Source: a virus
Strand: one strand, 5' to 3'
Virus record (IMG/VR): IMGVR_UViG_3300008952_000048
Span: 1-61,196 of that record
Length of the DNA: 61,196 nucleotides
Positions 1 through 61,196 of this stretch are shown piece after piece. The first letter of the stretch is position 1, and every line of letters begins with the position of its first letter. Position numbers and translations under genes: made by a program. The notes beneath the pieces were generated by a model. It was not told the origin of the DNA, did no database searches, and was given only the letters and a program-made list of their open reading frames with translations.

Positions 1-222
1 ACCATGTATGGCCATGCCGAAGAAGCTACCCCCTTTACCAAATTAGAGAGTGGTGATAACTTTGTTGAGATTTACCGCAGCTTTTTAAAAACAATCAAGG
101 AGAGACCCTGCGTAATTATAGTAAACTCCCATCAACCAAAGATCTACGAGTCACCAGATGGCGGAGAGACTGTCTACGAGAGAGACTTCGGGGACTATGA
201 AAACCGAAAGAGAATAAAGTGA
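1..222 (+). CDS. 3' end of an unrecognised gene, cut by the window edge
   Basis: The frame is open from the first base, so this is probably the C-terminal part of a longer protein. An in-frame ATG lies at 4, but no ribosome binding site is visible upstream of it. The visible 72 residues are mixed alpha/beta: a helix (FVEIYRSFLKTIKER) followed by a hydrophobic strand (PCVIIVNS), and a charged tail. I do not recognise the family. Its stop (220-222) overlaps the GTG start of the methyltransferase downstream, so it belongs to the same co-translated cassette of sugar-modification genes. A role in surface-sugar metabolism is inferred from context only. Confidence 0.6.
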   Translation, partial: TMYGHAEEATPFTKLESGDNFVEIYRSFLKTIKERPCVIIVNSHQPKIYESPDGGETVYERDFGDYENRKRIK

Positions 223-758
223 TTAAAATAAACATAGGATGCGGCTGGAGAAATTTCGGCCCAGAGTGGATCCACATTGACGGGGGAGATTACCCCCACT
301 TAGATTCTAAAGATATTATGAATCTTTCCCAGGGCAACGAAGAGGTGGACTTGATTTACGCCTCGCATGTGTTGGAATATTTCGACAGGGAAGAAGTGAA
401 AACTCTTCTCAAGGAGTGGCACCGTGTCCTCAAGCCCCGCGCAACCTTGAGGTTGGCGGTTCCAAATTTTGAATCTATAGTAGAAGCGTATGGGAAAGAA
501 GAATATTCTTTAGATAATTTTTTAGGGCCACTCTATGGAAAAATGTCAATGGGGAGAGAAACCATTTATCATAAAACTGTCTATGATTTTAAAAGTTTGG
601 CGCAACTGCTGAGTGAAAGTGGGTTTGTGGATGTAAGGCTTTTTGATTGGCGCAAAACTGAACATGCCCACTTCGACGACCACTCTCAAGCCTATTTGCC
701 CCACATGGACAAAGAATCAGGGATGTTGATGAGCTTCAACGTGGAGTGCACTCGATGA
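219..758 (+). CDS. SAM-dependent methyltransferase, class I
   Basis: A 179-residue class I methyltransferase. The glycine-rich SAM-binding motif I is NIGCG near residues 5-9, followed by an acidic strand end (HIDGGDY), the DLIYASHVLEYF post-motif region, and the HRVLKPRATLRLAVPNF segment typical of small Methyltransf_11-like enzymes found in O-antigen and capsule clusters. The start is a GTG overlapping the previous stop (GTGA), and no ATG in this frame would preserve motif I. The next gene, an aminotransferase, starts at 755 by ATGA overlap, so the two are translationally coupled. With GDP-mannose dehydratase close downstream, methylation of a sugar or sugar nucleotide is a reasonable inference, but the substrate cannot be read from sequence. 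Confidence 0.8.
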   Translation: MIKINIGCGWRNFGPEWIHIDGGDYPHLDSKDIMNLSQGNEEVDLIYASHVLEYFDREEVKTLLKEWHRVLKPRATLRLAVPNFESIVEAYGKEEYSLDNFLGPLYGKMSMGRETIYHKTVYDFKSLAQLLSESGFVDVRLFDWRKTEHAHFDDHSQAYLPHMDKESGMLMSFNVECTR

Positions 759-1342
759 GTTTTGAGGTTGTAAGTGAATTCGAGAGTGAACTATCTAATT
801 TTTTCGGAGCGCCATATGGAGTTGCCGTAGACTGCTGTACTCATGGGTTAGAGTTGTGTCTAAGGCACACTCATGCATCTTCAATTTCGGTCCCCAAGAA
901 CACATATATATCTGTACCGTTTCTGGCCAACAAGTTGGATATTCAACTGAATTGGCGCGAGGAAGATTGGCTTGATTATTATTTTTTGACCCCCGAAGTG
1001 GTAGACGCAGCTGTGCTTTGGAGAGAGGGCAGCTACGTTCCCGATACTTTTATGTGTTTAAGTTTTCAATTCCAAAAACACCTAAGTCTTGGTCGAGGTG
1101 GGATGATCTTAACTGATAATAAAAAAGCATATGAATCCTTAAAGAAGATGTCATATGATGGTAGAATACAGGATGTGCCATGGAGAGAGCAGAATATAAC
1201 TTCGATGGGGTACCACTATTATATGACCCCGGAAACAGCCCAAGCGGGCCTAACAAAGATGCCAGATGCCATCAAGACCAAACCAAAACAGTGGACAATT
1301 TCAGATTGGCCAGATTTAACACAAATGGAGGTGTTTAAATGA
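755..1342 (+). CDS. Compact DegT/DnrJ/EryC1/StrS-type PLP aminotransferase
   Basis: This resembles sugar aminotransferases of the DegT/StrS family (perosamine- or desosamine-type), which transfer an amino group from glutamate or glutamine to a keto-sugar nucleotide. The N-terminal FE..LSNFFGAPYGVAVDCCTHGLEL matches the substrate/PLP-phosphate region. The VDAAVL segment carries the PLP-ring aspartate (about D84). QFQKHLSLGRGG carries the Schiff-base lysine (about K108), and MGYHYYMTPETAQAGL matches the conserved segment after the lysine. At about 195 residues it is roughly half the usual 370-390: spacer regions are shortened and the C-terminal small domain is absent. The ATG at 755 overlaps the upstream TGA; a GTG at 746 is possible but less likely. 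It sits directly before GDP-mannose dehydratase, whose product is the substrate of perosamine synthase. Activity is uncertain because of the truncation. Confidence 0.7.
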   Translation: MSFEVVSEFESELSNFFGAPYGVAVDCCTHGLELCLRHTHASSISVPKNTYISVPFLANKLDIQLNWREEDWLDYYFLTPEVVDAAVLWREGSYVPDTFMCLSFQFQKHLSLGRGGMILTDNKKAYESLKKMSYDGRIQDVPWREQNITSMGYHYYMTPETAQAGLTKMPDAIKTKPKQWTISDWPDLTQMEVFK

Positions 1343-2310
1343 AAAAAGCACTTATAACTGGCATTACTGGCCAGGACGGAAGCTACTTAACAGAGTTTTT
1401 ACTTTCAAAGGGATATGAGGTGCATGGCGTTGTGCGAAGACACTCAGTTGCCGAAAACCAAGATGCCAGAATACGACACTTGGAAGGGGAGAATGTCCAC
1501 ACTCACTATGGAGATTTGTTGGACTATCCGTCTCTATATAGAATTGTGTCTGAGGTGATGCCTGATGAGATTTACAATCTTGGCGCAATGAGTCATGTGA
1601 GAATTAGTTTTGATTTACCTTCCTTCACTATACAAACTAACGCCTTGGGCGTTTTGAATATTCTTGAAATATATAGGACGATTTGTCCAAATGCTAAATT
1701 TTATCAAGCCAGTTCCTCGGAAATGTTTGGCAACTCTGTGGATGAGGACGGGATGCAAAGGCTGACAACGCCAATGAATCCCGTAAGTCCATACGGGTGT
1801 GCAAAGGTTTTGGGGTTTAATTTGGTGAAACATTATCGACATGCATATAAGTTACACGCCTGTAATGGCATATTGTTTAACCACGAAAGCCCGCGACGCG
1901 GTTCCAACTTCGTAACAAATAAAGTTGTAAAACACGCAGTGGAAATTAAAAAAGGGCTTCGAGATAAATTAGAGTTGGGGAACTTGGACTCTTATAGGGA
2001 CTGGGGCCACTCAAAAGATTATGTTAGGGCGATGCATGCAATTATAAATCACGAAACTCCGGAGGATTTTATTGTCTCTACACAAGAGACTCACTCCGTC
2101 AGGGATTTGTGTGAAACAGTGTTCAGCAAACTAAACATGGACTACAAAGATTATGTTGTCCAAAGCGAAGCGTTCATGAGACCAGAGGAATTGAAATACC
2201 TCAAAGGAGACTCTTCAGGGACTAGGGACTGCTTGGGTTGGTCGCCCGAATATACTTTTGATACAATGATAGATGAAATGATTGAAAGCTGGATGTCAAA
2301 ATTAAATTAA
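1339..2310 (+). CDS. gmd: GDP-mannose 4,6-dehydratase
   Basis: Converts GDP-D-mannose to GDP-4-keto-6-deoxy-D-mannose, the entry point to GDP-fucose, GDP-rhamnose and GDP-perosamine. It is an extended short-chain dehydrogenase. The Rossmann motif GITGQDG is at residues 8-14, the ASSSEMFG segment lies near 125, and the catalytic YxxxK is SPYGCAK (Y152, K156). The family-typical NHESPRRG segment follows, and RDWGHSKDYV, which also binds nucleotide, is present. The length of 323 is slightly under the usual 340-370, but all motifs are intact, so it is probably functional. The ATG overlaps the upstream TGA. Its product would be the natural substrate for the adjacent DegT-like aminotransferase. A phage could use it to alter host surface glycans or to decorate virion components; the sequence does not decide which. 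Confidence 0.95.
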   Translation: MKKALITGITGQDGSYLTEFLLSKGYEVHGVVRRHSVAENQDARIRHLEGENVHTHYGDLLDYPSLYRIVSEVMPDEIYNLGAMSHVRISFDLPSFTIQTNALGVLNILEIYRTICPNAKFYQASSSEMFGNSVDEDGMQRLTTPMNPVSPYGCAKVLGFNLVKHYRHAYKLHACNGILFNHESPRRGSNFVTNKVVKHAVEIKKGLRDKLELGNLDSYRDWGHSKDYVRAMHAIINHETPEDFIVSTQETHSVRDLCETVFSKLNMDYKDYVVQSEAFMRPEELKYLKGDSSGTRDCLGWSPEYTFDTMIDEMIESWMSKLN

Positions 2311-2368
2311 GTGGAAAGAAAACGTTGATGAATCGATCCATGATAAGATTGTCGAATATTTAAAGTAA
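2306..2368 (+). pseudogene. Orphan C-terminal coding remnant between gmd and the HAD gene
   Basis: In the 57-base gap after gmd, the +2 frame reads as a plausible protein tail (WKENVDESIHDKIVEYLK, then TAA). The TAA overlaps the ATG of the next gene in the TAATG style used across this genome. There is no start codon, and the frame is closed upstream by TAA at 2303-2305. It looks like the last 20 codons of a gene whose body was lost when gmd was inserted or the cassette was rearranged. With so few codons, chance is a real alternative. Confidence 0.3.
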
Positions 2369-2685
2369 TGATTATCTACGTTGACATCGATGAAACGATT
2401 TGTATTTCTCCGGAAAGCAGAGATTATTCTAAGGCTATCCCCATAAAGAAAAATATTAACAAAATAAACAAAATGTATGATAATGGAGATACGATAATTT
2501 ATTGGACGGCAAGAGGAACTGGAACTGGAATAAACTGGAGAGAAGTAACAGAAAGACAATTCGAAAATTGGGGTGTTCAATACCACGAATTGAAATTTGG
2601 AAAACCTCAATATGACCTCTTTATAGATGATAAAAACATGAACACAGAAGATTTTTTTGGCAAACCTACAGGAGTTAGCAAATGA
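2368..2685 (+). CDS. Small HAD-superfamily phosphatase
   Basis: A 105-residue haloacid-dehalogenase-type protein. Motif I is VDIDET (nucleophile D6, acid D8) at the very N-terminus. A TAR segment corresponds to the threonine/serine of motif II. KPQYDLFIDDK near the C-terminus gives the motif III lysine and motif IV aspartates. The minimal size with no cap domain matches the small HAD proteins found in capsule and lipopolysaccharide clusters and in phages. The substrate is unknown; a sugar phosphate is a guess from context. TAATG and ATGA junctions couple it to its neighbours on both sides. Confidence 0.8.
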   Translation: MIIYVDIDETICISPESRDYSKAIPIKKNINKINKMYDNGDTIIYWTARGTGTGINWREVTERQFENWGVQYHELKFGKPQYDLFIDDKNMNTEDFFGKPTGVSK

Positions 2686-3683
2686 CCAAATTAGAATATA
2701 TATGGGTAGATGGCACACAGCCTACCCCGACACTGAGAAGCAAAACAAAAGTTGTTGAAAGCCTCGGCAGACACTGGGAAGACCTTGCTCTTCTGGATGA
2801 CTGCCCAATTTGGGGGTTTGATGGATCATCAACAAACCAAGCAGAAGGAAATAATTCAGATTGTGCTTTAAAGCCAGTTAGGATATACGAGAACCCCCTC
2901 AACCATTCGGGATATTTGGTTTTGTGCGAGGTGCGGAATGTCGATGATACTCCCCACGAGACCAATACTCGCCAGCTTTTAGAGTCTTTCGTGGCATCAG
3001 ATACCAACGAGCCTTGGTTCGGCGTTGAGCAGGAGTATACTTTCTATAAAGATGGCCAACCTCTTGGGTGGCACAACGGTGAGCCACCCCCTCAAGGTGA
3101 TTATTATTGCGGAAGAAACATTGGCGACGGAATTGCTCATTACCATCTGGATATGTGCATTGAGTGTGGCATCAAGATCTGCGGCATCAATTCTGAGGTA
3201 ATGCTTGGCCAATGGGAATACCAAATCGGAGCTGCAGACCCTCTTCGTGTATCTGATGATTTGTGGGTGGCCCGATGGCTTATGGAAAAGATTTGTGCCA
3301 AAAAGGGATTGACTGTATCTCTCGACCCTAAACCCGTCGAAGGTGACTGGAACGGTGCAGGCTGCCACACTAATTTTTCAACTAAAGAAATGCGTGAAGA
3401 GGGTGGAATCAAATTCATTCATGAGGCAATCGACAAGTTGGGAAAAGTACACAAGGAACATATTTCCATGTATGGCAACGGAAACGAAAACCGACTGACA
3501 GGCGATCATGAAACTTGCGACATTGACACCTTCAGAGCAGGAGTCTCAGATCGAGGTGCATCAATTAGGATTCCATGGCAGGTGAATAAAGACGGAAAGG
3601 GCTACTTAGAAGATAGACGCCCCGCCTCCAACTGCGATCCGTATTTGGTTTGCTGGCGCGTTTTAAAAACTGTATTGGAATAG
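2682..3683 (+). CDS. glnII: Glutamine synthetase, GSII (eukaryotic-type)
   Basis: ATP-dependent condensation of glutamate and ammonia to glutamine. The sequence is clearly GSII rather than GSI or GSIII. It begins at the EYIWVDGT strand and has FDGSST (46-51), the metal-ligand EQEYT (about 116-120), INSEVMLGQWEYQIG (E172), NGAGCHTN (224-231, metal and substrate), RLTGDHET (R271), RGASIRIP (R291, R296) and the GYLEDRRPASN ATP/substrate loop. All catalytic motifs are present. At 333 residues it lacks the short N-terminal extension before EYIW found in plant and animal enzymes. ATGA overlap couples it to the HAD gene. GSII forms decamers in the cytoplasm. In a phage it is an auxiliary metabolic gene, perhaps raising glutamine for nucleotide and amino-sugar synthesis or blunting host nitrogen control; that role is inferred. 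Confidence 0.95.
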   Translation: MTKLEYIWVDGTQPTPTLRSKTKVVESLGRHWEDLALLDDCPIWGFDGSSTNQAEGNNSDCALKPVRIYENPLNHSGYLVLCEVRNVDDTPHETNTRQLLESFVASDTNEPWFGVEQEYTFYKDGQPLGWHNGEPPPQGDYYCGRNIGDGIAHYHLDMCIECGIKICGINSEVMLGQWEYQIGAADPLRVSDDLWVARWLMEKICAKKGLTVSLDPKPVEGDWNGAGCHTNFSTKEMREEGGIKFIHEAIDKLGKVHKEHISMYGNGNENRLTGDHETCDIDTFRAGVSDRGASIRIPWQVNKDGKGYLEDRRPASNCDPYLVCWRVLKTVLE

Positions 3684-3692
3684 GAGAATAAC

Positions 3693-4292
3693 ATGGAAAA
3701 CAAAATACATGAAAACTGGAAACAATTTTTGAATGAGTCCTCTTTGTCGAGGGTGTATTCTCATATGCTGGAGCACGATACTGGTATTATAACAAGCTTT
3801 CGCGGCAACAAGAAGAAAAAAGAAAATTATGAAAGTAATGGAATCTTAAAAGCGCGCCTTCTGGAAAGAGGCTATGGGGTCACGACGGTGAAAGGTTCGT
3901 ATATAGAAAATTTTACGCAACCCACTGCGATGGAGGTATCCGAAGAGAGCTTCTTTGTTGTAAACCTCCCCGATGATCCGGGATTTGAAACAATGCTGTT
4001 TGTTCTCTCGGAGGAGTATGAGCAGGACTCTTTTCTCTTTATTCCGGAAGGGGCAGCTGGGGCTTACCTTTTTGGCACAAGCGAAACCAATACTTTTCCT
4101 CCTTACGGCGACAAGCACGATGTTGGCGATTTGAAGATGGGCAAGGAAGATCAATTTATGACAAGAGTTAAAAACCGGCCTTTCACATTTAAGGAAAAGC
4201 CCCTCAAAGAAGAATTGGAAACTTACGCCAAACTTTCTCGAAATTCAAAATGGGTGGTAAAATCCATCGCCCAAAAATTTAAAAAATCATAA
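3693..4292 (+). CDS. Unrecognised protein with a capsid-targeting-like N-terminus
   Basis: A 199-residue protein preceded by TAGGAG 6-9 bases before the ATG. I do not recognise its domain with confidence. The core is alpha/beta (TGIITSFRG, LKARLLERGYGVTTVKGSYIE, ESFFVVNLP, EYEQDSFLFIP) and loosely recalls DUF3293-type proteins. The N-terminus ENWKQFLNE resembles the ten-residue capsid-targeting peptide of T4 internal proteins (MKTYQEFIAE), and LNE fits the (L/I)-x-E site cut by the T4 prohead protease. A gp21-like protease is encoded at 59135. The protein may therefore be packaged in the head and injected, which is an inference. Confidence 0.6.
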   Translation: MENKIHENWKQFLNESSLSRVYSHMLEHDTGIITSFRGNKKKKENYESNGILKARLLERGYGVTTVKGSYIENFTQPTAMEVSEESFFVVNLPDDPGFETMLFVLSEEYEQDSFLFIPEGAAGAYLFGTSETNTFPPYGDKHDVGDLKMGKEDQFMTRVKNRPFTFKEKPLKEELETYAKLSRNSKWVVKSIAQKFKKS

Positions 4293-4301
4293 GGAGATAT
4301 T

Positions 4302-4499
4302 ATGAAATTATCAAACCAATCAATTGGAACATTAATGATGGTATTGCAAAAGTGCCTGATGGAGCAGAGCGACATTGTGCCTATGCTAAAAGACCTGAAT
4401 TTCGTGGCCGATGGCGACGAGATTTCGGTAGTAAACCCACCGACAATTCATGTTGACAACGACAAATTAGACGACGACTTGGTAGAAACGAGTGCCTAA
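4302..4499 (+). CDS. Small conserved-looking protein of unknown function
   Basis: A 65-residue acidic protein preceded by a good ribosome binding site (AAGGAGAT, about 6 bases from the ATG). The N-terminal half is a predicted helix (SIGTLMMVLQKCLMEQSDIVPML) and the rest contains short strands and an acidic tail (DNDKLDDDLVE). It overlaps the zinc-ribbon gene by 8 bases and lies two genes upstream of the late sigma factor. A role in late transcription is conceivable from position, but no motif supports it. Confidence 0.65.
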   Translation: MKLSNQSIGTLMMVLQKCLMEQSDIVPMLKDLNFVADGDEISVVNPPTIHVDNDKLDDDLVETSA

Positions 4500-4752
4500 A
4501 TACGTCTACGAGTGCAAAGAGTGCGGATTTATTAAAGAAAGTGTCCACTCAATGCAAGAAAAACTTAAAGATTGTTCCGAGTGTGATACAATAGACTCAC
4601 TCATGCGGATACCTTCGTTTAATTTTCTCCGAATGGACATTGTTGATAATAGCAATTCTGGCGGGAGAGTAAAAGAATTTATCGAAGATACTCGCGAGGA
4701 ATTAAAACAGGAAAGAAGAAGTCTTGTGAATCGGGAGCATAGTAATGATTGA
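4492..4752 (+). CDS. FmdB-like zinc-ribbon protein
   Basis: An 86-residue protein opening with the FmdB-type zinc ribbon: PKYVYECKEC with C8 and C11, then CSEC with C28 and C31, giving two CxxC knuckles about 17 residues apart. The C-terminal half is a charged helix. FmdB-like ribbons are common small proteins in bacteria and phages, thought to be regulatory, with no established role. The start is a GTG inside the previous gene; no ATG would keep both cysteine pairs. It overlaps the next gene by 8 bases. Confidence 0.75.
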   Translation: MPKYVYECKECGFIKESVHSMQEKLKDCSECDTIDSLMRIPSFNFLRMDIVDNSNSGGRVKEFIEDTREELKQERRSLVNREHSND

Positions 4753-5083
4753 GTTAATTTTAGTTTTATCTATTTTATTAAACATTTTTCTTGGATGGTA
4801 CGGATATCTTCTTTTACGGAAGGTATTATTTGCCTCCGATAACACATCAGACATTCTGACAGAAGTTGAGAGGTTTAAAGAACACCTAAACAATGTTTAT
4901 GAACTAGAGACGTTTTATGGAGATGAAACCCTCCAGGGTCTGCTTGATCATACCAGTAATTTATCAACTTTTCTGACAGAGTGCGAGAATGCATACGCAT
5001 TAACTGAAAGAGAGTTTGAAGAATATGTCCAAAACAACCAAGAAGAAGGCCAAGCGCCGGAGAATGAGCAGGGGCGGCGGTAA
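4745..5083 (+). CDS. Single-pass membrane protein of unknown function
   Basis: A 112-residue protein with an N-terminal hydrophobic segment (about residues 2-25: ELILVLSILLNIFLGWYGYLLL), followed by an acidic, helical, probably cytoplasmic domain (SDILTEVERFKEHLNNVYEL). The C-terminal end runs inside the start of the sigma-factor gene in another frame, an unusually long overlap of about 60 bases. Similar short anchored proteins accompany late sigma genes in distant T4-like phages as far as I can recall. Function unknown. Confidence 0.65.
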   Translation: MIELILVLSILLNIFLGWYGYLLLRKVLFASDNTSDILTEVERFKEHLNNVYELETFYGDETLQGLLDHTSNLSTFLTECENAYALTEREFEEYVQNNQEEGQAPENEQGRR

Positions 5084-5744
5084 AGCCTACTTTACCAAAG
5101 TTCACGAAGATGCGATTGTTCAATATGCCCTTTCCGATTCGCGGGAAGTAAAGACAAAACTGTATGTAGATCTCATCAATCCAGCCTTCAATGAGATGGT
5201 TGACAAAATTGTTTACACATATAAATTCACAAACCTCCCAAATATCGATGACCTCAAGGCCGAATGTAAAGTTTGGCTAACCACAATTTTAGATAAGTTT
5301 GATCCGTCAAAAGGATCAAAAGCGTTTTCCTATTTTTCCGTTATCACAAAAAATTGGTTCATTCACAAAGTAAAGAGAACAGCCCTCCAAAATCGCAGAG
5401 AGGTGTATTATGACGACATGCCAAAAGACATGGAGCAGATGCACCTTTCCACCACAAATATGTATTTTGAGATAAGGGAAGGCCATGAGTTTTGGCAATC
5501 TTTATGGGGAGAAATTGAAGAATGGGACAAGTTGGCCAACAAGGTAAACGAGAAGAAAGTAATTGATGCAATTAGAATTCTCCTTTCTGAGCCAGATGCT
5601 ATTGAAATTTTCAATAAGAAAGCTATTTACTTTTATATAAGAGAGATAACAGGTCTCAATACAAAACAGGTTGTTAGCAGTCTTAATAAGGTGCGAACAA
5701 GATATAAAAACTTTAAGGCCAAATGGGACGAGGGAAAAATCTGA
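5025..5744 (+). CDS. gp55: Late-transcription sigma factor, T4 gp55-like
   Basis: A divergent sigma factor that would direct host RNA polymerase to phage late promoters. The central LTTILDKFDPSKGSKAFSYFSVITKNWFIHKVKR segment (written in parts: LDKFDPSKGSKAFSYFS, then VITKNWFIHKVKR) matches sigma region 2, with the aromatic FSYFS..TKNW helix characteristic of gp55. A basic N-terminal tail precedes it, and a C-terminal helical part ends in a lysine-rich tail. I prefer the ATG at 5025; TTG 5016 and ATG 5064 are alternatives. I do not see a clear gp45-clamp-binding tail. The neighbours are baseplate genes, which are classic late genes. The candidate target motif is discussed under the CTATTTA sites. 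Confidence 0.8.
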   Translation: MSKTTKKKAKRRRMSRGGGKAYFTKVHEDAIVQYALSDSREVKTKLYVDLINPAFNEMVDKIVYTYKFTNLPNIDDLKAECKVWLTTILDKFDPSKGSKAFSYFSVITKNWFIHKVKRTALQNRREVYYDDMPKDMEQMHLSTTNMYFEIREGHEFWQSLWGEIEEWDKLANKVNEKKVIDAIRILLSEPDAIEIFNKKAIYFYIREITGLNTKQVVSSLNKVRTRYKNFKAKWDEGKI

Positions 5745-6037
5745 TGTCAAGAAACTTAGATGAACAAATTGAACAAGCGTTGGAAAATGTCACGGAAGAC
5801 CGCGACGTCACCAAACGTCTTCTTAATGACCTCATTGATTATATTTCCGTATCTAATGATCGCCACGTAGAGGCAGGCACAATTGCTGCCAAGTATGTGG
5901 AAACCCTGCAGCGTTCAAATGAGCAGGTTGTTAAAATCGCCGGCATCATTCAAAGAGCGAATGCAAACGCCGGGCCCGAAGGATTATCGAGAGAGGAGAA
6001 GGAAGATCTGTTTGAGTTAATTCAGGGGGCCGAGTAG
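5744..6037 (+). CDS. Small helical protein, possibly terminase small subunit (gp16-like)
   Basis: A 97-residue, almost wholly helical protein starting at an ATG that overlaps the sigma stop (TGATG). The pattern DVTKRLLNDLIDYISVS followed by HVEAGTIAAKYVETLQRSNE resembles the central helical-hairpin region of small terminase subunits in T4-like cyanophages, which recognise DNA and regulate the large subunit. It is located about 48 kb from the large terminase gene, whereas T4 genes 16 and 17 are adjacent, so the assignment is tentative. The downstream spike gene begins immediately after its stop. Confidence 0.4.
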   Translation: MSRNLDEQIEQALENVTEDRDVTKRLLNDLIDYISVSNDRHVEAGTIAAKYVETLQRSNEQVVKIAGIIQRANANAGPEGLSREEKEDLFELIQGAE

Positions 6038-7138
6038 ATGACTTCTCAAGTTAAAACAAGAAAATCAACTAAAAAGCAAAGTATCTTGCAAGGCATGGTC
6101 AATGACGCACAGGCCGATCATGGCCGAGCCGGATTTGTAGACCTTAGTCGAAAATACGTAGCCCTGGTTGTAAAACGCTGCAAGCGCCCAGACGGCAGTT
6201 TCGTCACACAGCCAGGCAGCGGCAAAGATCCAGAAGCCGTATTTTATTTTTATAAAATAAGAATTATGGAAAAGCTTGACGCACAATCATATGGTCAGCT
6301 GGCACTACCAGAGATGGAAGATGAATTAGATCTTGGCTATAGTAAAGAGGAAACTCAAAATGTTCTATTGAGCTTATATCCCGATGGTGTTTATAAGAAA
6401 GCTTCTTCATCCGGCGGCCAAGCCCCCCGCGAAGGAGATTATGTTATAGCGATGCACGACCATATTCAGGGAAGATTTTTAATCTTTAAAGACTCAAAAC
6501 CTAATTCCAGAAATGAAAAGCCCCCAGGCTCTGTGCCAGACTATAGCACCCTCCCTGGAAATGACGAACTCTTTAAGAACGGAAAACCAGTACCTATTAA
6601 CACCACACCCAAAGGCTTGCCCCAAGGCCCCAAAGCGGGCCGTATTGAACTCACAAGCAACCGAGTCAATTTTGAATGCCTCCACTCCGATTTGAAAAAA
6701 GACGCTCAAGATATAGCCGACGAGTTCGCTAGTCTACAGACACCGCCGTTCCCAACGGGTGCCCCTGCACCTCTTTATATATCTTCAGCTTATCGAAGCA
6801 CTGCCGACAATACCAGGGTTTATAAAGCCCTGGGTGAGTCAGAAAATAGGGGTAGCTGGCACAAAGTCGGTGCCGCATTTGATATCGACCCGAACAATTA
6901 TTCTCCCATAGAGAGAGCCGCGCTCAAAAATGCCATCGCAGCCGTAAAAAAGAACCGCGACGGCGAACTTTGGCATTATCCCCACGGTAATCACCACCAC
7001 ATGTCGAGGGAAAAAGGTACCAACGGCCGAAAACATTACGAAGCTGCAGTTGATCAAGATAAGTGCTCGGACGAAAATTTGGATAAGTTTACCGAAAATT
7101 CATCCACCGGAACCCCAATCACCGAGGATGAAAAATAG
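6038..7138 (+). CDS. Tail spike/hub protein with M15 peptidase domain (gp5 analogue)
   Basis: A 366-residue protein that appears to combine a hub-like beta-barrel N-terminal region (KYVALVVKRCKRPDG, YFYKIRIME, GDYVIAMHD) with a C-terminal zinc peptidase domain. The M15 (VanY/DacA-like) signature SxHxxGxAxD is complete: S273, H275, G278, A280 and D282. A second metal-binding cluster, ELWHYPHGNHHH, lies at 310-321. In T4 the equivalent hub protein gp5 carries a lysozyme; here a peptide-cleaving enzyme would open peptidoglycan during DNA entry. The start abuts the preceding stop. Position before the next spike-like protein and the baseplate genes supports the role. Confidence 0.8.
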   Translation: MTSQVKTRKSTKKQSILQGMVNDAQADHGRAGFVDLSRKYVALVVKRCKRPDGSFVTQPGSGKDPEAVFYFYKIRIMEKLDAQSYGQLALPEMEDELDLGYSKEETQNVLLSLYPDGVYKKASSSGGQAPREGDYVIAMHDHIQGRFLIFKDSKPNSRNEKPPGSVPDYSTLPGNDELFKNGKPVPINTTPKGLPQGPKAGRIELTSNRVNFECLHSDLKKDAQDIADEFASLQTPPFPTGAPAPLYISSAYRSTADNTRVYKALGESENRGSWHKVGAAFDIDPNNYSPIERAALKNAIAAVKKNRDGELWHYPHGNHHHMSREKGTNGRKHYEAAVDQDKCSDENLDKFTENSSTGTPITEDEK

Positions 7139-8080
7139 ATGGCGTCTACGTGCATTAAAACAACAGATCAATCTTTAATACCCTCCAGCATCAAGGGAAC
7201 TTCAAGTGAACATGCTAACGAGTATGCTTCGGAGATAGTGCCCCTTGTTACTCCCGTTTCTAAGGCGTGGGATACAATTGTTGAGGGAGAGAACAATGCT
7301 AGTATTGTTCTTGGGAGGAAATATAATTCTCCCACCGTAGACACTAGGGTTGGAATGATTGACATGTGCGTTGGCCGAGTGGAAGATCCCTCCCTAAGCA
7401 AAGATAACCCAAACCAGGAAGTTAAATATTCCTATGGAATTTCCCCCAAAGACTCCGCCAGAATTTATATGTGCCAGAATGACGACGTGGACAGCACGTT
7501 CGGATTACCAACCTCAGCACCATCGAGGAGGTCAGCCATTTGCCTTAAAGCAGATGCAATAAGAATTGTATCCAGAGATTCAGCGGGAGGCGTAAAAATA
7601 ATGGTACAGCAAGATCCCGATGGCCAAAATTCTCTCACTGGAGATTCTATTGGCACAGCCGGCGTTGAACTTATTGCCGGAGGCCCAATGGAGCCCATGG
7701 TCAAAGCCGATGCCCTAGCCGACAGCCTATATCAGATTGTTGATTTTGTGAAACGACTGCAGAACATGTTTACTAATTTTCATGCATCCCAAGATGCTTA
7801 CAACCAGCAGATTGCCACAGAGTTAAAAATCTCTCCGTTTTATGGCGCCCCCGTGATACAAGATCCGGCAACCCCCGCACAGTGTGCCAAAACCTGCATA
7901 GACGGCTTCAATTGGGTAACATGCGAAGGTCGTTACTTGAGAACCTTAATGTCTAAGTATGAGATGACAAATCTTGGCGTCACTGCTGCTACGCAATCTC
8001 TAGTCGGCGCAGGAAAAGATAAGCCCACGGAAAAGCTTTTTAATGCAAAGTTTGCGAGCCCACATCACAAACTCGATTAG
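7139..8080 (+). CDS. Putative tail spike / baseplate hub protein
   Basis: A 313-residue protein starting immediately after the peptidase stop. Beta-rich segments such as AICLKADAIRIVSR, GGVKIMVQQ and GVELIAGGP resemble repeats of phage spike beta-helices and the region following gp5-type hubs. A helical segment (LYQIVDFVKRLQNMFTNFHASQDAYNQQIA) follows, and three cysteines cluster in the C-terminal part (CAKTC, TCEG). No enzyme motif is visible. Placement between the peptidase hub protein and the giant baseplate protein supports a structural role. Family not identified with confidence. Confidence 0.6.
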   Translation: MASTCIKTTDQSLIPSSIKGTSSEHANEYASEIVPLVTPVSKAWDTIVEGENNASIVLGRKYNSPTVDTRVGMIDMCVGRVEDPSLSKDNPNQEVKYSYGISPKDSARIYMCQNDDVDSTFGLPTSAPSRRSAICLKADAIRIVSRDSAGGVKIMVQQDPDGQNSLTGDSIGTAGVELIAGGPMEPMVKADALADSLYQIVDFVKRLQNMFTNFHASQDAYNQQIATELKISPFYGAPVIQDPATPAQCAKTCIDGFNWVTCEGRYLRTLMSKYEMTNLGVTAATQSLVGAGKDKPTEKLFNAKFASPHHKLD

Positions 8081-8095
8081 AGAGTAATTACTAAT

Positions 8096-11000
8096 ATGGA
8101 AGAACAACTAGAACTTTTATATCAGAAGTGGAAAGACCCCTACCAAAACCGCACAGCGCGGGCGATGACGTTTCCAGTCTATGCCACCTTCGTCCCCGAT
8201 ATCCTTGACGATCCCATCCCTCCTACATTTTACATTAACGGGATACCACTTGATGAATTTGAGTGTGAATATATTTACGGCCGGGCCGTCACAGACGACT
8301 CAGATTATTTTATTAGCTTCTATGAAACAGATGCCGGCCAAATGCGTTTGCAATATGATGAATATGTTCTTGAGGAACAGAATCGTCAACTAGAAATTTC
8401 GCTAGAAAATGAACGCCGCCGCCGAGACGACCAAAAAGCTGCAGACGCTCAAACCAGTCTCACACTCAGTGACTATGAAGCCGGCCAGAAAAGGCTGTGG
8501 GAAAGAACCAACAGCAACACCCCTGCCGCAATAAAAAAACTAAAAGAAGATCTTCTATATATCCGACCATATTTCCAAAGAAAGGAAATAGCCACCCCCT
8601 CAAACATAGCGGCCCAAGAAGCGTCCGACGCCGGTGAGGTATACTTTCTCGCCAACCCAATTGGCCCTGATGGATATACTGGGATGAACACAGATATCGG
8701 ACCACTTAAGGACAAGGTATTTGAAGCGATCACCGCCCATTACGAATCCGCCAATGCACCCACCCTCTTTAATCCCCCGTTGAAAGCTGCCATCCGCGTC
8801 CTGCGGGAATATTTTGGCCTCCGGCGCGCAGACTATCCCAACCCCACTTTCTATATTGAGCTGGAAAGGATAAAGACTGAAGTGGCTACGTATTTTGGCC
8901 GACCACTAAATCAGGAAATTTATGAGCCCCGCGACCTTGTTACTCCCACTTCTGATCCTTTCCTTTCTCAAAAAATGACAATGGCGCCAATTTTCACGGA
9001 GGAGGAAATAGAGGAGTTGGAGTTAATAAATTTAAACCCAATCCTGCCAGAAGATCTCTTGGACGACAAAAAGAGGATCTTAGATCCTAACTTTAAATTA
9101 TGGTCATCCTCCCCCGATGGACAACCAAATGAAGATTTTCCAAGCATAGATGGAAAACGCGTCAAGGCTGCAGATGGTGAATTTAGTATCGCAGGCACCA
9201 AGGCTGAAGGTCAAATTAAAAATTTCTATGATGTGTATGCGAGCTCTACTCAATCCTTGAGGTGGCTCTTTGAAATGCATCAGAAAACCCTAGAAGACAC
9301 CCTAGCAAATGATCCGACCTCTATAAGTGCAAACGGCAATGATTTTGAATTGGATTTTGAGAATCTTGAACTTGTCATGCGCGCAATAGAAATAATCAAG
9401 ACCGAGAATACCTTCGCCGCGAAAATGCCCATTTCGGAGCAAGAATTCGACACTCTGTCAAAATTCCAAGCAACTCTGGCAGTAACAAAGGGAGACTCAG
9501 CGGTAGTAAGAGCTATATTTATATATTATTTTGATAAAGATTTTCAGGACTACGAGGCTACTCCCTTTCGAGAACCCGTAATCAAAACTATTGCCGTAAA
9601 GAACGGAAATCCGGATCTTCCTCCCCCCTTCCCCGATTACATGTCCGGCAACACTGTAAGATATCTCAGCAAGATTCGTGACCTTGAAGAAGCAGCATAT
9701 GAAATTTTTGGAGAAGATTATATCAATGAAATGCAGTATCAGAGAGATTCTCAAGCCAAAATGCAAGCGGCTACCAAAAAGCTTGAAAAGAGATATAACG
9801 GTTGTTTTAGTCCCGATTCGTGGTATGCCAACATTCACGCTGGAATGGAGAAACTTCTCACACACAAATATGCTGATATATTTAAGTTTTCAAAAGAATT
9901 TCAAAAACCACCGATAACCAAAAAAGCCGGGACAGAAGAAGAGAAGAATAAAGACCGGGCCAAGAATAACACCGAAGACGTTTCTGCATTTAAGAAAATA
10001 ATGACAGGAACAAAAAAAGATATCGAGAAGACGGTAAAGGATATAGCTATCAACGCAACAGCGGAGGACTATACGGTCAGAGAGGGTGACAAAATTGAGA
10101 TATCTGTAGATCCCAATGCTAGCATGGAATTTAATCGTATCGGCGACGAAGCCGATTCGGTATTGAAGGACTTGCGCTTGCAGATAGTTGGCCACCCTCG
10201 ACAACAAACGTCCGATTGGGATTATCTTCGTGCGCCAGGGTCATTAGCGGATCTTGCCGTGACAAGAAACTTTCCCCCCACTGAGGATTGGTTTTACAAA
10301 CTGAACCCCTCCTTCATGCCAACTACCGTCGGCCCCGAAACCAAAAACGTTCCTCTCAAGGCCGGCCAAATAATAAAGATCCCCAAAGCCGGTGGTTTTG
10401 ATCCAGGCGCGATGCAAGCCGCCGGCGCATCAATGTTCTCCGGCATCACAGAAGACATCGGAGTCGAAGAGTGGCCAAAGTTCTTTAAGGAGGCCCTTCT
10501 AGATCCCCTTATTTTAAAAATCTGCCCAGAGACTCTTCCTTCGAGAATTGTTGAGTGTTTGTTGCCATCAAACTGCAGGGAACTTATAAAATATGTTGGC
10601 CTATGGCGGGCCCGCCAGCTTCTGGAATATATCGTTCAATTTGATGTATTTGAATTTAGAGATTCCCGCCCTGGCATCCAAAAAGCTCTCGACGAATGGG
10701 ATGAGCTCATTTCCGATAGGTATAACTTTAAAGCAGTCACCTTTAACGGAGATGGTTTCCTAAAGTCGGGCCCAATAGACGGGAACATCCTTTACCCAGC
10801 GGGAGCAGACAAGGTTTCCGTATCACTCCTCGTCAGAATTACTGCGGAAGACAATTCAGCAAACGGAATACCAAACCAGAGGAAAATTAATGGGGAGCGC
10901 CAAAAATGTATCTTAACCCAGAAGGGGACATTCTCAATAAGAACCAAAAAGGGGAATATAAGTATCTTTCTAACGTCTGCAGATGGCAAAGAAGTTGAAT

Positions 11001-14000
11001 ATACCCTGACCGGATCAGATAAATTCCATGATGGTAAATTCCATCAGGTGGGCTTTTCATGGCTGGGAGCAATAGGAGAATTGGTGGCCATAATTGACGG
11101 CCAGGAAATCCCCACAATACTTATAGATGGAGAAAAGTTTCGAGGGCCACTGGCAGTCGAAGAGAAAAGTAGTGCCACCCCGTCCTCAACTGGAACATCG
11201 GAAATTATAGTGGCATCTGCAAACTCAGAAAAGAGCGTAAAAGGATTCGCAGGTCAAATAGATGAGATATGTATTTTTAATAAAGTCTTATCACCTCAAG
11301 ATTGGGTGAAGCTGGCTAAGGTACAAAGTGATCAAAACTTGTCGACTAAAGGACTCTCGCGCTATGCATCTGCTTGGTGGAGAATGGGAGATACAGTTGG
11401 TGACGCACTAACATCCAGATCTATCCAGTATAATAAGGGAGAAATAGTTGATCGCATATCTTCTATAAATTTATCACCTGTCACTCAACCGGATGGCGGC
11501 GTTAGAGAAGATGATCCTCGCTCTCCGGGAAAAGCATGGGCATCCTTTGAGAAAGGTTCCCAATTTATTGTCGTGACGAGACTCTTTAAACCGAGTGACG
11601 AAGACGAGTTTCTTTCAATAATTGATCGGAATGTCGATTTGGTGAGGTTGTGCGATTATTTCGTTAAACAAATAAAAGATGTTTTGGCCTTCGCTGCCGA
11701 CCCGGAAAAAATAATTGATGATATTGAGGCCATGCTTAAGATACCTGAGTTCCCAAAAGATCCCCACTTTGAGATTGAGGTCTTTATAAAGAAGGCGGTC
11801 TTTGAGCAGTTGATAAAACAGTTTTCTCAATTTTTATTAGACCTCGTTGAAGAATACATATTAAATTGCGAGAACTGGAGAGGACTTGTTCAGGCTTTAG
11901 TAAAGGGAACCCTCTCTGGTGGTGACGTCGGTGCTGCATGGAAAGATGCCTTTGGGGACAATATGAACCAAAATCCTCTTATGCAGCTTTTGGGAGGCAA
12001 CGTAACTTTTGAGGATATGTTTAAAGCGGCCGCTCCTGCCATAGCCAACTCAATAGAGTCTGTTATTTCCTCCACTGGGTTTCAATATTCTGCCGATGGT
12101 CAGACACCTACGTCTCTCGGCCTCGGTACCGTATTGTTTTCAAACAGAGCCCAACTCGCTGCTGACATTTATGATATGCCGGGGAGCACCGGAGCCTCTA
12201 GTTTTCAGGTGGCCATCCAAAACGGGAACATGGAAACAGCAGCTACTATAGAATTAATTAAAAAGACAACTGAAGAAATCCGCCCGGATGAAGCATTGGA
12301 ACTCTTCTCTGGAAACGCCTCCGCTCAAACGTTGGAAAAAGTCAAGCAGGTCGTGAGAGATAATTTTTCTGACTCATCAGTCATCAATGTAGAAACGGTG
12401 CCTATCCTTTTTGCCTCTTTTGCCGAGGCCATCGGCGCCGGTAATTCAATAAACCAATTTCAGGTCATGTCACAGTTTCTTATGAATAATTTCCCCCCCT
12501 CTGGAGATCCCTGCGATCCCGGAAGCACATTTAGAGATAAGATTGGCCAAGGGCTTGATAGGATGCAAGATCAGCGAGGAAAAGATCTTATCGACAAGGG
12601 TCTTGATTTGGGCCAAGAACGGCCCCCCAACAATTGCCCCCTTGCAATCCCGTTAACGGCCTATGAACGCCGAGCACTCAGAAACACCATCACCACAACC
12701 TATACTCCTGTTTTGTCTGCCTACGATAATGACCTTAACTTGTATCGAGTTGGCCTGACTTCTGTGGGGAAAACAGAAGAGAAGATTCGAAAAATATACT
12801 GGAAGGGTGAAACTATAACGCAGAAAGTTTTTGATGGCAACGCAGGGGTCGAGGAAAAAGCAATAGAAATTGAAAAAACCCAGGTGAACCCCACCTTTAA
12901 GGTTTTGATTGAGCAGGGGTATATTCCCATGACAAGCAAGGGAGAAGTCGATGGGACTGAGTATGGCGGTGTTGTTAAGACCCAGTGGAACCCCTTCAAG
13001 GATAATTGGCTTGGCGAAAAAAGACCGCCTGAATCCTTGGTTGCAAAGCAGCCTGCCACTGAGGATGATGACGTCGAGCAACCAGATATTGATATCGGAG
13101 ATTTACATAAGAGCTTGGGCCCATATACTGATTATGATGACAGCGAAGAAGTAGGAGGAAGTGCATATGCGGCAGTTCAAACCCCATCTGTGAAGTTGGG
13201 AGGTAAGTCTATTGAGGCCCTATCAATGACGAACGCCAAATTCTCAATGTCCGACGAAGAGTCAGAAGAAAGAGCTTATTACTTCAAATCGCGCAAGGAA
13301 GCAGAATCATGGCGGGGATATAAAAATATAATATCCTCCAACGAATCGAGCATATACGGATCAGGAATGTTGGACGAAAACTATGCAGGAGATACAAATA
13401 GTCGCTCTACCATGGTTTATCAGACCAAATATGGAACGGAGCTAGCCGGCAAGAAGAAAATCTCCTACATCAAGAAAACCCCCACAGGATCTAATATTTA
13501 TAATTTTGATGCCAATTTAGATTTTAAACTTTCATCCGACTTGAGGCAGAAAATTTTAGATTCTGGGTTTCAAGACGCTGAACCCTCCGAAGAGGTCTGC
13601 GATGACGCGTCATCAGCCACCACCGCAATGCCGGAGGAACTAAAGTATACTCCACAAGAAAACGTTTTTGAGTTTGTGGTTAATAATGAAAATTCTAACT
13701 TGCAAGTTGGCGCGGATGAAATAAAAACCTCCGTATATGATTCGGTCTACAGAGAAACACTAACAGCGATGATGATGAAGGTGGCTGACTCTCCCCTTTT
13801 AAAGACTGTGCCAGGAACTACCGACGGTGGCAACGCTGGCCTCGTGGGGCTGAACTTTCTGAATTTAAATCAAACTCCACGCCTCATTGATATGGAATCG
13901 TTTGCGCTGCAGGTGTCTGAGGACTATGCTTCATTGTTAGCCTGCCCCGATGAGTCGACGGAAGCTCCTATCTATCGAGCCCTCAAAATGTCAGTGACAA

Positions 14001-15838
14001 GAATGCTTGCTAGAATTTGTTTGGTTGATTTTATGTTGAGAGGGATAATACCATTTTCACAACTAGCTTTTAGCAAAAAAGATCCGGTCATAAAGAAATT
14101 CATTATACAGAAGTTGGAAGTAGATTTAAATGTATTTACGACTGCAACTAACCGCCTCTCCAAGTCGGAGGTTTTGGATGGAATTCATGGAAAGATTGTC
14201 GAAGAATTCAACACCCAGGCCGCCAGCGGAGACATTGATGAAGACCTCCTCGATGTCGCTATGTTTCGCGAGAACTGGCGAGATGCAATAGATTACTACA
14301 TAGAAGATGAGTTTGATTTTATTTTAAATAGAATAAAAGAAACTGTCCACGGTGGATGCATTGAAGAGGAATCAGAATCACCCGATGGTATCACCAAAGA
14401 TATGTACCGCGCCATCTTAAAGTATGCAAACGGAAGAGAGGGAAATCTCAGGACAGAAAAATATACAGTTTCTAAATCTGGACAAAAGAAAACAGATTAC
14501 TTTGTAGATTCCAATGAGGCTCAAGCGAACTTATCTAAGGTTGGGATATCCTTGTTTTACTCACACAACAATAAGAAAATTGTCCTATGTACTGTTGAAA
14601 AAGATTATGACGAAGTTAAGGAAACACTTCAGATTCCCGACATCATTGGCGAAGTGGATTGCGATGATCGCTCTCTATATTCCCCCGAAGGGGAAACAAC
14701 CAAGAACCATGATCATTCTCATGGCTACGAGATTGATGCAAATGGAAATGGGAGAACAACTACAACAATCGGCTCCAGTGTCCCCCACACTCATCCGATA
14801 AATAGATATACGGTGGTTCCGAAGATTGCATCGGACGGAACGGTAGAGCACGTTCACTCGCTTCCGAAGAATCCTAGCGAAGCTCAAGTCGCAGCTGGCA
14901 GCCTGAAAGTAAAAATTGAAGATTATATGGAAGAGTTACTAATCGAGGAGGACAACTTTAAGATAATGTTTGATTATTGTTTTGATCTTAAAGAAGTGTC
15001 TTCTCTTGTTTTGGTCTATTCTGTCATCTCTGCTGAGAACCAAATTATGCTTAATTGTTTTAACGGAACCAAGAAAGCGATTATTGACATGTATGGTTGG
15101 CTTTGGCAGGAGGGCCCAACGACAGATCCTTGTAGTAGTGATATTTCTAAGCCCTTCGCCCCTGACTTTGGAGACCTCCTGCCCGATTTTGGAGATTTCA
15201 TGGACAACCCACAGGCTCTTCTAATGTTTATCCTGGCCCCTCTTTTAACATTTCGTGGCTGGACGAAGACAGCCGATCCCCACGTATTCGTGACGACAAC
15301 CATCATGGATGTCTTTAATATGCCCATAAACCCAAAATGGTCCAAGAAAAATATACAGGTTAACCCCCTCGATCCAACCGATGTTGAGTGCATGTGTTGG
15401 CCCTCGTGGCCCGGCACCAGACCAATGGATGATATAACTATCGCTACACACTTTGCCATCAATGGCCTCACTCTCGAAGCAGCAGTCGCGCTGGGCGTTA
15501 CATGGGCCCCAGTGCCCATCACCGGAGTCCCCTTTACACCAACCCCATTTGGAATGTGGTATTATTTTCTTGTAATGCCACTTATTTGGCTCATAAGAGA
15601 CCTACCGAGACTCGTTGATATGTACCAGCAGACCGATCAGGGCGTCCAAGCTTTAGCTAGTATTGGAATGGGAACCGGTGAGATAGTCTGTGATCCAGAG
15701 GATCCAACACAGTCGAATGCTAATGCTAACCAATCAAGCGGTGAAGAGGATTGCCCATCGCTGACACAGCCCACTGACTGCCCACCACTTAAACCAATGG
15801 CAGAAACAATTATAGATGTTTCTTCTTCAGAGTGTTAA
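8096..15838 (+). CDS. Giant 2580-residue baseplate protein with LysM-like, LamG-like and HxH modules
   Basis: A huge virion protein of the baseplate region. Visible modules, by approximate residue: a charged helical N-terminal region (100-170); a LysM-like unit split by an insertion (YTVREGDKIEIS at about 659, NP at about 738, VPLKAGQIIKIP at about 752-764), which would bind glycan; a LamG/concanavalin-like beta-sandwich (about 880-1075, ending GFAGQIDEICIFNKVLSPQ); a histidine-rich segment (NHDHSHGYEIDANGNG at 2204, PHTHPI, EHVHSLP to about 2270) like the HxH metal-binding motifs of phage spikes; and two C-terminal hydrophobic stretches (about 2371-2388 and 2484-2503). It lies between the spike genes and gp25. 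Exact T4 counterpart unknown; possibly a fusion of several wedge or hub proteins. Confidence 0.75.
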   Translation: MEEQLELLYQKWKDPYQNRTARAMTFPVYATFVPDILDDPIPPTFYINGIPLDEFECEYIYGRAVTDDSDYFISFYETDAGQMRLQYDEYVLEEQNRQLEISLENERRRRDDQKAADAQTSLTLSDYEAGQKRLWERTNSNTPAAIKKLKEDLLYIRPYFQRKEIATPSNIAAQEASDAGEVYFLANPIGPDGYTGMNTDIGPLKDKVFEAITAHYESANAPTLFNPPLKAAIRVLREYFGLRRADYPNPTFYIELERIKTEVATYFGRPLNQEIYEPRDLVTPTSDPFLSQKMTMAPIFTEEEIEELELINLNPILPEDLLDDKKRILDPNFKLWSSSPDGQPNEDFPSIDGKRVKAADGEFSIAGTKAEGQIKNFYDVYASSTQSLRWLFEMHQKTLEDTLANDPTSISANGNDFELDFENLELVMRAIEIIKTENTFAAKMPISEQEFDTLSKFQATLAVTKGDSAVVRAIFIYYFDKDFQDYEATPFREPVIKTIAVKNGNPDLPPPFPDYMSGNTVRYLSKIRDLEEAAYEIFGEDYINEMQYQRDSQAKMQAATKKLEKRYNGCFSPDSWYANIHAGMEKLLTHKYADIFKFSKEFQKPPITKKAGTEEEKNKDRAKNNTEDVSAFKKIMTGTKKDIEKTVKDIAINATAEDYTVREGDKIEISVDPNASMEFNRIGDEADSVLKDLRLQIVGHPRQQTSDWDYLRAPGSLADLAVTRNFPPTEDWFYKLNPSFMPTTVGPETKNVPLKAGQIIKIPKAGGFDPGAMQAAGASMFSGITEDIGVEEWPKFFKEALLDPLILKICPETLPSRIVECLLPSNCRELIKYVGLWRARQLLEYIVQFDVFEFRDSRPGIQKALDEWDELISDRYNFKAVTFNGDGFLKSGPIDGNILYPAGADKVSVSLLVRITAEDNSANGIPNQRKINGERQKCILTQKGTFSIRTKKGNISIFLTSADGKEVEYTLTGSDKFHDGKFHQVGFSWLGAIGELVAIIDGQEIPTILIDGEKFRGPLAVEEKSSATPSSTGTSEIIVASANSEKSVKGFAGQIDEICIFNKVLSPQDWVKLAKVQSDQNLSTKGLSRYASAWWRMGDTVGDALTSRSIQYNKGEIVDRISSINLSPVTQPDGGVREDDPRSPGKAWASFEKGSQFIVVTRLFKPSDEDEFLSIIDRNVDLVRLCDYFVKQIKDVLAFAADPEKIIDDIEAMLKIPEFPKDPHFEIEVFIKKAVFEQLIKQFSQFLLDLVEEYILNCENWRGLVQALVKGTLSGGDVGAAWKDAFGDNMNQNPLMQLLGGNVTFEDMFKAAAPAIANSIESVISSTGFQYSADGQTPTSLGLGTVLFSNRAQLAADIYDMPGSTGASSFQVAIQNGNMETAATIELIKKTTEEIRPDEALELFSGNASAQTLEKVKQVVRDNFSDSSVINVETVPILFASFAEAIGAGNSINQFQVMSQFLMNNFPPSGDPCDPGSTFRDKIGQGLDRMQDQRGKDLIDKGLDLGQERPPNNCPLAIPLTAYERRALRNTITTTYTPVLSAYDNDLNLYRVGLTSVGKTEEKIRKIYWKGETITQKVFDGNAGVEEKAIEIEKTQVNPTFKVLIEQGYIPMTSKGEVDGTEYGGVVKTQWNPFKDNWLGEKRPPESLVAKQPATEDDDVEQPDIDIGDLHKSLGPYTDYDDSEEVGGSAYAAVQTPSVKLGGKSIEALSMTNAKFSMSDEESEERAYYFKSRKEAESWRGYKNIISSNESSIYGSGMLDENYAGDTNSRSTMVYQTKYGTELAGKKKISYIKKTPTGSNIYNFDANLDFKLSSDLRQKILDSGFQDAEPSEEVCDDASSATTAMPEELKYTPQENVFEFVVNNENSNLQVGADEIKTSVYDSVYRETLTAMMMKVADSPLLKTVPGTTDGGNAGLVGLNFLNLNQTPRLIDMESFALQVSEDYASLLACPDESTEAPIYRALKMSVTRMLARICLVDFMLRGIIPFSQLAFSKKDPVIKKFIIQKLEVDLNVFTTATNRLSKSEVLDGIHGKIVEEFNTQAASGDIDEDLLDVAMFRENWRDAIDYYIEDEFDFILNRIKETVHGGCIEEESESPDGITKDMYRAILKYANGREGNLRTEKYTVSKSGQKKTDYFVDSNEAQANLSKVGISLFYSHNNKKIVLCTVEKDYDEVKETLQIPDIIGEVDCDDRSLYSPEGETTKNHDHSHGYEIDANGNGRTTTTIGSSVPHTHPINRYTVVPKIASDGTVEHVHSLPKNPSEAQVAAGSLKVKIEDYMEELLIEEDNFKIMFDYCFDLKEVSSLVLVYSVISAENQIMLNCFNGTKKAIIDMYGWLWQEGPTTDPCSSDISKPFAPDFGDLLPDFGDFMDNPQALLMFILAPLLTFRGWTKTADPHVFVTTTIMDVFNMPINPKWSKKNIQVNPLDPTDVECMCWPSWPGTRPMDDITIATHFAINGLTLEAAVALGVTWAPVPITGVPFTPTPFGMWYYFLVMPLIWLIRDLPRLVDMYQQTDQGVQALASIGMGTGEIVCDPEDPTQSNANANQSSGEEDCPSLTQPTDCPPLKPMAETIIDVSSSEC

Positions 15839-15846
15839 TATATATT

Positions 15847-15855
15847 AAAGGAGGT
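15847..15855 (+). promoter_or_regulatory. Near-perfect Shine-Dalgarno before gp25
   Basis: AAAGGAGGT lies 7 bases upstream of the ATG at 15863. It is one of the strongest ribosome binding sites in the window and fixes the start of the gp25 gene. Confidence 0.8.
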
Positions 15856-15862
15856 ATTTCAC

Positions 15863-16288
15863 ATGGCGACCAAACAAAGAAAAATCTTAACTCCATTTCT
15901 TCCTCTCGTTGAAAGTGGGGAACTAGAGTATAAACATATAGATAATAATGGCGACCTCATAAGGCAGAACTTCAAGAACCTGATTTTAACAATCCCAGGG
16001 GAGAGAATGATGGATCCAGATTTCGGTGTCGGAATCCAAAGGTTCTTATTTGAAAATGCCATTGCCGCATCTTCTGGAATCCAAACAGAAGTAGCTAGAC
16101 AAGTTAGTAAATATATGCCATTTATTAGTATTAGAAACGTTCTCGTCGAGCCGTCTGCAGAGGAAGCCACTCTTATTGTGAGGATCTTTTATTCTGTTCC
16201 GACTTTGGCTATTGAAGAATATATTAATTTATCTTTTGATGCCAATGGTCGCTGGTTATACGATAGTTGGGAAACATCGATAAGTTAA
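15863..16288 (+). CDS. gp25: Baseplate wedge protein gp25
   Basis: A 141-residue member of the GPW/gp25 family, a small wedge subunit at the inner baseplate that interacts with gp6 and is conserved in contractile tails, type VI secretion systems and related machines. The hallmark NLILTIPGERMMDPDFG (about residues 38-54) is intact. It is followed by helix-strand segments (GIQTEVARQVSKYMPFISI, EATLIVRIFYSVP) typical of the fold. The length is usual for the family. A perfect Shine-Dalgarno fixes the start. The next gene is gp6, the same order as in many contractile phages. Confidence 0.93.
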   Translation: MATKQRKILTPFLPLVESGELEYKHIDNNGDLIRQNFKNLILTIPGERMMDPDFGVGIQRFLFENAIAASSGIQTEVARQVSKYMPFISIRNVLVEPSAEEATLIVRIFYSVPTLAIEEYINLSFDANGRWLYDSWETSIS

Positions 16289-16293
16289 TGATG

Positions 16294-16311
16294 TGAAACT
16301 TTTAGTTTTCA
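16294..16311 (+). terminator. Weak hairpin after gp25
   Basis: TGAAACT and AGTTTTCA can pair around a TTT loop with one bulged T. It sits in the 53-base gap between gp25 and gp6 just before a CTATTTA motif. There is no U-tract, so any termination would be weak. Confidence 0.3.
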
Positions 16312-16312
16312 A

Positions 16313-16319
16313 CTATTTA
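16313..16319 (+). promoter_or_regulatory. Candidate late-promoter motif CTATTTA (before gp6)
   Basis: CTATTTA, followed by AAA, 23 bases before the ATG of gp6. The same heptamer occurs in three other gaps (23561, 43897, 51638). Assignment as a gp55-dependent promoter is inference. Confidence 0.35.
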
Positions 16320-16341
16320 AAACAGGTAGGAGAACCATTAA

Positions 16342-18135
16342 ATGACAAAACTCAAAAATGTCCCCATAAATTATACCAGTCGAGATTTCGAAACAATCAA
16401 ACAAGACTTGGTAGATCATGCAAAAAGATATTACCCGGATACCTTCCAAGATTTCAATGAAGCCGGCTTTGGTTCTCTAATGCTTGATACAGTTGCATAC
16501 GTTGGCGACATTCTTTCTTTTTATGCAGACTACCAAGCAAGCGAGAGTTTTATCGACACGGCCTCTGAGTTTAATAACCTCATTAGTCTTGGAAAACAAA
16601 CGGGATTTAAGTTAAAGAGGAATACAGCATCGCAAGGGATTGCAACGTTTTTTATTATGGTTCCCGCTAACTCTTCTGGCACCGCGCCAGACACCAGATA
16701 TATACCAATTTTGAAGAAGGAAACTTCGATGACCTCGACCTCAAACGCAAGATTTGTCCTAAACGAAGATGTTAATTTTTTGTCTGGCGACACCGTTGTT
16801 GCAAGAACCGACCCCGACACCGGCGCCCCAACCTATTTTGCTGTGAAGAATTATGGCGCCATTTCTTCAGGAGAGCTCGTCTCGGCCGCTATTACGGTCG
16901 GAACTTTTAAGAAGTACAGAGAAATTTCTGTTGAGGATCCATTTATTACAAATATCGTATCTATTGTCGATTCAGATGGTCACGACTATTATGAGGTTGA
17001 CTACCTAACTCAGAATGTTATTTTTCGGTCTATAGCAAATCGAGATGCAACAACGAGAGAACTGGCCCCAGAGATTCTTAAACCATTGGTAGTTCCGCGC
17101 CGATTTGTAACTGAACACAATGCCGGAGGAATAAAAATACAATTTGGATCAGGACTTGAAGAGACGAATGCCAATGATAGAGTTCTAGACCCATCCTCAG
17201 TATCCATGAAAATGTATGCGAAACCATATATATCAGATGTCGAAATGGATCCAAGCAAACTCCTCTCATCCGACACCCTTGGGGTCTCCCCAGCAAACAC
17301 TCAACTAACAATAACTTACCTCAGAAACACCAGAAGTGATGTGAATATAAGTGCAAATTCCCTGACAAAAGTAGACAGGAATATAATGGAATTTCAGGAT
17401 GTAAACTCTTTAGACCCCTCCCAAGTTGGCATCGTTCGAGCTTCTGTTGAGGTTACGAACGGGAGCCCCATTGTTGGTTCGATTTCTGACACGGACGTAG
17501 ATGAGTTGAGAAGGAGAATTTCTAATTCCTTTTCCAACCAGCGCCGCGCTGTGACACTCAAGGACTATGAAACTATGGCCTACGCTATGCCCTCTAAATT
17601 CGGAGCCCTCAAAAGAATCAGGGCGATAAAAAACCCAAACCCACGACGTGGGAATCTCAACATCGCCGTAATCGCGGAAGATGCCTCTGGTTATCTTACA
17701 GAATCAAATTTAGTTTTGAAAGACAACCTTCGAACGTGGCTCGACAAGGGCCGAATGGTGAGCGATGTTGTTGAAATAACGGATGCAAAGATTATTAATT
17801 TGGGCATAAACTTTACAGCCATCGGCGACTTAGATAAAAACCGAAGCGCCATATTGCAAGATTGCATAGAGGCGATTGCAATCCTGTATAGCAACAAAGC
17901 TGAAATCGGGGAAGCCTTTTATATAACTGATGTGTATAAGACACTTAAAGATGTCGATGGCGTCATTGACGTGGTTGATGTAGGTGTCGTTACTAAGAAT
18001 GGCTCCAATTATAGTAGCATCTCATTTGACATAAATGATAATCTGTCCGAAGATGGAAGGTCTATTGTGATGCCCCGAAACGTAATTTATGAAATCAAAT
18101 ATCCCACCTTGGATATCAAGGGGGCAATTAAATAA
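16342..18135 (+). CDS. gp6: Baseplate wedge protein gp6
   Basis: A 597-residue homologue of T4 gp6, whose dimers form the inner ring that joins baseplate wedges. The N-terminal signature is present: NYTSRDFETIKQDL, then FNEAGFGSLMLDTVAY and VGDILSFYADYQASE. The baseplate-J-type segment DVDELRRRISNSFSNQ followed by RRAVTLKDYETMAYAMPSKFG lies around residues 385-420. The length is close to that of T4 gp6 (660). A GTAGGAG site lies 9-15 bases before the ATG. The TAATG junction couples it to the next gene, and gp25 lies upstream, as expected for a wedge operon. Confidence 0.93.
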   Translation: MTKLKNVPINYTSRDFETIKQDLVDHAKRYYPDTFQDFNEAGFGSLMLDTVAYVGDILSFYADYQASESFIDTASEFNNLISLGKQTGFKLKRNTASQGIATFFIMVPANSSGTAPDTRYIPILKKETSMTSTSNARFVLNEDVNFLSGDTVVARTDPDTGAPTYFAVKNYGAISSGELVSAAITVGTFKKYREISVEDPFITNIVSIVDSDGHDYYEVDYLTQNVIFRSIANRDATTRELAPEILKPLVVPRRFVTEHNAGGIKIQFGSGLEETNANDRVLDPSSVSMKMYAKPYISDVEMDPSKLLSSDTLGVSPANTQLTITYLRNTRSDVNISANSLTKVDRNIMEFQDVNSLDPSQVGIVRASVEVTNGSPIVGSISDTDVDELRRRISNSFSNQRRAVTLKDYETMAYAMPSKFGALKRIRAIKNPNPRRGNLNIAVIAEDASGYLTESNLVLKDNLRTWLDKGRMVSDVVEITDAKIINLGINFTAIGDLDKNRSAILQDCIEAIAILYSNKAEIGEAFYITDVYKTLKDVDGVIDVVDVGVVTKNGSNYSSISFDINDNLSEDGRSIVMPRNVIYEIKYPTLDIKGAIK

Positions 18136-19973
18136 TGGCAATTAAAAGATACACAGCAGACGCAGACAACACTATTACAAACGCCTTCGAGTCTAACTTA
18201 GAGACTCGCGGAACAGACGCCAACATGGGACTCTCAGATATTATCGAGACATTTGTTATTTATGGTCAAGCATCAAGCTCTTCGCTAGAAGAGTCTAGAA
18301 TTTTAGTTAAATTTCCAGTTGACGAAATACAGGAAGATAGAGATGCCTTAAATGTTCCAGCGTCTGGAAACGTAGACTTCTACCTCCGTGTGCACAATGC
18401 ACCGCATGGCCAGACATTGCCAAAAGATTATAGCTTAAAAATCTTACCAGTCTCCGGAGCTTGGGAAGAGGGTTACGGACTTGATATGGAATCCTACTCT
18501 GACAAGGGTGAGTCCAATTGGGAACAAGCCACAACCAGTCGAGATTGGGTTTGGGATGGTGGAGATTTTCATACCACCCCAGAATTTACTCAAGCTATGC
18601 CACTTGGCACAGAAGATATAGAAATTAATATAACTGACTTGGTGGAGGATTGGCTCTCTGATGACGGAATCGCCAATGACGGATTGGGGATAAACATCTC
18701 TTCCAGCGTTATCGATCCGTTTTCGGTTAATGCCAGCTTCAGTAACGTGAGTTTGGGCAACCAGGACGCGGTGTTGACTGTGCCAAAACAATGGACAGGC
18801 ATGACTGCCGCCGAAACAGCATCTTTTGATAATAGCACTTCAACATGTTATGACTTTGTTTCTGGCACCGGTGCGCCATCTCCAGCCCCAGATCCGTATG
18901 CTGCATGGCTAACTGTCGACATCGGTGCCCAAAACGCTTCCTATGTTGATACCGAGCGAACGAGCTCGATACTTCTTTTCCCTACCGACTCTGGAGAGTC
19001 TCTCTGGGGCGACGTTAATTCTGATTGCACTTATTTGACAGGGAGCACTGTTGTCTTTCTTTTTTCTAGTGGCTCGGTTTTCCCCCACCACAGAAACGTG
19101 ATGGACTTGACATTGCAGCTGCCCTCAAACATAGCTCGCTTCGATCGCTCTTATTATATTAAGAAATTCTTTGCACGAGGTTCAGAGCATTTTTATTTGC
19201 GCCCCAAAATCGAAGCAAGATGGGACTCTTCAAAGAAGGATAGGAGAAATTCTTTTTATGCTTCTAGTTCTCTGGTCCCGGCTGCAGACAATCTAAACAC
19301 ACTATACATTTATAATAGGGTTCGAGGACAACTCCAAAACATTCCAGCCATCGGCACCGGCAGTATTCTTGTTAGCCTATATTCCGGCACAACAGAGCCA
19401 TCGGGTTCCAAAGTATCTTTGTGCGGAGGCGCCACCAACGCGACAGGATCGTGGGTAACTACTGGCATATACTCTGCACAGTTGTGCACAACCTCCAGCG
19501 GCCCCTACCTGTATGATGTCTGGCATTCAGCATCGGTTGAGTATGTTACGGGAAGCAGAATATCTGTTAGAAGTTTTGCTACCGACACCTCTGTTGATAC
19601 GGGCGAATACGTTTCAAATATAACTAATTTAAAAGAGAGTTATGCTCAAACTGAAAGCCCAAGATTGAGAATGTTTGTGAGGGATAAAGATTGGAGCCCA
19701 ACAATTTACACAGTTGCAACAACCAACATTGAGACGAAAGTAATTGAAGATGCTTATTTCAAAGTTTATAGGGTTGCAGATGGCTTTGACGTAATATCCT
19801 ACGGAACGGGCAGTTCAAATTGTACGAGGATGTCTTATGATAAAGATGGAAACTATTTTGATATTGACATGTCCATGTTTGAGTCAGACTATTCATATGG
19901 AATTAAGGTTGCCTATAAAGTAAATGATAGATATGAGGAACAGCCAGAACTTTTTAAATTTAGGGTTGAATAA
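18135..19973 (+). CDS. Structural baseplate/tail protein with DNRLRE-like N-terminal domain
   Basis: A 612-residue beta-rich protein. The N-terminus (RYTADADNTITNAF, then SRILVKFPVDEI, and later INITDLVEDWLSDDG..NDGLGINIS near 168-190) fits the DNRLRE/disaggregatase-related fold, a beta-sandwich that often sits on cell-surface or virion proteins and may bind sugars. The remainder is serine/threonine-rich with long beta stretches and no enzyme motif. It overlaps gp6 and the next wedge gene by single bases (TAATG), placing it in the wedge operon. An identification with a specific T4 protein is not possible from sequence. Confidence 0.65.
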   Translation: MAIKRYTADADNTITNAFESNLETRGTDANMGLSDIIETFVIYGQASSSSLEESRILVKFPVDEIQEDRDALNVPASGNVDFYLRVHNAPHGQTLPKDYSLKILPVSGAWEEGYGLDMESYSDKGESNWEQATTSRDWVWDGGDFHTTPEFTQAMPLGTEDIEINITDLVEDWLSDDGIANDGLGINISSSVIDPFSVNASFSNVSLGNQDAVLTVPKQWTGMTAAETASFDNSTSTCYDFVSGTGAPSPAPDPYAAWLTVDIGAQNASYVDTERTSSILLFPTDSGESLWGDVNSDCTYLTGSTVVFLFSSGSVFPHHRNVMDLTLQLPSNIARFDRSYYIKKFFARGSEHFYLRPKIEARWDSSKKDRRNSFYASSSLVPAADNLNTLYIYNRVRGQLQNIPAIGTGSILVSLYSGTTEPSGSKVSLCGGATNATGSWVTTGIYSAQLCTTSSGPYLYDVWHSASVEYVTGSRISVRSFATDTSVDTGEYVSNITNLKESYAQTESPRLRMFVRDKDWSPTIYTVATTNIETKVIEDAYFKVYRVADGFDVISYGTGSSNCTRMSYDKDGNYFDIDMSMFESDYSYGIKVAYKVNDRYEEQPELFKFRVE

Positions 19974-22900
19974 TGAGTGACGCCAACAGGAGAGCAACGG
20001 CCGCAAAGACCGAAGCGGATTTGCAAGAAGATAACTTGGAGTCCTCCAAGTTAATAACCTCCGAGACAAAACTAGAAAACATAATCGACCCAAGGCTCGA
20101 CTACTCAGATCCATCAACATTTGTAACTTATGGCCTTGCAGAAAAATACTATGTAGCTGCAGTTGAGAATATAACCAACATTTATCCTTACGATGGATCA
20201 AAGCTCGAGAAGACTGAGTGGCACATTTCTGGCTCTGGTCTTGATAATTATGTTTTTGATAACACATACCCTCGAACAAACGGAAGTATTACTTTATCTT
20301 ATGGCGGCTGGGGAGATACAGCCGCATCGTTGGACGAATATGAACTTCCTGTCGATAAAGAATATATCACCGTTTACGGTGGCCCAAATGCCGACAGCAT
20401 GGCAACCAACCTATCTTCACTCTTTCCGTCTGCTGGCGGCAAAGCAAATGTTATCAACGCCCTCGAAAACCAAGAGGCAAACCTTACAATTGGTGGTGGC
20501 AATACTGTTGAATTTTGGATGAAGAAACCTACTTTTGAAAAAGCTCATGAAGTGGTTCTCGATGTTATGCCAAATCAGCTTGTATCCGATGATAGGTTTT
20601 GTATATACTTATCGTCATCTGGCCACATCGGCCTGAAATACAAAGCATCATCTTCCGAAGTGTCTGGCGAATTTCCGGTCACTGGCTTGGACGATGACAA
20701 TTGGCACCATTATGCGATCTCTATTACGCCCTCTGGTGCAGCCACTCTTTATATCGACGGCGCAGCCTCGGATGATGAAGTCACCGGCGACGCCACCACG
20801 AAAGTTGAAACACCACTTGTTGCGACACTAGGATCTTACGCTGGCCCCAAGGCCGCCGATGGCACCACATTACCAACTGATACTCCAGGTTGGTGTAAGC
20901 TGGACGCCTCCCTTGATGAATTTCGATTTTGGAAAACAGATCGTTCCGGGATTGAAATAGGAATTAACTGGAATACGCAGGTTTATGGTGGCACAAATAC
21001 AGACACAGCAAATACTGACTTGGGCGTTTACTTTAAATTTAATGAAGGCATCCTTGGAACATCTCAAGATGCCACGGTCTTAGATTTCTCAGGCAGGATT
21101 TCGAATGGAGCCTGGACTGGATATTCTCCAGGCGCAAGAAGCTTGACTTCTGCAATGGTAGAGTCTGGCGCTTCTGTTTCGGAGTTTAAAGATCCCATCA
21201 TTTACTCTACTCATCCCGATGTGAAAGCCCTCAAAGAACGCCTCCGCGTCGATGGTCTCTTATATGATCAGCAAAACAACGCATCATTATATAATTCTGT
21301 ACCATCTTGGATTAGAGAGGAAGACACCGGCACCCAGAATACTATGAAGTTAATGCAGATTATGTCATCCTATCTCGACACGCTTCAAAATCAACTCACA
21401 GAAATTAACCAGATTAAAAATATATCTTATCCTAGCGGCTCCCAAAAGCCGTATAACATTATAAACAGGAATCTTAGAAACCTTGGGTTTGAAACAGAAG
21501 ATTTCTTTATTGATGCTACTTTGCTAGAGAGGTTCATGGATCGAAACAATCAAGGAGATCTCGAACTTAAAATTACAGATACGAAGAATTTAATCTATCA
21601 GAACATTTACAATAACTTAACTTACATTATGTCTTCCAAGGGAACTGAAAAGTCTTTTAGGAACTTGGTTAGATGCTTCGGGGTCGATGAGAGACTTGTG
21701 AAGCTAAATGTCTATAGTAACGGAGAAATATACACACTCGAAGACAGGTATGCAACTTCGGTATTTAAAAAGAGGATGATCTCTTTCGATGATACTACGA
21801 GGTTTGAGGCAACCATTTTTCAAACTTCAAGTGCCACAACTCCAAGCTTAGGGTACATATCTTCATCTGGTGATTTTGCAAATCTCAATGGAGTAACCTT
21901 GGAAGCAGACATCCTATTTCCAAGTCAGGCCCCGATATCCTCTCCGGATTATTATAACATTCCCTTTAAGAAAGCTTCGCTGTTCGGCATGAAAGAAACA
22001 GACGGCACCACTTATGATTGGCTCCCGACAGACAATGCAGACCTGCAGGTTTATGCTGTGCGGGAACAAAAGAATGGTGAAAGCGCGTATTTTCAACTGA
22101 CCTCCTCACAGCTCGGCATCGATCTTAAAACAGATGTATATGGAGGCGTTTATGATAACGAACGGTGGATCTTCGCTGCAAAGGTTAAAAACCCCGCCAT
22201 CGACACCGACGAAGATTATGTAATAGAATTTCAGGGCTCAAACGCCAACAATGGAATCATTCAAAATTCTTTTACTCTTACTGCCAGCCTTGACAACACA
22301 GAGGCTCTGGCCCTTCTTGGTGCAGACAAGAGATTGTTTGCTGGAGCGTATAAGACAAACTTCTCAGGATCAACTGTCGAGAAGACAAATGTTTTATTTT
22401 CAGCCTTAAGATACTGGGGAAAATACCTCAATGAAGATGAAATCACAAGCCACGCAAAGGATGCCAGAAACTTTGGCCTAAAAGACCCGAATAGACCTGT
22501 ATTTAACGCAGAAAATGATATGCCCGCCATTGACACGCTAAAATTGCATTGGGATTTTGAGCTGGTTAACTCGTCTTCTACGGGGGGAGAATTTGATGTT
22601 TTAGATTTCTCTGGTGGCAACGGCTTATATGGAGATTTTGGAAATATTCACAACGGCAAAGGGTATGGCTTTCCGGCTAGTTCTACTGAGGTTGTGGATG
22701 TTGAATATGTCAATACTTTGACGAGAGTGAACCCCGACGTGGCCAACGGATCAGACATGGTTGATGTCTTAACTCCAGCAGAGCAAATAAAAGAAGAGTT
22801 TTCCCAACCAACAAATCTTGTGTTCGCCATCGAAAAAAGCTTATACCAGACACTATCAGATGAAATGATTAGGTCTTTTTCCACTATAAAGGACTTTGCC

Positions 22901-23545
22901 TCTCTCTACAATAGTGCTGCAGACAAATATAGAAACAAACACGCAGAGATGGAAATAATGAGAAGAAATTTCTTTTCTAAGATGGAAAACTCTCCCGATG
23001 TTAACAAATTTTATGAATATTTTAAATGGATTGATGACGCTGTGGTCCGCATGCTCCGGCAAGTCTTGCCAGCTGGTGCTGAAGTTACGGAGGGATCAAT
23101 CAATATAATTGAAGGCCATATTTTAGAAAGAAACAAGTTTGTTCATAAGACACCGACATATGCGGTGGATAAAGAAATAAACACGATTGCCGTTGTTGTT
23201 AACGTTGCAACAAATGGCGGCGGGAGTGGTATCGGCGCAGCTGCGGACTATAGCGACCCCTTTTGGGATGGAAGACCTTTTTATGAATTGCCGTACTCTA
23301 TGGAATCTGGAGATGTGCACGTTGATGCTGACAGATTGAGAATATTAAATAACCTACACAGCGGCCGCCGTAAGATTTCTCAGGTAGAGTCAACAATACC
23401 AGATGGTGTGTGGCTGGAAGAAAAATCTACAGCCTCTCATATCCCCGCAAACGAAGAATCCGAGATGTCCTCAACCGGCCTTGTTGAGCAGGTTATACGG
23501 AATGGGAAAACTAAAATCTTTGGTAAGATTGTCAAACTTGGATAA
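19973..23545 (+). CDS. Baseplate wedge protein with two LamG-like modules (gp7-position)
   Basis: A 1190-residue structural protein. Residues about 165-385 form a LamG/concanavalin-like domain (NTVEFWMKKP, DDNWHHYAISITPSG, ATLYIDG, ASLDEFRFWK). The central part (TLQNQLTEINQIKNISYPS, NLIYQNIYNNLTYIMSSKG at about 539, then TEKSFRNLVRCFGVDERLVK) looks like the tail-protein-I/wedge core common in marine phages. A second LamG-like region spans about 641-895. The C-terminal part has FYEYFKWIDDAVVRMLRQV and IIEGHILERNKF (about 1013-1058). The length and position after gp6 recall T4 gp7, the wedge initiator, but that equivalence is inferred. LamG modules suggest glycan contacts at the baseplate rim. 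Confidence 0.75.
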   Translation: MSDANRRATAAKTEADLQEDNLESSKLITSETKLENIIDPRLDYSDPSTFVTYGLAEKYYVAAVENITNIYPYDGSKLEKTEWHISGSGLDNYVFDNTYPRTNGSITLSYGGWGDTAASLDEYELPVDKEYITVYGGPNADSMATNLSSLFPSAGGKANVINALENQEANLTIGGGNTVEFWMKKPTFEKAHEVVLDVMPNQLVSDDRFCIYLSSSGHIGLKYKASSSEVSGEFPVTGLDDDNWHHYAISITPSGAATLYIDGAASDDEVTGDATTKVETPLVATLGSYAGPKAADGTTLPTDTPGWCKLDASLDEFRFWKTDRSGIEIGINWNTQVYGGTNTDTANTDLGVYFKFNEGILGTSQDATVLDFSGRISNGAWTGYSPGARSLTSAMVESGASVSEFKDPIIYSTHPDVKALKERLRVDGLLYDQQNNASLYNSVPSWIREEDTGTQNTMKLMQIMSSYLDTLQNQLTEINQIKNISYPSGSQKPYNIINRNLRNLGFETEDFFIDATLLERFMDRNNQGDLELKITDTKNLIYQNIYNNLTYIMSSKGTEKSFRNLVRCFGVDERLVKLNVYSNGEIYTLEDRYATSVFKKRMISFDDTTRFEATIFQTSSATTPSLGYISSSGDFANLNGVTLEADILFPSQAPISSPDYYNIPFKKASLFGMKETDGTTYDWLPTDNADLQVYAVREQKNGESAYFQLTSSQLGIDLKTDVYGGVYDNERWIFAAKVKNPAIDTDEDYVIEFQGSNANNGIIQNSFTLTASLDNTEALALLGADKRLFAGAYKTNFSGSTVEKTNVLFSALRYWGKYLNEDEITSHAKDARNFGLKDPNRPVFNAENDMPAIDTLKLHWDFELVNSSSTGGEFDVLDFSGGNGLYGDFGNIHNGKGYGFPASSTEVVDVEYVNTLTRVNPDVANGSDMVDVLTPAEQIKEEFSQPTNLVFAIEKSLYQTLSDEMIRSFSTIKDFASLYNSAADKYRNKHAEMEIMRRNFFSKMENSPDVNKFYEYFKWIDDAVVRMLRQVLPAGAEVTEGSINIIEGHILERNKFVHKTPTYAVDKEINTIAVVVNVATNGGGSGIGAAADYSDPFWDGRPFYELPYSMESGDVHVDADRLRILNNLHSGRRKISQVESTIPDGVWLEEKSTASHIPANEESEMSSTGLVEQVIRNGKTKIFGKIVKLG

Positions 23546-23560
23546 AACGTTGAAAAGAAC

Positions 23561-23573
23561 CTATTTAGAATAG
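23561..23573 (+). promoter_or_regulatory. CTATTTA motif within a small palindrome (before tail fibre)
   Basis: CTATTTAGAATAG: the CTATTTA heptamer here also forms a 5-bp inverted repeat (CTATT/AATAG). It lies 31 bases before the fibre ATG, which has GGAGG at 23587-23591. Candidate late promoter, or a hairpin; see the related sites. Confidence 0.35.
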
Positions 23574-23598
23574 TAAAAAGGATTCCGGAGGAAATAAG

Positions 23599-26004
23599 AT
23601 GTCAACAAAAAATATCGTGCCAAGAACAGGAAGTGATGGCGGAAAAATTGGAACTGATTCAAAGCATTGGAGTGAGGGCCATTTTGATAGTATCACTGGT
23701 TCGCTTCTTGGCGACGTTGTTGGTAACATAACCGGTGATATCTCCGGGGATGCAGACACTGTTGACAGCAAGCATGCAACAGACTTTACTTTAGATTATG
23801 TTACAGACAACGATAATACCACAACAAATGAGATTACGGCATCCGCAATAGCTCTCAATATCATTGGTGATGCAGCCGGCGATCAAAGAATTTATCTAAA
23901 TGTAACTCCGGACGTCAACGCAACTGTGATAAAAACCCCCGTCGGGACTAACAGATTAAAAATCTCCGATGGCGGCAGTACCTTTTTATATGACAACGGC
24001 GGAAACACAAGAATTAACATTGGCAACAGCGCCGATCTTATCCTAAACTCTGAAGGTGGGGATAATGTACAAATAACTGGTTCACTTTTTGTCTCCGGGT
24101 CTTCCCGCTTCGGAAACGAATTAACTGATACGCACCAATTTACAGGCTCTTTTTTACAAACTGGTTCTGGCGGAACAAGCGTTTTCAATGATCGCGTTGA
24201 GGTGGTAGGTACTTTATCTGCCTCATACTTCGAAGGAATCAACCTCACAGCCTCCGGTCACGTCTCTGCCTCCGCCTTTTATGGCGATTTCTTTGGCGAC
24301 GGCTCTGGCATCACTGGCGTAACAGGCGATTGGGACGGGCAACATGATGGCGACGCGGGAATTACGGGTTCTCTAGAGCTTTCCGGCTCAAACGCAAAAC
24401 TTATGATTGACGCAACTTCTTCTGGTGTAAGTTTAGCAATTGGCGGTGACTTAGGCTTAACAGACGCAAGCAACATAAAAAGAATCTCTGTTGTCTCTAC
24501 TGATGCCGCTTTCGCTGGTTTCGGGAACGATAATGATAACAGAGGTTATATTGGATGGGATTCTGGCACTTTAGGCGGCCTACCGTATTTGGAGATAGGA
24601 ACGGTACAGGATGGCGTATCATACCCAGACACGATAATTGTCGACGAAGGTCAGGTAGAGGTATCTGGCTCCCTCACAGTCGCCAACTCCGTTTACGCCT
24701 ACGGAACCATCACTTCCCCTTCAAAGGGATTCCACGCGGGATCTTCATATGGACCTCTTGCCAATGAATACTTGTTCATGGGCCCCAAAAACTCATTGGG
24801 CCCGACAATAGACTTTGGCCAACACAACAACGGACTCCCAGCCGCCCGAATCTTTTCTGAATCCGGCTCCTCTAACACCGGCCATTTATATATATCGGCC
24901 AGCAATCACATGTATTTCAAGCTGCCCGGTAACGACCAAATCATAATCTACAACGAAGGTTCTGATTTCGTCCCACCATCAAACGGCGGAACTCTACTTG
25001 TTCATGGTGAAGATAACGTTTCGGAATATATAGCAATGGGTGTTATGAGCCAATCTTCTGGGTTGGGACTACCCACTATCACTGGCGGAGGCATTGGAAC
25101 AACGCCTGCCTCACTAGCTTTCAGAACAGCCGACGCAGGAGTCGAAGCAGTTCGAATGCTGATCGACACAACGGGCTCTGTTGGCATTGGAACAGCAACC
25201 CCCGACCACACCCTTACAGTTGTTGGCGATATCTCTGCCTCCCTCAGTATCTCTGCCTCCGCCTTCTATGGCGACGGGCAATATCTTACTAATCTTCCTG
25301 GCGGATCGCCGGGAGGACAAGAGACTTATATTCAATATAACTCTGGCAGCGCGTTTACTGGCTCTAGCAAACTTTATTTTAACGACACAAACAATAATGT
25401 GTGCTCTGGTGCAATGCTTAATACTCGATATGCGAATATTACTATTACTAATGGCTATTGCCCCGAATCAGCTGGACTTTATTCCATGGACCCAGCAATA
25501 AACTTCCGTGTCCTTGGTCCCGCCGGCACCCCAGTTGGGGACGATTCTTGGATCATAGGCGGCAATGGCCAGTTCACGTTTAATGGCACAGGATCTTTCA
25601 CCGACGAGCTTCGTGTCACAGGTCTTCTGGAGTGTTACAATAATATCAGCCTCGGCGGCGGCCAACTCTGGGATAGCGGCCACGACCTTACCACAAAAAC
25701 AGCTAACTTTGACATTGACTGGGATGACGGCATGACACAGGAAGTGATTCTGTCAGGCACGACGGCGACCACCTTAACTGCATCTTTTAGTAATATCAGA
25801 CCTTACGCAACATATCAATTCATAAACAAAATCGGGAAAGACAATATGGAATTAGAATTTAATCAGAGTATCTTCTGGCCCGGAGGAGTAAGACCAACCC
25901 TTAGTAATGTTTCCGGTTCCCGCGATGTTATTACATTTACCACGGACGGCGACTCCAACATGTATGGAGTGGCCCAATTTAATTTTAGCGCATCGGTGGG
26001 TTAA
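23599..26004 (+). CDS. Tail fibre protein
   Basis: An 801-residue fibre. The N-terminus (NIVPRTGSDGGKIGTDSKHW) is the type seen on fibres that attach to a baseplate. The shaft is low-complexity beta repeats: GNITGDISGDADTVDSKHAT, ITGSLFVSGSS, and repeated SASAFYGD units near residues 222 and 551 followed by DGSGITG or DGQYLTN, typical of trimeric beta-helical shafts. The C-terminal 100 residues (FDIDWDDGMTQEVILSG, ATYQFINKIGKDN, SIFWPGGVRPTLS) form a beta-sandwich tip common at marine phage fibre ends. There is no visible intramolecular chaperone (S74) domain. It is followed after 3 bases by the propeller adhesin. Function in host recognition is inferred from architecture. Confidence 0.85.
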   Translation: MSTKNIVPRTGSDGGKIGTDSKHWSEGHFDSITGSLLGDVVGNITGDISGDADTVDSKHATDFTLDYVTDNDNTTTNEITASAIALNIIGDAAGDQRIYLNVTPDVNATVIKTPVGTNRLKISDGGSTFLYDNGGNTRINIGNSADLILNSEGGDNVQITGSLFVSGSSRFGNELTDTHQFTGSFLQTGSGGTSVFNDRVEVVGTLSASYFEGINLTASGHVSASAFYGDFFGDGSGITGVTGDWDGQHDGDAGITGSLELSGSNAKLMIDATSSGVSLAIGGDLGLTDASNIKRISVVSTDAAFAGFGNDNDNRGYIGWDSGTLGGLPYLEIGTVQDGVSYPDTIIVDEGQVEVSGSLTVANSVYAYGTITSPSKGFHAGSSYGPLANEYLFMGPKNSLGPTIDFGQHNNGLPAARIFSESGSSNTGHLYISASNHMYFKLPGNDQIIIYNEGSDFVPPSNGGTLLVHGEDNVSEYIAMGVMSQSSGLGLPTITGGGIGTTPASLAFRTADAGVEAVRMLIDTTGSVGIGTATPDHTLTVVGDISASLSISASAFYGDGQYLTNLPGGSPGGQETYIQYNSGSAFTGSSKLYFNDTNNNVCSGAMLNTRYANITITNGYCPESAGLYSMDPAINFRVLGPAGTPVGDDSWIIGGNGQFTFNGTGSFTDELRVTGLLECYNNISLGGGQLWDSGHDLTTKTANFDIDWDDGMTQEVILSGTTATTLTASFSNIRPYATYQFINKIGKDNMELEFNQSIFWPGGVRPTLSNVSGSRDVITFTTDGDSNMYGVAQFNFSASVG

Positions 26005-26007
26005 ATA

Positions 26008-29000
26008 ATGTCAAATTACGGGCAGCAAAAATATCTCAGCTCTTCGGTGATTGTCTCAGGCTTAGATAAACCAAAGGGCATCCACGTACCCAAAAAGGGT
26101 GAAACGTATGATGGAGAGATCTATTGGTCAGAGCTTGGCTCTACCGAAGAAGATATTTTACCCAGCGACCGCGAGTCAAAAAAGAATACTGAAACCTTTT
26201 TTCATACGCCGGGCTCCCTAACGGAAAGCTGCTCTAAAAGCACCCTTGGGGTAATAAAAAGAGGAAATCTAAATGGCCTCGGCCAAATCTATGATATAGA
26301 AACGATTCAGACAGGAAACATTTACGGTGACGGAGTTTGTGCGCCCTTTCTCGGAAATTCCTTATATATCGACGCCACCACCGGATCTGCGCTCTGCTGG
26401 ACAGATGTTCTAGGGGGCAGATATGATGTAAAAGGAGGTTATTATGGATTTGTGGGTCACTCTCGATTAAATGAGTCCGGCACAGAGGCCACCACTTATC
26501 CCTATTTTTATTGGGGTTCAGACGAACCCGGAATTAACCAAGCCGGCTGTACTTGGATTACTGGCAGTCATCACAGCGCCGGCCAAACGCCGGGAATACT
26601 CTGGGCTTCACAACGAGAAGGTGCCACCGGACTTTGTTATAAATCGTCTTCTTTGAGCCCAAACTCGGCATCAATGCAGATATGGTCCTCCTCTCTCGCA
26701 CAACCCAACGGTCCCGGACAATTCCCCTATTCTGTGGCGTATGATGAATCTGAAAATTATGTTTATTGGACAACTTTGGGTTCATCGGAGGGAGATGGCA
26801 CCGCTGGAAATAACAGAAACTTCTCAGGAAGCGATGGGAAGATTTGGCGTGGCAACTTGGACTTAACAAATTTAACCATGAGCAATGTAGAGGTTTTGGT
26901 GGAGGGTTTTTATCCGACGGCATTAACACCCTCATACCAACCCGCCGGGCACTCTTGCACAAATTATCCAATTGCCTTATCTTTGGATCTAGATAGTCGC
27001 TACATATATTGGTCTGCCGGAAAACTCCAAACGGAAATGGGCGAACAGTGCTTTCCGCTCATAGCGTTTCAAAACTATGAAGGCGGCCCACAGCGAAGCA
27101 TTTATCGCTGCTCGATGGACGGCACACATCAGACTTTTAAAACTGGATTAGGAAACCCCTATGGCGTCGCCGTTGATAGTAAGAACAGAAAGCTGTATTG
27201 GGCAGACCAGTCTGGCGACGAGATTAAGAGAGCCGATCTTGCACCCGGTTCAGCTGCCGATACCATCATATCTAGTGGTGAAGGCTCCGCAGACGGAGTT
27301 TATGATCTCGCCCTCGATGTTGATGCTGACAAGCTATTCTACATAACAAAGGATTCGATTTTAAAAATATTCTCTTCTAGCTTAGATGGTTCCGGAGGTG
27401 GCACACTTATAGACAGTTACAGTTCCTCCACTCCCCGTGGCATTGCCCTCGATACGTCTGCTCAAAAAATCTACTGGACAGACTCAAGCAGACACTGGGT
27501 TCAACGTATGGACTATGACGGCTCGAACAAAGAGACACTGGTTGATGATACGGGAACACACCCAATCGAAAACCCTGGCGGAATTACCCTAGATACGGCT
27601 GCCGGACAGATGTATTTTACAGAGTTTTACAACGGCGCCGAGGCAATTTTAAGGGCCCCAATGGACGGAACATCATCAGCCCCCGTCGAGACTTTAGTGC
27701 ATTCATCTTCGGTGTTTCCCATGAATTTTCCATGTGGAATTGATTTAGATATCCCCAACCGGCTAATGTATTGGGTAGACGGGACGACCGACACCACCGT
27801 ACCTTATGATGGTGTCTGGCGAGCGTCCATGGATGGAACAGCCTCATACAGAGGAGCCCCAGAAATGCTTATAAATCTGTCCCCCGACGGAGGATCGGGG
27901 GTTATAACGAGGTATATTTCTCTCGACCGGCCCGGAAAGAAAATGTATTGGAGCGACTCGGAGACGGACATAATCCAATATGCCGACATGTCTCCGGTTC
28001 AAGAGGTTGTATCGAATTTAAATATGCCAATGGCAACTTCCATTGCAGATGGCCACCTATATTGGACAGATATGGTTGATGGAACAATATCTCGTCGACC
28101 TCTTGTGGGCACCGGATATTATGCGCCTGTAGGAACACAGCCGATGGACAGAGATGTTTGGTATAGTAAGTTCCAACAAGTAAAGAACTTGCCGGAATCT
28201 TCAGAAATTAAAGATTCTTCCATAGACCAGATAAACAAGAAGATATATTGGCTAGCGTCCGGATATACAGAATCTTTTGAACAAGAGCATCCTGGATATT
28301 CAGCTACAAGCAGTGCAGACCCCGCCGATTCGTATGTGGGGAATTTTAGTTCCAGTGGAAACTGGTATAACGGATACCAGGGGGCATCCCCGGATGGAAC
28401 AGATGCAAAACCCTACGCATTTTTGTGGAGGAAGGGAACAACCCCATCTGGAAATACCGGGCCCACAAACGCCTACAGGGGGGATTACTATGCCTATTGC
28501 GAAGCATCCGACAATCCCGCCAACGACGGCCCCCAAGGCCCCGGAACCAACTACAAGATTTTTGAAATGTCTAGGTCATTTGGGACAGCACACACTGTTA
28601 AAGAGATGTCGTTTTGGTATCACATGTTCGGCGCCGCCATGGGCACCTTGGAGGTTTCGAGAAGCACAAATGGTACAGATTGGAACGGACTTACGTTTTA
28701 TGCCGATGGTATATCCACCACCTCATTGTCTGGACAGCAACAAACCGCCAGTGCAGATCCGTGGCGCGAAGCCACCGTCAATCTTTCGGCCATGGCCGGC
28801 TCATCATTTTATGTAAAAATACGATCCATTACGGGTGATAATTACACAGGGGATCTATCAATTGATTATATTCAATTTGACCCATCAATAAAAAGATCAG
28901 ATCTCGACGGCGGAAGCGTCGAAGATATCCTTACGGGCTCTGTAGCCGACGGCGCAGCCCGTATCGCAGTTTCGCCGGAGAATGATAGATTCTATTGGGC

Positions 29001-30726
29001 TGACAACGATCTTAATACTTTAAATTCCGGAAGCATCACTACCACCTCATCTTATGGGGCAATCACCTCAAGTCTTCCCTCCTCTGTTGGCGGCTTGGCA
29101 TATAATTACTTGGATGATGTAATTTATTTCTCTTCGGGCTCTTCTGTTTATGCGGTGACGGGAACTTCTGGAGACTCAAACCTCTTGTATGAGGTGGGCA
29201 TTGCAAGCGAGATCCTAGATATCAGGTATGACCCAAGAGGGATCGAAAAATATAGCGGCCTCCAGGGTCGCATATATATGCTGACTAGGTATGACGATGC
29301 CCCCTACAACGGCATGCATATTACTTCATTCATGGACAAGCATGGCAAAAATGATGAAACTGTTTGCTATAACGATTGGGAAAATTATACGACCGTTGAC
29401 TATCCCTCTCCTACATCGATGGAGCTCGATTTGGATAGGAGAGACGCATATTTTCTTAATCACGGAGAGGAATTTGCAATTGTCACAAAGTGCCCGATGG
29501 CAGAACCCATCGCCACCTACCCGCCATCAGCAATGCCGCCATTCCCTCCCATTGCTCGCTACCCCATCGCAGGAACAACGGGATCTGAAAACTTACCAAC
29601 AATACTTTCAACGAATAGGTCAGGCTACCCAGACTATTACGATATCGACAACCTCAGCGTCCCAGATGCCGTTCTTAGGACAATTTTCTATACGGACGGG
29701 AATAACACTGACATTCTAAAGAGGGATAAGTCGGGCCTCTATTTCGGGTCTCAAATTTTGGTCCACGAGACATATGAAAATGCAAATGGCTGCGCTGTAG
29801 ACTATTACAATAAGAAAGTTTATTATACTAAATATGGCGGCGGCGAAGCATATGTTCAATCCTCTAGTTTTGATGGATCGAATTGGGGCACCGTTGCTGG
29901 CACTTTCGGTGCAGCGGGTGTCACTATTCGTGGTATTGCAGCTGCCCCCAAGCTTGGTAAAATATTCTGGTGCCGTCGCAACGGTTCGGATCCTGCAGAC
30001 AACACAATTTATAGCGCATCACTACACGGCGAAAACATCGGAGTTGTCCTATCGGGCCTCCAAGATCCTTATGATGTTGTGATTGATCAGGAAAATAACA
30101 AACTTTACTACGTAGATGGCGCCAACGGAGCCCCCGGCGGATACTGGACAAACCAAGTATTTAGTGCCAGCGTCGACGGATCAAATCACGGCCCACTTAA
30201 CAGCGAGATACAAACTCTCCTCCAGACTGATGTTAATGATAGCTGGGGCAACCCAGCTATAGATTTAGACCGCCTCAGTCAAACTTTATACTTTGTCGGC
30301 CGCTATACCGGAACCCCAACAGACACCAGAGTCCACAAGTGTGATATCTACGGAAAGAATGCATCTCTTATCCTAAGAGACCAGCAGCCAGACTCTATAA
30401 ACCCAATTGACATTTTGGTGGACCCATGGGCAGACAGACTTTATTATATGTTTAATGACACTCCTGATTATTGCATGTCTAGTAGCTTATCCAACCCCGG
30501 TACTGGCTCTGAGAATTTATCTGGAGTGGCGTGGATACCGACGGGAAGCGGTGGTCCATCCTTATTAAAAATGTCTTTTTACTTTGAAGGTCGTGGGAAG
30601 AATGTAAATAGGTACTCCGGACCAGACCTGTATACGATTACCAACTCTGGCTCAAATGGCGATATTTCCAGAACCTCATCACCACTCGTAATTCTAGGAA
30701 CCAACAGTGAGCCAAACAAGACATAA
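26008..30726 (+). CDS. 1572-residue adhesin with YWTD-type beta-propellers and a MAM-like domain
   Basis: A tail-associated protein built from LDL-receptor class B (YWTD) type repeats. About twenty blades can be counted, e.g. NYVYWTTLG (250), KLYWADQSG (395), KIYWTDSS (487), LMYWVDGT (586), KMYWSDSE (645), HLYWTDMV (683), then after an insertion RFYWADND (994), TIFYTDGN (1225), KVYYTKYG (1270) and LYYVDGA (1365), enough for about three six-bladed propellers. Residues about 755-960 look like a MAM domain (ESFEQEHPGYS, GDYYAYCEAS, MSFWYHMFGAAMGTLEV, DLSIDYIQF). These modules mediate protein or glycan adhesion in other organisms. No catalytic motif is seen. It starts 3 bases after the fibre stop; receptor binding is the likely role, by inference. 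Confidence 0.8.
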   Translation: MSNYGQQKYLSSSVIVSGLDKPKGIHVPKKGETYDGEIYWSELGSTEEDILPSDRESKKNTETFFHTPGSLTESCSKSTLGVIKRGNLNGLGQIYDIETIQTGNIYGDGVCAPFLGNSLYIDATTGSALCWTDVLGGRYDVKGGYYGFVGHSRLNESGTEATTYPYFYWGSDEPGINQAGCTWITGSHHSAGQTPGILWASQREGATGLCYKSSSLSPNSASMQIWSSSLAQPNGPGQFPYSVAYDESENYVYWTTLGSSEGDGTAGNNRNFSGSDGKIWRGNLDLTNLTMSNVEVLVEGFYPTALTPSYQPAGHSCTNYPIALSLDLDSRYIYWSAGKLQTEMGEQCFPLIAFQNYEGGPQRSIYRCSMDGTHQTFKTGLGNPYGVAVDSKNRKLYWADQSGDEIKRADLAPGSAADTIISSGEGSADGVYDLALDVDADKLFYITKDSILKIFSSSLDGSGGGTLIDSYSSSTPRGIALDTSAQKIYWTDSSRHWVQRMDYDGSNKETLVDDTGTHPIENPGGITLDTAAGQMYFTEFYNGAEAILRAPMDGTSSAPVETLVHSSSVFPMNFPCGIDLDIPNRLMYWVDGTTDTTVPYDGVWRASMDGTASYRGAPEMLINLSPDGGSGVITRYISLDRPGKKMYWSDSETDIIQYADMSPVQEVVSNLNMPMATSIADGHLYWTDMVDGTISRRPLVGTGYYAPVGTQPMDRDVWYSKFQQVKNLPESSEIKDSSIDQINKKIYWLASGYTESFEQEHPGYSATSSADPADSYVGNFSSSGNWYNGYQGASPDGTDAKPYAFLWRKGTTPSGNTGPTNAYRGDYYAYCEASDNPANDGPQGPGTNYKIFEMSRSFGTAHTVKEMSFWYHMFGAAMGTLEVSRSTNGTDWNGLTFYADGISTTSLSGQQQTASADPWREATVNLSAMAGSSFYVKIRSITGDNYTGDLSIDYIQFDPSIKRSDLDGGSVEDILTGSVADGAARIAVSPENDRFYWADNDLNTLNSGSITTTSSYGAITSSLPSSVGGLAYNYLDDVIYFSSGSSVYAVTGTSGDSNLLYEVGIASEILDIRYDPRGIEKYSGLQGRIYMLTRYDDAPYNGMHITSFMDKHGKNDETVCYNDWENYTTVDYPSPTSMELDLDRRDAYFLNHGEEFAIVTKCPMAEPIATYPPSAMPPFPPIARYPIAGTTGSENLPTILSTNRSGYPDYYDIDNLSVPDAVLRTIFYTDGNNTDILKRDKSGLYFGSQILVHETYENANGCAVDYYNKKVYYTKYGGGEAYVQSSSFDGSNWGTVAGTFGAAGVTIRGIAAAPKLGKIFWCRRNGSDPADNTIYSASLHGENIGVVLSGLQDPYDVVIDQENNKLYYVDGANGAPGGYWTNQVFSASVDGSNHGPLNSEIQTLLQTDVNDSWGNPAIDLDRLSQTLYFVGRYTGTPTDTRVHKCDIYGKNASLILRDQQPDSINPIDILVDPWADRLYYMFNDTPDYCMSSSLSNPGTGSENLSGVAWIPTGSGGPSLLKMSFYFEGRGKNVNRYSGPDLYTITNSGSNGDISRTSSPLVILGTNSEPNKT

Positions 30727-30794
30727 AACCACCATTTACGCAATAAACCACATATCAGCATATTTATTAATGTTAAGAAGAATATAAGGTATTT
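30727..30794. other. 68-base gap before the 2171-residue gene
   Basis: An AT-rich spacer with no hairpin. CATATTTATTAATG (around 30769-30782) partly matches the CTATTTA motif of other gaps, and AAGG lies 5 bases before the downstream ATG at 30795. Possible late promoter, weak evidence. Confidence 0.25.
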
Positions 30795-33700
30795 ATGAGC
30801 AACGACGGAAACAAATCAGCAAGAAGAGTCCCATTCACAATGTTCAGTTCCTCCGCAACAGGAGGGTACTTAACAGACCTACATGCAAACTTCACTTCCA
30901 GCATAGAAATAAACAACATGCACACGGATACTTATGGAGATTTCCGGCATCCTCCGATGCAAGGTCCGTTTACTGAGCAACACGTTGGCGGAATGCCCCA
31001 CCGACACACCAAGATTCTTTTGTCGGGAGACATGGAGTATATTACCACAAACGTTGATGGGCCAGATGGTTATTGGGATGAGACGCCCCTCTATGTGACT
31101 CCTTTGGATTCCCCCGTCAGCACAGATACAGTTTGGCAATTGGACGGCAGCGGTGATTTAACTCCGCTAACGGGAGCATTGATTTCAAACAATACTATAT
31201 GGGAATTGGTGGATGCCGATACTGCCCTCTCACCCGGCGAGCCCGACGAGGAGAGTTATTGGCGAATCTATAAAACGGACTGCAAACCAGAGGGATTCTA
31301 TATTATTCCCCTTGCCGGCAATTTAAATGTATATGGCGCAGATTATGGAACAGCCCCTCGCTCTTGGCTTTATCGAGACGAGTTTGCAAAACGGCCATTG
31401 AACATTAGAAATATCAAAAGTGGAGACGCATGCACTGTTGTGGGCAATTTTAGCATGGAATACGAAGTTGTTCAGATCGCAGGAAGAACAATAAATCCTA
31501 GACATTATGCAGAATATCCAGAACAATATACAGCCGAATTCCCTCTCCATCGGGGAACAGAAGGAAGGGTTTTAAATACCCTCAACGAAGACGGCCAACC
31601 AGCCACAGGAACCCTTCCCGATTACACTCTTCCCGACAATACAGGCTCTCTTAACAACTTCATCTTTGTAAGCAAATTCTCAGCCCCCGGCGACAGATAC
31701 ACAATGTCTCGTGGATTTTTAAATCCAATTGGCGAGGAGCTGTCGGCCTACAATGCGAGTCCATTTAGAAACTTGACAGCCAAAGCTGAATTATCTGAAG
31801 ACTTGGCAACGCATACGCCGAAAGCAACCGATATCCCGCCTCTATCTGGCACCCTCTACCACACAACAAACCGGAATACGAGATTATATAAAGAATTATC
31901 TGGCTCTTCTTCTGATGTTGTTATAGATAAACTTGTGTATGACGACGGATATGTAACTCACGCCATACCTCAGAGTACATTGCAATATAGTTGGGTTACT
32001 GCCTCGGCCGTTACAACCCGCAGCGAATTTCCAGGGTATGCCACCGGAAGTGATATCGCCTTCTATTCAAATAGCGTCGGCTTTGATTCCCCAATGAACA
32101 ATGTTTATATTGATCCGGTTAATGCTACACAATCTTTTGATTCCTCCGGCTCCGTATATGGATATAACAGTTGGAAGGAAATCCGAGGAGGAGAAAGAAG
32201 ACTCTCCAGGTATTACAGGGAACACAATATTCTCCCCGTCACCAACGAGGTCTCTGAAAAGACAACTCAATATATTGAACCACCAGTTGTGGCAAAACAC
32301 CTGCCAATGGAACATGAGTTGGCAATTGATGCGACAGGAACCCCATTCCTCCTCTCAAGTGTTTATGGAAACAAACTAACTCGTTATTCAAACAACGCAA
32401 TTAATGTACTTTATAATTTTTGGGTATCGGATGCGAATACTAAATATGCGGAGCTAAAAAGTTTATATATCAACAGTTCAGTGCCAGCAGCAAACAATCC
32501 AGTTAAAGCATTTTATTCTTTGACTTATGGACAAACCTTGTGGCCCAAGGACGAAAACGCCTTTATGAAAAAGGTAAGAGTAAGAGGAAATTACCAAGAA
32601 GTGCCGGGGACAGGCTTGCGAGGATACGACAGATTATACGGAACTCAGAACAAAATGAATAGCCCCAATCTGATGAGAGATCCAACCGCTCTAAATTCAC
32701 AAGGAGTTGCTAACGCATCTTTGGCTTTCGATCCGATGAAGACCGACGGCGCCAACTCCTTTCCAAATCTTGGCACCGGCGTAACGCCTGGAGTTTTCTC
32801 CGGCGATGTGGGAGAGCTTAATTTTGATACTGACAGATCTTTCACATCAAGCGCCTCTCCAATATCTTCTTTAGACTTTTTTGAAACGAACTACCTCCGT
32901 GTTGACTTGACGAGCAGCGACTACAATGAGAGACTTATCGAGCAAATGTCAGGAAAAAACAGATGGTATGACAACTATGATGATTATGAGGAAAACATGA
33001 GAGGCATGAAAAAGGAAACCTCAATCCTCCCAGAGTTTAGAATTTCGGAACACATGGATTATTATATTAATGAGGCAGCAGGAAATTTCCGGGCAGAGAA
33101 TAAGAACTTTCTCACTCTCCTCGGAGCAAACTACACCTCCTCAGCCGAGACACAAACTTCTACAACCTTCAATGTGGATTTTGATAATACCTATTTATCA
33201 TCCGAGGAATTTGATCGCTTGAAGCAAATTAGAGACGATCACCTCACCTATGCGAAGCCAAAGAAAATAACCCTCAAAGCAACGGGGGTAAAGAAGCTGC
33301 TTCCCTATAACGGGTTCTACCCGGATACGAGGACAGTTCAGCTTGGCAACTTACTTAGCGAATCATTGTCGGCGGATATTGTGGGGTATAAAGCAGATCC
33401 TACAAATCCCGACATTGAGGAGACTTTTTTGGAAAGATCTGATGAACATGGATACGAGGCTTTCTTAAAATCCCTTGCTTCTCCGGGACTTTTGTATAAT
33501 ACTATGAAGGCTGGCATCGCAGTTAGTTATCCTGTTTATAGTCAGATCCCTGCAACATCATCTGTTCCGTTTGAGCCTCCGTTTGAAGTTGGATCAAATG
33601 CTCGCCTTATAAACCCAACTGCCGAAATGGCCCTTTCTTCTAGCGTAACGTCTAATTTCACTCTTCCCTTCGAGGCGCTTGTTAACTTAAATGAAAACTT

Positions 33701-36700
33701 ACCAAAGGGAGAGAGGGTTCATTTAGTGAGTTCAAATCCGGCCCAACTTGAGGAGGGTTCTTTTGCTACGAGTTCTCTATATTATGGAAAGTGGGGAGGC
33801 TCGAAGAAACCAAATTTTGAAATAGCTGCACATAATTATCTGGCCGAAAGTGTTAATTTCTTTTTAAAGAAATCACAACTTAACACATTTTTATCGGCCC
33901 CCCAAGTTGAGTTCGCGGATGTGGAACCAGACAAGAAATACTATATGGATGTGGTCTTGAGGGACGATGCGGAGATGAATAAGTTCGCTGAATATGGCGG
34001 TGTAACTGCTTCCTGGCCAGTCTTTGAAGATGTGAGTGAAGATATTCTACAAAGCGCGCCCAACTTAGGAGCAGGAACAATTGTTAAATCTGCAATTATT
34101 GAAGATGGTTCCGGTGGCGCATATTCCCTTTGGGCAACTTCAAGGACCGTATGTGATAGCACTAATTCTTCCGATGTTTATTTTGTTCATACCTCTGATA
34201 TTGGATATTCGAGACTCCTTCAAACAATTCCATCCCCAAATACAAATGATGCCTTTGGGTATTCGATGGATATTTGTTCTGGCACAGTCGGTCGAACCTC
34301 CTCCGACATATTATTCACTGTTAGTGATAATTCGATGCTTGACGATGGGACGCAATATTTTGTCTTATCCACTGGTTCGGCCGGCGAAACATATAAATTT
34401 GTTTGCACATCGTCGGTGACAGGGGACATAGCTCCCAACATTTTTGAATTCGAAAAAGACATCAACGCAAAGGAGAGTGCCACAAATCTCGCAGCCGTGA
34501 TCAACTTATCAGCATCAGAGTTCACTGCGACCGCCTTTAACCCAGACTCGGTGAATAATTATTATTATATCAGAATTTCTTCTTCTGTTGCTGAAGCCAC
34601 CGCCAACGCCTACAACCTTACATCAACCTTGTCTAATACCACGCCCACCGACTCTTTACTCAGCGGAGGGTCTGACGGAGAACAGGGCAACTTTTTTATA
34701 ATCGGTGCACCATGCACCGCCCCAGAAGATCTTTTAGACTGGGAAGACACCTCTTTTGGTAATTGCTCTGAAAACGACGTTTATGCATATCCGCATGGCC
34801 AGGGACAATACAGCGAACTGCCCGCTGCCCGAATGCAAACTGGCAGTGCTTATCTTTATTCCCACGTCCCTAGTTCGAACAAGCTTACGCTGGAAGAAAC
34901 AATTAGTCCTCTATGGCTGTTTTATAAAGGCGGGATGTCGGGTCCTGATCCATGCGTTCCTTATGGAAACAGTGAAACACCAAGGCATTGTAGTGGTGTC
35001 GGCAAAGCCGTCGCAATTTGTAATGATAATCAATACCACGATCAGGCCATCAATGGCATTCATTGGGCTGTGGCAGCAAACTACGTTAACTCCTCCATCG
35101 GCACCAGCGGAGATCTCTATTATCCAATGCAGGGCGTAGCACTTTGGATGAACTATCAAAGGGCCGGCGATTTTGACCAATACTCTGACCCTTTAGAAAC
35201 CGGCCCTGCTTATCTTTTAGATGGCTGGTACCCTACATTCCCTGGGTCAAACCCTGGAGACGAACAAGCAACGTTGTCCCTTTCGATAGGCGCCGACAAT
35301 ACAGGCAAAGTAAGGGCCGTCATAGCCGCATCGGATATTTCTGCATCCACGACTGGCAATGTTGCCTGGGCAACGTTTGAAGAGGGCCCCTCTAAAAGTG
35401 CACCATGCCCCGTTCTAACTGGCCCACCATCCCCCTCACCCGGCGTTACGGGCTCAATAATACATAATGCATCCACAACGGAAGACTCTTGCAGGGTCGC
35501 GGTGTCAGCAATAAAGAACGCCCCGGATGCTGATTTTCATTATGCCATATCGTATCAGACTGATGGTTGCGTCGCAAGCAACTGCTTATTTAAGTTAACT
35601 GTAAGTTCTTCTGTTGTTGGAACCTCCACGACCCCCACTTCATTCGCCGATCACGATGGCACTTCCGATATGAGTCCCGCAATTGCCTTTGCCCTCGGCG
35701 GCCCAATGACAGGAACCTTGTTGAACTCAGTAAACGATCCAGTTTCTATTGATATGTATTCTATACCACTTCCAGCATCCCCAGGATCCCTTCCAACTCC
35801 AGATACAGTCCTTACCACTCCGGCATCAAGCGAACAAGTGAAACATCTTGGATTTTCAGTTAATCCTTCGGGCCTCTGGAATCGGTTTATCTCTTTAGGT
35901 CAATATGGAGAAGATGGCGCCGGCGATGATTTTTTCATAATTTATGATGCACCCCGTGAACTAAACTATAAGCAGCATGGGAGATTATTTGGATTGCCAG
36001 TTGACGATATATATGATCCGGCCTACATTCAGTATACTCCTCCTGGGTTTTATGGCGAGTCCATTGCCCGCATAGCCTTTTCTTCTAGCACTGGCCAAAC
36101 TGTATCTCTTGATGAAATTATAGCATCATCGGTTGTGGACGAGATTCTCACCTTGAATCAGGGGAAAATAAAATCATCCAAAACCGGCCTAGATAGATCT
36201 TTATTCTCCACTCAGGATTCTGCAAAAATGCCGGTTTCATCTTCTGTTAGTTTGTTCGGAAAAGTAATTCAACCAGACATCCAATTTTCAGTAGGCGCCG
36301 ACGGAGATGCCACAAGTGCAGATAGAGCAACATCTGGTGACGTTAATAAGGCTAGGTGGGCCATTTCAACAAAGTATGAATGCCCAGTCTTAAATGTATC
36401 TTCAAGTCTGTATGCTGAAAATTATAGCTCTCACTATCCTGATCTAGAGGACAACCCTATTTGGGAAAATGGAAATAACTCTTTTCGCCTTCCAAGTTCC
36501 GTGTGGACAAGCTACGGCCAACCTGTAGCCCCAGAAAAGGGATATTATTTTGAGCTCCGAGAAAATCCAGAAAAAACACCTTCAGACGGATCTTTAATCC
36601 AGCTTTGCGGCTTCACTGCCGGAACAAAAAAGATTGGCACCGTTGCAGATCAGAGAGTGATGAGCGAGGCAATTATGGTCATTCCATATTTAGATCGCAA

Positions 36701-37310
36701 GATTCCCCACAAGACAGTTGAAATCGAAAGTGGGAAGCACTTCATCCGGTACAGCCGAACTGAGCTTAAGAGGCAAAAGGCGAACATAGAAGATAAGGGA
36801 TATGCAATTGATTCTGATATCACTGCAACCTCTATATCCGAACAGATCACCGGCATGAAAAATTATGTCATACCACCTCAATACAATTTTATACAATACG
36901 ATGATATTAAGCCATTTGCTTATTATTTCCTCGAATTCGATCATACACTGAGCCAGCGAGATTTAATTGACATTTGGCAAGGTGTAATGCCTTCGATTGC
37001 AATGAACCCTGAAACAGATGAGGTAGAGATCTCTCACGATATCGATAAGTATAATTTCTTTTACAATGTAAATTTCCCAACTGATATAAAGTTCATGGTA
37101 TTTAAGGTGAAGAAGAAAGCAGGCTGGAACTACTACGAAATTACGGCAGACTCCAAGGATGATACGAGATTTAAATTCGATTTTCAGGGAGATGGACAGG
37201 TAGAAGTTGTGCCCGACTATAATTACAATTGGCCTTATGATTTCTGCTCTCTTGTGGAGCGAGCAAAGGTTGACGTTAGTGTTACTTTCAAGAAGGATGG
37301 AGAAGAATGA
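30795..37310 (+). CDS. 2171-residue virion protein with an FG-GAP-like region
   Basis: A very large beta-rich structural protein, probably a tail appendage. Residues about 1089-1480 contain repeats resembling degenerate FG-GAP (integrin-alpha type) blades: NDAFGYSMDICSG, GNFFIIGAPCTAPED, GSAYLYSHVPSS, GVGKAVAICND, HWAVAANYVN and GVALWMNYQ. The C-terminal 250 residues contain conserved-looking mixed segments (VMSEAIMVIPYLDRKIP, then YFLEFDHTLSQRDLIDIWQG). There is no coiled-coil-rich stretch, so it is unlikely to be the tape measure. No transmembrane segment or enzyme motif was noticed. It overlaps the next gene by 4 bases. Family not recognised; the role is inferred from size and neighbours. 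Confidence 0.65.
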   Translation: MSNDGNKSARRVPFTMFSSSATGGYLTDLHANFTSSIEINNMHTDTYGDFRHPPMQGPFTEQHVGGMPHRHTKILLSGDMEYITTNVDGPDGYWDETPLYVTPLDSPVSTDTVWQLDGSGDLTPLTGALISNNTIWELVDADTALSPGEPDEESYWRIYKTDCKPEGFYIIPLAGNLNVYGADYGTAPRSWLYRDEFAKRPLNIRNIKSGDACTVVGNFSMEYEVVQIAGRTINPRHYAEYPEQYTAEFPLHRGTEGRVLNTLNEDGQPATGTLPDYTLPDNTGSLNNFIFVSKFSAPGDRYTMSRGFLNPIGEELSAYNASPFRNLTAKAELSEDLATHTPKATDIPPLSGTLYHTTNRNTRLYKELSGSSSDVVIDKLVYDDGYVTHAIPQSTLQYSWVTASAVTTRSEFPGYATGSDIAFYSNSVGFDSPMNNVYIDPVNATQSFDSSGSVYGYNSWKEIRGGERRLSRYYREHNILPVTNEVSEKTTQYIEPPVVAKHLPMEHELAIDATGTPFLLSSVYGNKLTRYSNNAINVLYNFWVSDANTKYAELKSLYINSSVPAANNPVKAFYSLTYGQTLWPKDENAFMKKVRVRGNYQEVPGTGLRGYDRLYGTQNKMNSPNLMRDPTALNSQGVANASLAFDPMKTDGANSFPNLGTGVTPGVFSGDVGELNFDTDRSFTSSASPISSLDFFETNYLRVDLTSSDYNERLIEQMSGKNRWYDNYDDYEENMRGMKKETSILPEFRISEHMDYYINEAAGNFRAENKNFLTLLGANYTSSAETQTSTTFNVDFDNTYLSSEEFDRLKQIRDDHLTYAKPKKITLKATGVKKLLPYNGFYPDTRTVQLGNLLSESLSADIVGYKADPTNPDIEETFLERSDEHGYEAFLKSLASPGLLYNTMKAGIAVSYPVYSQIPATSSVPFEPPFEVGSNARLINPTAEMALSSSVTSNFTLPFEALVNLNENLPKGERVHLVSSNPAQLEEGSFATSSLYYGKWGGSKKPNFEIAAHNYLAESVNFFLKKSQLNTFLSAPQVEFADVEPDKKYYMDVVLRDDAEMNKFAEYGGVTASWPVFEDVSEDILQSAPNLGAGTIVKSAIIEDGSGGAYSLWATSRTVCDSTNSSDVYFVHTSDIGYSRLLQTIPSPNTNDAFGYSMDICSGTVGRTSSDILFTVSDNSMLDDGTQYFVLSTGSAGETYKFVCTSSVTGDIAPNIFEFEKDINAKESATNLAAVINLSASEFTATAFNPDSVNNYYYIRISSSVAEATANAYNLTSTLSNTTPTDSLLSGGSDGEQGNFFIIGAPCTAPEDLLDWEDTSFGNCSENDVYAYPHGQGQYSELPAARMQTGSAYLYSHVPSSNKLTLEETISPLWLFYKGGMSGPDPCVPYGNSETPRHCSGVGKAVAICNDNQYHDQAINGIHWAVAANYVNSSIGTSGDLYYPMQGVALWMNYQRAGDFDQYSDPLETGPAYLLDGWYPTFPGSNPGDEQATLSLSIGADNTGKVRAVIAASDISASTTGNVAWATFEEGPSKSAPCPVLTGPPSPSPGVTGSIIHNASTTEDSCRVAVSAIKNAPDADFHYAISYQTDGCVASNCLFKLTVSSSVVGTSTTPTSFADHDGTSDMSPAIAFALGGPMTGTLLNSVNDPVSIDMYSIPLPASPGSLPTPDTVLTTPASSEQVKHLGFSVNPSGLWNRFISLGQYGEDGAGDDFFIIYDAPRELNYKQHGRLFGLPVDDIYDPAYIQYTPPGFYGESIARIAFSSSTGQTVSLDEIIASSVVDEILTLNQGKIKSSKTGLDRSLFSTQDSAKMPVSSSVSLFGKVIQPDIQFSVGADGDATSADRATSGDVNKARWAISTKYECPVLNVSSSLYAENYSSHYPDLEDNPIWENGNNSFRLPSSVWTSYGQPVAPEKGYYFELRENPEKTPSDGSLIQLCGFTAGTKKIGTVADQRVMSEAIMVIPYLDRKIPHKTVEIESGKHFIRYSRTELKRQKANIEDKGYAIDSDITATSISEQITGMKNYVIPPQYNFIQYDDIKPFAYYFLEFDHTLSQRDLIDIWQGVMPSIAMNPETDEVEISHDIDKYNFFYNVNFPTDIKFMVFKVKKKAGWNYYEITADSKDDTRFKFDFQGDGQVEVVPDYNYNWPYDFCSLVERAKVDVSVTFKKDGEE

Positions 37311-38395
37311 CATTTTTTGATAAGAAAGAAGAAGTTATTGAAATCAAATTGACATCCTTTGGAAAGTCTCTCTATTCTAGAGGAAAGCTTAAGCCATCCT
37401 ATTATGCCTTTTATGATGAGGATGTTATTTATGACAGCCTCTATGGGTGTTCATCCGGCAGTGCCGATCAGAGGATAGGCGAGACTCCACGATCTAGGGT
37501 GCAGACCAGCAGGACTGGAGTTGACAACAACCTAGAAAAGATAGATACTTTTTACGAAAACTTTATCGCTTCGGGGATCGCCCCTAGTGATGCTAAGGAA
37601 ATAAATTTAGTCGAGGAAGCAAGAAGAAGAGATATATTTCTTCCAATTGGTAGCTCCGCAAATAGCACTCCTTACTATCCGGCTTGGAGATCATACCTCC
37701 TGTTGGGAAACTCAGACTCAACAAAGCCGTATTTTTATTTTGGAAATGAGACAGGATCTGTCGTTAACATCCCTCAAATAGATATTAAGAAGAGGGTGTT
37801 TACCTCAAAAGCAATTCGAGGCTCTGATGATAATACTGCACTCTATGGTTATGTATTCCCAGATGGAAGTAGCCTCACTCTTAAGGAAAATGAAAATGCT
37901 GAGTTTTTGCTTTACCTGGAAGAAAAGAATGCTTCATCGGACAATAAGAACTTTAGTGTTGAAGTATATGAAATGACAGAAGAGAATGGCAAAGAGATGT
38001 TATACCCTCTTAAATTTAAAAAGGGGGCCCAAACTAACAGGATTGTGGATGGGATTATGCTTGACAGTGATCCAGAGATTGGTACGCCTCCCCCTCCCGC
38101 CGATCCTACTGAGATGGTGGATTATTATTTTGATGTGGAGCTTGACGAGGAAATCTCGGTGGACATTCTACGAAGAGCGTTCCAAAGCGGAAGGTTCGCG
38201 GGCATCGAGGATTTAGAATCTCTTGTAAGCACATTTAGATTTCCCCCTGGCACCGACGCCACTTCTGGCGGCCCGTCTAGTGAGATATACGGATTGAGCT
38301 TGGATGACATTGCTCAAATGGATAGTGAAATTATAGAAGGCATGGAAACTGGCCTATACGATGAGGACGATAATAGCGATGACGACCCCTGTTAA
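37307..38395 (+). CDS. Virion structural protein with LTxxGxxLxxG N-terminal motif
   Basis: A 362-residue protein starting by ATGA overlap. Its N-terminus (EIKLTSFGKSLYSRGKLKP then YYAFYDEDVIYDSLY) shares a pattern with the protein at 43940 (AVLTDHGRYRLAKGDGSF, IEYFALGDDEIDYALYD): a short conserved unit seen repeatedly in structural proteins of marine T4-like phages. The rest is mixed and ends in a strongly acidic tail (DEDDNSDDDPC). It probably assembles with the neighbouring large virion proteins; exact function unknown. The following gene starts inside its 3' end. Confidence 0.6.
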   Translation: MTFFDKKEEVIEIKLTSFGKSLYSRGKLKPSYYAFYDEDVIYDSLYGCSSGSADQRIGETPRSRVQTSRTGVDNNLEKIDTFYENFIASGIAPSDAKEINLVEEARRRDIFLPIGSSANSTPYYPAWRSYLLLGNSDSTKPYFYFGNETGSVVNIPQIDIKKRVFTSKAIRGSDDNTALYGYVFPDGSSLTLKENENAEFLLYLEEKNASSDNKNFSVEVYEMTEENGKEMLYPLKFKKGAQTNRIVDGIMLDSDPEIGTPPPPADPTEMVDYYFDVELDEEISVDILRRAFQSGRFAGIEDLESLVSTFRFPPGTDATSGGPSSEIYGLSLDDIAQMDSEIIEGMETGLYDEDDNSDDDPC

Positions 38396-41300
38396 TTATA
38401 TTGGCGATGAAGTACCAAACGTTGAGATAGACGGAGTTTTTCTAGAACCCACTAGAGTTGTTATTCATTTACACATTAATGAATATATTTACCCTCTTGG
38501 TGTCGGAACGTGGGTAACAAATCAAAGCTACAAGAATTTATTGAGAATTGATCTTGTCCAGACATCTATCAAAGACGGATTGTTAAGCTCATCTCTTGTT
38601 AAGAAAATTTATGCTTCTGATCACTATCCCCGTGATTTAAGTAAAATAACGGCGAAAAGAAAAAGACAAAAATTACAACAGATAGGTTTTAAAATAGTCT
38701 TGGAAGATTTTGACTACAAAGGATTGACAAGTTTATCTTTCACTGCAAATACCACAATTACGGAACGGGAACTGATAACCAAGAGGGGCTTTTCTTTTGC
38801 TGCTGTTAATATGGAACCACTTTCTGGGAAGCCTTCAACAGTCGAGGTTATGAAAAATAGAAACGTTCTCTCGAAAGGTGTTGGTTATTTTCTAGGTGAA
38901 TCTTTTTATAATGGGCCCAAAACTCAACTTCCCAATGGCCGCTGGGTCACAGGAACCACTCAGACCGAAGAGTCAAGATTTCTAACAGTCAGGAGTGTTC
39001 CGAACATCAAGGTTGCAGACTATAGAGATCTATATGAAGTACTTCCAAAGATTGGCACACCCATCACTTCTGCGAAGAATAATTTGCCGTATGGCACCAA
39101 ATTGGGATATTTCTCAGAACTAAGTTCCTGCCGAGATAAAGAAGGAAACCTAAGATTTTTCTTTACACTAGATTACGAATCGGCCTACAAGAACAAATCT
39201 CAGTATGGTGATTTGTTTGCGAAAATGAGCCAGAGATTGAAAGACCGAGTTCTTTTGAATTCGGCGATAAGAAGTTTACAACTCAGCCGCAAGCGCGTCG
39301 ATCTCAAAACTACCGCAACGAATGAGCCCAGTGAAATGTTTGTAATTGCAGGCGAGCAGAGAGGCGACGCGTTTAGGAAATCAAATGCTAAATATGGCGC
39401 CATTCGCGAAGAAGAATTTAGTTTTCAATATGGAGACCTTCTTCTTCGAAGCTTCTCCGGCGCCGACCGATCCTTGAAAGATATAACGGTAGGAAAGTAT
39501 CAATACAGTGTCTCAGCAAACATAGAGGACGGCATGTACAACTTTATGGATTTTCAGAGCAGGGAGCTCGTGCAATCTCAAGCGTTACTTCAAACTTATA
39601 GAAACCTTCTTAACAGCGCCAAGAATTATGATAATGATTCACAAACATATGATCGAGACTTTATTAATGATTTGCGAGCGCAAACATCATTTGAAAATCT
39701 TCCATACATTAGAGCCCTCATTACAATTTCGGAGAATATTACTTTTCTTGCCGATAACTTGAGCAACAGTGAAATAAAAAGATTCCTCAGCACCCTTAGA
39801 TATAAACTTAGTCCACGGACTGGAACAAAAGAGGGCGTTGATCAGGCAATAAATATTATGGGTATCATGCAAAGAAACATGGCCACCGTCATGGAAATTG
39901 TCTCAAAGGGAGCCGCAGCCATACTTCACGGTAGAGATCAAACAATAAAGACCGGAGCATCACGAGGGAACCTCCAGTTCTCGCTCAGTAGCACATTTTC
40001 AGAAGTATTTGATGCGACTGAGAGTTACGATAAGGGGATTGCCTACCTATCTACCACGGAGATTTTAGATTTAGACGGCGCAACTGGCTTAAAGACCATC
40101 TCTGGCACTACTCTGGAAAATAGGATGGATGATGAAAATTTGAAGTTCTTTAACGCTAAAAGTGTCATGTTCACTATCTCGTCCGGTGATCAGTCTTTCA
40201 CCGCAGATGGAACCGGAACTTCCTTTTCTTATCTTACTCCGACATCTTTGCGCCTGGGAAAACGAGCCTACATGATCAACACAGATAAAAATGTATCTTA
40301 CTCAGGAGATCTTTCTGTCGAAACAATGTCGTCTGGGGATGCAGAAAACAAATATAAAATGGCTTTAGGGGAATTATCAAAGTCAAGGTTTAAATCTGAG
40401 ACGCTTGAATTTATAGACATAAGACCAACCTCAGACGAAACTTTTTCCATGGAAAGCAACCTAGACGAACCAAATGAGACTAACCCTGCGAAGGAGTCTA
40501 TAAATCAATTTAACCTTTCTTTCAATACAAGAGAGCAAGGCTTTACAAATCCTTTCACAGCTGCCAACATTTCGGCGGTATATTTATCTTCACAAATAGA
40601 TCAAACTCCCGTTGAGAATTTAGCGACACAGGCAAAGATTAATAATTTGAGTCCTATGAGCAGGTTTACAAATATAGATTCTGAACATATAGCGGGCACA
40701 AAGGTAGAACCTAAAGTCATAGATCAGCAGTATGAGGCCCCCTCATCGGTAGTGATAACTACGTCGCCAGACTTCGAACTCAACGGATTAGATGGCACGA
40801 AACACACTATATCCAGAGAAAAGTTTGACAAACTCCCAAACCACTTCAAAGCAATTTTTGCCAGTGGCGCCACTTTCGGCTCTGCCTTTAGCAAGATTTT
40901 TGATGCAGCCAATCTTGGCGACAACAATAGATATAACTTAATTTTAGGATCAATTGTGAAGGTTGAGGTTTTAGCCGGGTATCACAAGGACAGGGAGGGA
41001 GACACTCTCATTAAGGCTCCCAAGTTTATTCCCTTGACATACGATTATTATAAAACCAGCGCCGGAAAGAATCTCTTGTGTCGACTTAAACCATATGAGA
41101 ATGACAGTATCGGATTTAAGAGAAGCAATATGGCATCGATTTATAATAAGTTTTTTGTTGTTGCAGTCCCGGAATCCGTCGCCGGCCCAGAGAACCTACT
41201 ACAAATCAGGATTAACAGTGCCGAAACAATTCAGGAAATAGTTGATATTTATGATGCATTTGGTGTTGACTTTGATCGCGGAAGAGGCGCAGTAATTGAC

Positions 41301-41426
41301 GTAGATCCTAACACCTGCGGAGTCCTTTCGGAAGAGAGGGCGACAGAAAACATATACGGATCAACAACCCCAACATCCGGAGAAATAGCTCTGGCCCTTG
41401 AGGGGGGAACACCTACAGACTATTAG
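38379..41426 (+). CDS. Large virion structural protein, family not recognised
   Basis: About 1015 residues. I chose the ATG at 38379 (MTTPVNYIGDEV), which overlaps the previous gene by 17 bases; an ATG at 38361 would add six residues. The N-terminal part is beta-rich (VVIHLHINEYIYPLGVGTW, IGFKIVLEDFDY). The middle is helical (SQALLQTYRNLLNSAKNY, NITFLADNLSNSEIKRFLSTL, DQAINIMGIMQRNMATVMEI), and the C-terminal third is mixed with repeated serine/threonine. No known domain, membrane segment or catalytic motif is visible. Located within a run of tail or appendage genes, so a virion component is inferred. Confidence 0.6.
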   Translation: MTTPVNYIGDEVPNVEIDGVFLEPTRVVIHLHINEYIYPLGVGTWVTNQSYKNLLRIDLVQTSIKDGLLSSSLVKKIYASDHYPRDLSKITAKRKRQKLQQIGFKIVLEDFDYKGLTSLSFTANTTITERELITKRGFSFAAVNMEPLSGKPSTVEVMKNRNVLSKGVGYFLGESFYNGPKTQLPNGRWVTGTTQTEESRFLTVRSVPNIKVADYRDLYEVLPKIGTPITSAKNNLPYGTKLGYFSELSSCRDKEGNLRFFFTLDYESAYKNKSQYGDLFAKMSQRLKDRVLLNSAIRSLQLSRKRVDLKTTATNEPSEMFVIAGEQRGDAFRKSNAKYGAIREEEFSFQYGDLLLRSFSGADRSLKDITVGKYQYSVSANIEDGMYNFMDFQSRELVQSQALLQTYRNLLNSAKNYDNDSQTYDRDFINDLRAQTSFENLPYIRALITISENITFLADNLSNSEIKRFLSTLRYKLSPRTGTKEGVDQAINIMGIMQRNMATVMEIVSKGAAAILHGRDQTIKTGASRGNLQFSLSSTFSEVFDATESYDKGIAYLSTTEILDLDGATGLKTISGTTLENRMDDENLKFFNAKSVMFTISSGDQSFTADGTGTSFSYLTPTSLRLGKRAYMINTDKNVSYSGDLSVETMSSGDAENKYKMALGELSKSRFKSETLEFIDIRPTSDETFSMESNLDEPNETNPAKESINQFNLSFNTREQGFTNPFTAANISAVYLSSQIDQTPVENLATQAKINNLSPMSRFTNIDSEHIAGTKVEPKVIDQQYEAPSSVVITTSPDFELNGLDGTKHTISREKFDKLPNHFKAIFASGATFGSAFSKIFDAANLGDNNRYNLILGSIVKVEVLAGYHKDREGDTLIKAPKFIPLTYDYYKTSAGKNLLCRLKPYENDSIGFKRSNMASIYNKFFVVAVPESVAGPENLLQIRINSAETIQEIVDIYDAFGVDFDRGRGAVIDVDPNTCGVLSEERATENIYGSTTPTSGEIALALEGGTPTDY

Positions 41427-41443
41427 ATTAGGTATATAAAATT

Positions 41444-43870
41444 ATGAAATTTTCTAAGTTAAACAATTCACTAATTAAAAAGAATACACCTTTTGCCGAG
41501 AGGAAATCACTAAAGGATTTTGTTGGACTCTACCAGTCCGGCGGCTATTTCGAACAAAAGAAACCGCAGCTACAAAGCAATTCTGCAAAAGGCCCTTCTT
41601 CTGAGAAGTGGGTAAATCAAACTTCTGTTGAAAATGATGTTTTCCGTGAGAAGATTGGTGCATCTTGGAAGGTGAGCCGAACGTCACTTAATATGCTTAA
41701 AGATCAGATTGGAAATTTGAACTTTCCAATTACCTTTGCAGCCTCCTCAATAGCGTTTGACAACAGCGGCGGCCCATGGGGAGGCACTTCGGAAGATTTG
41801 GTATTTACCGGTAACGACGTTATCATTACGGACATCGCTGGCTCGCTTCCGGGAGTTCCTATTTTGGACTTGTGTTTTGTCCTCTCGGATATAGAGGTGA
41901 ATAACATCGGAGCTTCTTATAATTTTTATATTAAAGAATACGAAGAGGCAACATCAGACGCTGCCGTCGATGAATATGATTTATTGGATTCATATGGAAC
42001 ATATTTATCGCTACTTCCCTTGACGTACTTTGCAGATGTTGGTAATGGTCTTGATGATTTCACGAATGAAAATATCTTGAAACTAATAAACCCGGATGTT
42101 TATAGGCATGACTCTCGCGGGAACCTAATCTCGGAAAGATTTCAAACAACACAGAGGCACGACGAGAACAGCTCCCCAGCATTTCCTAACAATAATATAA
42201 AGAATTTTTATAGAAATTTTTCTGTGAACATTGGAAACCAACTTTCTTCGGAAAAGTATAAGAATATAATCTACCCAGAGGGCAGTGAGAAGAAAGTCAA
42301 CGAGTCAGTCAGTTCTTTAAAAGATTCTTTCCCATATTATATAGGATTTGATATTCATATTCCCGACTTTGCAAATGACGGCCAAGAATCTGGCAACCCC
42401 ATGATTAGCCGCGCCCCTCGCCTGTCCGAAGCTTTCACGTCTGGTGAGGTGAAAATGGCAAATTATCTTATGAAAAATGTTGCCGCAAGTTTATACACTT
42501 CAGCAGTCTACAGAGAAGAGGAATATATAAGGAACGCTAATGGACAGAATTTTTCGGCAACCCCAAAAGTTTGGGATCTTTTGACGCTTCTTGATTATGG
42601 ATATAGTGAGTTTAAAGATAAGTCAATTGTTCTCGGAACCGTTGGGGACAAATTGGATACGTTCCCTGAGTTGGCACCGGGCTTTTCTAATACCATAGAT
42701 AATGTTGAATTTTTAATTAATTTATATAATATGGTGGCCCCCTTCTGGCGCCGAACAGAGGACATTTTTTCTGGTGTGTTCGCGTCATCTGAAGTAGTGA
42801 TGTATAGAGTTGCAAAATATAAGAAAAACTCTTTTCAAGATCCAATACAGAATTTCTTTTTCTTTAACTCCGGCAATGTGGATGTGTTTAAATTCATGGA
42901 CACTCAGGTGAAAGTGGGCGAAGATTATTTTTATAGAATTTACTCATATTCTATTGTTTTGGGATCGGAGTACACCTATATTAGCTCATACGCAGGATCA
43001 TTCACGGAAGAGACAGACTCAGCTTCGGCCAACTATGACCCACAATATCAACAGCCACCACCCCCGGCCCTGGGGATCAGCCTTCTAAATGCAAATGCTC
43101 TCAAACTTGTGGAGAATCTCGTATTTTCAACGCAATCTTTTGTAACGAGTTGTCCCCCTCTTGCTCCCGAAATTAAGTTTAGAAGTTTCATAGGAAACGA
43201 AAAGAGGATCCAAATATCATTTGGAAACCAAGAGACCCCGATTAAAGCTGTTCCATTTATGATGACACAAGAAGAAGAGCTCAGAATGAGAAGAATAAAA
43301 TCCTCTCAAGGCGATATCAATGCTGCCGAGGTGACATTTAAAAACGATGATGAGGTAAAGGTTTATGAGATATATAGGACAAAAACACCCCCGACAACCC
43401 TGAATGATTTCAAGGGAAAACTCCACCGCCGAGTTACAGACTCTTCAGTTTTGGAGAATGTCTCTGTAGATACTACATATTATTATATGTTTAGAACAAT
43501 CGACGCGCATGGAAATGTTTCCAACCCATCTAAGACATTTGAGTTGACTTTGATGGGCGGTTTTTCGCCGTATCTTGTTTACGAGGAATACAATTATCAA
43601 ACCGCCTACCCATCCAACAAAATGAAAGATCGTAAGATGAGGCGTTTTCTAAGGTTAAGGCCAGCGATGCAACAGCTTTTTATTGATGACCACAATTTAG
43701 CTGGTGTTGAATCATCGAGAGATGTGTCTTCGAGGCCCACGCTTGGAGTGGCCAACGATGGCACTGTGTGGGGAAAGAAATTTAAGATAAGATTAACATC
43801 TATTGAAACAGGAAAGAAAATAGACTATAATGTAGAATATGATTACGATTTTGAGCGTAGAGAAGAATAA
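41444..43870 (+). CDS. Virion structural protein with a fibronectin III-like module
   Basis: An 808-residue protein. The C-terminal part, about residues 565-705, has the layout of a fibronectin type III domain (CPPLAPEIKF, KVYEIYRTKTPP, TTYYYMFRTIDAHGNVSNPS). The N-terminal 130 residues are polar (LKDFVGLYQSGGYFEQK), and the middle contains alternating beta and helical stretches (NVEFLINLYNMVAPFWRR, DYFYRIYSYSIVLGSEY). FN3-like modules are common in phage tail proteins and may bind carbohydrate weakly. It is followed by a hairpin and promoter-like sequence, suggesting the end of a transcription unit. Specific function unknown. Confidence 0.6.
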   Translation: MKFSKLNNSLIKKNTPFAERKSLKDFVGLYQSGGYFEQKKPQLQSNSAKGPSSEKWVNQTSVENDVFREKIGASWKVSRTSLNMLKDQIGNLNFPITFAASSIAFDNSGGPWGGTSEDLVFTGNDVIITDIAGSLPGVPILDLCFVLSDIEVNNIGASYNFYIKEYEEATSDAAVDEYDLLDSYGTYLSLLPLTYFADVGNGLDDFTNENILKLINPDVYRHDSRGNLISERFQTTQRHDENSSPAFPNNNIKNFYRNFSVNIGNQLSSEKYKNIIYPEGSEKKVNESVSSLKDSFPYYIGFDIHIPDFANDGQESGNPMISRAPRLSEAFTSGEVKMANYLMKNVAASLYTSAVYREEEYIRNANGQNFSATPKVWDLLTLLDYGYSEFKDKSIVLGTVGDKLDTFPELAPGFSNTIDNVEFLINLYNMVAPFWRRTEDIFSGVFASSEVVMYRVAKYKKNSFQDPIQNFFFFNSGNVDVFKFMDTQVKVGEDYFYRIYSYSIVLGSEYTYISSYAGSFTEETDSASANYDPQYQQPPPPALGISLLNANALKLVENLVFSTQSFVTSCPPLAPEIKFRSFIGNEKRIQISFGNQETPIKAVPFMMTQEEELRMRRIKSSQGDINAAEVTFKNDDEVKVYEIYRTKTPPTTLNDFKGKLHRRVTDSSVLENVSVDTTYYYMFRTIDAHGNVSNPSKTFELTLMGGFSPYLVYEEYNYQTAYPSNKMKDRKMRRFLRLRPAMQQLFIDDHNLAGVESSRDVSSRPTLGVANDGTVWGKKFKIRLTSIETGKKIDYNVEYDYDFERREE

Positions 43871-43873
43871 AGA

Positions 43874-43894
43874 GGGTTTTTATTTAAAAAACCC
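43874..43894 (+). terminator. Intrinsic-terminator-like hairpin
   Basis: GGGTTTTT and AAAAACCC form a perfect 8-bp stem with an ATTTA loop, directly after the stop at 43870. No U-run follows on the + strand, so termination may be partial; the A/T-rich lower stem may act as the slippery part. A CTATTTA motif follows 2 bases later. Confidence 0.5.
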
Positions 43895-43896
43895 AC

Positions 43897-43914
43897 CTAT
43901 TTAGTGTATAATAC
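43897..43914 (+). promoter_or_regulatory. Candidate late promoter (CTATTTAG plus TATAATAC)
   Basis: CTATTTAG at 43897-43904 followed by TATAATAC at 43907-43914, 25 bases before the ATG at 43940. TATAATAC is close both to a -10 box and to the T4 late consensus TATAAATA; no -35 hexamer is visible. Placement just after a terminator-like hairpin supports a new transcript starting here. Confidence 0.45.
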
Positions 43915-43939
43915 TAATTATGGTTTGGAGGAATAGCAA

Positions 43940-44836
43940 ATGGCATTTTTAGATAACAGTGGCGATATTATTATCGATGCAGTATTAACTGATCATGGAA
44001 GATACAGGTTAGCCAAAGGCGATGGCTCTTTTGCTATTGAGTACTTTGCTTTGGGCGACGATGAAATTGATTATGCTCTGTATGATGCTGACGCCCCCAC
44101 GGACCAAGGTAACTTGGAGATTATGCAAACTCCAATCTTGGAAGCATTTACAAATAATGCCTCCTCGCTAAAGAGTAAACTCATAACGATTAATCAAAAT
44201 AACTTGCTATACTTGCCGGTTTTGAGGGCAAACAACTTATTAAACTCAGCCGAAAACACTGACCTTGGCATGTATGTGGTTGCTTGCACCGAAACAACAG
44301 AAGTCAATGCCAGCGGCTCACAACCAAACCTCAATGGGGTGACTGTGGGAATGGGATCTGAAATAAGGATCGATCAAGGGGTAGACAATGACGCACAGTC
44401 ACCAAGTTATTTACTACCTCAGATTCTTGTAGAGACTCAATATAGTGTCCAGATTGATAATCGTCTGGGAATGATTGTTTCTAAAAATGGCACCAATGGC
44501 ACAATTGTAACCAATCAAGCATCTTACATTGATGACGACCAAATTGCAAGTTATATTTACACTTTAAACACTGACGATGCTTTTGTTTCGGAAAATACGG
44601 AGGTTGGTCAGACCAACGAAGTTATAGCTGGCCCAAGAGGTACAATTCTTACATTTGCGATTCAGGCATCTATTGAATTAAATACTAGCTCATACCTATT
44701 TTCTCAAATGGGGAGCACCGCTTACATAGCCGGAATAGGCGATGTTCAATATATTGATAGTACAGTCAGGATTGAGGGCATGACCACAGGCGCCTCGGTT
44801 GACTTGCCCATGAGATTTGTAAGATCAGTATCATAG
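43940..44836 (+). CDS. Virion structural protein with conserved AFLDNSGDII N-terminus
   Basis: A 298-residue protein with a TTTGGAGGA ribosome binding site about 9 bases before the ATG. The N-terminus (AFLDNSGDIIIDAVLTDHG, then RLAKGDGSF..YFALGDDEIDY) is a recurrent motif among structural proteins of marine T4-like phages and is related to the N-terminus of the protein at 37307. The rest is beta-rich with serine/asparagine repeats and ends in VDLPMRFVRSVS. It opens a new transcription unit and is followed by two paralogous proteins. Function unknown; likely tail or head decoration. Confidence 0.6.
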   Translation: MAFLDNSGDIIIDAVLTDHGRYRLAKGDGSFAIEYFALGDDEIDYALYDADAPTDQGNLEIMQTPILEAFTNNASSLKSKLITINQNNLLYLPVLRANNLLNSAENTDLGMYVVACTETTEVNASGSQPNLNGVTVGMGSEIRIDQGVDNDAQSPSYLLPQILVETQYSVQIDNRLGMIVSKNGTNGTIVTNQASYIDDDQIASYIYTLNTDDAFVSENTEVGQTNEVIAGPRGTILTFAIQASIELNTSSYLFSQMGSTAYIAGIGDVQYIDSTVRIEGMTTGASVDLPMRFVRSVS

Positions 44837-44852
44837 AACAGGGGAAATAATA

Positions 44853-45866
44853 ATGGCACAGACATTTAAAGAATTGGGAAGCGACAACATTGCATCAACA
44901 AGGACATTATTACATGAAAATGTCCCTGTGACTGGCACGATTGTTTCGGGAAGCACCTACAGCGGCGACAACATTAAAGATTATTCTCACGGTATGTTTC
45001 AGTCCGTGTATGATTATCCATATCTAAGTTCCTCAGCAAATCATCTATTCGATTTGACTTGCGGATATAAATCAGGTTCAGCTTCAAACACCCAAAATAG
45101 TAAGAAACAAAATATCTATGGCCAAATGGCACAAGTGTTGGTCGGCAACGATGCCCTCGGCAACATCAGAGAATTCGATAGAGACGGTGATCTATCTGAG
45201 GGCCCGTATATTAGCGAAGCATATTTTATAAACTTAGCGCGCCTGTTGACAAAAGATGAACTAAAAAAGGGAACGTTTACTCTTACGCTCGGCAACGGCG
45301 CAACCTACTCTGACCCCTTTTCCACCACAGATCTCGTAATCACCGACACCAATGCTGACACCAGTTACAAGACAAACTCGCCAGCCGGAGAGTATGGAAT
45401 CTTATACACTTCCTCTGTGGATATCGTAGAGGGTTCAGGTGTGGGTCTTTTATATTACCAAGCCGGCGTAGCGGTTTTATCCTCATCTGTCTTCGATGGC
45501 CTACAAATGAACGGCGCCGCCGAGACAGCAGAGCAGATGCTAGCTGGAAGCGAGATTTCTTCTAGTGCAGACGCAGTTCGCCACCGTTTCTATAATCTCT
45601 CATTCAACAACACAATCGAGTTAAATTCTACAATTTATTTCTGTAATGCAAATCACAATGAGTTTAATTATAGTGCGAATCCAACTTACCTCACCGCGAG
45701 TAAAATTAGAGTAAAAGAAAATGCTATTGACGCTCCATCTTCCTATATTACATCGGTGGGCCTTTATTCCGCCACTCATGAGTTGTTGGCAGTAGCAAAG
45801 CTGTCGGAGCCCTTAAAGAAGGATCCTGCCACCACCTTAACTCTCCGAGTGAGACTTGACTACTAG
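44853..45866 (+). CDS. Virion structural protein, paralogue A
   Basis: A 337-residue protein. The N-terminal STRTLLHENVPVTGTIVSG and YSHGMFQSVYDYPYLSSSA segments are typical of a family found repeatedly in marine T4-like phage genomes near structural genes; I recall it without a known function. The C-terminus (FCNANHNEFNYSANPTY, SYITSVGLYSATHELLAVAK, LSEPLKKDP, RVRLDY) is shared with the next protein, so the two are paralogues across their last 100 residues. GGGGAAAT precedes the ATG. Probably part of the virion; exact place unknown. Confidence 0.6.
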   Translation: MAQTFKELGSDNIASTRTLLHENVPVTGTIVSGSTYSGDNIKDYSHGMFQSVYDYPYLSSSANHLFDLTCGYKSGSASNTQNSKKQNIYGQMAQVLVGNDALGNIREFDRDGDLSEGPYISEAYFINLARLLTKDELKKGTFTLTLGNGATYSDPFSTTDLVITDTNADTSYKTNSPAGEYGILYTSSVDIVEGSGVGLLYYQAGVAVLSSSVFDGLQMNGAAETAEQMLAGSEISSSADAVRHRFYNLSFNNTIELNSTIYFCNANHNEFNYSANPTYLTASKIRVKENAIDAPSSYITSVGLYSATHELLAVAKLSEPLKKDPATTLTLRVRLDY

Positions 45867-45880
45867 GCGTCTTTTCCGAC

Positions 45881-45887
45881 AAGGAGG
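45881..45887 (+). promoter_or_regulatory. Strong Shine-Dalgarno
   Basis: AAGGAGG, 5 bases upstream of the ATG at 45893, indicating high translation of the following structural gene. Confidence 0.7.
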
Positions 45888-45892
45888 AACAG

Positions 45893-46993
45893 ATGTCCTT
45901 TTACAAGTTTGACAAGAATGACACGATTTTAAATAGTGCAAGGTCTTATCCTGAAGCCAGGGTTTATATCGATCAATCAGCTTCCTATTTTAATAATTCT
46001 GGACAATCTGGATATAAGCCCATCTCGCATGTATCGGGGAGTAAATTAATAGTTGGAAAATCCAGCTTCAGGGCCAGACCTGTCTTTGTGTCAATAGCGG
46101 AATATTCTGGCTCGAACGTCACTTCATCATTTGAATTAGATTACTATACAAACTCCAATGTTGTTGTATCTTCAGATTATCTAACTGGCACTGCAGTTTC
46201 GTATCCGACAGTGGTTCCAAATCCAAAACTATCAGCCTTAAAAAATACCCTTAATTATTATACGAAGAATAGTCAACACTATGCGTGGGTTGGCCCCTCG
46301 TCAAGCGCAACTGGTCCAGCGTGGTATAAGCCAGAACAAGATATTATGCTGGTAAGTATTCCATCTCTCCTGTATGGATCTTCAATCCAGGAGGGAAGTG
46401 TTGATCTAAAATTTTATGTTACCGGAACACTCGCTGGTCAACTAACGGACTCCACCGAGCGAGGCGAACTCGTCCAATCCGGCGGTGCAGAAGATGGAAT
46501 GGTTGCCGGCGTTGTCCTCTACAATGAGGGCTTCCTCCTCTTGACAGGATCTTGGGATCTAAACTCAACCCCAATACCATCCACCGGCGAGAACCCACGA
46601 TGGAATAATTTTGCAACCCAAAGCGTGGCAGAAACGGATGCATCTTTTGATATTAGTTTTAATGGCACCACCTACACACCAACTATGATGATGTTTGCCC
46701 ACGCAAATCGAGGAGAGGTGAACAACTCGAATAATCCAACCTTTGTTGAATACGACCAAACAAAAGTATCCGACAGCAGCCCCTTTCTATATCTTGAGAA
46801 CGACTCCCAGACAATAAAAAATATTGTATCTTCCTCCTTCCAAGAGTCGGGCTCCTTCGAGAAGACGACTTATATTTCATCGATTGGGATTTACGACGAC
46901 AATATGAATCTGGTCGGCACCGCAAAGCTGGCAAACCCCATTCGCAAGCGAGAAAAAGACAGTTATACATTTAAACTTAAGTTAGATCTGTGA
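45893..46993 (+). CDS. Virion structural protein, paralogue B
   Basis: A 366-residue protein related to its upstream neighbour through the C-terminal region (MMFAHANRGEVNNSNNPTF, TYISSIGIYDDNMNLVGTAK, LANPIRKREK, KLKLDL). Its N-terminus (FYKFDKNDTILNSARSYPEAR, VYIDQSASYFNNSG; given here in two parts) is different and is itself a recurring opening of phage structural proteins. Two-part architecture with a variable N-terminal half and common C-terminal assembly domain suggests that both proteins dock on the same partner. Strong ribosome binding site. Last gene of this virion cluster before the DNA-metabolism genes. Confidence 0.6.
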   Translation: MSFYKFDKNDTILNSARSYPEARVYIDQSASYFNNSGQSGYKPISHVSGSKLIVGKSSFRARPVFVSIAEYSGSNVTSSFELDYYTNSNVVVSSDYLTGTAVSYPTVVPNPKLSALKNTLNYYTKNSQHYAWVGPSSSATGPAWYKPEQDIMLVSIPSLLYGSSIQEGSVDLKFYVTGTLAGQLTDSTERGELVQSGGAEDGMVAGVVLYNEGFLLLTGSWDLNSTPIPSTGENPRWNNFATQSVAETDASFDISFNGTTYTPTMMMFAHANRGEVNNSNNPTFVEYDQTKVSDSSPFLYLENDSQTIKNIVSSSFQESGSFEKTTYISSIGIYDDNMNLVGTAKLANPIRKREKDSYTFKLKLDL

Positions 46994-47005
46994 TATAATA
47001 ATTGC

Positions 47006-47527
47006 ATGATCTGCGGTTTAGATGTCAGCACCAGTATAACTGGCGTCACAATACTTGACAAAAATGGAAAAATAATATATAATGAAGCATGGGACACGAG
47101 AAAGTATAAAGACTTTTTCACGAAAGCTAAATTTGTTAGGAGTAAAATAACCTTCCTGACCACACAGTTCGATATCGAGGAAATATATATAGAACAGTCT
47201 CTTCAGTCATTTCGCAGTGGGTTTTCCTCCGCGAAGACACTATCTACTTTGAGTAGATTTAATGGAGTAGTTTCATGGTTGATATACGAGCACACTGGAG
47301 TCGTCCCCCAATACCTTTCGGCGGCCACCGCGAGAAAGGCTTGCGGCATCAAGATTCCAAGAGGCGAAAACGCTAAACAAAAAGTCGTAGAGTTTTTACT
47401 TGACAAAGAACCCCAATTCGTGGTACAATATACTAAGTTTGGTAATTTTAAACCTGAATGCTTTGATAAAGCAGACAGTATTGTTATAGCAAAGGCAGGA
47501 CATATTTGTCAGCAGAAAAGAAAATAA
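47006..47527 (+). CDS. RuvC-like Holliday junction resolvase / RNase H-fold nuclease
   Basis: A 173-residue nuclease of the RuvC type, expected to cut branched DNA intermediates before packaging, the job of endonuclease VII in T4. Catalytic acids are visible: GLDVS (D6), YIEQSL (E63), and the C-terminal FDKADSIVIAKAG (D154, D157). A helical middle (KTLSTLSRFNGVVSWLIYEHTG) and PRGENAKQKVVEFL agree with the family. The ATG lies only 4 bases after TATAATAA, so no ribosome binding site is visible; it may be translated by coupling from the gene upstream. Overlaps the primase start by 22 bases. Confidence 0.85.
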   Translation: MICGLDVSTSITGVTILDKNGKIIYNEAWDTRKYKDFFTKAKFVRSKITFLTTQFDIEEIYIEQSLQSFRSGFSSAKTLSTLSRFNGVVSWLIYEHTGVVPQYLSAATARKACGIKIPRGENAKQKVVEFLLDKEPQFVVQYTKFGNFKPECFDKADSIVIAKAGHICQQKRK

Positions 47528-48465
47528 AAGTATTAAAAGACATCCTCGGCGGGTTTTATCGTGTCGGAGAGGAACGTCTTTTCATTTGCCCGAAGTGTAA
47601 GCACCGAAAGCCAAAACTTTCTATAAATATAGAAAAAGACAGCTTTAAGTGCTGGATTTGTGATTATAAGTCTCCTTCCATCTATCGCCTTATCCGCCGA
47701 TACGGATCTTACACTCATAGAAAATTGTGGGAAGAGTTGACCGGAAGGATGGATCTGGCCAATGCCCCGACGGATCTCTTGACCCTTATCAAGAATATCG
47801 GGAAAAAAGAAGAACTAGAACCAGAAGAGATCATCAACCTCCCAGAAGAATTTAGAACTTTAACAGGAAAGAAAAACCACATCTCCTCAGCTAAGGCCGC
47901 ACATTATTTGAAATCTCGCAACATAAAGAGAGAAGACATCTTAAGGTGGAAGATAGGATATTGTGGATCTGGCGAATACGCTGGGAGAGTAATTATTCCC
48001 TCCTTTAACATGGACGGGAGAGTAAATTATTTCATTGCTCGTTCTTATGAGGAAGATTGGATAAAATATAAAAACCCATCCGCAAAGAAAGATATTGTCT
48101 TTAACGAGCTATATGTGGATTGGGAAAATGATTTAACACTTGTCGAGGGTGTTTTCGATGCAATTGTTGCTGAGAATGCGATTCCGCTTCTTGGGTCTTC
48201 ACTTAGAGAAGATAGCACATTGTTTTCGAAAATCGTGAGTCACGACACGCCGCTGTATGTTGCCCTCGATCCCGATGCTGAGTCGAAGGCCATGAGGTTA
48301 GTTAAGAACCTCGTTCAGCATGATTGCGAAGTCTACAAAGTAGATGTTTCGGGATACAGCGATGTGGGCACAATGCCCAAAGAGGTCTTTGCGAAACGAA
48401 AAGAAGAAGCCGTCCCAATGGACTTGGATTCATCCTTTCTATATCAGGCACTGAGTGCCATTTAA
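47506..48465 (+). CDS. gp61: DNA primase, T4 gp61/DnaG-like
   Basis: A 319-residue primase making RNA primers for lagging-strand synthesis. The N-terminal zinc module has C28 and C31 (CPKC) and C49 and C52 (CWIC). The TOPRIM catalytic core follows, with LVEGVFDAI (E214) and ALDPDAESKA (D255, D257). The length matches gp61 (342) rather than bacterial DnaG. The only start that keeps the zinc module is TTG at 47506, preceded by AGGA; the gene overlaps the resolvase. The lack of a helicase-interaction domain agrees with a separate gp41-like helicase outside the window. Confidence 0.85.
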   Translation: MSAEKKIKVLKDILGGFYRVGEERLFICPKCKHRKPKLSINIEKDSFKCWICDYKSPSIYRLIRRYGSYTHRKLWEELTGRMDLANAPTDLLTLIKNIGKKEELEPEEIINLPEEFRTLTGKKNHISSAKAAHYLKSRNIKREDILRWKIGYCGSGEYAGRVIIPSFNMDGRVNYFIARSYEEDWIKYKNPSAKKDIVFNELYVDWENDLTLVEGVFDAIVAENAIPLLGSSLREDSTLFSKIVSHDTPLYVALDPDAESKAMRLVKNLVQHDCEVYKVDVSGYSDVGTMPKEVFAKRKEEAVPMDLDSSFLYQALSAI

Positions 48466-48481
48466 CAATAGAGGAAAATAT

Positions 48482-51400
48482 ATGGTTAGAATTGCTCACA
48501 TTAGTGATACTCACATTCGAAATTTGAAGTATCACAAGCAATATAGAATTGCTTTCGATGATATGTATCGCCAGCTTCGTGAATTGAAGCCCGATTATAT
48601 TGTTCATTGCGGCGACATCGCTCATCGCAAGACAGACATATCTCCAGAGTTGGTTGATATGACAACTGACTTCTTGAGAAGTTTGGCAGACATTGCACCG
48701 ACACACGTTATTCTTGGGAACCATGATGGCAACCTAAGAAACGACAGCCGACAGGATGCAATTAGTCCCATCGTTGATGCGATGGAAAATCCAAAAGTGT
48801 TTTTACATAAGGACTCTCAAGAGGTCGCGCTGAAACACAACATTGTTCTCAATGTCCTTTCAGTGTTTGATAAGGACAATTGGATTACGAAACCCACGAA
48901 GAAAAAGAAAATAAACATTGCCCTCTACCATGGCAGTGTCGCAGGCTGTAGAACCGAAACGGGCTTTATGTTGGAGCATGGTATCGATATTTCAATTCTA
49001 CGAAATTTTGACTATGCAATGCTTGGCGATATTCACAAGACAGATCAGACCCTTGACCACGAAGGCCGTGTCCGTTACTGCGGGTCAACCATTCAACAAA
49101 ACCACGGCGAGACTGATGATAAGGGATTCCTGATCTGGGACATTGAAGACAAAGACAACTTCTCAGTTTCCCATCATCGTATTTTGAATCCAAATCCTTT
49201 TGTTACAATTATCCTTACACCCAAGGGGAAGGTGCCCAAAAAGATAGAGGTTCCGGCCAACGCCAGAATCCGTATCCGCTCAATGAACCAGATTTCTGTC
49301 GGAGCGATGAGAAAGGCCCAGGGGGTTGTTCAAACAAGGTTCAAGCCAGAGTCCACAACGACACAGAACAACGTAAGCGGAGTAGTCGGCAGCGTCGAGG
49401 ATGCGATAAAAGAGGCTCTCGAAGAAGATTTGAGAGATGAAAAAGTTCAGGAGAGACTGATCAAAGAATATCTCAACGATTATGAATTGACTGATGAAAT
49501 GATATCAGAAGTCCTTTCTATTAATCGACGCATGAACTCTTATGCTGGGGAAATAGATGAAGTGTCTCGTAATATCCACTGGAAACTTAAAAGTTTAGAG
49601 TGGGATAATCTTTTTAATTATGGTACCGGCAATTCTGTTGACTTTGAAAACCTTTCTGGGGTGGTGGGTATCTTTGGTGAAAACTATTCTGGAAAGAGTA
49701 GCACCATCGATTCTCTATGTTATGCCCTCTTTAACAGCACAACCAAGAATGTTAGGAAAGCCTATAACATCATTAATCAAAATAAACCAAATTGCAGAGC
49801 CAGGGCTGTAATCGATATCGCTGGTCGAGATTATATTGTTGAGAGAAAATCGGAGAAGTATGTTAAAAGACTAAAGGGAGAGGTAACGAATGAAGCAAAG
49901 ACAGATGTCGATTTCTTTGTTGCCGAGTCTGGCGGCGATATGAGAGAACTCAATGGAACATCCCGTATAGAGACAGATCGAAACATAGCCAAATACTTTG
50001 GAAACATCGATGACTTCTTACTCACATCCATGTCATCTCAGACAGATTCTCTTACATTTATTAAAGAGGGCTCTACGAGAAGAAAGGAAATTCTTGCAAA
50101 GTTTCTCGATTTACTTTTGTTTGAAGAGAAGTTTAGAATTGCAAAGCTGGAGGCAGCAGACTTGCGTGGCTTCGTGAAGGCCCTTGAGGGTCGAGATTAT
50201 GCTAATGAGATTGCCTCTGGAGCTGCCGATATTGTGAGAAACGAAAATGCAGTAGAAGAACACACAGCGAAGTGCGACGGATATAGAGAGGAGATAGAAG
50301 AAAACGAAGAAGAGATTTCAACCATCACCCTTCAGATTGATTCTATTCCTGCGGAAATTATCGATGCCGAAAAGGCGAAAAGTTCTGTATTGCGGCTCAC
50401 AGAAGATGTGTTAAACTTGCAGGAGACAGAAATAACAATAGCAAACACGAGAGCAAAAGATTCAGAATCTTTAGAAAAGATAAACGAATTTCTTTCCTCT
50501 TTTGATATTGAAGAATACAGGGAAAGAAAAACCAACATTGTAGAACTTGAAAGGGATATAGATATTCTTTCGGGAGAGTGGAACGCCCTAAATGAAAAGG
50601 TTTCTGTTGCAAAGCGAAAAGCATCTCTGCTAAGTGAAGTGCCGTGTGGTGATAAATTTCTACACTGTAAGTTGCTGAAGGACGCTACTGCTGCCGAGGG
50701 AAGGCTACCAGCTCTTGAAGGACGATTGTATGAAATAACCTCGTCAAAAAATCAGAAGCAGGACAGTTTACATTTATTGACTCCAGAGGTGGTAACTTCT
50801 CATATTGATAAGTACGATCAACTTATTACGAAGAAGTTAGAAAAAGAGAGGGCAGTATCAGAGGCCACCCTGATGTCTGAAAAGTTGGCTTTGGAAATTC
50901 TTTCAAAGGAACGACACATCGAGGATCTTAAAAAAGATATTGAAGTTTATGAAGAAAACAAAGATGCAATTGAAAATTTGGAACTTCTTCTAAAAGAGCG
51001 AGAAAGCAGACAAAAAAGGATTTCCGAATTGTCCCTATCTCTTGACAGCTGCAAGGAAGAGATCTTAAAATTATACAAGATTCACGGCTCCTTAGAAGAG
51101 AAATTGTCATCTTTAGAGGCCGACCGGGAAATGCTTAATCAAAAAAGGGAAGAGTATGCCGCTTATGATTATTTTTTGCAGTGCATGCATTCCCACGGAA
51201 TTTCTTCGGACATCACAAAACGAAGACTTCCGGTGATTAATGCAGAGATTTCCAAGGTTCTCTCTAACGTTGCTGACTTTGAGATTTATCTTGAAACCGA
51301 CGGAAGAAAACTTGATGTCTTGATTAAGCACCCGAAGTTTGATCCCCGGCCAATTGAGCTGGGATCGGGAGCAGAAAAGACATTGGCAGCAATTGCCATT

Positions 51401-51634
51401 CGTTTGGCTCTCTTGAGCGTCAGCACGTTGCCTCGTGGCGATGTGTTTATTCTTGATGAGCCCGGCACCTCTTTGGATGAGAATAATATGGAAGGCTTTA
51501 ACAGGATTGTTGATTTAATTAAGATGCAATTCAATAAAGTTATCCTAATCTCTCATTTGGATAGTTTGAAGGATGCTGCAGATATGACAATTGATATCGA
51601 CAGGAAGGACGGATTTGCTCATATTAATCAATAA
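48482..51634 (+). CDS. Fused Mre11-like nuclease and Rad50-like ATPase (gp47-gp46 fusion)
   Basis: One 1050-residue chain carries both subunits of the T4 recombination nuclease. Residues 1 to about 340 are an SbcD/Mre11 phosphoesterase: HISDTH (D9, H11), HCGD (D45), GNHD (N80, H81), and later LYHGSV and LGDIHK. From about 370 it is SbcC/Rad50-like: WKLKSLEWDNLFNYG, Walker A GENYSGKSS (399-407), Q-loop region, long coiled coil with a hook-like PCGDKFLHCK (C at about 721 and 728), second coil, signature ELGSGAEKT (about 959), and Walker B FILDEPGTSLDE. The ATG at 48482 follows AGAGGA; an upstream in-frame ATG at 48455 is less likely. There is no stop in the joining region. The complex would resect DNA ends for recombination-dependent replication. 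Confidence 0.93.
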   Translation: MVRIAHISDTHIRNLKYHKQYRIAFDDMYRQLRELKPDYIVHCGDIAHRKTDISPELVDMTTDFLRSLADIAPTHVILGNHDGNLRNDSRQDAISPIVDAMENPKVFLHKDSQEVALKHNIVLNVLSVFDKDNWITKPTKKKKINIALYHGSVAGCRTETGFMLEHGIDISILRNFDYAMLGDIHKTDQTLDHEGRVRYCGSTIQQNHGETDDKGFLIWDIEDKDNFSVSHHRILNPNPFVTIILTPKGKVPKKIEVPANARIRIRSMNQISVGAMRKAQGVVQTRFKPESTTTQNNVSGVVGSVEDAIKEALEEDLRDEKVQERLIKEYLNDYELTDEMISEVLSINRRMNSYAGEIDEVSRNIHWKLKSLEWDNLFNYGTGNSVDFENLSGVVGIFGENYSGKSSTIDSLCYALFNSTTKNVRKAYNIINQNKPNCRARAVIDIAGRDYIVERKSEKYVKRLKGEVTNEAKTDVDFFVAESGGDMRELNGTSRIETDRNIAKYFGNIDDFLLTSMSSQTDSLTFIKEGSTRRKEILAKFLDLLLFEEKFRIAKLEAADLRGFVKALEGRDYANEIASGAADIVRNENAVEEHTAKCDGYREEIEENEEEISTITLQIDSIPAEIIDAEKAKSSVLRLTEDVLNLQETEITIANTRAKDSESLEKINEFLSSFDIEEYRERKTNIVELERDIDILSGEWNALNEKVSVAKRKASLLSEVPCGDKFLHCKLLKDATAAEGRLPALEGRLYEITSSKNQKQDSLHLLTPEVVTSHIDKYDQLITKKLEKERAVSEATLMSEKLALEILSKERHIEDLKKDIEVYEENKDAIENLELLLKERESRQKRISELSLSLDSCKEEILKLYKIHGSLEEKLSSLEADREMLNQKREEYAAYDYFLQCMHSHGISSDITKRRLPVINAEISKVLSNVADFEIYLETDGRKLDVLIKHPKFDPRPIELGSGAEKTLAAIAIRLALLSVSTLPRGDVFILDEPGTSLDENNMEGFNRIVDLIKMQFNKVILISHLDSLKDAADMTIDIDRKDGFAHINQ

Positions 51635-51637
51635 CTA

Positions 51638-51657
51638 CTATTTATATGGTGGAGGTG
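51638..51657 (+). promoter_or_regulatory. CTATTTA motif and strong ribosome binding site
   Basis: CTATTTATA at 51638-51646 followed by GGAGGTG at 51651-51657. The latter is 6 bases before the ATG at 51664 and decides that start over the in-frame ATG at 51646. Promoter function of the CTATTTA part is inferred from its recurrence. Confidence 0.4.
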
Positions 51658-51663
51658 ACGATT

Positions 51664-51915
51664 ATGAGCACTGATGAGAAAATTAAGTTAGATACAATTG
51701 AGGAGAAGCTTGACCAAATGACATCCAAGTCTGGAGCACTGGACAGGCTGTTTAGCAAGGTGGCTTCTCGCAAATTAATGGTTTGGATGACAGCTACGGC
51801 ACTTATGTCCGTGGCCGCTCTCGAATCGGAGCATTGGGTCTGGATTAGTATCGTTTACCTTGGCGGCCAATCAGCCATCGATATCTTTGAAAGGATTAAA
51901 GGTTACAACAAGTAA
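51664..51915 (+). CDS. Small two-helix membrane protein, holin-like
   Basis: About 83 residues: a polar N-terminal helix (DEKIKLDTIEEKLDQMTSK), then two hydrophobic segments (LMVWMTATALMSVAAL and WVWISIVYLGGQSAIDIF) separated by a short charged turn, and a basic tail. Size and topology fit a holin or holin-associated protein, but similar two-helix proteins of unknown role are also common in phages. The strong GGAGGTG fixes the start. The next gene starts by overlap at its stop, and two more membrane proteins follow, which supports but does not prove a lysis cassette. Confidence 0.6.
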   Translation: MSTDEKIKLDTIEEKLDQMTSKSGALDRLFSKVASRKLMVWMTATALMSVAALESEHWVWISIVYLGGQSAIDIFERIKGYNK

Positions 51916-52286
51916 TGACAACTTTAAAGAAGGTTTTCCTTTGGCTCAAACATTATTGGTATTTTCCGGTGGTGTTTGTTGCCATTCTTATTGCGTTTGT
52001 TTTCCACCGAGGAAAAGTCGAACAACTTGTTGACTTGCTGATCGGATCGATGGAGAGTCACAAGAATGAACTTGCAGCCGTCAATTCTGCCAACGAAAAA
52101 GAGAACGCAAAGATTGAAAAGAGCGCCAAGAAATTCTCCAAAGATCTGCAGGACATCGTTTCCGAAGAATCTGCAGCCCTCGAAAAAGCCGAGGGAGATA
52201 AAAGGAAAAGAGAAAAAGATCTTAAAGACCTCGAAATGGAATTGCTCGCCGACGAAATGAAGAAGGCATTTTCCAAGAAAGATTAA
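51915..52286 (+). CDS. Membrane-anchored coiled-coil protein, i-spanin-like
   Basis: A 123-residue protein with one N-terminal membrane segment (YWYFPVVFVAILIAFVF, about 14-30) followed by a long, highly charged coiled coil rich in lysine and glutamate (KIEKSAKKFSKDLQDIVSEE, DKRKREKDLKDLEMELLAD). This is the topology of inner-membrane spanins (Rz-type), which span the periplasm at lysis. No partner lipoprotein with an obvious lipobox is seen. It shares a single base with the upstream stop codon (TAATG). Confidence 0.5.
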   Translation: MTTLKKVFLWLKHYWYFPVVFVAILIAFVFHRGKVEQLVDLLIGSMESHKNELAAVNSANEKENAKIEKSAKKFSKDLQDIVSEESAALEKAEGDKRKREKDLKDLEMELLADEMKKAFSKKD

Positions 52287-52289
52287 GCT

Positions 52290-52730
52290 ATGAGAACACT
52301 AATACTATTATCACTGTTATTCAGTTTCCCTGTCTTTGCCGACGAGATTGTGGCAGAGCCAATTACGAAAGGCCAACGAGCCCCATTCAACGGAATTATC
52401 CTCGATGGCCCCTCGGCAGCAAAGGTAATCTCAGCTCACGAGTATGCCACCGAGAAGTGCAAGATCAAATCAGAGCACGACGTAAAGAAGGCGAAAGCAA
52501 ATTGCGAACTGGAGAAGGATATCCTTGCAGCGAAACTTCAATCCCTTCATGAGAAACACACAGCCATCACCAAGATTAAGGATACAGAGATCACAAGACT
52601 CCAAGGAGCTCTCAGGGATGTGTCTGCTGATTATAGCGAGTGGTGGTTTGTCGGTGGCGTCATCGCAGGGATCGCAACTTCGATTGCTATTTTTTATGCT
52701 GCTGTTAAGACTTCCCAAGGTGAGGCATGA
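52290..52730 (+). CDS. Exported protein with C-terminal membrane anchor
   Basis: A 146-residue protein with a cleavable-looking signal peptide (MRTLILLSLLFSFPVFA then DE), an APFNGIILDGPSAAKVISA motif, a helical, charged middle with two cysteines (EKCKIKSEHDVKKAKANCELEKD), and a C-terminal hydrophobic anchor (WWFVGGVIAGIATSIAIFYAA). The periplasmic coil between signal and anchor would sit beside the neighbouring spanin-like protein. I have seen this GQxAPFxG pattern in other phage membrane proteins, without a known function. Overlaps the next gene by ATGA. Confidence 0.6.
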   Translation: MRTLILLSLLFSFPVFADEIVAEPITKGQRAPFNGIILDGPSAAKVISAHEYATEKCKIKSEHDVKKAKANCELEKDILAAKLQSLHEKHTAITKIKDTEITRLQGALRDVSADYSEWWFVGGVIAGIATSIAIFYAAVKTSQGEA

Positions 52731-53122
52731 AAAAAGACACAAACGATATTGCAGCAATTGAAAAGGCCATCTCTAAGAAGTATGGTGACGAGGCAATTGT
52801 TAATCCAAAGTCGTTGTGGGATGAAAACAAAGAGAAAGATTATATTGAACAGGTTAAGAAGTCTGTAAAAAAGCACGATAAAGTATCTGAGGCCACCGAT
52901 AAAGTCGAATTAAACGGGTTTTTGTTATCTAAAAAACTAATTAATAAGACGAGCGACAGGGTTTGCCCTGTTTGTGACACTTACTCTTTCGACAAGAAAG
53001 ATGATTTATATATGAATCGTTTTGAATGTTGCTTGAGGTGTTACATTAAGTTTGTAGAAGGAAGAGAAGAGAAATGGAAGTCAGGTTGGCGTCCACAGCT
53101 GGTGGAGAATAAAGATGATTAA
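52727..53122 (+). CDS. Small zinc-finger-like protein
   Basis: A 131-residue protein with an N-terminal helical stretch (AIEKAISKKYGDEAIVNPKSLWDENKEKDYIEQVKK, a pattern seen in T4-like marine phages; quoted sections are AIEKAISKKYGDEAI and NPKSLWDENKEKDY) and a C-terminal probable zinc site with CPVC and CCLRC about 25 residues apart. It might bind nucleic acid or partner proteins. It sits two genes upstream of the terminase. Start by ATGA overlap; it overlaps the next gene by 8 bases. Function unknown. Confidence 0.6.
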   Translation: MKKDTNDIAAIEKAISKKYGDEAIVNPKSLWDENKEKDYIEQVKKSVKKHDKVSEATDKVELNGFLLSKKLINKTSDRVCPVCDTYSFDKKDDLYMNRFECCLRCYIKFVEGREEKWKSGWRPQLVENKDD

Positions 53123-53306
53123 AAACGATTTAGAAGATATTGTTGAGATGCTTTGCGACGGATGCAAAGATGCTGATAAGTTTGATCGTGGGAATGCGAC
53201 CGCTGGAACGCGGCTTCGCAAACGTGCGATGGAAGTTATTAAACTTCTCAAAGATATGAGAGCAGAGATCATTGAGGTCAGGAATGACCGAAAAGAAAAT
53301 AAATAG
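53115..53306 (+). CDS. Small histone-H1-like basic/helical protein
   Basis: A 63-residue helical protein (MIKNDLEDIVEMLCDG, then KFDRGNATAGTRLRKRAMEVIKLLKDMRAEI). The segment GNxxAGTRLRKxxMEVxKLLKxxRxEI resembles the short histone-H1-like proteins common in phages and chlamydia-type Hc1 relatives, which may bind DNA. GGAG lies 10-13 bases upstream of the ATG. Function not established. Confidence 0.55.
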   Translation: MIKNDLEDIVEMLCDGCKDADKFDRGNATAGTRLRKRAMEVIKLLKDMRAEIIEVRNDRKENK

Positions 53307-53323
53307 AAAAGGGGTGATTTAAA

Positions 53324-53863
53324 ATGTCAAACATATTAGATATTGTTAAGGGAATTAACCAAGCTGCAGCCAACGCACACGATGGCGCAACTGACGAAGA
53401 GGGTGAGCCTCTTGACATCGGATTAGAAAGGGACAAATCAACACCAATCACTGATCGTCGAGTTCTCGATGGTTTTGGTGTGAAGTTCTTGGGAAAAACC
53501 ATGCGCGTAAACTACCACAGAGAAGTTGGGATCAAAGAGACCAAGACCAACAAACTGAAGGACGAAGTTGAAAACGCCATTGAAGAAGTCACCAAGTTCC
53601 TTAAGAAAGAATACAAGAAGATCACCGGAAATGCTCTGAAGTTGAAGAAAAAGGGCTCCTTAAATCTCGGCAACGTGCAAAGTACATCCCGCGTCCGGTC
53701 ATGGGTGCAGGCCCACTGTGATTACGAAATCCAGGGAGTCGAAGGACACGACGTAAAAGATAAGAATGATATTGATTCAGCAATCAAGTCTTTTCTTGCG
53801 TTAGGTAAAAATGCAAAGAAACCAGAAAACGTGTCGATAACATCAACTGCAAATGATAAGTAG
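53324..53863 (+). CDS. Unrecognised protein upstream of the terminase
   Basis: A 179-residue protein with GGGGTG as ribosome binding site. The N-terminal part is acidic (DGATDEEGEPLDIGLE). The centre is a lysine-rich helical region (NKLKDEVENAIEEVTKFLKK, EYKKITGNALKLKKKG), followed by TSRVRSWVQAHCDYEI and a polar tail. No known domain. Its place directly before the terminase suggests a packaging or head-related role, possibly binding DNA through the basic stretch; that is inference. Confidence 0.6.
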   Translation: MSNILDIVKGINQAAANAHDGATDEEGEPLDIGLERDKSTPITDRRVLDGFGVKFLGKTMRVNYHREVGIKETKTNKLKDEVENAIEEVTKFLKKEYKKITGNALKLKKKGSLNLGNVQSTSRVRSWVQAHCDYEIQGVEGHDVKDKNDIDSAIKSFLALGKNAKKPENVSITSTANDK

Positions 53864-53871
53864 AGCGCCCC

Positions 53872-55467
53872 ATGGCCTACCAGCTGACGAAGAAACAAAT
53901 TATACAGGAGATTGTCAAGTGCGGCAAGGATCCTGTTTATTTCACTAATACATACGCTCGGATTTCACATCCCCTCAAGGGACAAATCCCCTTTAAGACA
54001 TACCCATTTCAGACTCAGCTTCTACAGGATTTTGCAGATTATCGCTTTAACGTAATTCTGAAAGCTCGACAACTTGGCATCTCTACTATTACTGGTGCCT
54101 ATGTTGCATGGCTGATGATGTTCCACAAGGAAAAGAATGTTCTTGTAGTCGCTACAAAATTTGGAACAGCATCCAATCTCGTTAAGAAGGTGAAGCAGAT
54201 CATTAAGAACCTGCCACCGTGGATGGCCACAGCAACTATTACAATTGATAATCGATCCTCGTTTGAACTATCCAACGGTTCTCAGATAAAGGCTTCTTCG
54301 ACAACTGGCGATGCTGGTCGTTCTGAGGCTTTGTCTTTATTGGTTGTTGATGAGGCCGCCCACGTAGAAGGTCTTGAAGAGTTGTGGATGGGACTTTATC
54401 CCACTCTGTCTACTGGTGGCCGATGCATTGCGTTATCCACTCCCAACGGGGTTGGCAATTGGTTTCACAAGACTTTTGCCGATTCGATGGAGAGTAGAAA
54501 TGATTTTCATGCAACCACTCTCCTATGGAACGAGCACCCTGACAGAGACATGTCTTGGTTTGAAAAAGAGACTAGGAACATGTCACGCCGCGATATTGCA
54601 CAGGAGCTTGAGTGCTCCTTCCTCGCGTCCGGAGAATCAGTCATTCATCCCGATGATATTGGGAGGCTTGAAGAGGCAGCAACAGCACCCAAATACCAAA
54701 CAGGATTTGATAGAAATTTGTGGATATGGGAAGAATACCATCCAGGAAACACATATTTAATGGTTGCCGATGTTGCGCGGGGAGACGGCAAAGACTTTTC
54801 GGTATTCAACATTGTAAAACTGGAGACAATGGAGGTTGTTGCAGAGTATCAAGGAAAACCAAATTTAGATTTATTCGCTGGGCTGTTAAATACAACCGGG
54901 AGAGAGTATGGTCAGTGTATGTTGGTCGTTGAAAACAATAACATTGGGTTCAATATCTTAGAGAAACTGATCGCAATGCAATATCCCAACCTTTATTACT
55001 CAGAGAAGGGTTCACATGAATACGTGGACCCTATGGTCGCAGAAACAAAATCTTCTACAGTCCCAGGTTTTACCACTTCCATGAAGACTCGCCCTCTAAT
55101 CATTGCGAAATTGGAGGAATATATAAGAAATAAACTACTTAAAGTGAGTTCTATACGTTTTATTAGCGAATTGCGGACATTCGTATGGAACCATGGACGC
55201 GCCCAGGCAATGCGAGGGTACAACGATGATCTCGTTATGTCGCTTGCTATTGCGTGTTGGGTGAGGGACACGGCGATATTGACCAACAGTAGAAGCGTGG
55301 AATATAATAAGGCTTGTTTAGATTCTATGATTGTGACAAATACTAAAATAAATACTAAAATAAATGGACAAGTGGGTTATAATAAGACATTGGATATTGA
55401 AAAGGGCACAGAGGCCGACAACACTTTGCGGCAATATCAAGATTTTATGTGGCTTTATAAAGGATAA
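53872..55467 (+). CDS. gp17: Terminase large subunit, T4 gp17-like
   Basis: The DNA-packaging motor ATPase and headful nuclease. The ATPase domain has a Walker A-like KARQLGIST (64-72), Walker B LLVVDEAAH (D160, E161) and coupling motif LSTPNG. The C-terminal RNase H-fold nuclease shows ADVARGDGKDFS (D300), VVENNN, and NDDLVMSLAIAC (D452, D453). At 531 residues it is slightly shorter than T4 gp17 (610). It contains an exact 12-base tandem duplication near the C-terminus (see repeat). It is followed after 3 bases by the portal gene, giving a terminase-portal order as in T4-like phages. Confidence 0.95.
   Translation: MAYQLTKKQIIQEIVKCGKDPVYFTNTYARISHPLKGQIPFKTYPFQTQLLQDFADYRFNVILKARQLGISTITGAYVAWLMMFHKEKNVLVVATKFGTASNLVKKVKQIIKNLPPWMATATITIDNRSSFELSNGSQIKASSTTGDAGRSEALSLLVVDEAAHVEGLEELWMGLYPTLSTGGRCIALSTPNGVGNWFHKTFADSMESRNDFHATTLLWNEHPDRDMSWFEKETRNMSRRDIAQELECSFLASGESVIHPDDIGRLEEAATAPKYQTGFDRNLWIWEEYHPGNTYLMVADVARGDGKDFSVFNIVKLETMEVVAEYQGKPNLDLFAGLLNTTGREYGQCMLVVENNNIGFNILEKLIAMQYPNLYYSEKGSHEYVDPMVAETKSSTVPGFTTSMKTRPLIIAKLEEYIRNKLLKVSSIRFISELRTFVWNHGRAQAMRGYNDDLVMSLAIACWVRDTAILTNSRSVEYNKACLDSMIVTNTKINTKINGQVGYNKTLDIEKGTEADNTLRQYQDFMWLYKG
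55338..55361 (+). repeat. 12-base tandem duplication inside the terminase gene
   Basis: AAATACTAAAAT occurs twice in a row (55338-55349 and 55350-55361), giving the peptide duplication TKINTKIN in a loop C-terminal to the nuclease core. It keeps the reading frame. Confidence 0.85.
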
Positions 55468-55470
55468 TAT

Positions 55471-57420
55471 ATGGCAGAAATAAGAAACAACCCAAGAAAC
55501 CCAACGTCAACATTATTTAAAAAGCTTACGAGATTATTCTCCGGCCCAATCGTTAACCGTCGAGTACAGATGTATCGCAAGCAACGCCGGAAAGATTTAA
55601 ACAAATACAGATCTCAGTTTTATTCGACAAGCGGCCTACAATTTAAAAAATCAACTTACAATCCCTTTGATGTAATGCAGACAAATCAAATCTCGAACCA
55701 GAATCGGGCAGAGAGATATATGGACTTTGATCAAATGGAGTATACCCCAGAGATAGCATCTTCTCTGGATATATATGCTGATGAAATGACTACCAGCACC
55801 CATCTGCAACCTATGCTAAGAATCAACTGCCAGAACGAAGAGATTAAAACCATTCTTACTGGCTTGTATGAGAACGTTCTAAATATTAATTTTAATCTTT
55901 TTGGATGGTCTCGCACGATGTGTAAATATGGAGACTTCTTTTTATATTTGGATGTTGATGAAGAAGAGGGCATTCAGAATGTCATCGGCCTTCCCCCACA
56001 GGAAGTAGAGAGGATGGAGGGAGAAGATCCCAGCAATCCAAATTACGTGCAATTCCAATGGAACTCTGGCGGCATGACCTTTGAAAACTGGCAAATGGCC
56101 CACTTCAGAATTTTGGGCAACGATAAGTATAGTCCTTATGGAACCTCTGTTCTTGAGCCAGCACGAAGGATTTGGAGACAGTTGATATTATTGGAAGACG
56201 CCATGATGTCATATCGTATTGTCCGATCCCCAGAGCGACGAGTTTTTTATATCGACGTGGGAAATATTGCCCCTCAAGATGTTGAGCAATATATGCAGCG
56301 CGTGATGACCCAGATGAAGAGAAATCAAATTGTTGATTCCCAAACTGGCAGAGTGGATTTAAGATATAACCCACTCTCAGTAGAGGAAGACTATTTTATT
56401 CCTGTTCGTGGAGACTCAGCTTCCAAGATTGAGTCTCTAGCTGGAGGCACTTTCACTGGTGATATTGACGACGTTAAATATCTGAGAGACAAGCTTTTCT
56501 CTGCTCTTAAGGTGCCACAGTCCTACCTTTCTCGCGGCGAAGGTGCCGACGAGGACAAATCAACTTTAGCCCAAAAAGACATCCGCTTTGCAAGAACTAT
56601 TCAGAGACTGCAGCGTAGCCTTCTTTCTGAGATAGAGAAGATTGGAATTATTCACTTATATACCATCGGGTTTCGAGGAGATGATCTTGTAGCATTTACT
56701 CTATCATTAAATAACCCCTCAAAAATTGCAGAACTTCAGGAGCTCGAACATTGGAAAACAAAGTTTGATGTTGCTGGGAGTGCCACCGAAGGCTTCTTTA
56801 GTAAGCGGTGGATTGCACAAAAAGTCTTTGGCCTTACTGATGACGAGATCGTTAGAATGCAAAGAGAGCAATTCTTTGATAGAAAGTTTGATGCTGAACT
56901 TGAAGCAGTTGGCGAAGCCATTTCAGGCGGAGAAGGCGGCATGGCTGATTTTGGAGACGATGGCCCCGGCGGAGATGATGATTTCGATTTAGATGATATG
57001 GACGATATCGATTCAGAAGGCGGCGATGAGGAAGAAGCCGAACCGGAAGACGGCGAGCTGCTGGCAGCACCGCCAGCCAGAAGGAACGACAACGTGGCCA
57101 TCGGACAGATGACAACCACACCTAAATCTAAAAAATGGTATAAGAAGCGCGGCGATGGTAGAAAAAAAGGCGCAGCAAGAAAATACCACATGAAGGCAGA
57201 GGCCGGAGAGTCATACGGAAAGAATACTACCACCAACATTCACCATGGCCTGAAGGGTTTAGGAGAATTTAGTCTGGCAAATGGGGTATTTGAATCAAGT
57301 GACACTAATTATGTAGAAGACGAAAAAAAGATCTTTGAAGCAAAGGGCGAGTTAGAGAGATTTGCGAAGTCTCTTTCGCACTCGAAAGACGTGGAGAGTG
57401 ATGATGAAAGCGAAACATAA
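55471..57420 (+). CDS. gp20: Portal protein, T4 gp20-like
   Basis: A 649-residue portal, the dodecameric ring at the head vertex through which DNA is packaged. Signature segments are present: RAERYMDFDQMEYTPEIASS, SPYGTSVLEPARRIWRQL, EDAMMSYRIVRSPERRVFYI, FTGDIDDVKYLRDKLFSALK and VPQSYLSRGEGADEDKSTLAQ. The C-terminal 160 residues are unusual. There is an acidic block at about 487-540 (DDDFDLDDMDDIDSEGGDEE), then a basic stretch (KKWYKKRGDGRKKGAARK). The gene starts 3 bases after the terminase stop and overlaps the next gene by 20 bases. Confidence 0.93.
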   Translation: MAEIRNNPRNPTSTLFKKLTRLFSGPIVNRRVQMYRKQRRKDLNKYRSQFYSTSGLQFKKSTYNPFDVMQTNQISNQNRAERYMDFDQMEYTPEIASSLDIYADEMTTSTHLQPMLRINCQNEEIKTILTGLYENVLNINFNLFGWSRTMCKYGDFFLYLDVDEEEGIQNVIGLPPQEVERMEGEDPSNPNYVQFQWNSGGMTFENWQMAHFRILGNDKYSPYGTSVLEPARRIWRQLILLEDAMMSYRIVRSPERRVFYIDVGNIAPQDVEQYMQRVMTQMKRNQIVDSQTGRVDLRYNPLSVEEDYFIPVRGDSASKIESLAGGTFTGDIDDVKYLRDKLFSALKVPQSYLSRGEGADEDKSTLAQKDIRFARTIQRLQRSLLSEIEKIGIIHLYTIGFRGDDLVAFTLSLNNPSKIAELQELEHWKTKFDVAGSATEGFFSKRWIAQKVFGLTDDEIVRMQREQFFDRKFDAELEAVGEAISGGEGGMADFGDDGPGGDDDFDLDDMDDIDSEGGDEEEAEPEDGELLAAPPARRNDNVAIGQMTTTPKSKKWYKKRGDGRKKGAARKYHMKAEAGESYGKNTTTNIHHGLKGLGEFSLANGVFESSDTNYVEDEKKIFEAKGELERFAKSLSHSKDVESDDESET

Positions 57421-58219
57421 CAAAAAAAGAAACACAGCTTTTATTTTTGAGGCCCTTAGCCGAGAGGTTACAAAAGCCATCATCGAAAATGATGAAAGAA
57501 AGAAGAAAGCTGTCACCTCTATCGTGCGCTCATATTTCAAGCGCGGAACAGAATTGAGAAAAGAATTAGATCTTTACCGAAATCTAAATGAATCGAGTGA
57601 GTGTGACAAAGACACTGCCAACAGGATTTTGCAGGAAGTAAAGAGAGACTATGGAGATATAAATAAGAAGAAGCTCTTTAAAGAGCAGACGGCGATGATT
57701 AATACCATCAATAAGGAATTATCAAAATCAGTCTTTTCTAATTTTGTAGGAAACTATAAATACCTCGCAACCATTTCACAGATCTTCAACAAAGAATCAG
57801 ATGCCAAAAACCGCGTTCTACTTGAGGATACTGTTTTGGACACGATGACAAGGGCGAAAGAAGATGATGACATGAAACCTGTAGACAATATTGTCTATAA
57901 GTCTTTTGTATCAAAATTTAATGAAGAGTATTCTTCTGTATTGCCCGACGAGCAAAAAGAGCTTCTTGGAAAATACGTTTCTTCTTTTGCTGATAATGGT
58001 GTCGAGTTTAAGTTATATATGAATGAAGAAATCGGGCGCCTTAAGAAAAAAGTTACCGAAGCCCTCGACTGCGAAGAGGTTACAGGCGATACCGAGATGA
58101 AGAATTCCACCAAAGAGGTTTATAATCTCCTAGAGAATTCCGCCAAAAAGCCCATCGACGAAGAGCTCGTGAGGCAAGTCTTAAATATTCAGAATTTTGT
58201 TAGGGAGGTTGAATCATAA
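57401..58219 (+). CDS. Helical protein following the portal, possible prohead-core or assembly protein
   Basis: About 272 residues, mostly alpha-helical and charged (NTAFIFEALSREVTKAIIEN, KKAVTSIVRSYFKRGTELRK). I place the start at the double ATG at 57401/57404, preceded by GTGGAGAG; an upstream TTG is less likely. It overlaps the portal gene. In T4, small core proteins gp67 and gp68 follow the portal, and this could play a similar role, but no sequence motif confirms that. The next gene starts by a single-base overlap at its stop. Confidence 0.6.
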   Translation: MMKAKHNKKRNTAFIFEALSREVTKAIIENDERKKKAVTSIVRSYFKRGTELRKELDLYRNLNESSECDKDTANRILQEVKRDYGDINKKKLFKEQTAMINTINKELSKSVFSNFVGNYKYLATISQIFNKESDAKNRVLLEDTVLDTMTRAKEDDDMKPVDNIVYKSFVSKFNEEYSSVLPDEQKELLGKYVSSFADNGVEFKLYMNEEIGRLKKKVTEALDCEEVTGDTEMKNSTKEVYNLLENSAKKPIDEELVRQVLNIQNFVREVES

Positions 58220-58749
58220 TGCCTGTTGAAGTTGAAATAGATCCTTCGGCTGAACCACAGCCAGAAAGGAAGGACGGCAAGCTTTCCTTTACGATGAACG
58301 CCCGTCGTTCACTCGGTGGCGATATTATGATTTTTGATCATATCGATATTGACATTGTATATGTACCAGGAACAAAGAAGCTGGTAACGTTTGCCAAAGA
58401 AATGCAAAATGACAATGTGTATGCTGCTCAGAATAGATTGTTTGATTACTTATCCAAGAAGGGTGTAATCCTCCCAGAGTCAGTGCAGGGCGGTAATGTT
58501 TACGGATCTCTCGAAGGTCAAGTTCCCAAGCCTGTCGGCGGCCTCGACGCCACGAAAGTTCTTATGATGAGCCTTGGAAAGTTTTTCGAAGAGGAGCGTC
58601 CATACTTTGCTTATGAAGAAGCCTATAAAGAAGAAGAAATTGATCATTGGGTCGACCCGACACCTGAAGATTCTACTGCTCTTGGCCAAGTCCCGCAGGC
58701 TGCCAAGAAGGGCTCCATTGGAAAACTGAGAGGATACTGGAACGTTTAA
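58219..58749 (+). CDS. Conserved T4-like phage protein of unknown function (head region)
   Basis: A 176-residue protein with conserved-looking segments: SFTMNARRSLGGDIMIFDHI, DIDIVYVPGTKKLVTFAK, RLFDYLSKKGVILPESVQGG, STALGQVPQAAKKGSIGKL. I recall this pattern from the head region of marine T4-like phages but know no function. It lies between the portal and the protease genes and overlaps both neighbours by one base (TAATG). A role in head assembly is inferred from position. Confidence 0.6.
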   Translation: MPVEVEIDPSAEPQPERKDGKLSFTMNARRSLGGDIMIFDHIDIDIVYVPGTKKLVTFAKEMQNDNVYAAQNRLFDYLSKKGVILPESVQGGNVYGSLEGQVPKPVGGLDATKVLMMSLGKFFEEERPYFAYEEAYKEEEIDHWVDPTPEDSTALGQVPQAAKKGSIGKLRGYWNV

Positions 58750-59090
58750 TGAACCTCTTGTTATTTGTTTTGTGTGCTTATGGCATGACACAAATCATCG
58801 TTTACGGAACTATATTTGAGAAATTTCGCCCCACCAACGGTTGGCTCTGCAAGCTTTTTTCTTGCACAATGTGTGTTGGATTCTGGGTTGGCCTATTTCT
58901 TTGGGGAATAAACGATTTCACAACACTATTTACCTTCGATAATAGCATCCTAACAGGGTTTTTGTTGGGATGTCTTTCCTCTGGAACGAGTTATATCTTG
59001 TGTCAGAGTTTTGGCGACGAGGGAATTAAGCATGAATTACATGACCAAAAGGTGGATGTTGCAACCAGTAAGACGCTGTTGCAAGGGTAA
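58749..59090 (+). CDS. Small membrane protein, DUF1360-like
   Basis: A 113-residue protein with about three hydrophobic segments (LLLFVLCAYGMTQIIVYG; CTMCVGFWVGLFLWGI; ILTGFLLGCLSSGTSYILC). The central KLFSCTMCVGFWVG motif matches the C-x-x-C-x-GFW signature of DUF1360-type membrane proteins seen in Bacillus spores and many phages. Function unknown. It sits among head genes, followed by a GC-rich hairpin. Confidence 0.65.
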   Translation: MNLLLFVLCAYGMTQIIVYGTIFEKFRPTNGWLCKLFSCTMCVGFWVGLFLWGINDFTTLFTFDNSILTGFLLGCLSSGTSYILCQSFGDEGIKHELHDQKVDVATSKTLLQG

Positions 59091-59097
59091 CATATCC

Positions 59098-59119
59098 GAG
59101 CGGGTTGTGCCCGCTCTTT
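59098..59119 (+). terminator. GC-rich hairpin before the prohead protease
   Basis: GAGCGGG and CCCGCTC form a perfect 7-bp stem around a TTGTG loop, followed by TTT. It looks like a short intrinsic terminator, perhaps leaky, or a processing hairpin setting the level of protease relative to the portal group. It lies 16 bases upstream of the protease start. Confidence 0.6.
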
Positions 59120-59134
59120 GAAGTGGAGAGTTTG

Positions 59135-59752
59135 ATGTCGAAGTATTTACTTACTGAATATTATGAATTGTGTCCGAACGGGACATGCGAAGATCTGCTC
59201 ACCGAAGCTGAAAAGCAGATGGTGAAGGAAGGTACCATGTTTCTTACGGGCGTTATGCAACGAGCCGAATCAAAAAATGGAAACGGAAGAAGGTATCCAC
59301 GTCAAACTCTTCAAAGAGAAATTGAAAACTATAAGAAGATTATCCGAGATCGCCGCGCAGTTGGCGAGCTAGACCACCCAGACTCTGATGTGGTCAATCT
59401 TAAAAACACATCACACATTGTCACCGAGATTTGGTGGGATAATGATGACGTAAAAGGAAAAGTCCAAATTCTCAGCACCCCTTCCGGGCAAATTCTCCGG
59501 TCACTTGTCGATAGTGGCGTTAAACTTGGTATCTCATCTCGTGGATTAGGCTCCGTAGCAGACGCCGGGAATGGAGATACAATTGTTCAAGACGACTTTC
59601 AGTTGATATGTTTTGATTTTGTTTCTGAACCTTCGACAACTGGCGCCTTCATGGTGAAAGAGGGAAGAGAGAGGCAAGATAATGTGATCACCAAAGCTGA
59701 TAGAATTAATCGCGCCTTAAACGAAATTTTAAAACCTTGGGAGAGCAACTAG
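59135..59752 (+). CDS. gp21: Prohead core protease, T4 gp21-like
   Basis: A serine protease that matures the prohead by cutting scaffold and internal proteins at (L/I)-x-E sites. Catalytic residues are visible: GELDHPDS (H81), and the nucleophile region LGISSRGLGSV (S134/S135). Family segments NTSHIVTEIWW, GKVQILSTPSGQIL and QLICFDFVSEPST are present. The true start is ATG 59135 after GTGGAGAG; TTG 59105 would run through the hairpin. At 205 residues it is near T4 gp21 (212). Candidate substrates in this window are the proteins at 59753, 60481 and 3693. Confidence 0.93.
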   Translation: MSKYLLTEYYELCPNGTCEDLLTEAEKQMVKEGTMFLTGVMQRAESKNGNGRRYPRQTLQREIENYKKIIRDRRAVGELDHPDSDVVNLKNTSHIVTEIWWDNDDVKGKVQILSTPSGQILRSLVDSGVKLGISSRGLGSVADAGNGDTIVQDDFQLICFDFVSEPSTTGAFMVKEGRERQDNVITKADRINRALNEILKPWESN

Positions 59753-60469
59753 ATGCACATTAAAAAATCCAGACTACAACAAATTATTAAAGAAGAGGTA
59801 AACAACGCTAAGTTTATTGAGGTTAGGGAGGAAGAAATCATCGACCGTGGCCCCGCCTCAGAAGAAGAGGGAGACAATACTGTTTCACCAGACAATATTT
59901 CCCTGGATGAACTCATTACCCAGGAAGTCACAAACGCGATGGAGGGTCTTGGAGATTTTGCACCGTCGTCTGATCCGCTGGAGAACATAAAGACGAGATT
60001 GAAAAATAAAAATATGAATCCCGACAATGATATGGAGGCAGAAGTCAAAGATGAACTCGCCAACCACCCCCATCTGCGCGACAAGATCCTTACTTTTTAT
60101 TATGGCGAACTCGCGGATATCAATAAAAGAAAAATGCAGAGAGATACATCCGATGGCAAAGGTGTTGCCGAAGAAGGTTCCGCCAACGAGAGCGCCGACC
60201 ACAAGGGAGACAAGAAGCGCAGTGTTACTATTGATGTCAGTCCGTATGGAAAAACTGCCTCTCAAGATTACGAGAAAGTCGGCGGAGACCTTACCGAGAA
60301 GGAAGACTGGATCCAAAAGGCGAATCTCAAGAAGGGTGAGTGCGCCGATCCCGGCGATAGTGATTGTCCCGAAGGCTCACGTCAGTATAATTTGGCTATG
60401 AATTTTAAGCATGGCGCAATTCACAGGGCTAACCTCGCAAAAGGCAAAAACCCTAAAGGACCAGGGTGA
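59753..60469 (+). CDS. Candidate prohead core/scaffold protein
   Basis: A 238-residue very polar protein, acidic at the N-terminal half and mixed charge later. It starts with MHIKKSRLQQIIKEEVNNAK, a lysine-rich amphipathic helix found at the start of many proteins near head genes in marine T4-like phages. IKE fits the (L/I)-x-E cut site of the gp21 protease. Location directly after the protease corresponds to gp22 (scaffold) in T4, though the sequence is not clearly homologous. Its CECADPGD-like region (KKGECADPGDSDCPEG) has two cysteines. Scaffold role inferred. Confidence 0.5.
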   Translation: MHIKKSRLQQIIKEEVNNAKFIEVREEEIIDRGPASEEEGDNTVSPDNISLDELITQEVTNAMEGLGDFAPSSDPLENIKTRLKNKNMNPDNDMEAEVKDELANHPHLRDKILTFYYGELADINKRKMQRDTSDGKGVAEEGSANESADHKGDKKRSVTIDVSPYGKTASQDYEKVGGDLTEKEDWIQKANLKKGECADPGDSDCPEGSRQYNLAMNFKHGAIHRANLAKGKNPKGPG

Positions 60470-60480
60470 AAGGAAAGTAA

Positions 60481-60873
60481 ATGAAGAAAAGCGATCTTAA
60501 AAAAGTATTAAAACCAATCATTAAAGAGTGCATCAGAGAATCACTCTATGAAGAAGGATTATTGAAGAGCATCGTTGCTCAGGTTGTCGAAGGCTATTCC
60601 GAAGGAACAAAACCAATTGTGGAAAAGAAAGCCGTCGCACCCAAGCCCACCGATGAGCCAAAGCAGATGAGACTCAAGCTCGACGAGACAAAGAAAAAAA
60701 TGCTTAGTGCAATTGGCCAAGATGCCTATGGTGGTGTAAATGTGTTTGAAGGAACAACCCCAATGCGGTCGCAAGAACCGGCCGCCGGAAATGTGATGGA
60801 AGGAGTTGAGCCGGGAGATTCTGGTGTCGACATTTCTTCTCTCATGAACAATAGATGGGGAAAGCTAATCTAG
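60481..60873 (+). CDS. Small head-region protein with a lysine-rich N-terminal helix
   Basis: A 130-residue protein preceded by AAAGGAAAG. Its N-terminus (KKSDLKKVLKPIIKECI) resembles that of the previous protein (IKKSRLQQIIKEEV), so the two may share a targeting or assembly helix. An alanine/proline/lysine linker follows (KKAVAPKPTDEPKQ), then a small C-terminal part (ISSLMNNRWGKLI). Possibly a core or internal protein. No domain recognised. Confidence 0.5.
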   Translation: MKKSDLKKVLKPIIKECIRESLYEEGLLKSIVAQVVEGYSEGTKPIVEKKAVAPKPTDEPKQMRLKLDETKKKMLSAIGQDAYGGVNVFEGTTPMRSQEPAAGNVMEGVEPGDSGVDISSLMNNRWGKLI

Positions 60874-60888
60874 AAAGGTTTAATTACA

Positions 60889-61110
60889 ATGGCAACAAAT
60901 GTTACAGTAAAAGCAAGAGCAGGAGAATCGTCGGAGAAAATGATAAAAAGATTCATGAAACAGATTAAGAAGTTCCGAATCATGGAGCAACTGAGGGAAC
61001 GAAGGTATTATCAAAAGAAATCGGACAAAGCTCGGTTAGCCAACAAAAAGGCCAAGCGGGATATCCAAAAGCAGAACGCCAAGAAAAAGGCTTTAGAGAG
61101 AAATGTATAA
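60889..61110 (+). CDS. rpsU: Ribosomal protein bS21 homologue
   Basis: A 73-residue, very basic protein matching bacterial small-subunit protein bS21 in length (71 in Escherichia coli), charge and pattern: VTVKARAGESSEKMIKRFMK followed by EQLRERRYYQKKSDKARLANKKA. bS21 sits near the anti-Shine-Dalgarno end of 16S rRNA and helps initiation. Phage-encoded bS21 homologues are known from several marine phages and are proposed to replace or compete with the host protein to favour phage mRNAs; that function is inferred here. AAAGG lies 11 bases before the ATG. It is placed among head genes, so it is probably expressed late. Confidence 0.8.
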   Translation: MATNVTVKARAGESSEKMIKRFMKQIKKFRIMEQLRERRYYQKKSDKARLANKKAKRDIQKQNAKKKALERNV

Positions 61111-61111
61111 G

Positions 61112-61132
61112 ATTGGGATATAATTACCCAAT
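61112..61132 (+). promoter_or_regulatory. Promoter-like TATAATTA inside an inverted repeat
   Basis: ATTGGG and CCCAAT (6-bp stem) flank a 9-base loop containing TATAATTA (61119-61126), 22 bases before the next ATG. It resembles the TATAATAC before the gene at 43940. It may be a late promoter, or a weak hairpin ending the bS21 transcript. Confidence 0.35.
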
Positions 61133-61148
61133 AGACGGAGAAACGACA

Positions 61149-61196
61149 TGGCAAACTATTATCAATATAAACCGGGACTAGGAGCAGTCGGACAGT
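61149..61196 (+). CDS. Start of a further gene, cut by the window edge
   Basis: ATG with GGAG 8-11 bases upstream, then 16 codons (MANYYQYKPGLGAVGQ) to the end. The PGLGAVGQ opening is reminiscent of short structural proteins in marine phages, but too little is present to name it. Probably another head gene. Confidence 0.6.

Follow-up and report, generated by a model that had tools for sequence, protein, structure and literature searches.

Why would a phage tail locus encode YWTD propellers together with a MAM domain, modules usually discussed as parts of animal cell-surface proteins? The question is raised by a 61,196-nt viral sequence (IMG/VR record IMGVR_UViG_3300008952_000048, referred to in full as the window), in which an earlier note, made from the letters alone, had described a 1572-residue tail protein with about twenty YWTD blades and a MAM-like domain inserted between propellers, directly after a tail fibre gene. 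The reading frame itself is exactly as drawn: it opens with an ATG, runs for 1572 residues with no internal stop, and encodes 16 cysteines (Table 1). Over 19.5 kb that include this ORF, the window has an identical counterpart in a second IMG/VR contig (metagenome 3300007513), which makes an assembly accident unlikely.

Table 1. Features of the 1572-aa protein and of its surroundings in the window, by position.
Feature	Coordinates	Strand	Basis
Baseplate wedge protein (gp6-like) that anchors the locus	16342..18135	+	PHROG baseplate wedge 2.3e-20; immuto baseplate wedge 31%
1190-aa protein, N-terminal half of the giant ORF in most relatives	19973..23545	+	Laminin_G_3 domain above cut-off
801-aa fibre-like protein, first of the inserted pair	23599..26004	+	immuto tail spike match; N-terminus common to G003 944-aa protein
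Stop/start junction GGTTAAATAATG	25999..26010	+	sequence; putative translational coupling
1572-aa YWTD-propeller/MAM protein	26008..30726	+	ORF and translation; Pfam Ldl_recept_b and MAM above cut-off
Best-supported six-blade YWTD propeller, residues ~320-580	26965..27747	+	AlphaFold2, Foldseek
Seven consecutive YWTD blades, residues 382-709, 27-63 bits each	27151..28134	+	iterated blade HMM
Left half of MAM-interrupted blade, residues 738-749, HMM positions 7-18	28219..28254	+	blade HMM
MAM domain with N-terminal extension, residues 752-960	28261..28887	+	Pfam, AlphaFold2/Foldseek, 36-45% identity to bacterial MAMs
Right half of MAM-interrupted blade, residues 960-977, HMM positions 24-41	28885..28938	+	blade HMM
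Additional YWTD blade, residues 982-1020	28951..29067	+	iterated blade HMM
Three more YWTD blades, residues 1258-1399	29779..30204	+	iterated blade HMM; LRP2 E 6e-12 for C-terminal part
2171-aa protein, C-terminal part of the giant ORF	30795..37310	+	YWTD and MAM modules within the G003 and L203 homologues
T4-type large terminase and portal	53872..57420	+	PHROGs; TerL 45% identical to that of the closest isolate, Flavobacterium phage immuto

The repeats were identified by several routes. Pfam Ldl_recept_b scores 48.3 bits with the whole protein and 71.7 bits with residues 305-751 (cut-off 21), and a sequence search of the PDB with the entire protein retrieves LDL-receptor-type propellers only (LRP2, LRP4, LRP6, LDLR, and nidogen); the region C-terminal of the MAM domain, searched alone, finds LRP2. 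An HMM built from YWTD blades taken from a 358-kb IMG/VR contig and from a Calditrichaeota genome scores 212 bits, compared with 6.2 for the best of 200 shuffled copies. Upon iteration, 13 blades outscore all 300 shuffles, the highest of which reaches 3.9 bits, with the blade split by the MAM domain counted once; they lie at residues 239, 382, 430, 474, 522, 574, 634, 674, 738/960 (the split blade), 982, 1258, 1306, and 1352. About 5-7 further blades are discernible but weak: within residues 1-306 (including 36-90), at 323, at ~1029-1230, and at 1410-1500 (including 1466). The claim of tandem YWTD blades is thus upheld, with 13 of them supported by these scores; the figure of about twenty is plausible, the remainder being weak.

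Do these blades close into rings? The propeller and MAM regions were modelled as separate jobs; a joint MAFFT alignment overlaid the propellers on the MAM domain. Given an input alignment with six propeller relatives, AlphaFold2 builds a probable six-blade ring at residues ~320-580 (block pLDDT mostly 70-96), for which the top Foldseek matches are LRP6, megalin, LRP4, and LDLR (2.1-2.7 Å over ~250 columns), a fit that may be due in part to the YWTD sequences in that alignment. Such a ring is modelled and fold-matched at this position only; other possible propellers are not modelled confidently, and those near the C terminus are poorly modelled because their relatives are too few. Both the profile search and the structure prediction, proposed as checks in the earlier note, therefore came out in favor of a YWTD propeller.

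The MAM-like domain is confirmed as well. Pfam MAM matches residues ~815-957 with 32.4 bits in the whole protein and 37.4 bits in the separate part (cut-off 26.4); the core of the domain is the sole confident part of the second AlphaFold2 model (pLDDT ~80-91) and is most similar to the solved MAM jelly-rolls of SR-C and neuropilin-1 (8yt7, 1.4e-6; 5l73, 1.5e-5), with low TM scores because the model is mostly disordered. Next come the cleaved-adhesin K domains of Porphyromonas gingivalis Lys-gingipain (1.4e-4), which have the same jelly-roll fold as MAM; however, this match is weaker than that to MAM, and Pfam finds no match to the cleaved-adhesin family. The domain resembles the MAM family (PF00629; neuropilin-1, RPTP mu, meprin, SR-C, and bacterial counterparts) in profile and fold but, unlike animal MAM domains, contains a single cysteine (C831 within residues 752-960) in place of the four conserved ones, which are also absent from most aligned bacterial relatives.

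Where does the MAM domain sit? Its placement between propellers does not hold: the two matches of the blade HMM that flank it are complementary halves of one blade, separated by 210 residues that correspond to MAM, arguing that MAM is nested within a single blade. The layout reads NKKIYWLASG-[MAM]-IKRSDLDGGSVEDILTG, with MAM in the loop that follows the YW strand. The left half-blade, also delimited as residues 739-749 (HMM positions 8-18), is short and weak alone, so that the nesting call depends mainly on the complementary HMM coordinates; when joined, the halves score 32.7 bits, a result that is suggestive only, since controls with a shuffled left half average 24.5 bits and reach 35.6.

If the modules are best known from animals, did the phage take them from one? 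The strong summed similarity of the YWTD repeats to LRP2 and LRP6 in the PDB would fit horizontal capture of an animal gene, although this owes most to which structures the PDB happens to hold. Against it, sequences related to the MAM domain at 36-45% identity are bacterial, mostly from (marine) Bacteroidota, whereas animal MAM sequences match with E values of 0.03 or worse, and the phage domain retains a single cysteine; YWTD propellers are present in bacteria, and DGS-VEDL-type blades are found in Calditrichaeota as well as in the 358-kb IMG/VR contig. The protein shares with the YWTD propeller family (PF00058; LDLR 1ijq, LRP6, LRP4, megalin, nidogen) the YWTD motif, a period of ~40 residues, and, in the modelled part, a predicted six-blade ring, but it is not a cell-surface receptor, its blades are irregular with long insertions, and one of them holds MAM. 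Pfam detects neither EGF nor LDL-A modules next to the propeller, and the 1572 residues include only the 16 cysteines noted above; the protein is not filed under the LDL receptor family. Animal capture was rejected on the MAM similarities and the missing EGF modules, and its likelihood is negligible; the animal angle of the earlier note is not supported. The phage MAM domains could not be placed in a MAM tree (few columns, long branches).

The locus itself is viral. The window covers part of the genome of a T4-like phage, with genes for TerL, portal, and a gp6-like baseplate wedge, and also for a RuvC-like resolvase, a primase, and an SbcC-like protein. Its TerL is 45% identical to that of Flavobacterium phage vB_FspM_immuto (Immutovirus) and 43% to that of Microcystis phage Mel-JY01, making a Bacteroidota host likely. 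On one strand, the baseplate wedge gene is followed by genes for proteins of 612, 1190, 801 (the fibre), 1572, and 2171 aa. The 801-aa protein contains a 43-residue stretch 60% identical to a tail spike of immuto, and its gene ends 3 bp upstream of the YWTD-MAM start, in agreement with the position assigned earlier directly after a tail fibre gene; the spacing suggests coupled translation of the two genes. In immuto, also T4-like, the corresponding stretch starts from a baseplate wedge gene and continues with a counterpart of the 1190-aa gene, with genes for tail fibres and tail spikes farther along; in the phage collection that includes immuto, the 1572-aa protein has no YWTD or MAM match. 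The giant neighboring protein matches nothing in PDB or PHROG, even by profile or member scan. Elsewhere in the window, a 2580-aa protein (8096-15838) has a Laminin_G_3 match just under the cut-off.

By its setting, the 1572-aa protein is itself a putative tail protein, a view to be weighed against its own sequence. Residues 1-306 find no match by sequence or profile search, and their AlphaFold2 model is poor; nothing in the protein is recognisable as a coiled coil, an attachment domain, or a region for trimerisation, and neither Pfam nor PHROG matches it to any established fibre fold or to a chaperone or trimerisation domain. If the gene had been taken over from a host surface protein and were expressed during infection in the manner of a moron, with its product never part of the virion, it would share its domain types with bacterial surface proteins, as it does, and its slightly higher GC content (0.47, versus 0.40-0.44 in most other large genes) could be accounted for. 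Yet the fibre gene is equally raised in GC, the YWTD-MAM gene lies inside the tail operon and is coupled to that fibre gene, and cassette versions are found within the giant tail protein of relatives; there is also no evident signal-peptide-like N terminus by eye and, unlike in MAM proteins with T9SS tails, no Pfam match to Por_Secre_tail. A non-virion protein of this kind is very improbable.

Related phages reveal how mobile these modules are likely to be. In the closest relative, G002, whose primase, SbcC-like, and TerL genes show 94-96% identity to those of the window, the 1190-aa homologue is followed directly by the 2171-aa homologue: the 801-aa and 1572-aa genes are both absent, the rest of the tail locus is kept, and the 48-bp intergenic sequence resembles that between the 1190-aa and 801-aa genes of the window. 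Relative to G002, the fibre and YWTD-MAM genes form a two-gene insertion. The 1190-aa and 2171-aa proteins are separate in the window virus, G002, G003, and L206, and their homologues are fused as one ORF in 31 of the 36 informative relatives, some of which are near-copies of each other. Such fused ORFs in G006, L231, and other relatives span ~3000-5100 aa and lie beside a baseplate wedge gene; they too are without a PDB or PHROG identity.

The same modules turn up inside this giant protein. G003 lacks a separate 1572-aa gene, and its 2171-aa homologue carries an internal 265-aa YWTD cassette of six blades between the flanks NTR(L/Y)YK and YDDGYVTHAIPQ, which in the window protein are joined via a short linker. 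In L203, the joined ORF has a MAM-like domain at the site of residues ~67-188 of the window 2171-aa protein; it is 30% identical to the window MAM, with a Pfam score of 20.7 bits, under the cut-off. The two modules combined in the 1572-aa protein thus occur singly, at two sites, in the neighboring giant protein of relatives. G003 also has a 944-aa fibre homologue, which shares the N-terminal 262 aa of the 801-aa protein; its gene (L035:7533-10364) encodes weak YWTD-like blades in the C-terminal half (residues ~680-820) and is possibly another fibre-propeller fusion.

What could such a protein do? A structural or assembly role in the virion, in which propellers would serve as spacers or docking faces connecting the fibre with the edge of the baseplate, making no host contact, has some appeal: the YWTD propellers of LDLR and LRP6 are protein-interaction faces, the gene is coupled to the fibre gene across a 3-bp gap, and the modules are embedded in the conserved giant protein of relatives. 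It is nevertheless unlikely, because G002 lacks the entire gene while keeping the remaining tail locus, and because the modules differ among close relatives, as parts that contact the host do. Still less probable is an adhesin for the environment, which would attach the phage to mucus, particles, or polysaccharide of algae or animals in the surroundings of its hosts; Laminin_G_3 domains in neighboring virion candidates and carbohydrate-binding modules among the fold neighbors of MAM, weaker than MAM itself, would agree with it, but the MAM relatives are bacterial surface or secreted proteins, which fit ligands on a host or in a biofilm equally well.

We favor, with good though incomplete confidence, a peripheral tail or baseplate adhesin of the receptor-binding type, the partner of the fibre protein in a fibre-adhesin pair that holds the phage to a host ligand. 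This reading draws on the tail locus, the coupling to the fibre gene, gain and loss among relatives, the sharing of modules with the giant protein, and a MAM domain on the fibre of another phage (see below); the receptor-binding architecture proposed in the earlier note is a reasonable extension of the tail locus, the distribution of the cassettes, and that fibre, its role being putative. The protein would be made as the second product of the pair, encoded between the two halves of the giant tail protein; its tandem six-blade propellers would offer flat faces that bind protein or glycan, with the MAM jelly roll displayed as a side-arm from the loop of one blade; and the adhesin would tether the phage to a surface ligand of a host, probably Bacteroidota-like, before the contractile tail fires. 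Virion presence, ligand binding, host, and timing are all things that we infer.

How unusual is this combination? Modular receptor-binding proteins of phages and propellers on phage proteins are already known. Propeller lectins occur on eCIS fibres, that is, on phage-tail-like proteins (PMC12923769), in a text from which the terms "YWTD", "MAM domain", and "low-density lipoprotein" are all absent. The propeller-bearing phage proteins in BFVD (for example those of Agrobacterium phage Atu_ph07 and Synechococcus phage S-CBWM1) and the eCIS propellers differ from the window protein in being of other propeller types, with 8-14% identity. When the full-length protein, the MAM regions, the propeller of G003, and one of canonical type were used as tblastn queries against 50,697 GenBank phage records, none gave a match, and in the open-access papers searched no YWTD or MAM module in a phage tail locus, single or nested, was found, which is not proof of absence; to that extent, the earlier remark that no described phage example of this combination is known is supported. 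The search for the architecture elsewhere was fruitful for single modules (the giant protein of G003 and L203, the L046 fibre, bacteria) and not for the combination in annotated phages.

The fibre in question is a 996-aa protein in contigs L046 and L047, which have a T4-like TerL and portal: MAM scores 39 bits near the N terminus, at residues ~100-262, the protein matches a tail-fibre PHROG, and in L046 its gene lies near those for TerL and portal. The L046 phage is T4-like and unrelated to the window phage. The 358-kb contig that supplied blades for the HMM (L092, IMGVR_UViG_3300017963_000188) has four YWTD ORFs, of which three are consecutive (1213-1390 aa, also given as 1380, 1387, and 1209 aa) and encode canonical propellers, two of these three holding two six-blade rings each; the terminase models and the T4 portal model gave no hit in it, its phage status being that given by IMG/VR.

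Other IMG/VR contigs tell a separate story. About 39-40 of them (L048-L056 and L058-L090 except L064 and L081; mostly 20-90 kb) encode one clade of MAM proteins, with a C-terminal T9SS sorting domain in L062 and L079 among the members scanned; L062 has a nearby ribonucleotide reductase gene that matches a phage family. In some of these contigs, a phage may encode a protein that its Bacteroidota host secretes; alternatively, they are bacterial contigs that were misclassified. The idea that all 46 IMG/VR MAM loci encode phage fibres was rejected, since a Por_Secre_tail T9SS domain is present in three of eight examined and ~40 form the separate clade; matches to rhizobial plasmids were dropped because the matched frame has stops and overlies other genes.

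On the best reading, the protein is a virion adhesin whose binding modules are exchangeable and come from a pool shared across the lineage. A more far-reaching proposal, which we advance tentatively and would not yet bet on, is that the lineage maintains a dedicated module-exchange site: the giant tail protein would be split or opened to accept YWTD and MAM cassettes that also circulate in Bacteroidota-type surface proteins, and here these would have been moved out and combined by nesting into a separate receptor-binding protein of a new class. The 1572-aa protein looks like a swappable surface-binding part and not like an animal-derived gene. If this is true, YWTD propellers and MAM domains belong to the host-recognition toolkit of phages, and their arrangements as a separate protein, as a cassette within a protein, and at a fibre tip could be compared in a tractable way to learn how receptor-binding modules pass from one protein to another, with a hint of one adhesin pool common to phages and the surface proteins of Bacteroidota.
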